Translations under genes and position numbers: made by a program | Source of the DNA: a bacterium | GTDB lineage: Bacteria > Actinomycetota > Acidimicrobiia > Spongiisociales > ZC4RG35 | Assembly: GCA_028824015.1 (NCBI GenBank) | Contig: JAPPFC010000008.1 | Coordinates: forward strand, 1-35,195 | Reading direction: 5' to 3' | Length of the DNA: 35,195 bases | Notes under the pieces: generated by a model | Databases searched by the model: none | What the model saw: the letters and a program-made list of their open reading frames with translations, nothing else | What the model was told of the DNA's origin: nothing | In this document: piece by piece, positions 1 to 35,195 of the stretch | How positions within the stretch are numbered: the stretch's first letter is position 1 | How the letters are laid out: every line of letters begins with the position of its first letter

Positions 1-292
1 AACCGCGTCTACAAACACCTCCAAAACCCCCACAATTTGACATAGGAGCTCACCTTGCCAGGGTCGAACAAATCCGTCCAGCCCGAAACAGCTTGCCGAT
101 CAGGAGATCTGATCCCTCGACGCGGTCCGAACGACGTCGGGACGGACCGTCTTGGTTTTGGTTCATATCAATGTGACCTGTGGATGTGACAAGAGTCAAG
201 CGCCGCACCTCAGTTTCTTTCACAACCTCCGACCAGTAGCGGCGTCACAACGCTCAATGACGTCTCCCCCGTCCCCTGTAGGCGGCGATGGC
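1..292. other. Noncoding left edge, with possible start of a leftward gene
   Basis: No gene can be supported here. It lies downstream of the diacylglycerol-kinase-like gene. On the minus strand there is a promoter-like motif at 170-192 (listed separately), followed by an ATG at 166 that opens a 38-codon frame ending at 50. That frame matches nothing I recognise and may be a leader or chance. A second ATG at 43 on the same strand runs open off the window edge, so a leftward gene may begin here. No tRNA was found. Confidence 0.4.
170..192 (-). promoter_or_regulatory. Promoter-like motif TTGTCACAT-N8-CACATT
   Basis: Read on the minus strand: TTGTCACAT, eight bases, CACATT. The same first eight bases and the same spacing recur at 23927-23949 and 28713-28735 on the plus strand. 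The layout resembles the PafBC/RecA-NDp DNA-damage promoter of mycobacteria (TTGTCRGTG-N8-TANNNT), with GTG replaced by CAT and a weaker -10. It would drive transcription leftward out of the window. Function is inferred from pattern only. Confidence 0.35.
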
Positions 293-1186
293 TCAGATCT
301 TGAACCGGATGGCGGCGGGCACGCTCGAGACTCTCATCGGCGTGAACCCGACCATGTCACCGTCTGCTTCCACCGGCCATGCGGGATCGGTCGTCACCTC
401 AAAGCTCTCCCAACTCCGTCTCAGCACCCACCGTTCCTTCAAGTGCATACCCTTGACGATCTTCGGCACGACCAGGGGAAGTTGACTCTTCCGGGGAGTG
501 AAGACCTGTAGGTCCAAACGGTTGTCCACGAGGTTTGCTTTGGGCGCGATATTCCAGTTCCAGGCAAAGAACTGGGCGTTGGCCACTATCACCGCCAACG
601 CATCGGCGGTGATCGCCCGTCGGCCGCCCTGGATCTTCACCTCGGCCCGGGGGAACCTGGGCAGCCGGGCCAGGAATCCCAGTCCGTAGCGGGCCGCTCC
701 CACCCATCCGGGGAGCTTGCCGGCCGTCTCGGCCGCCGCCGCGCCGACTCCCGCCTCGGCGACATTGACAAAGAAACGCTTTCCCCAGGCTCCCTCCAGG
801 CATCCGACGTCGATGTCATACCACGAGGGCGTGACCAACCGGGAGACGGCTTCTTCCAGGTCCCGGGGAAGCCCGAAAGTGCGAAGGAAGTCACATGCGG
901 TCCCGCTGGGCAGCATCGCTACCCTGGGGGTCTCGGACCACTGCTCGCGACACAGGGCATTCACCGTCAGGCTGAGAGTGCCGTCACCCCCCGACACCGC
1001 CACCCTTCCCTCTGACGACGCCACCTCCACCACCCGTTCGGCCATCCGTTCAGATGATGGGACCGACTCCACCCGGGCCTTCACCCCTCGGTCGACCAAC
1101 AAGCCGGAGAGTCCCTGCGGAGAGATCCTGCCGCGACCCGCCGCAGGGTTAAGGAGGACCGTCCAGTCGGTGAAACTCTCCGTCAC
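293..1186 (-). CDS. Diacylglycerol kinase / lipid kinase family protein (YegS/DagK-like)
   Basis: Family role: ATP-dependent phosphorylation of diacylglycerol or a related lipid alcohol at the membrane. The 297-residue protein carries the family signatures in order: NPAAGRG near residue 13, SGGDGTLS near residue 64 (nucleotide-binding GGDGT), and LPSGTACDFLRT near residue 91, matching the usual P-x-GT-x-NDF with Cys for Asn. The end of the protein has the beta-rich C-terminal half of the family, with VEADGD in place of the usual (D/E)GE. It starts with GTG, without a clear Shine-Dalgarno sequence, 21 bases after secG, and is the last gene of the minus-strand run. Lipid specificity cannot be read from sequence. 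Confidence 0.85.
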   Translation of the reverse strand: MTESFTDWTVLLNPAAGRGRISPQGLSGLLVDRGVKARVESVPSSERMAERVVEVASSEGRVAVSGGDGTLSLTVNALCREQWSETPRVAMLPSGTACDFLRTFGLPRDLEEAVSRLVTPSWYDIDVGCLEGAWGKRFFVNVAEAGVGAAAAETAGKLPGWVGAARYGLGFLARLPRFPRAEVKIQGGRRAITADALAVIVANAQFFAWNWNIAPKANLVDNRLDLQVFTPRKSQLPLVVPKIVKGMHLKERWVLRRSWESFEVTTDPAWPVEADGDMVGFTPMRVSSVPAAIRFKI

Positions 1187-1207
1187 CGTGTTGCGACTGT
1201 CTGGGGG

Positions 1208-1444
1208 CTAGGCCAGGATCCAGATGAGGGCGATGGTGGTGGTGGCGAAGCCGAGAACCGTTATGACGGTGAGACGGCTCAAGTTTCGCTCCGCCACGGT
1301 GGAACCGCCCATGGAAGCGCCGAGCCCACCGCCGAAAGCTTCCGACAGGCCTCCGCCTCGTCCCGAGTGCAGGAGGATCAACAAGATCAAGCCCAGCGAA
1401 AGCAGCACGTGGATCCCGATCACCACCGCTTGCAAGATAGCCAT
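1208..1444 (-). CDS. secG: Preprotein translocase subunit SecG
   Basis: SecG is the small accessory subunit of the SecYEG protein-export channel. The 78-residue product has two hydrophobic segments (about residues 5-25 and 56-76) joined by the Gly/Ser-rich cytoplasmic loop typical of the family (LLHSGRGGGLSEAFGG then GSTVAERNL). Length fits SecG exactly. It begins 5 bases after the gpmA stop with no strong Shine-Dalgarno sequence, so translation is probably coupled to gpmA. Placement after the pgk-tpiA block is the classical bacterial arrangement and supports the call. Confidence 0.93.
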   Translation of the reverse strand: MAILQAVVIGIHVLLSLGLILLILLHSGRGGGLSEAFGGGLGASMGGSTVAERNLSRLTVITVLGFATTTIALIWILA

Positions 1445-1449
1445 GACGT

Positions 1450-2196
1450 CTATTCTATCGCGGCCTGCGCGGCAACCCTTGCCGCGGCCTCCGCGGCGGC
1501 TTCGGGATCCCCCAGGTACCTCGATCCCGCCGGGTTCAAGTCGGCGTCCAACTCATAGAGAAGCGGGATCCCGGTGGGTATGTTCAGTGAGGAGATCTCG
1601 GAGTCGGAGATGCCCTCCAGGTACTTCAGGAGAGCCCGGATGCTGTTTCCGTGGCACACCACCAACGGGGTGAGTCCCTGGCGGAGTTGCGGGACGATTC
1701 GATCGTGCCAGTAGGGAAGGACGCGGGCCACCACGTCCTTCAGGCATTCGGTGGCGGGCAGCACGTCGGGAGCCAGACGGGCGTACACCGGGTCGTTCCG
1801 GGGGTGGCGGGGATCGTCCAGGTCCAGCGCGGGGGGCCGGATGTCATAGCTCCGGCGCCAGAGATGCACCTGCTCGGCGCCGTGCTCCCGGGAGGTCTGC
1901 TTCTTGTTGAGCCCCTGCAGGGCGCCGTAGTGCCGTTCGTTGAGGCGCCAATGCCTCACCACCGGGAGCCAGGCCATGCCCATCGCGGCCAGGGCCAGTT
2001 CGGCGGTCCGGATGGAACGGAGCAGCACCGAGGTGTGGACGATGTCGAACGCCAACCCCTCCTCCTTCATCAGCCGCCCGGCTGCCCGGGCTTCCTCCTC
2101 GCCCTGCTGCGTCAGGTCGACATCGGTCCAGCCCGAGAACAGGTTGGAGAGATTCCACTCCGACTCGCCATGACGAACCAACACCATCCGATACAT
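1450..2196 (-). CDS. gpmA: 2,3-bisphosphoglycerate-dependent phosphoglycerate mutase
   Basis: Interconverts 3-phosphoglycerate and 2-phosphoglycerate in lower glycolysis. The 248-residue length and motifs fit the cofactor-dependent histidine-phosphatase-fold enzyme: [10 protein letters not shown] near residue 7 with the phospho-accepting His, [16 protein letters not shown] near residue 83, and [16 protein letters not shown] near residue 180 with the second catalytic His. It sits between tpiA and secG, an uncommon insertion into the usual tpiA-secG neighbourhood but metabolically consistent with pgk and tpiA just upstream. A 226-base gap (2197-2422) separates it from tpiA; I see no gene or convincing promoter in it. 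A second in-frame ATG three codons in (2187) is an alternative start. Confidence 0.93.
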
Positions 2197-2422
2197 CAGC
2201 AGTCAGGCTACCGCCATCCAGCTGTCACAACCAGCCGGGTAAGGGCCGACATCCGATTCTTCGACACCGCGCTCACGATCGGTCCGGCGCCTGAGGTGAT
2301 CAGCAGGACCGAATGGTGGTGCTGTCGTCAGAGAACGCCGCAAAGTGACGGCTCGGTATGCAATTTGCGGCCATATCGGGGGTTTTGGCGTCTAAAGGCC
2401 GCTTCGTCCCCGGTCCGAACCT

Positions 2423-3193
2423 TCACATCCAGTAGCGGACCACTGCCGCGAAGATATCGGGGTCGAGGCTGGCGCCGCCCACCAGGACTCCGTCGATGTG
2501 GGTCTTGGCCATGAAGCCGGCGATGTTGCCCGGGTTGACCGAACCGCCGTAGAGGATCCGCACCGCCTGCCCCGCTTCGGGACCTCCCATCGCCGCAACC
2601 GTGTTGCGAAGCAACTCGCACACCCCTCCCGCGTCGTCCGGTAGGGCGTGCCGGCCGGTTCCGATCGCCCACACCGGTTCGTAGGCGACCACGACGGACG
2701 CTCGCTGTTCGGCGGTGAGCCGGCGAAGGGCCCCGCGCAGTTGGGTGGTCACCACCATCTCGGTCTCTCCGGACTCTCGCTGCGGGAGGGTCTCCCCCAC
2801 GCACACCACCGGGGTCATCCCCGCCGAAAGCACCGCCCGCACCCGCTTTCGCACCAACTCGTCGGTCTCCCCGAACATGGCGCGCCGCTCCGAATGACCC
2901 ACGATCACGTAGCCGACCTCCAGTTTGGCAAGCATTCCGGCCGACACCTCCCCGGTGAAGGCGCCTTCCTTCTCCCAGTGGACATGCTGGGCTCCCAGCG
3001 CGAAGGGCATCCGGTCGGCCAAGATCAAGGTCTGGACTGTGCGAAGACAGGTGAAGGGAGGTGCGATCACCACCTCTGCCCGGTCGAAGTCAGCGGGGTT
3101 CAGACGGTACCAGAGCTTCTGTGTAACCGCGATCGCCTCCAGGTGGGTCAGGTTCATCTTCCAGTTGGCGATGATCAAGCTTCTGGGGGCCAT
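2423..3193 (-). CDS. tpiA: Triose-phosphate isomerase
   Basis: Interconverts dihydroxyacetone phosphate and glyceraldehyde 3-phosphate. The 256-residue barrel protein has all catalytic landmarks: NWKMN with the substrate-binding Lys near residue 12, VGHSERR with the catalytic His, AYEPVWAIGTG with the catalytic Glu and flexible loop 6, and the phosphate-binding ILYGGSVNPGN near the C-terminus. The frame stays open further upstream, but the ATG at 3193 is chosen because the protein then begins MAPRSLIIANWKMN as in the family and is preceded by GTAGGAG seven bases away. The start lies 8 bases after the pgk stop, so the ribosome-binding site overlaps the end of pgk; the two genes form an operon. 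Confidence 0.96.
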   Translation of the reverse strand: MAPRSLIIANWKMNLTHLEAIAVTQKLWYRLNPADFDRAEVVIAPPFTCLRTVQTLILADRMPFALGAQHVHWEKEGAFTGEVSAGMLAKLEVGYVIVGHSERRAMFGETDELVRKRVRAVLSAGMTPVVCVGETLPQRESGETEMVVTTQLRGALRRLTAEQRASVVVAYEPVWAIGTGRHALPDDAGGVCELLRNTVAAMGGPEAGQAVRILYGGSVNPGNIAGFMAKTHIDGVLVGGASLDPDIFAAVVRYWM

Positions 3194-3201
3194 GTGTTCT
3201 C

Positions 3202-4383
3202 CTACCGTACCCACTTCTCGAGGATTTCCACTCCGGGAAGGGGCTTTCCCTCCAGGAGCCGAAGGCTCGCTCCCCCACCGGTGGACAGGTGCGACACCCG
3301 GTTCTCCAACCCCAGCAGGCGGATCGCCGCCGCCGAGTCGCCGCCCCCCACCACCGAGAAGGCGCCAGACGAGGCCACAGCCCGCGCCACCGTCTCGGTT
3401 CCCGACCGGAACGCCTCCCATTCGAAAACCCCCATCGGACCGTTCCAGAAGATGCTCCCAGCCCCTTCGCAGGTCTCGGCGATACGCCGGGCGGCGTTGG
3501 GGCCGATGTCCAAACCCATCTCGTCATCGCCGATCTTCCGGGCATCAGTCACCCGAAAGGGCGCGTCGGCGCGGAACTGCCCTGCGGCGACCACGTCCTC
3601 GGGAAGAATCACCTTGCCGCCATCGGGGCCGTCAAGGAGTTCTCGCAGCGTTGACACCATCTCCCCCTCCGTGAGACTCCTCCCAACCGGGTACCCTTCG
3701 GCCGCCAGGGCCGTGAAGGACATCCCGCCCCCCAACACCAGCACGTCGCAGATCCCGACCATGGCGGAGAGCACCCCCAGCTTGTCGGAGACCTTGGCTC
3801 CGCCGAGGATCACCACGAACGGCCGGGGCGGGTCTTCAAGCAATTCTCCCAGGGCCTCGAGTTCGGAAACCAGCAGCGGACCGGCCACCGACCGCACCCT
3901 GGCGGCCACTCCGACCGTGGAAGCGTGAGCGCGGTGCACCGAGCCGAAGGCATCCTGGCAGAACAGGTCGGCCAGATCCGCCAGTCGGGTCGCCAGAGCC
4001 GGATCGTTGGATGTCTCCCCGGGATGGAACCGGGTGTTCTCGAGGAGGAGCACGTCTCCGGGTTCCGCCCCACCGACCGCCTCGGTCACTTCCCGTCCCA
4101 CCAGGGTCGGCAGGTGACGGACCGGATAGCCACCCAACTCCTCCATGCGACGGGCGACAGGAGCGAGGCTGTAGGTTGGATCGGGACCCTTCGGGCGACC
4201 CAGGTGGCTACACAACACCACCACCGATCCCTTGGAGCGGAGCCTTTCCACCGCACCCAACGCGGCGCGAATCCGGAAGTCGTCGGCTACCTCCCCACCG
4301 TCCAGGGGGACGTTAAGGTCGGAGCGGACCAGCACCCGGCGACCGGCGGTCTCAACATCGTCAAGAGTCAGGTAGCCGGCCAT
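3202..4383 (-). CDS. pgk: Phosphoglycerate kinase
   Basis: Transfers phosphate from 1,3-bisphosphoglycerate to ADP. At 393 residues it is full length. Visible landmarks: RSDLNVPLDGG near residue 20 (substrate-binding Arg and Asp), CSHLGRPKG near residue 57, ENTRFHPGE near residue 114, VILGGAKVSDK, the FWNGPMGVFE segment, and GGGDSAAAI near the C-terminus (nucleotide site, Ser replacing the common Thr). It heads a pgk-tpiA pair. The 136 bases between it and rapZ (4384-4519) hold no recognisable gene; in many actinobacteria yvcK, whiA and gap occupy this interval. The start ATG has only GTGGGG two bases upstream as a possible ribosome-binding site. Confidence 0.96.
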   Translation of the reverse strand: MAGYLTLDDVETAGRRVLVRSDLNVPLDGGEVADDFRIRAALGAVERLRSKGSVVVLCSHLGRPKGPDPTYSLAPVARRMEELGGYPVRHLPTLVGREVTEAVGGAEPGDVLLLENTRFHPGETSNDPALATRLADLADLFCQDAFGSVHRAHASTVGVAARVRSVAGPLLVSELEALGELLEDPPRPFVVILGGAKVSDKLGVLSAMVGICDVLVLGGGMSFTALAAEGYPVGRSLTEGEMVSTLRELLDGPDGGKVILPEDVVAAGQFRADAPFRVTDARKIGDDEMGLDIGPNAARRIAETCEGAGSIFWNGPMGVFEWEAFRSGTETVARAVASSGAFSVVGGGDSAAAIRLLGLENRVSHLSTGGGASLRLLEGKPLPGVEILEKWVR

Positions 4384-4519
4384 ATCCCCACTGCCATTGA
4401 TTCGGTCTCTGGTTGCCTCATGACGGGTGATGCCTCAACGAACGCCGCCGGGGTGATCGACTCCTTGGCGACCACTTGCATCCTATATGTCCCGATGGTC
4501 AAGAAGATGGGATCGTGGT

Positions 4520-5413
4520 TCAGCCTGAACCCATGTCACGGTGGAAGACCGAGACTTCCACCCGGTGATGAGCCAGTCGACGGGAGAGTTCGGCGGCCAC
4601 CGCCACCGAACGGTGCCTACCCCCGGTGCATCCCACCGCGATCGTGAGATACGCCTTGCCCTCGGCGCGGTAACGAGGCGCCAGGAACAACAGCAGCTCC
4701 GACACCCTCTCCAGAAAGCCGGCGGTGTCGGGGTTCTCCAGAACGAACGCGGCCACCTCCGGGTCGGTCCCCGTCCTGGGCCTCAACTCCGGGTTCCAGT
4801 GGGGATTGGGGAGAAAACGCACGTCGAACACCAGGTCGGCATCGCGGGGAAGCCCGTTCTTGAACCCGAAGGAAACCATCGAGATGTGCATTATCCGGGC
4901 CCTTCCCTCCGCGCCGAACCTGGCAACCACCCGGTCCCGCAGTTGATGGATGTTGAGATCGGAGGTGTCGATTATCAGGTCCGAGGCCGCCCTCAATCCC
5001 GAGAGCAGACTCCGCTCGGAGGAAATGGCCGCAGGGAGGGTCTCCCCGCCCTGAGGATGGGGACGCCGGGTCTCCTCGTAGCGGCGGATCAGCACCTGGT
5101 CGTCGGCATCCAGGAACACCAGCGCCGTGTTGATGCCGGACTCCTTCAGCCCATCCACCGCCCGTCGGATCGCCACCTCCGGACTCACCAAGGGGTCCCA
5201 CGACCGGATCACCAGCGCCAGGGGCGCGGTCTGGCGCAGGCGCTGGTCGGTTGCGGCGACCTCCAGGATCATGGCGGGGGGAAGGTTGTCGATCACCCGG
5301 TAGGAGAGATCCTCCAGGACCCGGGCCATCGACCCCCGCCCGGCGCCCGACATGCCGGACAGCAACAGTATCTCCGGCTTGTCCTCGGATGTAGACGGAG
5401 TCTGCTGTTCCAT
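4520..5413 (-). CDS. rapZ: RapZ/YvcJ-family nucleotide-binding protein
   Basis: Family: P-loop protein binding nucleotides. In E. coli RapZ is an RNA-binding adaptor controlling GlmS synthesis; the actinobacterial role is less defined. The 297 residues show an N-terminal P-loop (GMSGAGRGS, residues about 19-27, with Arg in the position usually held by Lys, a substitution also familiar in actinobacterial homologues), the family motif YRVIDNLPP, FLDADD in the middle, and the hallmark C-terminal VGCTGGRHRSV near residue 262. It begins 5 bases after the uvrC stop with GGGGAG upstream, giving the conserved uvrC-rapZ pair. The usual next genes, yvcK and whiA, are absent. Confidence 0.93.
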   Translation of the reverse strand: MEQQTPSTSEDKPEILLLSGMSGAGRGSMARVLEDLSYRVIDNLPPAMILEVAATDQRLRQTAPLALVIRSWDPLVSPEVAIRRAVDGLKESGINTALVFLDADDQVLIRRYEETRRPHPQGGETLPAAISSERSLLSGLRAASDLIIDTSDLNIHQLRDRVVARFGAEGRARIMHISMVSFGFKNGLPRDADLVFDVRFLPNPHWNPELRPRTGTDPEVAAFVLENPDTAGFLERVSELLLFLAPRYRAEGKAYLTIAVGCTGGRHRSVAVAAELSRRLAHHRVEVSVFHRDMGSG

Positions 5414-5418
5414 CGGCC

Positions 5419-7245
5419 CTACTCCCCGTGCAACAGCAGGTAAAGGTCGTCGGCGACCGTGGTGGGCACCACCTCGGCCAGTTCCTTCACATCCGCTTCC
5501 CGCAGTTTCCGGAGCGACCCGAACCTGCGCAGCAGGGCCCGCTTTCGGACCGGACCGATCCCGGGCGCCTCGTCCAGTAGAGAATCCACCATCCCCTTGG
5601 ACCTGAGTCTACGGTGATACTCCACCGCGAACCGGTGGGCCTCGTCTCGAATGCGCTGCAGGAGATACAGGGCTTCGGCCCGGCGGGAGATCCGCAGCGG
5701 CTCGGCCGCGTCGGGGAAGTAGACCTCCTCCATCCGCTTGGCCAGCCCCACCACGGGAATGTCCAGTCCCAGCTCGTCCAGCACCCGGACCGCCCTTCCC
5801 AACTGTCCGGCGCCGCCGTCGATCACCACCAGGGAAGGGGGGTATCGAAACCGGGCCTGCTGACGGACCGGGAGATCGCGGGTGGCCAGGTAGGCGGTGA
5901 ACCTCCTTCGAACTGCCTCCTCCATGGCGGCGAAGTCGTCCTGTCCCCTGACTCTGCGGATCTTGAAGCGCCGGTACTCGGACTTGCGGGCGAGGCCGTC
6001 CTCCATCACCACCATGGAGGCCACGGTGTGGGTGCCCATCAGCGTAGAGACGTCAAAAGCCTCGATCCGGAGGGGTGGCTCGGGCAGGCCCAGCACCTCT
6101 TGAAGGCTGCGAAGCGCCCGGGCCCGGGCGTTGTGGTCGGCCTGGCGCCGGAGCCGGTGGCGGCCGAACATCTCCCGGGCGTTCGTGACCGCGGTCTCCA
6201 TCAGGCGGCGCTTGCCGCCCCGCTTGGGGACCCGCAACTCGACCGGCCCTTCCCTCCGCCCCGAAAGCCATGCCCGGAAAGTCCCGGGATCGGGCGGCAG
6301 GTCGGGTATCAACACCAGTCGAGGCGGGGAGCGCTCGCCGTACAGTTCCCGGAGAATCGAACCAATCAGTTCCCGGCGGTTCACCTCCTCCACCCGGTCG
6401 ACGACCGACCCCAACCGGCCCACCACTCTCCCCCTTCGCACGAACAGCACCCAGATGGCCGTCTCCAACTCGTCGCCGTGTTCGGCTATCAGGTCGAAGT
6501 CCTCCCGGCGGTCGGTGACCATCTCCTGGCGGGCCAGGGCCTTCTCCAGATCGGCCAGCCGATCCCGGTGCCGTGCGGCGGCCTCGTACTCCAGGGCCTC
6601 CGACGACCGGTTCATCCGGTCGGTGATCTCTCCCGCCACCTGGTCGATGTCACCCTGCAGGAACGAGGAGAGCCCCTCCACGGCCTTGCGGTAGTCCTCT
6701 TCGGTGACCTCGCCCACGCACGGTCCCGAGCACTTCTCTATGTGGAAGAGAAGGCAGGGCCGGCCCTGGAGTTGCTGGCGGCGGAACAGGGAGTCCGAGC
6801 AGGTACGCACCGGGAAGGTGCGCAGCACCAGGTCGAGAGTCTTGCGGATGGCATATGTGTGGGCGTAGGGGCCGAAGTAGGCGGTCCCCTTGCGCCTCCG
6901 CCCCCTCATGACATGGGCTCTGGGCCAGCGATCGGAGCGGGTTATGGCCAGGTAGGGATAGCTCTTGTCGTCCCGCAGCCTGATGTTGAAACGGGGCCGG
7001 TGCTGTTTGATGAGGGAGTACTCCAGCATGATCGCCTCCACTTCCGAGGAGGCCACGATCCAATCCACGTCGCGGGCCGACTCCACCATCGCCGAGGTCC
7101 GGGCATGCAACTCCCTCCCGAAATAGGAGACCACGCGCTTGCGGAGGGACTTGGCCTTCCCGACATAGATGACCCGGCCGTGGCCGTCCCGGAAGAGATA
7201 AGCGCCGGGGGCGTCGGGGATCTCGACGGAGGGGGGACGGTCCAT
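5419..7245 (-). CDS. uvrC: Excinuclease ABC subunit C
   Basis: Makes the two incisions flanking a DNA lesion in nucleotide excision repair, working with UvrA and UvrB in the cytoplasm. The 608-residue protein starts with a GIY-YIG nuclease domain (GAYLFRDGHGRVIYVGKAKSL, residues about 14-34, and the following Arg-rich segment). It continues with a Cys-containing FHIEKCSGPC segment, a UVR helical hairpin near residues 195-230, the RNase-H-like C-terminal nuclease (IEAFDVSTLMGTHTV near residue 396; VVIDGGAGQL near residue 473), and a C-terminal helix-hairpin-helix pair (APGIGPVRKRALLRRFGS). It starts 13 bases after uvrA with GGGGAG as ribosome-binding site. uvrB is not in the window. Confidence 0.96.
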   Translation of the reverse strand: MDRPPSVEIPDAPGAYLFRDGHGRVIYVGKAKSLRKRVVSYFGRELHARTSAMVESARDVDWIVASSEVEAIMLEYSLIKQHRPRFNIRLRDDKSYPYLAITRSDRWPRAHVMRGRRRKGTAYFGPYAHTYAIRKTLDLVLRTFPVRTCSDSLFRRQQLQGRPCLLFHIEKCSGPCVGEVTEEDYRKAVEGLSSFLQGDIDQVAGEITDRMNRSSEALEYEAAARHRDRLADLEKALARQEMVTDRREDFDLIAEHGDELETAIWVLFVRRGRVVGRLGSVVDRVEEVNRRELIGSILRELYGERSPPRLVLIPDLPPDPGTFRAWLSGRREGPVELRVPKRGGKRRLMETAVTNAREMFGRHRLRRQADHNARARALRSLQEVLGLPEPPLRIEAFDVSTLMGTHTVASMVVMEDGLARKSEYRRFKIRRVRGQDDFAAMEEAVRRRFTAYLATRDLPVRQQARFRYPPSLVVIDGGAGQLGRAVRVLDELGLDIPVVGLAKRMEEVYFPDAAEPLRISRRAEALYLLQRIRDEAHRFAVEYHRRLRSKGMVDSLLDEAPGIGPVRKRALLRRFGSLRKLREADVKELAEVVPTTVADDLYLLLHGE

Positions 7246-7258
7246 CCCGCTCCCCAGG

Positions 7259-10102
7259 CTAACCGACCAGTGCGCCGGAGGAGGCCAGTATCCCGTCCAG
7301 GTAATGACCGGTGTAGCTCGCCGGGTCGGCCGCCACCTGTTCGGGAGTGCCGGTGGAAACCACCTGTCCTCCCTCGCTTCCCCCCTCCGGGCCGAGGTCG
7401 ATCAGGTGATCGGCCGACTTGATGACGTCCAGGTTGTGTTCGATCACCACCACCGTGTTGCCCCCGTCGACCAGGCGATGGAGGACGCCCAGCAGGCGGC
7501 GAACATCCTCGAAGTGCAGTCCGGTGGTGGGCTCGTCCAGGATGTACATGGTGCGCCCGGTGGACCGCTTGCGCAGTTCCGACGCGAGCTTCACCCGCTG
7601 CGCCTCCCCTCCCGAGAGGGTGGTGGCGGCCTGCCCGAGCCGAATGTATCCCAGTCCCACATCGCTCAGGGTCTGGAGGGTGAGGGCGATGGGAGGATGG
7701 TGGATGAACAACTCCAGAGCCTGGGAGACCGACATCTCCAGCACGTCGGCGACGCTCTGGCCCTTCCAGAGGATCTGGAGCGTCTCGCGGTTGTATCTCC
7801 TCCCCCGGCACTGCTCGCAGGGGACGTACACGTCGGGCAAAAAGTGCATCTCGATCTTGATGGTCCCGTCGCCCCGGCACTCCTCGCAGCGTCCTCCCGC
7901 CACGTTGAACGAGAACCGTCCCGGCTTGTATCCGCGCGCCTGGGACTCGGGGACCTTGGTGTAGAGGGCGCGGATATGGTCGAAGACCTTGGTGTAGGTG
8001 GCGGGGTTGGATCGGGGCGTGCGGCCGATGGGAGACTGGTCGATGTTGATCACCTTGTCGATGTGCTCGATCCCCTCGATCTCCCGGTGCCGACCGGGAA
8101 GGACCCGGGAACGGTAGATGGTGCGGAGCAGCGCCTTGTAGAGGATCTCCTCGACCAGGGTGGACTTGCCGCTCCCCGAGACCCCGGTGACACAGATCAG
8201 CTTCCCCAGCGGGAAGTCCACGTCGATCCCGTCCAGGTTGTGCTCGGCGGCGCCCAGCACCCGGATGTCCTTCCCGTTGCCCTCCCTGCGGGCCGGTGGA
8301 ACCGGAATCAGCCGGCGGCCCGAGAGGTAGTCGCCGGTGATGGAGGACCGCTCCTCACAGATCACCTCCACCGGACCCTGCGCCACGATCCTCCCCCCGT
8401 GCTCTCCCGCCCCCGGGCCGATGTCCACCACGTGGTCGGCGGAGCGGATCGTCTCCTCGTCGTGCTCCACGACCACCAGGGTGTTCCCCAGGTCGCGGAG
8501 GCGGGTCAGGGTCTCGATCAGTCGACGGTTGTCGCGCTGGTGGAGGCCGATGGACGGCTCGTCCAGGATGTACAGGACGCCCACCAGCCCGGAGCCGATC
8601 TGGGTGGCCAGGCGGATCCGTTGGGCCTCTCCCCCGGCCAGGGTGGCCGCCGATCTGCCCAGGGTGAGATAGCCCAGTCCCACGTCGAGGAGGAAGGAGA
8701 CCCGGGAGCGGATCTCCTTGAGCACCCGCTCGGCGATGGTGGCCTCCCGGTCGGTGAGCTCGAGGTCCTCGATGAAGTCCAACACCCCTCCCAGGGAGAG
8801 TTGGGAGAGATAGTGGATGTTCACTCCCCCCACCGTGACGGCCCGGGAGATCTCGCCCAGCCGGGCGCCGCCGCATTCGTCGCAGGGGACCTGGCGCATG
8901 TACTGGCGGTAGGAGTCCCGGGCGGAGTCCGACCCGGTGTCCCGGTGCCGCCGCTCCAGGTGCGGGATAACCCCCTCGTAGCGGGTTGTCCAGACCCGGC
9001 GCCGCCCCCGGCGGTTGCGATAGCTCACGCGGAGCTTCCGGCGGAAGTTCCCATGGAGGACCTCTTTCCGCACCTCCTCGGGCAACTCCCGCCAGGGGGT
9101 GTGCAGGCTGAAACCTATGTCCTCGGACAGCGCGTTCAGGAGCCGCGTGTAGTAGCCGCTGTACTGGTAGGTCCATGGAGCGATCGCCCCCTCGGTGACG
9201 CTGAGGCGGTCGTTGGGCACCACCAGGTCCTCGGCAACCTGGTAGCGGGCGCCGATCCCCGCGCAGGTCGGGCAGGCGCCGTAGGGGCTGTTGAAGGAGA
9301 AGTTGCGAGGGGCGAGTTCGGAAAAGGACAGCCCGCACAGGTCGCAGGCCAGATGCTGGCTGAAGGACAGGGTGGGACCGTCGATGACATCCACCATCGC
9401 CTTTCCCTCCGCCAGTCCCAGGGCGGTCTCTATCGACTGGGTGAGCCGTTCCTCCATTCCCTCCCGGCGCACCAGCCGGTCGACGACCACCTCGATGGTG
9501 TGCTGGTAGTAGCGGTCGAGCCGGATGTCCTCGTCGAGGGGGAGCACCTCGCCGTCGACCCGCGCCCGGCTGTAGCCCTGGCGCACCAGGTCCTTGAAGA
9601 GCGCCTGGTACTCGCCCTTGCGCCCCTCCACCACCGGCGCCAGCACCATGAACCGCGAACCGTCGTCCAACTCCAGGATGCGGTCCACGATCTGCTGGGG
9701 GGTCTGGCGCTTCACCACCTCGCCGTCGTTGGGACAATGGGGGATCCCGATCCGGGCATACAGGAGGCGCAGGTAGTCATGGACCTCGGTCACCGTCCCC
9801 ACCGTCGACCGGGGGTTGCGGCTGGCGGTCTTCTGGTCGATGGAGATGGCCGGCGACAGCCCCTCGATGAAGTCCACGTCCGGCTTGTCCATCTGTCCCA
9901 GGAACTGGCGAGCGTAGGCCGAGAGGGACTCCACGTAACGCCGCTGTCCCTCGGCGTAGATGGTGTCGAAGGCGAGGCTCGACTTTCCGGAGCCCGACAG
10001 CCCGGTCAGGACGATCAGGGCGTTGCGAGGAAGCTCGACGGTGAGGTCCTTGAGGTTGTGCTCCCGGGCGCCGCTGATCAGGATGGAGTCGGCAGTCATC
10101 AT
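7259..10102 (-). CDS. uvrA: Excinuclease ABC subunit A
   Basis: Damage-recognition ATPase of nucleotide excision repair. The 947-residue protein has two ABC modules: the first Walker A is GLSGSGKSS near residue 34 with its signature [10 protein letters not shown] near residue 493; the second is GVSGSGKST near residue 645 with signature [13 protein letters not shown]. Two Cys4 zinc fingers are intact: CDLC...CPTC in the first half and CEEC...CEQC in the second. The conserved [13 protein letters not shown] and [11 protein letters not shown] segments are present. The ATG overlaps the stop of the upstream hyuB copy (TGATG) and has no Shine-Dalgarno sequence of its own, so translation is likely coupled to hyuB or relies on an internal promoter. 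A second ATG follows immediately. Confidence 0.97.
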
Positions 10103-11835
10103 CAGGAGGGCCGGTGGGCGCGGCGGTCGAGGCGCGCCACGGTGGGAGTGGGGGTCCCGTCGGCCTCCACCCTCACCCCGAACACCCTGTCGGCTTGTTC
10201 GACCGAGACGTACTCGTCCAGCACGTCATCGCCCACCAACTCAACGGGCCTGTCCAGCGGGTCTCCCCACCCTCCTCCGCCGGCCGACAGGTTGTGGAAG
10301 GACTCTCCGGCGTTCATGGAGAAACGCTCCATCCGCGCCCGGCGCGCCCGGTCGGTGTCGGGCCAGACGATCATGGCGTTGGTCTCCGGCTCATGCCCGC
10401 CCCGCAGCCCCCACGGCTTGGTCTTGGTCTTCTTCTTCATGGATAGGATTTCCCCCGGTGCGAGGAATTTTACCCGGCGGGAGACTCCCAACCCTCCCCT
10501 CCAGCGTCCCGCCCCGCCCGAGTCCCGTCGCAACTCCAGGTGCTCGTGGAAGAGGGGCGACTGGTGCTCCAAGACCTCGATCGAGGTGTTGCGGACCGCA
10601 GTGGTGGAGGGATGCTGCAGGGCGTTGGCACCGTCGTGGCTGGGAGTGGCGCCCCATCCGAGTCCTTCGTTGTTGCTCACCAGGTACATCTCCTGAGTGT
10701 GGGGGTGCTTTCCCACCGCCATGAAACCCGGCAGGTCGGAACCGGAACTGGCATGGATCCCGTCCATCCCCCGGGCCAGCGCCTTGTTGATCAACTCGAA
10801 GCCCGCCATCCCGGTCCAGAGGGTGTAGGTGGCGGAGGGATACACCGCATGGAAGAGGTTCCCGGGCGGACAGATCACCTCGAGCGGCCGGTAGTGGCCG
10901 TGGTTGGCGGGGGTGTCGGGAGTCGTCAGGGACTTGAAGACGTTCTTCGCCAGGCTCAGGGTGCACCCGAACGGCATGTTCACCGGACCTGGCACGGCCC
11001 CGTCGGATTCGGAGAAGTCCACGGTGAACCGGGTCCCCTCGATGGTCACCGTCACCGCCATCCTGATCAGATCGTGAGAGATCCCGTCGTCGTCCAACCA
11101 GTCGAAGGCCGACCACTCTCCGTCCGGCATTCCCCGCACGGCTTCGGCCGCGGTCTCCGCGCCGTGGGAGATGATCATCCCGATCGCCCGGTCAACGGTA
11201 GCCATGCCGAACTTCTCCCAGATCTGGTGGAGCCGCCGCTCCCCCACCCGCAGGGCGGCGATCTGGGCATGGAAGTCTCCCATGATGTTCACCGGCAGTC
11301 GGGAGTTGTACCGCAGTATGTCCATCATCTGCGGGTCCACTTCTCCCCGTCGCACCAGTTTCACCCCCGGCAGGATCAGGCCCTCCTGGTGCATGGAGGT
11401 GGAGTCCAGCACGTAGCCGGGGTCCTTGGCGCCCAGGTCCATCCAGTGCGCCCTCACCGCCAGATAGGCGTCGGGAACCTCGCTCCCCTCACCGAAGACC
11501 GGCGCGAACATCATGGCGTCGGCCGCGTGGGCGCCGCTCCAGTAGGGGTAGTTGAGGATCACCACGTCGCCTGGGTGGAGGTTCTCGACCCCCACCTTCT
11601 CCACCCCCTTGTGGATCGCGTAGTCGTTGGCGCCCAGGAAGAAGAGGATCCCCGACGACTCCGAGATCAGCCGACGCTCCCGGTCGTACATGGAGATACC
11701 GAAGTCCAGCACCTCGTAGATCACCGGGTTGAAGGCGGTCCTCACCAGCGTTCGGCGCATCTGCTCGGCAGTGGAGTTCAGGTAGTGGCGGATCACCTCC
11801 ACCGTGGCGCCGTCCAACCCGGGGCCGGTCTTCAC
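10102..11835 (-). CDS. hyuB: Hydantoinase B / oxoprolinase family subunit, copy 1 of 3
   Basis: HyuB-type subunits pair with HyuA-type ATPase subunits to open cyclic amides (N-methylhydantoin, 5-oxoproline) or carboxylate ketones with ATP. The start is set at a GTG preceded by AGGAGG five bases away, giving 577 residues beginning [19 protein letters not shown]; the frame is open further upstream but that part overlaps copy 2 and is unrelated. Family features include the N-terminal ISEDIDGATVE-like segment, [47 protein letters not shown], a Lys-rich [11 protein letters not shown] segment near residue 470 and [12 protein letters not shown] near the C-terminus. It is 17 bases downstream of copy 2 and its stop overlaps the uvrA start. 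Confidence 0.9.
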
Positions 11836-11852
11836 CCGATCCTCCTGATCGC

Positions 11853-13577
11853 TCAAGACCGCCGCCGCTTCCGACGAGCCCCGGTAATAGTGGCGGTCCC
11901 GTCGGGGTGCACCTTCACCCCGTACACCTTCTCCGCCTGCTCCTTCGACACATACTCGTCCAGCACGTCTTCGCGGACCAGGTCGAGGGGCCGCTCCAGG
12001 GGGTCTCCCCACCCTCCACCGCCGGCCGACAGGTTGCGAAACCGGTCTCCCGGATCCATGGTGAAACGCTCCATCCGCGCCCGGTGGGCCCGGTCGGTGT
12101 CGGGCCAGACGATCATGGCGTTGGTCTCCGGTTCATGGCCGCCCCGCAGCGCCCACGGCCTGGTCTTGGTCTTCTTCTTCATCGACAGCATCTCGCCGGT
12201 GGCCAGGAACCGGACCTCGCGGCGGATTCCCACCCCTCCCCGCCACCTGCCCGCCCCGCCCGAGTCCTGGCGCAACTCCAGACGCTCGTGAAAGATGGGC
12301 GAGCGATGCTCCAAGACTTCCATCGAAGTGTTCCGGACCGCGGTCATGGCGGGATGCTGAATCGCGTTTGCGCCGTCGTGATTCGGGGTTGCGCCCCAGC
12401 CGATCCCCTCGTTGTTGCTGACCGCATACAACTCCCCGGTCTCGGGATGGGTTCCCACCGCCATGAAGCCCGGCTCGTCCGCACCCGATGAGGCCGCGAT
12501 GTGCTCCATCCCCTCGGCCAGCGCCTTGTGGGCCAACTCGAAGGCCGCCATGCCGGTCCAGAGAGTGAAAGTGGCGGCGGGATAGACGGCGCGGAACAGG
12601 TTACCCGGCGGACAGGTCACCACCAGCGGTTGGTAGTGGCCGTGGTTGGCGGGAGTGTCGGGCGTCGTGAGAGACTTGAACACTGCCTTGGCCATGCTCA
12701 GAGTCCTTCCGAACGGCATGTTCACCGGCCCCGGCACCGCTCCGTCGGAGTCGCCGTAGTCCACGGTGAACCGGGTCCCCTCGATGGTCACCGTCACCGC
12801 CATCCGGATCAGATCGTGGGAGATCCCGTCGTCGTCCAGCCAATCGCATGCCGACCACTGCCCGTCCGGCATGGACCGCACCGCCTCGGTGGCAGTCTCC
12901 GCGCCGTGCTCGATGATCAGGTCTATGGCGGCGTCCACCTCGGCCAGCCCGAACTTATCCCAGATCTGGTGGAGCCGCCGCTCCCCCACCCGCACCGCGG
13001 CCACCTGGGCATTGAAGTCTCCGATGATGGTGTCGGGCATCCGGGAGTTGTACCGCAGGATGTCGATCATCTGGCGGTCCACCACGCCGCGGTTGATGAC
13101 CTTGACGCCGGGCATGATGAGGCCCTCCTGGTGCATGGAGGTGGAGTCCAGCACGTAACCGGGGTCCTTGGCGCCCAGGTCCATCCAGTGGGCCCTCACA
13201 GCGAGATAGGCGTCGGGAAGCTCGCTCCCCTCACAGAACACCGGCGCGAACAGCATGGCGTCGGAGACATGGGCGCCGCTCCAGTAGGGATAGTTGAGCA
13301 TCACCACATCCCCGGGATGGAGGTTCTCGACCCCCACCTTGTCCACCCCCTTGTGGATGGCGTAGTCGTTGGCGCCCAGGAAGGAAAGGAGGCCCGAGGA
13401 CTCCGAGATCAGCCGACGGTCCCGGTCGTACATGGAGATGCCGAAGTCCAACACCTCGTAGATCACCGGGTTGAAGGCGGTCCTAACCAGGGTGCGCCGC
13501 ATCTGCTCGGCGGTGGAGTTCAGATAGTGACGGATCACCTCCACCGTGGCGCCGTCCAGCGTTGGGGCTCTTCTCAC
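11853..13577 (-). CDS. hyuB: Hydantoinase B / oxoprolinase family subunit, copy 2 of 3
   Basis: Paralogue of the flanking genes, aligning with them along its entire 574 residues. The GTG start at 13577 is chosen because it begins [18 protein letters not shown], parallel to copies 1 and 3, and has GGGGAG just upstream; the frame extends further but would overlap copy 3. It keeps the Lys-rich [11 protein letters not shown] and [12 protein letters not shown] segments. Differences from its neighbours cluster in short patches, for example MPGVKVINRGVVDRQM where copies 1 and 3 read [16 protein letters not shown] or [16 protein letters not shown], and [11 protein letters not shown]. It ends with a basic tail (TGARRKRRRS). 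It lies 16 bases after copy 3 and is part of the same operon. Which HyuB pairs with HyuA is unknown. Confidence 0.9.
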   Translation of the reverse strand: MRRAPTLDGATVEVIRHYLNSTAEQMRRTLVRTAFNPVIYEVLDFGISMYDRDRRLISESSGLLSFLGANDYAIHKGVDKVGVENLHPGDVVMLNYPYWSGAHVSDAMLFAPVFCEGSELPDAYLAVRAHWMDLGAKDPGYVLDSTSMHQEGLIMPGVKVINRGVVDRQMIDILRYNSRMPDTIIGDFNAQVAAVRVGERRLHQIWDKFGLAEVDAAIDLIIEHGAETATEAVRSMPDGQWSACDWLDDDGISHDLIRMAVTVTIEGTRFTVDYGDSDGAVPGPVNMPFGRTLSMAKAVFKSLTTPDTPANHGHYQPLVVTCPPGNLFRAVYPAATFTLWTGMAAFELAHKALAEGMEHIAASSGADEPGFMAVGTHPETGELYAVSNNEGIGWGATPNHDGANAIQHPAMTAVRNTSMEVLEHRSPIFHERLELRQDSGGAGRWRGGVGIRREVRFLATGEMLSMKKKTKTRPWALRGGHEPETNAMIVWPDTDRAHRARMERFTMDPGDRFRNLSAGGGGWGDPLERPLDLVREDVLDEYVSKEQAEKVYGVKVHPDGTATITGARRKRRRS

Positions 13578-13593
13578 CTCACTCCCCGAGCCT

Positions 13594-15321
13594 TCAGGAC
13601 GGGGGGCGCTCCAGACGCGCCGCGGTGGGAGTGGCGGTTCCGTCCGGGTCCACCCTGACCCCGTACACCTGCTCGGCCTGCTCCGCCGAGACGTACTCGT
13701 CGAGCACGTCCTCGCGGACCAACTCGATGGGGCGATCGAGAGGATCTCCCCATCCTCCCCCACCTGCCGAGAAGTTGCGGAACCCCTCCCCGGGCTGCAT
13801 GGTGAACCTCTCCATGCGCGCCCGGTGGGCCCGGTCGGTGTCCGGCCAGACGATCATGGTGTTGGTGGTCTCCGGCTCGTGACCGCCCCGCAACGCCCAC
13901 GGCTTGGTCTTGGTCTTCTTCTTCATCGACAACAGTTCACCGACGGCCACCCACTTCACCTCGCGGCAGACTCCCAACCCTCCCCGCCACCGGCCGGCGC
14001 CGCCCGAGTCCTGGTGCAGTTCCACCCGTTCGTGGAAGATGGGGGACTTGTGCTCCAGCACCTCCAGGGAAGTGTTCCGGACCGCGGTGGTGGAGAGATG
14101 CTGCAGGGCGTTGGAGCCGTCGTGCTCGGGGGTGGCGCCCCAGCCGATCCCCTCGTTGTTGCTGACCGAGTACATCTCACCGGTGTCGGGATGGGTTCCC
14201 ACCGCCATGAAACCGGGCTCGTCGGAACCCGACGACGCAGCGATGTGGTCCATCCCCTGGGCCAGAGCCTTGTTGATCAACTCGAACGACGCCATGGCCG
14301 TCCACAAGGTATAGGTGGCGGACGGGTAGACGGCATGGAACAGGTTCCCGGGGGGACAGATCACGGTGAGGGGTTCGTAGTGGCCGTGATTGGCAGGAGT
14401 CTCGGGAGTGGTGAGCGACTTGAAGACGTTCTTAGCCTGGCTCAAGGTGCTCCCGTAGGGCATGTTCACCGGTCCGGGCACACCCGGGTCGGAATCCCCG
14501 TAGTCCACGGTGAAATTCTCCCCCTCGATGGTCACCGTCACCGCCATCTTGATCAGGTCATAGGAGATCCCGTCGTCGTCCAGCCAATCGAAGGCCGACC
14601 ATTGGCCGTCGGGCATCGCCCGGACCGCCTCCCGGGCGGTCTGGGCCCCGTGCTCGATGATGCGATCGATCGCCGCATCCACGTTGGCCAGCCCGAACTT
14701 CTCCCAGATCTGGCGGAGCCGCCGCTCCCCCACCCGCATGGCCGAGATCTGAGCGTTGAAGTCCCCGATGATGGTCTCGGGCATCCGGGAGTTGTATCGC
14801 AGGATGGCCATGATCTGAGGGTCCACCTCCCCCCTGCGGATCAGCTTTATGCCCGGCAGGATCAGCCCCTCCTGGTGTATGGATGTGGAGTCCAGCACGT
14901 AGCCGGGATCCTTGGCGCCCAGGTCCATCCAATGGGCCCTCACGGCCAGGTAGGCGTCGGGGCGGTCACTGCCCTCGCAGAAGACCGGTGTGAACAGCAT
15001 GGCGTCCGCGGCGTGCGCCCCGCTCCAGTAGGGAACGTTGATGATCACCACGTCGCCGGGATGAAGGTTCTCGATTCCCACTTTCTCCACACCCTTGTGG
15101 ATGGCGAAGTCGTTGGCGCCCAGAAACGAGAGGATCCCCGACGACTCGGAGATCAACCGGAGGCGCCGGTCGTACACGGAGATACCGAAGTCCAACACCT
15201 CGTAGATGACCGGGTTGAACGCGGTCCTCACCAGGGTGCGGCGCATCTGCTCGGCGGTGGAGTTGAGATAATGACGGATCACCTCCACGGTGGCGCCGTC
15301 CAGTTTCAGGCGGGGGCTCAT
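13594..15321 (-). CDS. hyuB: Hydantoinase B / oxoprolinase family subunit, copy 3 of 3, coupled to hyuA
   Basis: The 575-residue copy nearest hyuA. Its ATG overlaps the hyuA stop codon by four bases (ATGA), so the two are translationally coupled, the arrangement expected of subunits made in equal amounts. The protein begins [18 protein letters not shown] and has the same landmarks as the other copies, with one extra residue in HEPETTNTMIVWP where copies 1 and 2 read [12 protein letters not shown]. It is likely the ancestral partner of this HyuA, copies 1 and 2 having arisen by downstream tandem duplication. N-methylhydantoinase, 5-oxoprolinase or ketone-carboxylase activity cannot be separated by inspection. 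Confidence 0.92.
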   Translation of the reverse strand: MSPRLKLDGATVEVIRHYLNSTAEQMRRTLVRTAFNPVIYEVLDFGISVYDRRLRLISESSGILSFLGANDFAIHKGVEKVGIENLHPGDVVIINVPYWSGAHAADAMLFTPVFCEGSDRPDAYLAVRAHWMDLGAKDPGYVLDSTSIHQEGLILPGIKLIRRGEVDPQIMAILRYNSRMPETIIGDFNAQISAMRVGERRLRQIWEKFGLANVDAAIDRIIEHGAQTAREAVRAMPDGQWSAFDWLDDDGISYDLIKMAVTVTIEGENFTVDYGDSDPGVPGPVNMPYGSTLSQAKNVFKSLTTPETPANHGHYEPLTVICPPGNLFHAVYPSATYTLWTAMASFELINKALAQGMDHIAASSGSDEPGFMAVGTHPDTGEMYSVSNNEGIGWGATPEHDGSNALQHLSTTAVRNTSLEVLEHKSPIFHERVELHQDSGGAGRWRGGLGVCREVKWVAVGELLSMKKKTKTKPWALRGGHEPETTNTMIVWPDTDRAHRARMERFTMQPGEGFRNFSAGGGGWGDPLDRPIELVREDVLDEYVSAEQAEQVYGVRVDPDGTATPTAARLERPPS

Positions 15322-17357
15322 CGGACCACCAGGTTTCCGAGACGGTCGGGCACCGCCACCTGGTCGCTGTGAACGATCGTCACCGACGTGGGCTCGCGGA
15401 TGATGGCCGGACCCTCAACCTCTACTTCTGGTTGAAGGAGGCTCCTCTCGTAGATGGGGAACAACCGGCGCTCCCGGGTGGCGAAGTCGAAGGCATGGCG
15501 CTCCCCGACCCGGCCGGCGGTCAGATCGGACTCGGAAGATCGGTCACCGACCAGGTGCCCGGCGGGTTTGTCCAGGAGTCCGACGCCCCTTATCCGGGCG
15601 GTCAGGATCTGTATTTCCTCATCCAGTTTGTGCCCGTAGCGTTCCAGGTGTTGCTCGTGGAATTTGGCGGACACCGACCCGTGGTCGTCGGCCTCCTCCA
15701 GTTCGACCGACAGGGTGTGTTCCTGTCCGTTGTATCGCAGATCGAGGCGTCTGATGAACACCCGGTTCTCGGGCGGCACGGCCTGCGCAGCCAGCACCTG
15801 GTCGGCCTCGATCTCGAGTTGGGACAGGACCCCTTCCATCTGTGCCAGGGAGGCTTCCTCCAGCATGGTCAGCACCGTCTGGCCCACGTCGTACTCCAGG
15901 TCCGACATCAGCATTCCCCAGGCCGAGAACACGGCCGGAGCGGCGGGGACCACCACTTCGGGCATCTCCATCTCCCTGGCCAGGAGCGGGGCCAGCATCG
16001 GGCCGGCGCCGCCGAAGGCCACCAGCGAGAACTCTCTCGGGTCGAGACCCCGTTCCACGGTGATCTCCCGGATGGCCCCCACCGTGCGGGCCAGCAGGAC
16101 GTCGAAGACCGACGCGGCGGCTCGTTCGGTGGACATGCCCAAGGGCTCTGCCAGTTTCTCAGTCACCCCCCTCACGGCCGCCTCCCGGTCGAGGCTCATC
16201 TCTCCGCCCAGGAACTCGTCCGCCGCCAGGTACCCCAGACAGAGTGCGGCGTCGGTTACGGTCGGCTCGGTATTCCCTCGTCCGTAGCAGATCGGCCCGG
16301 GGACGGCGCCGGCGCTGTGCGGCCCCACGCGGAGGAGGCCCTTGTCCATCCAGGCGATGGAACCTCCCCCGGCGCCTATAGTGCGGATGTCGAACACCGG
16401 GATGCGGATCGGAAGGGCTTCTATCTCGGCTTCATACACCTCGGTGGGCGTCCCGTCCACGATGACGCAGGCATCCAGGCTGGTGCCTCCCACGTCGAAG
16501 GAGATGAGGGAAGACCGCCCGGTGGACTCTCCCAGGCTTATCGTCCCGGCGATACCTCCCGCCGGACCGGAGAAGACGGTGAGGAGCGGTGAAACCCGGG
16601 CGATCTCCGAGGTCATGGCCCCGCCGGCCGAACGCATTATCAGAAAGGACCCGTCGAATCCCCGGGCTCGCAACCGCTCCTCCAGGTCGGTTAGATACCG
16701 GCCCAGGATGGGCCTGATGTAGGCGTCGGCCACCGCCGTGGAGGTGCGTTCGTACTCGTGGTACTCCCTCACCAGGTCGATTGAGACAGAGACCGACAGG
16801 TCGGGGAAGGCCTTGGCCAGGATGCTCTTGGCGGCTTCCTCGTGCTCGGTGTTGGCGTAGGAATGAAGAAAGCAGACCGCCACCGATTCCACTCCCCGAT
16901 CCGAGAGGAGGCGCCCGGCCTCGACCACCGCCTGGCGGTCGAGTTCGGTCACCACCTTGCCCCGATGGTCAATGCGCCCGGGGACCCCCACAGTGTGGCG
17001 CCTCTTGACCAGCAGTTCGGGTCGCCGGTATTGGAAGTCGTACTTCGAGCCGCTCGGGAGGTCTCCACGGGCGATCTCGAAGATGTCCCGGAAGCCGGCG
17101 TTGGCGATGATGCCGGTCACCGCCCCTTTTCGTTCCAGAATGGCGTTCAGCCCCAGGGTGGTGCCGTGGGTGTAGACGGAGGCTTCCTCCAGGGAAGCGT
17201 TGGTCGCCTTGGTCGCGGTGATCACTCCCTCGGCGGGAGCGGAGGGTGTGGTGGGGGACTTGCGCACCGTGATCGCCCCGGTCTGCTCGTCATAGGAGAT
17301 GGCGTCCACGAACGTGCCGCCGATGTCCACCGCCAAGCGGTATTTCCGTTCAGTCAT
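15318..17357 (-). CDS. hyuA: Hydantoinase A / oxoprolinase family ATPase subunit
   Basis: ATP-binding partner of HyuB; it phosphorylates or activates the cyclic amide or ketone substrate. The 679-residue protein has the actin-like ATPase fold: LAVDIGGTFVDA near residue 7 (phosphate 1), YTHGTTLGLNAI near residue 60, and FDVGGTSLDACVI near residue 282 (second phosphate loop). IGAGGGSIAWMD and GPHSAGAVPGPICYGRG follow, as in all family members, with a C-terminal domain ending at the HyuB junction. The ATG at 17357 (MTERKYRLAVDIGG) fits the family start and follows GAGAAAGAAG; an in-frame ATG at 17402 would overlap the preceding amidohydrolase. This is the only complete hyuA, against three hyuB; a decayed 5' copy lies at 18615-18683. 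Confidence 0.93.
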   Translation of the reverse strand: MTERKYRLAVDIGGTFVDAISYDEQTGAITVRKSPTTPSAPAEGVITATKATNASLEEASVYTHGTTLGLNAILERKGAVTGIIANAGFRDIFEIARGDLPSGSKYDFQYRRPELLVKRRHTVGVPGRIDHRGKVVTELDRQAVVEAGRLLSDRGVESVAVCFLHSYANTEHEEAAKSILAKAFPDLSVSVSIDLVREYHEYERTSTAVADAYIRPILGRYLTDLEERLRARGFDGSFLIMRSAGGAMTSEIARVSPLLTVFSGPAGGIAGTISLGESTGRSSLISFDVGGTSLDACVIVDGTPTEVYEAEIEALPIRIPVFDIRTIGAGGGSIAWMDKGLLRVGPHSAGAVPGPICYGRGNTEPTVTDAALCLGYLAADEFLGGEMSLDREAAVRGVTEKLAEPLGMSTERAAASVFDVLLARTVGAIREITVERGLDPREFSLVAFGGAGPMLAPLLAREMEMPEVVVPAAPAVFSAWGMLMSDLEYDVGQTVLTMLEEASLAQMEGVLSQLEIEADQVLAAQAVPPENRVFIRRLDLRYNGQEHTLSVELEEADDHGSVSAKFHEQHLERYGHKLDEEIQILTARIRGVGLLDKPAGHLVGDRSSESDLTAGRVGERHAFDFATRERRLFPIYERSLLQPEVEVEGPAIIREPTSVTIVHSDQVAVPDRLGNLVVR

Positions 17358-17382
17358 CTTCTTTCTCGCTGGAGCCGTAATG

Positions 17383-18564
17383 TCAGGCGGCCGATCGGTC
17401 ATCTCGCACCACGCGACCAGACTGGATCACCAGGGAGATTCCTCTCATCGCCGACACGTCCGACAACGGGTTTTCATCCACCGCGACCAGATCGGCCACT
17501 TTGCCCTGCTCAACAGTACCGATCTGCGACTCCAATCCCAAGAGGCGGGCAGCGTTGGATGTGGCCCCGGCCAGGGCCAGGTGGGGGCGAAGCCCGGCCC
17601 CTTGCATGAGTTCCATCTCATGCACCGTCACCGAGGTCCCCCCGATGGGATCTCCGGGGGGATAGTCGGTCCCGTTGACCAAGGTGACCCCCGCCGTCAC
17701 CGCCCGACGGATGCTGGCCAGGTGCATGGGCCCCACTTGCAGGGATGTCTCGATCTGGAACTCTTCGAATCCCTTCCAGCGCATCCATTCCTGAGACCGG
17801 GTGCAACAGAGAGTGGGGGTGAGGAACACCCCCTCGGCCGCCATCCGGCCGGCCGTCTCCTCATCCAGGTCGTAGGCGTGCTCAAAGGATCGGACCCCGG
17901 CGTCTAATGCCCAGTTGATGGCCAGCGACGAACCGGCGTGGGCCACCACGTAGGTCTCCCGTTCGGCCGCTGCCTTGACTGTTGCCTGCATCTCTTCTCG
18001 ACTCATCTCGGGATGGTCGAAGGTTTCTCCCAGGTTGGCGATGCCGCCGGTGATGAACACCTTGATGTGGGAACATCCGGCGTCCAACTCGGCCAATGCA
18101 GCCTCCCGGAAGGCTTCCGGTCCGTCGGCCAATGCGCTGCCAATCCCGTCGCCATGTCCTCCCGGGGTGGATATCGCCCGGCCGGCGCCCACGATCCGGG
18201 GAACATCGGCCCAACCTGCCCGCGCTGCTTCGGCCAGCAACAGGTCGGCCCGGTTCAGTTCATGAACGCACCGGAGGGTCGTGACTCCTGCCCGAAGCGC
18301 ATCCTGGGCCCGTCCGTAGGCCCGGAGCACGGTGAGCCCCGGGTTCTCGCCTTCGTCGAGGGCCGAAAAGGGATACACCATCGAAAGGTGCGTATGCACG
18401 GATATGAGACCTGGAACGAGGTAGCGTCCACCTAGGCTCATTCGCTCCCCGGCGCCCGGGTGCTTGCGGATAGCGCCGATCCTTCCCCCCGATATCTCCA
18501 CACTGACGCCGTCTCGGACCTGTCCACGGACAACATCCACTACCCTGGCATCGGTCAACCACAC
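17383..18564 (-). CDS. Metal-dependent amidohydrolase, copy 1 (imidazolonepropionase/prolidase-like)
   Basis: Amidohydrolase-superfamily enzyme with a TIM-barrel hydrolytic domain, expected to cleave a cyclic amide, dipeptide or similar bond. The GTG at 18564 is chosen since it has AAGGAGG six bases upstream and gives a 393-residue protein exactly collinear with copy 2. Metal-site residues are intact: HTH near residues 57-59, the Lys of IKVFITGG near 168 (carbamylated bridge), His of VVAHAG near 209, His of SFEHAYD near 229 and Asp of VNGTDYP near 300. It lies 25 bases upstream of hyuA and in the same operon, so it probably acts in the same pathway. The substrate cannot be named. Confidence 0.88.
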   Translation of the reverse strand: MWLTDARVVDVVRGQVRDGVSVEISGGRIGAIRKHPGAGERMSLGGRYLVPGLISVHTHLSMVYPFSALDEGENPGLTVLRAYGRAQDALRAGVTTLRCVHELNRADLLLAEAARAGWADVPRIVGAGRAISTPGGHGDGIGSALADGPEAFREAALAELDAGCSHIKVFITGGIANLGETFDHPEMSREEMQATVKAAAERETYVVAHAGSSLAINWALDAGVRSFEHAYDLDEETAGRMAAEGVFLTPTLCCTRSQEWMRWKGFEEFQIETSLQVGPMHLASIRRAVTAGVTLVNGTDYPPGDPIGGTSVTVHEMELMQGAGLRPHLALAGATSNAARLLGLESQIGTVEQGKVADLVAVDENPLSDVSAMRGISLVIQSGRVVRDDRSAA

Positions 18565-18614
18565 TTCCAACCTCCTTGTTCAGGTCTCCCGGGAGGGCAG
18601 GGGCCCACTCGGCA

Positions 18615-18683
18615 GGTGTTGGCCATGGGGTCGACAAGGGTCCTGCCTGTGTCCACCGCTGAGCGGTGGTTCCGTTCACTCAC
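18615..18683 (-). pseudogene. Decayed 5' remnant of a second hyuA
   Basis: The gap between the two amidohydrolases contains, on the minus strand, a GTG-initiated stretch that aligns with the first codons of the intact hyuA. Ten of the first 21 residues are identical, including ER at positions 3-4, AVD at 9-11 and VD at 17-18, and the DNA matches over about 70 bases (TGTCCACCGC and TTCCGTTCA on the plus strand are shared). The distance from the amidohydrolase stop to this start (26 bases) equals that in the intact pair (25 bases). The reading stays open after the matched part but no longer resembles hyuA. This is the scar of an amidohydrolase-hyuA tandem duplication. Confidence 0.72.
18653..18669. 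other. Perfect 7-base hairpin inside the hyuA remnant
   Basis: CCACCGC, TGA, GCGGTGG on the plus strand forms a 7-base-pair stem with a 3-base loop between the two amidohydrolase genes. It could weaken read-through or stabilise an mRNA end in this operon. There is no U-tract, and it lies within a decayed coding region, so it may be fortuitous. Confidence 0.35.
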
Positions 18684-18709
18684 CTTCTCTCCTGTTGGGG
18701 AGGTGGACG

Positions 18710-19891
18710 TCAGGAAGACGGCCGGTCGTCGCGGACCACCCTGCCGGACTGCATGACGAAGGAGATGTTCCGCATGGCCGCCACGCCGTCGAGGGGGTTG
18801 TCTTCCACAGCCACCAGGTCGGCGACCTTTCCCTCCTCAACGGTGCCGATCTCCGACTCCAGTCCCAGCAGCCGGGCGGCGTTGGAGGTGGCGCCCCGGA
18901 GCGCCAGGTGGGGGTGGAGGCCGGCCCCCTCCATGAGTCCCATCTCGTACACCGCCACCGAGGTGTCCTCGATCGGATCCCCGGGGGGATAGTCGGTGCC
19001 GTTGACCATGGTCACCCCGGCCGCGATCGCCCGCTGGATGCTGGCCAGGTGCATCGGTCCCACTTCCAGCGACGACTCGATCTGGAATTCCTCGAACCCC
19101 TTCCACCGCATCCACTCCTGGGAGCGGGTGACGCACAGCGTGGGAGTGAGGAACACTCCCTTCGCCGCCATCCGGCCGGCGGTGTCGGCGTCCAGGTCGT
19201 AGGCGTGCTCGAAGGAGCGGACCCCGGCGTCCAGCGCCCAGTTGATGGCCAGCGACGATCCGGCGTGGGCCACGACGTAGGTGTCGTGGTGTCGCGTGGC
19301 GCTCACGGTGGCCGCCATTTCCTCGCGGGTCATCTCCGGGTGGTCGAACTGCTCCCCCAGCCCGGCGATGCCTCCGGTGATGAACACCTTGATGTGGGAG
19401 CATCCCGCGTCCAACTCGGCCAGGGCGGCCTCCCGGAAGGCCTCGGGTCCGTCGGCCAGGACGCTGCCCATGCCGTCGCCGTGACCGCCGGTGGTCGAGA
19501 GCGCCCGGCCGGCGCCCACGATCCGGGGAACGTCGGCCCAGCCCGCCCTGGCGGCCTCGGCCAGCAGCAGGTCGGCCTGGTTCTGCTCATGGACGCAGCG
19601 GATGGTCGTCACTCCCGCCCGTAGGGCGTCTTGGGCCCGCTGGTAGGAGCGGAGCACCGTCAGGCCCGGGTTCTCGTTCAGGTCTATGGAAGAGAAGGGG
19701 TACACCACCGACAGGTGGGTGTGGACCGAGATGAGTCCCGGAACGAGATACCGGCCGCCCAGGCTCATCCGCTCCCCGGCGCCGGGTTGGCGCTGGATGG
19801 ATCCGATCCTCTCCCCCGAGATCTCCACGCTCACCCCGTCCAGGACCTCGCGTCTCTCTACGTCAACCACCCTGGCGTCGGTCAGCCACAT
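18710..19891 (-). CDS. Metal-dependent amidohydrolase, copy 2 (imidazolonepropionase/prolidase-like)
   Basis: Paralogue of copy 1 with the same length (393 residues) and the same metal ligands: H57 and H59 in SVHTHLS, K168 in IKVFITGG, H209 in VVAHAG, H229 in SFEHAYD and D300 in NGTDYP. The ATG start has AAGGAGG six bases upstream, located in the last codons of the preceding transferase gene, whose stop is only 3 bases before this ATG. Most differences from copy 1 are conservative and scattered, suggesting both copies are under selection. It lacks an adjacent intact hyuA because that was deleted down to the remnant at 18615-18683. Confidence 0.88.
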   Translation of the reverse strand: MWLTDARVVDVERREVLDGVSVEISGERIGSIQRQPGAGERMSLGGRYLVPGLISVHTHLSVVYPFSSIDLNENPGLTVLRSYQRAQDALRAGVTTIRCVHEQNQADLLLAEAARAGWADVPRIVGAGRALSTTGGHGDGMGSVLADGPEAFREAALAELDAGCSHIKVFITGGIAGLGEQFDHPEMTREEMAATVSATRHHDTYVVAHAGSSLAINWALDAGVRSFEHAYDLDADTAGRMAAKGVFLTPTLCVTRSQEWMRWKGFEEFQIESSLEVGPMHLASIQRAIAAGVTMVNGTDYPPGDPIEDTSVAVYEMGLMEGAGLHPHLALRGATSNAARLLGLESEIGTVEEGKVADLVAVEDNPLDGVAAMRNISFVMQSGRVVRDDRPSS

Positions 19892-19894
19892 TCT

Positions 19895-22525
19895 CTACCT
19901 CCTTGTCGCTCCTTCGAAGCTCTCGACAACTGTGCGGGCCCTGGCTAGCCAGGAATTCTCTTCTCCCCTGCGGCGAAGAGTATCGCGGATCTCCGGATTC
20001 TTGGAGTCGGCCAACGCCAGGTCCAGGGCGCCGGACATGCCCGCCGCGTCCGAGTATGAACGCACCTCGGGGAAAGCCACCACCTCGGGCATCTCGCTGC
20101 AGACCACGGGCTTTCCTCCCGCGAAGTACTCGAAGAGCTTGAGCGGGGACGTCGACCGGGTGATCTCGTTCACCGCGAACGGGATCATCGCCACGTCGAA
20201 GCACTGGAGCCACCGGGGCAGGTCCCCATAGGGCTGGGCGGCTATCCACTCGACGTTGGGGAGGTTGAACAGCGGGCGGTGCCTGGTGCTCCGGTCGTAG
20301 GGAGGGCCGATGAGGAGAAAACTCCAGTCGTCTCGCGTCTCGGCCACCTCGGTGAGCAGGTCGTAGTCCAGCCAGCGGGCGATGGCGCCGTAGTAACCGG
20401 CGATGGGCCGGCCCTCTGCCAGGAGGCGCTGGAGGACCGGATGGGCCGGAGAGGAGACCTGCCAGTCGGCGAAGTGCTCGAACTCCACCGCGTTGGGGAG
20501 GTAGACAGCGTCGGGACGGGGTTGGCTCGCCCGTTCCAAGAGGCTCCGGGCGCTGGCGGTGATCATCCCGGCATCGGCCAGTCCGAGGGAGTGGAGTCTT
20601 CTCAGTTTGTTCAGGTCGTGGCCGTCGAAGACCTCGATCTCATCTATCCAGTCGTACACGGTCCGGGTGCCCTCCGGGTAGCGGGCCGCCTGCTCCCAGT
20701 TGTAGGTGATCGCCCACACCAGGGGATCGGGCAGTTCGTGCAGCGCTTTCTGGGGCCCGTTGTAGAGGAACAGTCGGGGCTCTATCTCATCCCAGCCGGG
20801 CGGGCTCTGCATGGAGTTGTCATAGATCACCGTGTAACCCAGGCGGGAGAAGGCCTGGGCGAGTTGCTGGGGTCGCTGGAACAGATGGACGTACCACTCG
20901 ATGGTGGGAAGGAACACCACCACCCCCTTGCTTTCGGCGATCCGGTCGGTGACCTGGGGGGGAATCGGCTGCCCCGAGGTTTGGGATGCGGACGTAGCCG
21001 CCGTGTCGGCGCCGGGGATGGCGCGGGCCATCATGCGACGAAGCCTGTGGCGGAGCCTCCAGTACTTGGTGAGCAACTTCATGGCGCGGGTCTGTCGGAG
21101 GTTGTCCAGTTCCAGTTGGAGCAGGTCCCCCCTTCGCTCGGCCTGGGCGTGCTGATCATGGGCTGCCTGCAACTGCGCCCGGGCGGCCTCGGATTCCCGG
21201 ATCAACCGGTTTCGAAGCTCCAGGTTGTCCGCCAGAGTCTCGTCCAATTCCTCCTGGGTCCCAGCCAGGTTCCGGGTCAACGCCAGCGCGATGTCCTGCC
21301 GGATCTCCTGGTAAGGAGTGGTCTGCTGTGCTTCCGAGCTCTCTCCAAGCGCCTCCTCGATCAAGGACGGGACTGCACGGGCCTTCCCCAGCATGGCCTC
21401 CGCCCACTCGTACATCATGTGGGATTGGTCGGCGTAGTCCCCCCAGAGGCTTCGGAGCGTCGCCGGCAATCCAACCCATGACTCCGGCTCATCGGGAACA
21501 CACCAGGGTCCCAGACGGAGTTCGGCGGCCATTCGGGCCACCTTGGGGTCGTAGGAGATCGATACGGACGGGGTGCGTCCCATCGCCGCCAGGATCATCC
21601 CGTGCAAACGCATGTTGACAGCCATGTCGCTTCTCCCGAAGACCGTGATCAACTGGCCAGGGCTGAGATCCTGGGGCGTCAGATGAATGGCGGAGGAGCG
21701 CATCAGTCCGGCGATCCGCTCACAGCAGCGCCGGTCGTCGAACTCGTCGGATCCCAGTTCCTGCATGGGCGCCAACAGCACCGATCCCCCGTTCTCCTCA
21801 CAGAAGATGTCCAGGGCCCGGGCGAGATTGCGTTCCCGTTCTGCCTGGGTCTCCCCCGTTCCCCAGGACCGCGGTGCCACGGCCACCAGGGGTCGGGGAA
21901 GGTCGGAGATGGTCTGGTTCAGATCGGGAGGCAGGTCGACCCGGTCGACCAGCCAGGCAGGATCGCCCACCACCGGGGAGTCGGCTATGCCGAGCGATGC
22001 GAGTTCGGATCGGTCCTGGTCGGTGCGCACCGTGAAGGCCGAGGCCGCCTCCGCCAATGCCCTGACCCACTGGGGGGACCGGGGATCATGGAACGGACCG
22101 ACCCCCACCCCCCAAACCAGGACGGGTGTCCCCGCGGCGGCCGCCGCCAGGGCAGGGGCCAGATAGCCGGGGATATCGGCCGCGTCGCGGCTGAGGGCGT
22201 GCTCCGGTTGGAAGCCCCACTGATCTGACAGGAGCCCCCCTCCACCCACGATCACCATCCGGGACCGGTATGCCTCCGAGAGGAACGCCGGAACATCGGC
22301 CCGGTCCACCGCCTCGACGCCGTGCCTTCGTCGGGTGTCGCTGGGATCGCCCGACGCCACAGTCCACCTGCCGGTTGGGAACGTCTCCCTGAGGAGGACC
22401 AGCATCCCGGCTAGGATTGCCTCATCACCGAGGTTCCTGAACCCGTAGTGACCGATTATGAGTGCGTCGGCCGGAGCCGGGACCTCCTCTGAGTTGTCCG
22501 AGCGCACAGAGCCGACACCTGACAC
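19895..22525 (-). CDS. CsaB-like polysaccharide pyruvyltransferase fused to a glycosyltransferase
   Basis: An 876-residue two-enzyme fusion. Residues about 21-345 are a polysaccharide pyruvyltransferase (CsaB/WcaK family): IIGHYGFRNLGDEAIL near 23-38, VIVGGGGLLSD near 91, VWGVGVGP near 138 and the conserved MRLHGMILAAMG with His308. Residues about 405-500 are Gln/Glu/Leu-rich and likely coiled coil, ending in a basic Arg-rich stretch. Residues about 534-870 are a GT-B-type glycosyltransferase (WYVHLFQRPQQLAQAF, then KLFEYFAGGKPVV near the C-terminus). CsaB adds pyruvate ketals to wall polymers, the ligands of SLH domains. No signal peptide; cytoplasmic or membrane-peripheral. The GTG start at 22525 is uncertain; another GTG lies six codons in. 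It heads the minus-strand operon. Confidence 0.85.
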   Translation of the reverse strand: MSGVGSVRSDNSEEVPAPADALIIGHYGFRNLGDEAILAGMLVLLRETFPTGRWTVASGDPSDTRRRHGVEAVDRADVPAFLSEAYRSRMVIVGGGGLLSDQWGFQPEHALSRDAADIPGYLAPALAAAAAGTPVLVWGVGVGPFHDPRSPQWVRALAEAASAFTVRTDQDRSELASLGIADSPVVGDPAWLVDRVDLPPDLNQTISDLPRPLVAVAPRSWGTGETQAERERNLARALDIFCEENGGSVLLAPMQELGSDEFDDRRCCERIAGLMRSSAIHLTPQDLSPGQLITVFGRSDMAVNMRLHGMILAAMGRTPSVSISYDPKVARMAAELRLGPWCVPDEPESWVGLPATLRSLWGDYADQSHMMYEWAEAMLGKARAVPSLIEEALGESSEAQQTTPYQEIRQDIALALTRNLAGTQEELDETLADNLELRNRLIRESEAARAQLQAAHDQHAQAERRGDLLQLELDNLRQTRAMKLLTKYWRLRHRLRRMMARAIPGADTAATSASQTSGQPIPPQVTDRIAESKGVVVFLPTIEWYVHLFQRPQQLAQAFSRLGYTVIYDNSMQSPPGWDEIEPRLFLYNGPQKALHELPDPLVWAITYNWEQAARYPEGTRTVYDWIDEIEVFDGHDLNKLRRLHSLGLADAGMITASARSLLERASQPRPDAVYLPNAVEFEHFADWQVSSPAHPVLQRLLAEGRPIAGYYGAIARWLDYDLLTEVAETRDDWSFLLIGPPYDRSTRHRPLFNLPNVEWIAAQPYGDLPRWLQCFDVAMIPFAVNEITRSTSPLKLFEYFAGGKPVVCSEMPEVVAFPEVRSYSDAAGMSGALDLALADSKNPEIRDTLRRRGEENSWLARARTVVESFEGATRR

Positions 22526-22562
22526 GACCTCAAGGTTATCACAGCAAGCGCCGGACCGATGT

Positions 22563-23819
22563 ATGCCAGTTGACCTGCCTGCCGCCCTGAACGCCGTCGA
22601 CGAACTGGGCGGATACGAGCGAGAGTTGCTTGCTTCCCTGGTGTCCGTACCGAGCGTCAGGGCAGAACCGTCCGACGTTCATGAGTTGTGCGCTGTTGAG
22701 TTGGAGCGGATGGGGATGGAGGTGGAGTTGGTCACGCCCCGGATGGACGAACTGGAGGACAATCCCGAGTGGTCCCCGCCCTCTCCGGCCGGCGCCGAAC
22801 CCGAGCGGCTGATGAGTGTCCTCGGATCATCAGGCGAGGGACCGGGCATCTTCCTCTTCGCTCACATCGACACAGAGAAGCCCGATCCACGGGGGGATTG
22901 GCGGACCGATCCCTACCGGGCAGCAGAGATGGGAGGCCGGATCTACGGCGTGGGAACCGCCGACGACAAGGCGGGGGTGGTCTCGGTGCTGGCCGCCGCC
23001 CGGGCACTGCTCCCCCGCCTGCAGGGAGCGCGTTTGGTGGTGGGGTTGGTACACGGCAAGCTGGGCGGCGGGTTGGGGACTCTGCCGACCATGGCCGGAG
23101 TGGGAGAGGTGGACGCCGCCGTCTACTGCCATCCGGCCGAGACCGGGAAGGGCATGACCCATTTCAAGATCGCCACGCGCGGCTTCTTCAACTTCCGTGT
23201 CGAGACTGACGGGCGCCGGCCCCATCCGGTGGAGATACGTACGCCTCTCTCCGAGGACCCGCGGCAGGGGATCAATGCTTTCACGCGGCTGCGGGGAGTC
23301 CTGGAGGGGGTGGACCGCTGGGCCGACCGGGAAGGGGTGCTGTGCTCGGTGAACCGGGTCTCGGCTGGTACCGACCCGGTGGTGCTGCCCGAGCGGGCGG
23401 TGGCGGAGGGAGCCGTCTGGTTCCGCCACGGGACAGTGGCCGAGGTGTATAAGAGTCTGAAGGCGGCTGCTCTGGGGGCCGGCGCCGGGTCCACTCAAAG
23501 GTTCGGGTTGCGGTCCAACCCGGCGGAGAACCCCCCGGATCATCCGCTGGTGACGGCCACCGCCTCGGCCATCGCCATCGAGACCGGAGTCACGCCCGCC
23601 CTCTATCCGGCTCACGTGGCTTCGGACATCCGCTTTCCCATCCGGTGCTTGAACGCGGCGACGGTGGGATTCGGGGCTCTGGGCGGCAACTTCTACGGTC
23701 CCAACGAGTGGGTGGACGGAGCGGACATGCACCGGGCCACCCGGGTGCTGGTGAGGATCGTCTCGGACTGGGCCGAACAGGCTGGCGGGGGGACGCCCTG
23801 GCCTTCGGTTGGTGACTGA
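22563..23819 (+). CDS. M20-family metallohydrolase-like protein with altered active site
   Basis: The overall pattern is the M20 (ArgE/DapE/carboxypeptidase G2) fold over 418 residues: FAHIDTEKP with H101 and D103, then IYGVGTADDKAGV carrying the usual bridging Asp, and a lid-type middle domain (KIATRGFFNFRVETDGRRPH). The usual catalytic and metal-binding pair of glutamates before GGxG is replaced: the sequence reads HGKLGGGLGT with Lys166 and Leu167. The usual EPT motif reads HPAET, and the last His ligand is Tyr378 (NFYGPNEW). It may be a pseudoenzyme or a divergent subfamily with another chemistry. The ATG at 22563 is chosen as the family-like start (MPVDLPAALNAV); the ribosome-binding site is weak. 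It is divergent from the pyruvyltransferase gene with 37 bases between starts. Confidence 0.8.
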   Translation: MPVDLPAALNAVDELGGYERELLASLVSVPSVRAEPSDVHELCAVELERMGMEVELVTPRMDELEDNPEWSPPSPAGAEPERLMSVLGSSGEGPGIFLFAHIDTEKPDPRGDWRTDPYRAAEMGGRIYGVGTADDKAGVVSVLAAARALLPRLQGARLVVGLVHGKLGGGLGTLPTMAGVGEVDAAVYCHPAETGKGMTHFKIATRGFFNFRVETDGRRPHPVEIRTPLSEDPRQGINAFTRLRGVLEGVDRWADREGVLCSVNRVSAGTDPVVLPERAVAEGAVWFRHGTVAEVYKSLKAAALGAGAGSTQRFGLRSNPAENPPDHPLVTATASAIAIETGVTPALYPAHVASDIRFPIRCLNAATVGFGALGGNFYGPNEWVDGADMHRATRVLVRIVSDWAEQAGGGTPWPSVGD

Positions 23820-23926
23820 GGATTCGATTCCCCGAGATCGTCATTGGATTTCCGGGCGGGGGCGCATGAACACCGGGTTCCGGTTGTGAAAAAATATAGC
23901 AGTATTTAAGGCTGTCCAGCATTGTT

Positions 23927-23949
23927 TTGTCACACCCGTTTGGTACATT
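23927..23949 (+). promoter_or_regulatory. Promoter-like motif TTGTCACAC-N8-TACATT before the HNH gene
   Basis: TTGTCACAC at 23927-23935, eight bases, then TACATT at 23944-23949. The -10-like TACATT ends 6 bases before the ATG at 23956, so transcription would begin at or next to the start codon (leaderless mRNA, common in actinobacteria). Spacing equals the PafBC/RecA-NDp damage promoter (TTGTCRGTG-N8-TANNNT), with TTGTCA and TANNNT matched and GTG not. It is the best of three such motifs in the window. An AT-rich stretch (23888-23909) lies upstream. Confidence 0.5.
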
Positions 23950-23955
23950 GATGCC

Positions 23956-25218
23956 ATGGGAGTTGAGGAATCGAGGGGCCGATCCGCAGACGGCGGTCGG
24001 GTGTCGGATCGCAACCGGGCCAGGTTCGTGCCGCCCGCGGTCGCCCTGTCAGAGGCGTCGATAGCGGACCTGCGCGAACAGATCCGCTCCATCACCCGGG
24101 CAGAATCCCAGGCCGCCGCGGCCCGGGGGCGGGTAGCGGCCGAGTACGCGCGCCGCCTGGGGCAGAAGGCCGCCGAGAAGATGGTCCGTAAACAGTCGGG
24201 ACAGTCGGCGCGGGGTTCGCGTACAGAAGTCGAAGTGGCCGACAAACTCAAGAAACTGCCGGGCACCAGACAGGCCTTCGGGGACGGCCAGATCAGTTAC
24301 GGTCACGCCCGGATCATCGCCGACACCGCCGACCGGGTTGGGATCGATGAGGACGAACTGGTCGACAAGGCCAAGAAACAGCCGGTGGACGTGTTCGCCC
24401 ACACCGCCCGCCAACACGAACAACAGAGATCGGAGGACGACGGTCTATCCAAGCTGGAGGGCCAGAAGAGGGCCCGCAAGGCTTGGATAAGGACCGACCG
24501 CTCCGACGGGATGGTGGTGCTGGGGGGACGGTTCGACCCGGTCACCGGCGCTTTGATCAAGGACGCTCTCTCCACCCGGGCCGACCAGATGTGGAGAGAG
24601 GAAGACCCCGAGCAGAGACCCACCACCGCCCAGCGCATGGCCGACGCCGTGGCCGGCCTGCTGTGCGAACCCGGCAAGACTAAGTCGGGCAAGAAGAAAG
24701 CAGATGGGTTCAAGCGCCCGGGCGCCACCTTGTTGCTGATAGCCCAATATGACGCCAAGGGCCAGACGATCAGAGACGGCAGGCTCGCCGACGGCACGCC
24801 GGTCCCGGTGGCGGTCTTCCAGGATTGGGCCTGTCAGGGGAAGATCGTTCCCTCCGTCTTCGACACCCGCGGTCAACCCCTGTGGGTGGGAATGAGCAAA
24901 CGCCTGGCCACCCGGGCACAGCGCCTGGCGTTGATCGCCCGCGACCGGGGGTGCGTGGGATGCGGGGCCGATCCGGCATGGTGCCAGGCCCACCATGTGG
25001 TCCCGTGGGAAGCGGACGGCCCCACCGACATAGACAACCTGGTCCTCCTGTGCAGCCGATGTCACCACCAAGTCCACGACGACGGGTGGCGAGTACAACA
25101 GTCCCCCGACGGGAAGCGAAGACTCCTACCCCCCGCCAAGGGACACCGCCCGTCGCCGTCCAACAAGACCCGGAGGCGCCGCCGAACCGCCAAACCCAAG
25201 ACCAAGCTGTTGTTGTGA
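23956..25218 (+). CDS. DUF222 / HNH endonuclease domain protein (13E12-repeat family)
   Basis: The 420-residue protein has the architecture of the multicopy actinobacterial DUF222-HNH family. An N-terminal helical region is rich in Ala, Arg and Gln (about residues 30-190), with the characteristic GQISYGHARIIAD segment. A central GRFDPVTGALIKDAL motif follows near residue 192. The C-terminal HNH nuclease domain has CVGCGADPAWCQAHHVVPW from residue 333 and then NLVLLCSRCHHQVHDDGW; Cys and His zinc and catalytic positions are intact. The tail is strongly basic (RRRRRTAKPKTK). Homologues in M. tuberculosis lie in the REP13E12 repeats. Function is unproven; nuclease activity or a mobile-element role is inferred. 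It is transcribed alone, convergent with the SDR gene. Confidence 0.88.
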   Translation: MGVEESRGRSADGGRVSDRNRARFVPPAVALSEASIADLREQIRSITRAESQAAAARGRVAAEYARRLGQKAAEKMVRKQSGQSARGSRTEVEVADKLKKLPGTRQAFGDGQISYGHARIIADTADRVGIDEDELVDKAKKQPVDVFAHTARQHEQQRSEDDGLSKLEGQKRARKAWIRTDRSDGMVVLGGRFDPVTGALIKDALSTRADQMWREEDPEQRPTTAQRMADAVAGLLCEPGKTKSGKKKADGFKRPGATLLLIAQYDAKGQTIRDGRLADGTPVPVAVFQDWACQGKIVPSVFDTRGQPLWVGMSKRLATRAQRLALIARDRGCVGCGADPAWCQAHHVVPWEADGPTDIDNLVLLCSRCHHQVHDDGWRVQQSPDGKRRLLPPAKGHRPSPSNKTRRRRRTAKPKTKLLL

Positions 25219-25498
25219 AAACCCGAACCAGCCCGCGAAACAATCCTCCCCCAGGGACCAACTTCCCCCGCGCTACAGACCCAAACTAGCTACCAGCTAC
25301 TAAGACACCCACCGTCCGGACACCAGAGCTCAACCCGGACCGGCACAACCCAAGCGGAACACCAGCCCAACCCAGGCCTGGAAACCCGCGAAAAACCAAC
25401 GGAACGGAGGTGGCGGCGGGAGGGCCCATAGGGGGACCAAACCCGACGCCCATTTTTCGCGATTTAGTGCTGCTGGTCGGGGCCTGTCCCCACTGGGG
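25219..25498. other. Convergent intergenic region containing a short inverted-repeat element
   Basis: 280 bases between the convergent HNH and SDR genes, with no gene visible. The first part is rich in CCA and ACC triplets. The second part holds repeat element A (listed separately). A small CCCC-ACT-GGGG hairpin at 25488-25498 lies next to the SDR stop on the minus strand and could act weakly in termination. No U-tract is seen. Confidence 0.5.
25386..25461. repeat. Repeat element A: CGCGAAAAA inverted repeat around a G-rich core
   Basis: CGCGAAAAA at 25387-25395 pairs perfectly with TTTTTCGCG at 25453-25461. Between them lies a purine- and GC-rich core beginning GGAGGTGGCGGCGGG and including GGGCCCATAGG. 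Both the left end (CCGCGAAAAACCAAC) and the core are closely matched in element B at 28681-28913, where the same ends are separated by about 165 more bases. No clear target-site duplication was found. Interpretation as a dispersed, possibly mobile noncoding element is inferred. Confidence 0.5.
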
Positions 25499-26254
25499 CT
25501 AGGCGATGGTCTGGCCGGCGTCCAGGTAGATGGTGGTGCCGGTCGCCATCCGGGAGTCGTCCGAGGCTAGGAACACCGCTGCTCCCACAATGTCTTCGGG
25601 AACCCCGATGATTCCGAAGGGAATCATGGACAACCGGTAGGCGCGGAACTCCGGGTCGGCAAGGTCCTCCCGGTTCAGGTCCGTCTCGATCAGGCCTGGC
25701 GCTATGGCGTTTGCCCGGATCTTGTGGGGAGCCAGCTCGGACGCCAGTTGGCGAGTGAGCATCCGCACGCCACCTTTCGCAACGCAATAGTGGGTCAGGT
25801 CCCGGCCCGCCAGCGTGTCGCCGGCAGACGACATATTGATGATCACCCCGCCGTCGCCCTGGCTGACCATCTGTTTGGCGGCCGCCTGGGCGCAGAGGAA
25901 GAATCCCTTGAGGTTCACATCGAGGATCTTGTCCCACTCTGACTCCTCGATCTCCAGCAAAGGGGTCCGGATGAGGATGCCCGCGTTGTTCACCAGGATG
26001 TCGATTCTCCCGAACCGGTCCACCGCCGCCGACATCAAACCGGCCACATCCGAGGATGAGGAAGTGTCGGCCTGCACGGCGATGGCTTCCGATCCCATCG
26101 CCTCGATCTCGGCCACCGCCGAGTCCGCAGCTCCCTGGTCACTCCGGTAGTTGACCACCACCTTCGCCCCTTCCCTCCCGTATCCCAGGGCGATGGCCCT
26201 CCCAATGGAACGGGAGGACCCGGTGACTACCGCAACTCTGTCTTTCAGTCGCAT
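25499..26254 (-). CDS. SDR-family NAD(P)-dependent oxidoreductase
   Basis: Classical short-chain dehydrogenase/reductase of 251 residues. It has the nucleotide-binding VVTGSSRSIGRAIA near residue 9 (the usual TGxxxGxG with Ser in the middle Gly position) and NNAG near residue 88. The catalytic set is complete: Asn in VNLKG, Ser in NMSSAGD, and Y-C-V-A-K. The C-terminal tail (GTTIYLDAGQTIA) is typical of FabG- and glucose-dehydrogenase-like members. The ATG follows TTAGGAG at seven bases and lies 13 bases after the nicX-like stop, so the two are co-transcribed; an alcohol or ketone intermediate of the same pathway is the likely substrate. The second nicX-like gene is followed by a decayed copy of this gene with identical spacing. 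Confidence 0.9.
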   Translation of the reverse strand: MRLKDRVAVVTGSSRSIGRAIALGYGREGAKVVVNYRSDQGAADSAVAEIEAMGSEAIAVQADTSSSSDVAGLMSAAVDRFGRIDILVNNAGILIRTPLLEIEESEWDKILDVNLKGFFLCAQAAAKQMVSQGDGGVIINMSSAGDTLAGRDLTHYCVAKGGVRMLTRQLASELAPHKIRANAIAPGLIETDLNREDLADPEFRAYRLSMIPFGIIGVPEDIVGAAVFLASDDSRMATGTTIYLDAGQTIA

Positions 26255-26267
26255 GGATTACTCCTAA

Positions 26268-27308
26268 CTACTCCAACTCGAATCCGGGCACCACGAAACT
26301 CCCCCGATCAATGATCTGGGTATCACCAACCGCTATGGAGTGGTTGCGAGTGGGGATGTCGAAATGGAAGTTCACCCGGTTCTGGCCGCCCAGCTTGTGG
26401 GTGAAGTTGGCGCCGAATGCAATCAGCATGTTGCCGTAATAACTCTCGGTGTCCATCACTCCCCCGCCTTCCCAGAAGCGAAGGCCCAGGGCGTTCCAAT
26501 TGGCTCGATGCTCGTACCCCCAACCGATGTGAGACACACCGTAGGCCCGCTTGTCCTTGGGCAACTCGAAGAAGTCCTTGAGCAGCCGCATGTCGGCGCC
26601 GCCATCCATGGAGACGATGCTTCCTTCCCGCAACTCCATACGGATCGGCTGTTCCACATACTTGCCCATCGGCAGCAGAGCATCACCCGCATCTATCACC
26701 AAGGTTCCCTCGGCCGAGTCCTCCAAGGGCGCCAAGCCGCACTGTCCCGAAGGCCAGTGATCCCACCGTCCCTGCTGGTCCGTGTAGCCATACTGGCATC
26801 CCAGCGGACGGCCCGTGTACCTGACCGTGAAGTCGCTCCCGGCATCCGACCAAACCCGCATGGTGTCTGAGGTCGCCAACAGTTCCATGCTTCTTTCGCC
26901 CCGCTTGCGGATCTCAGGAAGGGGGAACATCCGGCGTAGGTGGTCCTCAGGCTCCTCGATCATCAGGGAACGGACACCCGCCGCCAAGGCCTCATTATGA
27001 GCATCGGAGTAGATCCAATGGGACCCCATACTGGCCAGAAAACCCACCACCAGGTCGCAACCCTTCCAAGCATCGACGATGGTACGCGACTTCATCCACG
27101 AGTCGTCGGCGGCCACCATGATCTGAAAGAAATCACCACCCAGCACCCTGACCGCTCCCATCAAAGCCGTGATGTAAGCCGGGTTGCTCTGAGTGTTGGT
27201 GAAAGCCATAACCGTCTGCCCGGGGCCGACCCCGCACAACTCCATATGATCTCGGAACATCGGCACCAACTCGGCGCCAGCCGCTGAGGTTGTCGGGACT
27301 CTACGCAA
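26268..27308 (-). CDS. NicX-like 2,5-dihydroxypyridine dioxygenase family protein, copy 1
   Basis: The sequence resembles NicX, the Fe(II) enzyme that opens 2,5-dihydroxypyridine in nicotinate breakdown; the fold is shared with M29-type aminopeptidases. In 346 residues it shows GSDF near 157, GRWDHWPSG near 180, EDSAEGTLVIDAGD near 196, YGVSHIGWG with His260, MDTESYYGNML near 285 and NFHFDIPTRN with His315 and Asp317. These are the two His and one Asp that bind iron in NicX. The substrate may be another N-heterocycle. Translation starts at TTG, preceded by AGGAGG six bases upstream; no ATG is better placed. It is followed 13 bases later by the SDR gene. Confidence 0.85.
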   Translation of the reverse strand: MRRVPTTSAAGAELVPMFRDHMELCGVGPGQTVMAFTNTQSNPAYITALMGAVRVLGGDFFQIMVAADDSWMKSRTIVDAWKGCDLVVGFLASMGSHWIYSDAHNEALAAGVRSLMIEEPEDHLRRMFPLPEIRKRGERSMELLATSDTMRVWSDAGSDFTVRYTGRPLGCQYGYTDQQGRWDHWPSGQCGLAPLEDSAEGTLVIDAGDALLPMGKYVEQPIRMELREGSIVSMDGGADMRLLKDFFELPKDKRAYGVSHIGWGYEHRANWNALGLRFWEGGGVMDTESYYGNMLIAFGANFTHKLGGQNRVNFHFDIPTRNHSIAVGDTQIIDRGSFVVPGFELE

Positions 27309-27370
27309 CGGTCTCCTCCTTGGGAACTATTGGCTCTCTATCGTAACCCGCCCGACCCTGCCTTCCCATG

Positions 27371-27509
27371 GACGGCGTCGGCCGATCCCTGGTCACTCCG
27401 GTAGTTTGGCCACCACCTTTGCTCCTTCCCTCCCGCACCCCAGGGCGACCGTCCTCCCGATGGAACGGGAGGACCCGGCCACTCCTGCAACTCTGTCTTT
27501 AAGTCGCAT
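27371..27509 (-). pseudogene. Frameshifted, truncated copy of the SDR gene
   Basis: Reading from the ATG at 27509, 28 of the first 33 residues are identical to the intact SDR (MRLKDRVA, SSRSIGR, GREGAKVV shared). A one-base insertion (AAAC for AAC) after that point shifts the frame to an early stop. In the other frame homology continues (NYRSDQG) until about 27371, where it ends abruptly. The ribosome-binding site has decayed as well (AAGAG against AGGAG), but the 13-base spacing to the preceding nicX-like stop is kept. The rest of the gene, more than 600 bases, has been deleted. Confidence 0.88.
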
Positions 27510-27522
27510 GGATTGCTCTTGA

Positions 27523-28563
27523 CTACTCCAACTCGAACCCGGGAACCACGAAGCTCCCCCGATCGATGATCTGGGTATCCCCGATAGCAATCGAGTGGTT
27601 GCGGGTGGGAATGTCGAAGTGGAAGTTCGCCCGGTTCTGGCCGCCCAGCTTGCGGAAGAAGTTGGCGCCGAATGCGATCAGCATGTTGCCGTAATAGCTC
27701 TCGGTGTCCATCACTCCCCCGCCTTCCCAGAAGCGAAGGCCCAGAGCGTTCCAGTTGGCCCGGTGCTCGAACCCCCATCCGATGTGGGAGAGGCCGTAGG
27801 CCCGCTTGTCCTTGGCGTTCTCGAAGAAGTCCTTCAGAAGCCGCGCGTCGGCGCCTCCGTCTATCGAGATGATGCTTCCCTCCCGCATCTCTATGCGGAT
27901 GGGCTGCTCGACGTATTTGCCCAACGGCAACAGGGCGTCACCGGCGTCGACTATCAGCGTTCCCTCGGCTGAGTCCTCCAAAGGGGCGACGCCGCACTGC
28001 CCGGAGGGCCAATGGTCCCAACGCCCGGGGGTGTCGGTGTAGCCGTACTGGGATCCCAGGGGTCGACCGGTGTAGCGAACCGAAAAGTCGCTTCCCGCGT
28101 CGGACCAGACCCGCATGATGTCGGACGTGGCCATGTATTCGACGCTCTTGTCACCGCGCTTTCGGATCTCCGGAATCGGGAACAGGCGACGCAGGTGGTC
28201 TTCGGGCTCCTCGATCATCAGGCTGCGAACGCCGGCCTCCAGGGCCTCGTTGTGGGCGTCGGAGTAGATCCAGTGCGACCCCATGCTGGCCAGGAATCCC
28301 ACGACCAGGTCGCTTCCCTTCCAGGCATCGACGATGGTACGCGACTTCATCCACGAGTCGTCAGCGGCCACCATGATCTGAAAGAAGTCTCCACCCAGCA
28401 CCCCGACGGCTCCCATGAGGGCGGTTATGTAAGCCGGATTGCTGTGTGTGTTGGTGAAGGCCATGACGGTCTGCCCGGGGCCCACGCCACACAACTTCAT
28501 GTGGTCTCGGAACATCGGTACCAGTTCGGCACCGGCTGCTGAGGTGGTTGGGACTCTACGCAA
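27523..28563 (-). CDS. NicX-like 2,5-dihydroxypyridine dioxygenase family protein, copy 2
   Basis: Tandem paralogue of copy 1 with the same length (346 residues) and nearly the same sequence throughout, including long stretches of identical DNA. The iron-site residues are conserved: His of LSHIGWG near 260, His and Asp of NFHFDIPTRN near 315 and 317. It also starts with TTG behind AAGGAGG with six bases between. Differences include GKGSD for GKGCD and ENAKDKRAYGLSH for ELPKDKRAYGVSH. It is the first gene of the nicX-SDR block, with a 438-base noncoding region upstream that probably holds its promoter. Its companion SDR is the pseudogene at 27371-27509. Confidence 0.85.
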   Translation of the reverse strand: MRRVPTTSAAGAELVPMFRDHMKLCGVGPGQTVMAFTNTHSNPAYITALMGAVGVLGGDFFQIMVAADDSWMKSRTIVDAWKGSDLVVGFLASMGSHWIYSDAHNEALEAGVRSLMIEEPEDHLRRLFPIPEIRKRGDKSVEYMATSDIMRVWSDAGSDFSVRYTGRPLGSQYGYTDTPGRWDHWPSGQCGVAPLEDSAEGTLIVDAGDALLPLGKYVEQPIRIEMREGSIISIDGGADARLLKDFFENAKDKRAYGLSHIGWGFEHRANWNALGLRFWEGGGVMDTESYYGNMLIAFGANFFRKLGGQNRANFHFDIPTRNHSIAIGDTQIIDRGSFVVPGFELE

Positions 28564-28712
28564 TTCTTTCCTCCTTCGCTGTTACCGGTTTATCGTAACC
28601 GCTCCGGGGGAACCCCTTTGGTGTGGAGAGGCCTCTCCTATCGAGTTCGAGGAACGACAGTCGTTACATCCGAACGAGGTCCGCGAAAAAACCAACATCT
28701 AACGGGTTGACC

Positions 28713-28735
28713 TTGTCACAGTCCTGACCAATACT
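28713..28735 (+). promoter_or_regulatory. Promoter-like motif TTGTCACAG-N8-AATACT
   Basis: TTGTCACAG, eight bases, AATACT: the same first eight bases and spacing as at 23927 and (minus strand) 170-192. A conventional sigma-70 reading is also possible here: TTGACC at 28707-28712, 17 bases, AATACT at 28730-28735. Either predicts a transcript beginning near 28742 into the structured element. No coding region follows, so a noncoding RNA would be the product. Confidence 0.4.
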
Positions 28736-28741
28736 CACAGG

Positions 28742-28850
28742 AGTCACAAACACCTTCCGGTCCGCCCGACGTCGCCGGACCGCACTTTCGAGGTGAAGGT
28801 CATAGCCGTCTAAACGCGAGCCCCTGGCGGGACCAGCGGCTCGCGTTTCG
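28742..28850 (+). ncRNA. Candidate structured small RNA (no known family recognised)
   Basis: Downstream of the promoter-like motif the plus strand can fold into two hairpins: CGGTCCG (28758-28764) with CGGACCG (28776-28782), flanked by ACCTTC pairing with GAAGGT, and then the long terminator-like stem at 28812-28848. There is no open reading frame of note. Promoter, compact folding and a closing stem together suggest a transcript of about 110 bases. It matches no RNA family I recognise. Transcription is inferred; the same stems would also form in a transcript from the other strand. Confidence 0.3.
28812..28848. terminator. Strong hairpin, possibly a bidirectional terminator
   Basis: AAACGCGAGCC (28812-28822) pairs perfectly with GGCTCGCGTTT (28838-28848). 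Inside, CTGG and CCAG pair again across a 5-base loop after a single C-C mismatch. The A-rich left and T-rich right ends make it usable from both strands. It could end the candidate RNA on the plus strand or the SLH operon on the minus strand, about 155 bases past that operon's stop. Confidence 0.55.
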
Positions 28851-29001
28851 ACCCGTGGAGGCGGTGGCGGGGGTGGGCCCTTAGGTGGAAAATCGATCAG
28901 GCGGTTTTCGCGGGATTGGGTTCGTTTTCGCGACACTGGAGGATCTGTCATCGCCTTGACTTCGGGCTAATGATGGGGGGAGATACTTGCCGGCGGCGAC
29001 G

Positions 29002-31290
29002 CTACTTGATCACGGTCACGCTGAAGCCAGAGCCGTAGATCAAGACATCGAGATCGTCGATGCTGTCAACTTGCCTTCTCCACAGTTCCTCGAAGGTCTC
29101 CACGTCGACGAATTCGCCGTTCGCCTGGAACATGTGGCTGGGTTCATAGCTCCACAGGGTGAAGAAGGTGCGGTATTTGCGAGCGGAGGCATACAACTCG
29201 ACTTCCTCGAGGGCCAGACCCGGGGGCGCGTCGAAGTCACGGTCCCGGATCTCGTCGAATTCCTCCTCGTCGCGGGCGTTGTTCACTATCCATACCACCA
29301 GATCGCCATCCATGTACCTGACCTCGTTCGAGTCCAGGCGGTCATCGTCATCGCGGTCGCTGAAGACCTGTGCGTCGATCCTGACCAGGAAGTCGTGGCC
29401 TTCCCTGAATCCATCCGGGATATCGATCTCTATATCGGCGCTCACCCCCCTGCGATTGATCTTGATGCTGGGAGTCCCCTCGACGTCGGGAACCTCGCTG
29501 ATGGTGTAGACACGGTCGGCGCCGGGAGCCGGAGCATGGTAAAGCTGGTAGCTCAGCGTCGCCTCCAACTCGGTGTTGGGCCTCCCGGTGTAACGGGGGT
29601 CGGTGCCGCGGAGCGTGGCGCCGTACTGGTCGACCAGATCGAACTGGACGGTGATCTCGATCCTGTCCCCCTCCCTCCGCTGGTAGAAGTCGAAGGCGGG
29701 CGGGGTGGCCACCAGGACAGAATCGCCGTCGCTCCAGGCGACCCGATGGGTCTGTTTGGTGCAGCAATCCGCCTCGATGGTGACGGTGTCCAGCCGCTCG
29801 TTGCGAGCCGGACCCCTCAAATTGAATGTGGCGGCGCCGTTGTGGTCGGTGAGTACCGTGGTGTCGGCGCTGACGTCGCGTCCGATGCTGAACAGGTCAG
29901 GATCGGGCCGGCCCGACCGCACATCCTCGGCATCGACTCTTACCGCGCGGCTCTCGACTTCGATCTCGATGGGCACGCCCTCCCTCTCCAGGGGAGCGCC
30001 GTCCTCGTCCAGGAGTTGGATGGAGAACTCGACGGACGAACGACGATCCAAGTCGACTATCAACGCTCCGTTGCCGCTAATCCGGAAGGCGTTGGGGGGC
30101 ACGTCGTGCTGCACGGAGAAGCTGTCTGCGTCCTTCACCGAGACTGCCCGGGCGGCGGAGAAGTCGGCGGTGTCCTCATCGAATCTCTGTCCGTCTCTCT
30201 GACCGACCCACGCATAGATGCTCATGGTCGCCCCGGGGGTTGCGTCGAAGTCCTCGAATAGGTTCCCGTCCAGGTCGACAGCTTCATCCTCGCCATCCCA
30301 GACGCAGTCGCCCTCGCCCAGGATCTTTGTCTCATCACACCTGCCGTCGCTGTTCAGACCACCCTGGGGGTCGGCGGTGTAGAACCAGTCGATCACCACG
30401 TTGTCGGCGGGAGCGAAGTCGTCTTCGCGAACCGAGACCATCATGAAGATCTCGAAGTCATCGGTGCCGTCTGTGGGAGTGACCTGCACCAAGACCCCTC
30501 TCGGACGCAGGTTGGAGTGGTCCAGGACCGCCGCCATGAACTGTGCCATCACGGCCCTGGTCATGTCCTCCCCCGCGCCATAGGCGTGTTCGGACAACCC
30601 GGTCGCCACCCCCAGTTCGTACAACTGGGTCACCGCGGAATACACGCTGTGGGGAACCCCCTCCAGATCGTGGAAGGGAGACACGACGTCGAAGTTCCCG
30701 TCGTTGTCGTTGACGTCGTCGGGCGTGAAGCCGAATGGGATCCGCCCGTCGGCCGCCGGAACCATCAGGTCCATCAGCCTCTGCAGGAAAAGAGCCATCT
30801 CGCCGCGGCTGACATTACGCGCCGGCGCATAGGTGGTGTCGGTGGCGCCAACCGTTATCCCCAACCGGTAGATCCGGCCGATCGCCTCCCGGGACTCCTC
30901 CCCCAGGTCGGCGATGTCTTCGAAGGGTGTGTCCACGCCGTCGTGGACACCGATGCCCACCAGCCCGGCCAGACGCGCCAGGAACAGGGCCATCTGCTCG
31001 CGGGTGACCGGGTCGTCGGGCGAATAGGTGGTGGAAGAAGTCCCCTCGGTGATGCCGTAGTAGAAGATGCAATCGATGTCGGCGGCGATCGGATCGACGC
31101 GGGGAACGTCGACAAAGCCCGCGCTCGGGATTATCTCCTCGGGGCAGGCGTCGAAGGAGGCTAGGTAATCGGGCGCCGGGTCGGCCGCATTGGTGGGAAC
31201 CGCACCGGCCACGAAAACACCGGCCAGCAGCGCCAGGGAGGCCAGCACCCCGACTGTGCGATGGAAGGGTATGCAGAGGCGGGTGGGCAC
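29002..31290 (-). CDS. Secreted SLH-domain surface protein, copy 1
   Basis: A 762-residue exported protein. A signal peptide (hydrophobic core about residues 13-30, likely cleaved after PTNA near 35) precedes three SLH domains at about 59-108, 123-175 and 206-256, with the motif forms VTREQMA, VSRGEMA and MTRAVMA. The remainder is acidic and beta-rich with Ig-like character, conserved with copy 2, including a vicinal Cys pair (EADCCT). An EF-hand-like calcium loop follows (DRDDDDRLDSNE). SLH domains bind pyruvylated wall polymers. The GTG at 31290 is preferred because the protein then aligns end to end with copy 2; the frame extends ten codons further upstream to a TTG. It lies 60 bases after the dipeptidase gene. 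Confidence 0.85.
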   Translation of the reverse strand: MPTRLCIPFHRTVGVLASLALLAGVFVAGAVPTNAADPAPDYLASFDACPEEIIPSAGFVDVPRVDPIAADIDCIFYYGITEGTSSTTYSPDDPVTREQMALFLARLAGLVGIGVHDGVDTPFEDIADLGEESREAIGRIYRLGITVGATDTTYAPARNVSRGEMALFLQRLMDLMVPAADGRIPFGFTPDDVNDNDGNFDVVSPFHDLEGVPHSVYSAVTQLYELGVATGLSEHAYGAGEDMTRAVMAQFMAAVLDHSNLRPRGVLVQVTPTDGTDDFEIFMMVSVREDDFAPADNVVIDWFYTADPQGGLNSDGRCDETKILGEGDCVWDGEDEAVDLDGNLFEDFDATPGATMSIYAWVGQRDGQRFDEDTADFSAARAVSVKDADSFSVQHDVPPNAFRISGNGALIVDLDRRSSVEFSIQLLDEDGAPLEREGVPIEIEVESRAVRVDAEDVRSGRPDPDLFSIGRDVSADTTVLTDHNGAATFNLRGPARNERLDTVTIEADCCTKQTHRVAWSDGDSVLVATPPAFDFYQRREGDRIEITVQFDLVDQYGATLRGTDPRYTGRPNTELEATLSYQLYHAPAPGADRVYTISEVPDVEGTPSIKINRRGVSADIEIDIPDGFREGHDFLVRIDAQVFSDRDDDDRLDSNEVRYMDGDLVVWIVNNARDEEEFDEIRDRDFDAPPGLALEEVELYASARKYRTFFTLWSYEPSHMFQANGEFVDVETFEELWRRQVDSIDDLDVLIYGSGFSVTVIK

Positions 31291-31350
31291 GGACACCTCA
31301 CGGCACTGGCGGGAAGCCAATCGTACCCGGCCCCGCCGGGGGTCACCCCT

Positions 31351-32301
31351 CTAAACGGCCCACACTTTCTTGAACAGTTCTATCCAGTTGTGGCCGAGGA
31401 TCTTCTCGATGGCATCCGTGGGATACCCTCGCTTCACCAACTCCCTGGTGAGGTTGGGAATCTGGGCGGGGGTCTCCAGGCCGATCGGATAGGTCCCGGA
31501 GTCGTCGGGGTAGTCCTCGATGCTCCAGTCGCCCGAGGCGATCATCTCCGCATGGATCTCGGGGCTCAACTCGCAGAAGTCCAGCCCGAGGCCGACCTGG
31601 TCGGGTCCGATCAGGTCCACCAGGTAGTCGATGTGGTCCACCAGGTCCGACACCGTGGCGTCCTTCCCGCCCTGTCGGACAAAGGCCGGGTAGGCGTTCA
31701 CCCCCACCAGTCCTCCCAGGTCCGCCACCGCCCTGATCTGCTCGTCGTCGATGTTGCGACGGTTCTTGCACAGCGCCAGGGGGTTGGAATGGGAGAAGAC
31801 CGGAGGCGTAGACGATGCCCGCATGGCGTCCATGGTGGTGCGCCGCCCGGTGTGCGACAGGTCGACCACTATTCCCAGCCGGTTCATCTCCCGGATGACC
31901 TCACGGCCGAAGGAAGTGAGCGGCCCGTCGCCAGGCTCGAGGCACCCGTCCCCCACCAGGTTGGTCCGGTTGTAGCAGATCTGCACCATCCGCAGGCCCT
32001 GTCGGCGGAAACGCTCGTAGTTGGCCAGATCGTCGCCCAACGGAAGGGTGTTCTGGAAATGGATGATAACTCCCAGCTTCCCCGAAGCGGGGAAACGGTC
32101 GAAGTCCGACGGCTCATTGACGGCGACCAGGCGGTCGTCCTCGGTCAACCACCGGTCCCATTGGTCAAGCAGATCCTGGGTCTCGGCGGGATCTTCCCAG
32201 TTGGCCACGGTGGGAACCGCTATGTCCACCCCGCCCTCGATCCAACCGTCCCAAGCCCCGGGGTCGGTCATCAGGGGGCAAACCCCGTCAACTACGGTCA
32301 C
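31351..32301 (-). CDS. Membrane dipeptidase (M19) family protein
   Basis: The 316-residue protein fits the bacterial branch of the M19/renal dipeptidase family, which cleaves dipeptides, often with D-residues. Visible segments: VVDGVCPL at the N-terminus, LGVIIHFQNTLPLGDDL near residue 76, YNRTNLVGDGCLEPGDGPLTSFGREV near 109, VVDLSHTGRRTTMDA near 147 with a conserved His, and FSHSNPLA near 169 with another. The N-terminal H-x-D ligands and the central Glu of the mammalian enzyme are not conserved, as is usual in this QNT-type branch. No signal peptide is seen. GTG start overlapping the SLH copy 2 stop (GTGA) shows translational coupling, so a cell-wall-linked role is plausible. Confidence 0.85.
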   Translation of the reverse strand: MTVVDGVCPLMTDPGAWDGWIEGGVDIAVPTVANWEDPAETQDLLDQWDRWLTEDDRLVAVNEPSDFDRFPASGKLGVIIHFQNTLPLGDDLANYERFRRQGLRMVQICYNRTNLVGDGCLEPGDGPLTSFGREVIREMNRLGIVVDLSHTGRRTTMDAMRASSTPPVFSHSNPLALCKNRRNIDDEQIRAVADLGGLVGVNAYPAFVRQGGKDATVSDLVDHIDYLVDLIGPDQVGLGLDFCELSPEIHAEMIASGDWSIEDYPDDSGTYPIGLETPAQIPNLTRELVKRGYPTDAIEKILGHNWIELFKKVWAV

Positions 32302-34607
32302 TTGATCAGGAAGAAACTCAAGCCCGAACTGTACAGAAGGATGTCGATGTCCTCGACGTCCACGACGTCAACCTTCCATCGCTCTTCGAATTCCTCGATG
32401 TTGACATCCTCGCCGCCCGCCTGGAAACGGTCGCTGCTGTCATAGTCCCACATCTTGAAGAAGGTGCGGAACTTGTTGTCCTCGGCGTACAACTCCACCT
32501 CAGTAAGAGTGGCGGCAGTAAAAGCGGCAAACGAGTCGTTTTGGAGTGGATCGAAATTGTCGTCGTCCGTGGCGTCCGTCACTACCCATACGACCTGGTC
32601 ATCCGCGTAATTGATTCTGTCGGATGCTTCGTCGCTCGTTTCGCATTTGTTACTTGTCGCGCTAGTGCTACAGATGTTCGGCTTAACCAGAATGAAGAAA
32701 AAGCCATCGTCAGCAAGAGTTGCTGTTTCGAGAGTGGCGCGAAAACGCCCCCGGCTCCATGTGGGCGCTGGAACTGTAATGGGGGCACCGGAGCCCGGAT
32801 CATACTCATCGCTCGCAAATGTCATAGTGTAAAGCGTGTATTCCGGAGCGGATGCCACGTCTTTCGTCCTTCCCGTGTAGCGGGTGGTATGACCGCGCAG
32901 GGGGCTTCCATACTGGTCGTACAGGTCGTATTCGACGGTGAACCTGACTTTGTCGTTGGTTCCGGCAGACTGATAGAGCCTGAACGACGGCTTGGCGGAG
33001 ACCAGCACCGATTCGCCCTCGCTCCAGGCGATCTCGATAGTCTCAGTGCAGCAGTCAGTCTCGATGGTGAGCTCGTCCAGGCGTTCGTTCCGCGACGGGC
33101 CGTCCAGTTCGAACGTGGCCTCGCCTCTGCGGTCGGTTACCACCGTGCTGGTGTCGCGGGGATCCCTCCTGAGCGGCCGGTAATCGGGAGCGGGCTTTTT
33201 GTTGGCATCCACATTGTCAGCGTCCACCAGGATCTCCCGGCTGTCCACCTCGATGTCGACCACCACCCCTTCCCTCTCCAGCCTGGCGCCGGTCTCATCC
33301 AGAAGTTGGATGGTGATCTCGACCGACGAGCGGCGGTCCATGTCTACGATCCAGGCGCCGTCATCCCCACCGATCTGCCAGGCGTTTTCAGGCACGTCGT
33401 GGGTCACCAGGAGACTGCTCGGCCCCTTATCGGATCGGGCCACGGCCTTGGAGTGGTCGACGCTGTCCTCGTCGAAATCGTCCCCGTTCCGGCGTCCGAC
33501 CCAGGCATAGAAGGTCATGGTCTCGCCAGCGGTGGCCCTGACCTCGGTGAAGATGTTCCCGTCCCGGTCGGTCTCATCATCGTCGTCGTCCCACTGGCAG
33601 TCGCCGCTGCCCAGGATGGTGGAGATGTCACATTCCCCGTTCCTCTCCAGGCCTCCTTCGGCGTCGTCGGTGTAGAACCAGTCCACCGCCTGATCCTCAA
33701 CGGGAGCGAAAGTGTCACTACGGAAGGAGATCATGGCAGTGATGTCGAAGTCGTCGGCGCCCCGCGTGGGCGACACCTGGATGGTGGCCCCCTTGGGGCG
33801 GAGGTTGGAGTGGTCGAGGATCGCCGCCATGAAGGCCGCCATGTCGGCCCGCGACATGTCCCGGTTCGGACCGTACAGCCGAGCAGAACCGCCGAAGCCA
33901 CTGGCCACCCCCAACTCGAACAGTTCGGTGACCGCCTCGTTCACGTCAAACGGCACATCATCGATGTCCCGCCAGGGCGCCTCGATGTCGGCGTCCAGAT
34001 CGTTGTCGTCGACATCGTCGGGGATGTACCCGTACAGGTCCCTCCGGTCCGCGACCACGTCCATCTGGTCCATCAGGCGCTGGAGAAACAGCGCCATCTC
34101 GCCCCGGTTCACATTCCGGGATGGGGCATAGGTGGTGGCGGTGGCGCCGATGGTGATCCCCAACTGGTAAATCTGGCTGATGTTGTCCCGGGATTCCTGT
34201 GAGAGATCGGCGATGTCCGTGAAAGGCGTATCGCCCGGAGGGGGAACATAGATATCGACCAGTTTGGCCAGCCTGATCAGGAAAAGCGCCATGTGCTCGC
34301 GGATCACCGGAGCGTCAGGCGAGTAGGTGATGGGAACGGTTCCCGGCGGGGAGGTCCCCTTGGTAATGCCGTAGTAGGCGATGCAGTCGATGTCGGAGGA
34401 ATTCTCATGTCGACCGGGTACATCGGAGAAGTTGGCGTCGGGTATGACATCTTCGGGACAGGCGTCGAAACTGGCCAGGTAGTCGGGCGCCGGGTCGGTG
34501 GTCTGGGCGGTGGTGGCCGGGGAGATTACGAACATGCTGACCACGAGAGACAGACCGACCAGCACCCCGATCGGCCTCCGGAATTGGCTGGTGAAGTGAG
34601 TTGTCAT
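32298..34607 (-). CDS. Secreted SLH-domain surface protein, copy 2
   Basis: A 769-residue paralogue of SLH copy 1 and first gene of the operon. The signal peptide spans about residues 1-34 (core GVLVGLSLVVSMFVIS). Three SLH domains follow, around VIREHMA, VNRGEMA and MSRADMA. The middle region keeps the copy 1 pattern, including WFYTDD, an Asp-rich DRDGN segment and the vicinal Cys pair (TDCCTE). Roughly residues 590-690 are unlike copy 1 and visibly less GC-rich, with a Cys-x8-Cys loop (CSTSATSNKC). Homology resumes to the common end (DILLYSSGLSFFLIK against DVLIYGSGFSVTVIK). The ATG has AGGTG seven bases upstream. Confidence 0.87.
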   Translation of the reverse strand: MTTHFTSQFRRPIGVLVGLSLVVSMFVISPATTAQTTDPAPDYLASFDACPEDVIPDANFSDVPGRHENSSDIDCIAYYGITKGTSPPGTVPITYSPDAPVIREHMALFLIRLAKLVDIYVPPPGDTPFTDIADLSQESRDNISQIYQLGITIGATATTYAPSRNVNRGEMALFLQRLMDQMDVVADRRDLYGYIPDDVDDNDLDADIEAPWRDIDDVPFDVNEAVTELFELGVASGFGGSARLYGPNRDMSRADMAAFMAAILDHSNLRPKGATIQVSPTRGADDFDITAMISFRSDTFAPVEDQAVDWFYTDDAEGGLERNGECDISTILGSGDCQWDDDDDETDRDGNIFTEVRATAGETMTFYAWVGRRNGDDFDEDSVDHSKAVARSDKGPSSLLVTHDVPENAWQIGGDDGAWIVDMDRRSSVEITIQLLDETGARLEREGVVVDIEVDSREILVDADNVDANKKPAPDYRPLRRDPRDTSTVVTDRRGEATFELDGPSRNERLDELTIETDCCTETIEIAWSEGESVLVSAKPSFRLYQSAGTNDKVRFTVEYDLYDQYGSPLRGHTTRYTGRTKDVASAPEYTLYTMTFASDEYDPGSGAPITVPAPTWSRGRFRATLETATLADDGFFFILVKPNICSTSATSNKCETSDEASDRINYADDQVVWVVTDATDDDNFDPLQNDSFAAFTAATLTEVELYAEDNKFRTFFKMWDYDSSDRFQAGGEDVNIEEFEERWKVDVVDVEDIDILLYSSGLSFFLIK

Positions 34608-34837
34608 TGTGAAACACCTGCGATGTGGTCGAGATGCCCGGCGCCCGATTCAGAAGCCAAGTAACCATATTAACCAGCCGAGGGGCAAATCAGCCGCCTT
34701 TAACTCCCCTCGTGGCCTTCCGCCTGTCAGAACACGGTGTTACCATGTTGTCGATGAGTTGCTTGAGGGTGCTACGCCCTGAGCGGCTATTGTGAAATGC
34801 AAACCAAACGACGGTAAGTCAAACAAAGGAAGGAAAG
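34608..34837. promoter_or_regulatory. Divergent promoter region between the SLH operon and the lipoprotein gene
   Basis: 230 bases that must drive both directions. Visible structure: a perfect 7-base inverted repeat CGAGGGG (34679-34685) / CCCCTCG (34706-34712), and a short palindrome AACACGGTGTT at 34731-34741. A weak plus-strand promoter candidate is TTGAGG (34763-34768), 19 bases, TATTGT (34788-34793). The minus-strand side has an AT-rich patch near 34661-34674. The inverted repeats could be operator sites; no regulator gene is present in the window. Confidence 0.4.
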
Positions 34838-35195
34838 ATGAAAAAGACGCGTGTATGGATAGCCACGTTGTTGGTACTGGCTCTCGTCGCCGCCGCCTGC
34901 GGAGACGACGATGATGACGCCGCTCCGGCAACGACCCAGGCTCCAGCCACCACAGCCGCGGAAGCAGAGGAGGCACCGGCCACCACCGCAGCCATGGAGG
35001 AAGAAGACGAGCCGGAAGAAGAGATGACGACAACCACCGAAGAGGTGACCACCACCACCGTCCTCACAGGTGAGGAACTGATGGCGGGTAGTTGCGCTCC
35101 GCCTGTGGAAGCCGCTCCCCCGAGAGGCGTGGAACCGGTTGACGGTTTGACGATCATCAAGGCCTACTCCGGCGACGTGCCCAACATCGACCCGA
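34838..35195 (+). CDS. Lipoprotein, probable ABC-transporter substrate-binding protein (partial, cut by window end)
   Basis: An open frame of 119 codons runs off the window. It starts at ATG 34838 behind AAGGAAGG. The N-terminus is a lipoprotein signal: MKKTR, a hydrophobic stretch, and VAAAC with the lipid-attachment Cys at residue 21. An Asp run and a long low-complexity linker rich in Thr, Ala and Glu follow (residues about 23-75), then the start of a folded domain (LTIIKAYSGDVPNIDP). This layout is typical of actinobacterial solute-binding lipoproteins of ABC transporters, but the diagnostic domain lies beyond the edge. It is divergent from the SLH operon. Confidence 0.75.
   Translation, partial: MKKTRVWIATLLVLALVAAACGDDDDDAAPATTQAPATTAAEAEEAPATTAAMEEEDEPEEEMTTTTEEVTTTTVLTGEELMAGSCAPPVEAAPPRGVEPVDGLTIIKAYSGDVPNIDP

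Follow-up and report, generated by a model that had tools for sequence, protein, structure and literature searches.

Tandem duplications with endpoints inside genes leave truncated gene ends at their junction. In homology-facilitated illegitimate recombination, one end of an incoming fragment is anchored by homology and the other is joined with little or no homology, and foreign DNA is added beside a resident gene. During natural transformation of Streptococcus pneumoniae, imported homologous DNA can lead to tandem duplication by unequal pairing and hence to merodiploids, as described in PMC3784515. Here, we analysed two tandem amidohydrolase genes, A2 and A1, which resemble a tandem duplication with intragenic endpoints in their order of gene copy, head of the next gene and next copy, with a junction inside coding sequences, but differ from it in that the copies seem to be of different allele lineages and the stub between them looks younger than their split. 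The S. pneumoniae merodiploids resemble the import that we propose below in that an old allele and an incoming one can end up next to each other. However, as given in PMC3784515, they span ~100 to 900 kb and involve repeats, whereas the segment studied here is ~1.3 kb and old, with no competence or repeat shown.

The window, i.e. the whole stretch of DNA that was analysed (35,195 nucleotides), is an entire contig of a 2.9 Mb genome in 60 contigs. Its close relatives are metagenome bins, which we take to be of sponge origin. When 138 genomes of the order were searched for A (E up to 1e-150), 17 were positive: every one of the six in the genus, and eleven from a single other family. Fifteen long loci (the window and L009 to L022) were used to count gene arrays; L023 to L028, with A at 51–59% identity, were excluded both from this count and from the trees. 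The genes of the window considered here all lie on the minus strand, in the order X2, spacer, X1, SDR (short-chain dehydrogenase), further genes, GT, A2, spacer, A1, hyuA, hyuB1, hyuB2, hyuB3 and uvrA. The features are as follows.

27523 to 28563, minus strand: X2, the leading copy of a separate tandem pair; no Pfam match.
27377 to 27518, minus strand: head stub of the SDR gene, between X2 and X1; alignment score 187, against a maximum of 29 in 500 shuffles.
26268 to 27308, minus strand: X1, second copy, with 312 of 346 residues identical to X2; no Pfam match.
25499 to 26254, minus strand: intact SDR gene; the X spacer contains a copy of its head.
19895 to 22525, minus strand: GT, with a CsaB-like pyruvyltransferase part and a glycosyltransferase-like part; its 3' end contains the ribosome-binding site of A2.
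18710 to 19891, minus strand: A2, first copy of the amidohydrolase; matches Amidohydro_1, with Xaa-Pro dipeptidase as the closest named family, below cut-off; metal-site motifs present.
18625 to 18691, minus strand: hyuA head stub, 67 bp of ungapped homology to the hyuA leader and first codons.
18607 to 18624, minus strand: 18-bp stretch between two aligned blocks, which must contain the join of hyuA head and GT tail.
18571 to 18606, minus strand: probable tail of the upstream GT gene; matches the GT tail of L013 and carries the ribosome-binding site of A1.
17383 to 18570, minus strand: A1, second amidohydrolase copy, identical to A2 at 328 of 393 residues; the start is probably the GTG at 18564.
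15318 to 17357, minus strand: intact hyuA; matches Hydantoinase_A, with caprolactamase alpha as the closest named family, below cut-off.

The hyuA gene and the three hyuB genes belong to the hydantoinase A and B family, and their closest named models are caprolactamase subunits, far below the cut-offs. The three tandem hyuB genes (10102–15321 of the window) are pairwise 81–82% identical. Three are also present in L009, L012, L013 and L021, and two before the contig end in L010; in the other family, one hyuB match was found in each of the nine loci read, with L011 and L017 ending in it or soon after. A literature search on hydantoinase in sponge Acidimicrobiia found nothing.

The spacer between A2 and A1 is 139 bp long (18571–18709), and a stretch of 67 bp within it (18625–18691) aligned without gaps, as DNA, to hyuA, from its leader into its first codons. 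The local alignment score of the spacer against the hyuA start was 54, while 2000 dinucleotide shuffles gave a mean of 17.5 and a maximum of 33, and none of the 2000 reached the observed score. Furthermore, when the spacer was compared with 1156 segments of 200 bp from both strands of the window, the spacer itself being excluded, the three best segments were the hyuA start (54, 54 and 51) and the next best scored 31. The spacing is also alike, since 26 bases separate the A2 stop codon (18710–18712) from the stub GTG (18681–18683; ATG in hyuA), and 25 bases separate the A1 stop from the hyuA ATG (17355–17357). The translation of the stub, VSERNHRSAVDTGRTLVDPMA, has 10 of 21 residues in common with MTERKYRLAVDIGGTFVDAIS of hyuA. 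The preliminary description had read the gap as a relic of the hyuA start on the basis of this alignment, spacing and residue identity, and all of these points were confirmed, the score of 54 lying well above the shuffle maximum of 33. Relatives with an unrelated spacer at this place would have spoken against that reading; instead, the same spacer, with a related stub, was found in L012 (between A2 and A1) and in L021 (between A2 and a decayed A1). The stubs of the three species align with one another, the L021 stub having a 15-base deletion over the start codon, and the match to hyuA stops at one common place in all three.

The hyuA origin did not extend to the whole spacer, a point that the preliminary description had overlooked. 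The ~36 bp at its A1-proximal end (18571–18606), directly before A1, are not hyuA and resemble the L013 form of the GT 3' end. In all six species of the genus, the A ribosome-binding site lies inside GT or within ~10 bases of the GT end; thus, the GT tail had to come along with A. When the alignment was anchored at the ribosome-binding site and the site itself was left out, the remnants of the three species scored 12, 16 and 11 against the L013 GT tail, with shuffle maxima of 6, 7 and 7 (0/300 shuffles reached each score), and only 2 to 4 against the other five GT tails, which is not beyond chance. Without anchoring and without the site, the match to the GT tail was significant in L021 (15/1000) and not in the window or L012; with the site included, the score was 32, as compared with 31 for an unrelated chance match elsewhere in the window. 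These results suggest that 18571–18606 is the probable tail of the upstream GT gene, and that the spacer is probably a hyuA head plus a GT tail, i.e. a junction of two gene ends that meet within 18 bp. Since no more than 18 bp separate the stub from the GT-tail-like sequence, a single event joining two gene ends would suffice.

Among the six species of the genus, both A copies are intact in two (the window and L012), three have one copy, and L021 has A2 and an A1 from which residues 26–288 are gone. Of the 15 long loci, two (the window and L012) have an intact A2 and A1 and one (L021) has A2 with a decayed A1. Because of this loss pattern, in which one of the three pair-bearing species has lost most of A1, the suggestion that the amidohydrolase pair was retained for dosage or diversity is unsupported. 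The motifs HTHL, IKVF, VVAHAG, SFEHAY and GTDY, which we take to be the metal-site motifs of the amidohydrolase family, are found at matching places in both window copies, and dN/dS between A1 and A2 is low (0.109/0.911). With the motifs kept and dN/dS low, both copies may be working amidohydrolases of the Xaa-Pro dipeptidase-like group.

The two copies are strongly diverged at synonymous sites, with a dS of 0.91 (window) and 0.80 (L012), values near 0.9 being close to saturation. For comparison, dS of rpoB is 0.20–0.35 from the window to the four near species and 1.28 from the window to L013, which lies outside the other five species in rpoB; hyuA is 93–95% identical within the five close species. 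In the A tree built from DNA (identical rows collapsed from 29 to 20, the truncated L021 A1 left out), A1 joined L013 (99/98) and A2 joined L009, L010 and L021 (100/100). A split of A1 and A2 after L013 was rejected by the AU test on DNA (p-AU 0.0044) and on first and second positions (0.021), whereas it was not rejected on third positions (0.26) or on protein (0.65, the tree held to this split scoring higher). On DNA, A1 and A2 thus seem to be old and of different allele lineages, and a split that predates L013 is supported but not proven.

A second tandem pair in the same window, X2 and X1, is built in the same way. Within the X2–X1 spacer lie 142 bp from the head of the SDR gene found downstream of X1, and no match to the upstream leader of X was found in it. 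A search of nine genomes found the X2/X1 pair only in G000, G003 and G005, which are the same three species that carry the A pair. The SDR stub is also present in G003 and G005, where it is shorter and matches the last stretch of the window spacer at 62/69 and 62/70 positions. In the X tree, from which homologues of 62–70% identity were excluded, X1 grouped on DNA, and similarly on protein, with G002, the species of L013 (99/99), and X2 with G004 (100/100), so that X1 and X2 are not each other's closest relatives in either data set. A split of X after G002 was rejected with both DNA (p-AU 0.0096) and protein (p-AU 0.0014), and dS between X1 and X2 is 0.88–0.93. In G001, the genome of L009, only a distant X copy (68%) was found, perhaps because the contig ends. 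X1 itself (26268–27308 of the window; L102 and L103) is almost unchanged from one of the three species to another, as is the first part of SDR; dS among them is 0.004–0.03 for X1 and about 0.25 for X2. This near-identity points to a recent exchange of a ~1.1-kb tract covering X1, and it warns that conversion may also have refreshed the stubs.

We then compared the stubs with the intact genes, taking the A copies as ~0.40–0.45 apart per lineage. Identity of the hyuA stub to hyuA of its own species is 44/60 sites in the window, 48/60 in L012 and 39/45 in L021; the L012 stub matches the hyuA of L021 at 49/60 sites. Taken together, the three stubs show 30 differences in 165 sites against the nearest hyuA, that of L021, and 30 or fewer differences arose in 0.75% of simulations (probability 0.0075) of decay at 0.40 substitutions per site. 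The 60 bp used in this test were picked because they could be aligned, and the test would be invalidated if the stub had undergone gene conversion with the intact gene. The window SDR stub is identical to its SDR gene at 128/149 positions, which has a probability of 1.5e-6 under neutral decay at an age of 0.40. As there are too few differences for decay at 0.40, the hyuA stub seems younger than the A1/A2 split, a conclusion that is supported but not proven; stubs could also look young as a result of gene conversion.

Another possibility is that the spacer has been kept for a function, either by encoding a coupled leader peptide or by forming an RNA hairpin between A2 and A1, and an inverted repeat, CACCGCnnnGCGGTG, is indeed present in all three stubs. 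However, this repeat is nearly present in hyuA itself and is thus inherited, the L021 stub lacks its start codon, and RNA folding of the three spacers was no better than that of shuffles (z −0.61, −1.25 and −0.41). In addition, the window and L012 stubs differ at 12/60 sites, a divergence of 0.233, which is no less than the rpoB synonymous value of 0.199; changing at least as fast as synonymous sites, the stub looks unconstrained. We therefore regard a functional spacer as very improbable.

For the origin of the A pair, we favour additive import, followed by duplication of a partial unit and, as the least likely of the three, duplication of a whole unit with later deletion of hyuA. Under additive import, to which we give an even chance, the spacer marks where a divergent A copy came to lie beside the resident one. 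A donor fragment consisting of the GT 3' end, A2 and the hyuA head would have entered by homologous recombination in GT at one end and by illegitimate joining just upstream of the resident A1–hyuA at the other; the resident A1 would have been kept beside the divergent A2, and the hyuA stub and a short resident GT tail would remain between them. Both import rather than duplication and the crossover places are what we infer here from comparison alone, whereas homology-facilitated illegitimate recombination has been described from laboratory transformation. Because the A and X pairs share layout, species and allele split, and both have stubs that appear younger than the copies, import fits better than two old duplications, and the same twin pattern also makes it fit better than duplication of a whole unit with deletion of hyuA. 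Recombination across the locus, seen as an 809-bp A2 tract identical in the window and L012, also speaks for import. Against import, the hyuA stub is not closest to L009 and L010, the species with the A2 type only, although the simplest form of import would lead one to expect it. No donor was found among the 138 genomes of the order searched for A, and GT amino-acid identity along the gene, in which a crossover was sought, showed no clear step.

An old tandem duplication of a partial unit of ~1.3 kb, made up of GT tail, A and hyuA head and ending inside both neighbouring genes, is possible, with a chance that we put clearly short of even. The copies would then have diverged, L013 would have lost A2, L009 and L010 would have lost A1, and L021 would be losing it, as its A1 without residues 26–288 suggests. 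The composite junction is the expected remnant of such a duplication, the trees at both loci fit a split just before the branching of L013, and the A1–hyuA leader and the stub leader look alike and L013-like; the observed A and X trees would also be expected if the split predated L013 and losses followed. However, both stubs are too like the intact heads for neutral decay since the copies split (0.0075 and 1.5e-6, both at an age of 0.40), L009 and L010 have no trace of the stub or its leader, and two duplications of about equal age with matching losses in other species would be needed. The preliminary description had proposed that a whole A–hyuA unit was duplicated, that one hyuA was deleted to a stub and that the amidohydrolase was kept for dosage or diversity. 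Its view that the gap marks how the pair arose stands, the stub being real hyuA sequence at the right spacing, but the duplication and deletion of a full hyuA is improbable. It requires an added deletion of ~1.97 kb of hyuA that nevertheless spared the GT tail before A1, and one of the three pair-bearing species has lost most of A1. Moreover, the intact amidohydrolase–hyuA–amidohydrolase–hyuA array sought in relatives was absent from the 15 long extant loci, none of which has two hyuA genes and all of which (15/15) have exactly one hyuA directly after A; extinct intermediates may nevertheless have carried a second one. A simple recent duplication is likewise unsupported, given the dS of 0.80–0.91, the grouping of A1 with L013 on DNA and a stub that looks too young for that age.

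Returning to additive import, we propose more tentatively, at somewhat less than an even chance, that two nearby segments of the cluster, in the same three species, each keep a resident and an imported allele with a seam of the same kind, the head of the next gene, i.e. that additive import has recurred as natural merodiploidy in uncultured Acidimicrobiia. The A2/A1 case is one of ordinary genome evolution with an instructive twin in X2/X1, and it corrects a history that might otherwise have been taken as duplication, deletion and selection for dosage. If the import is true, bacterial tandem paralogues can consist of two old alleles joined together rather than a recent duplication, and a small readable seam tells the two apart. 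The X2/X1 twin makes the pattern testable across genomes; if recurrent import is true, it is an alternative to allele replacement, and head stubs of the downstream gene between tandem genes would be a mark for genome-wide searches.

Several further observations were made on the A–hyuA loci. An 809-bp tract of A2 (18697–19507 of the window) is identical between the window and L012 although rpoB dS between them is 0.20, and a second identical tract of 271 bp lies in A1 (17425–17697); these tracts point to recent recombination between species. Genome G064 (5% contamination) has two A–hyuA loci, L058 and L067, on different contigs, and one of them may be a binning error, since it is almost identical to a locus of another genome. 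L009 (6297–6390) and L010 (9777–9870) have in common an A–hyuA spacer and hyuA start that differ from those of the remaining four species in the genus and partly resemble those of the other family, hinting at another import or replacement. Finally, dN from the window to the other family is 0.09–0.10 for hyuA, below the 0.23–0.25 for rpoB, which suggests a possible transfer of the operon between the two families.
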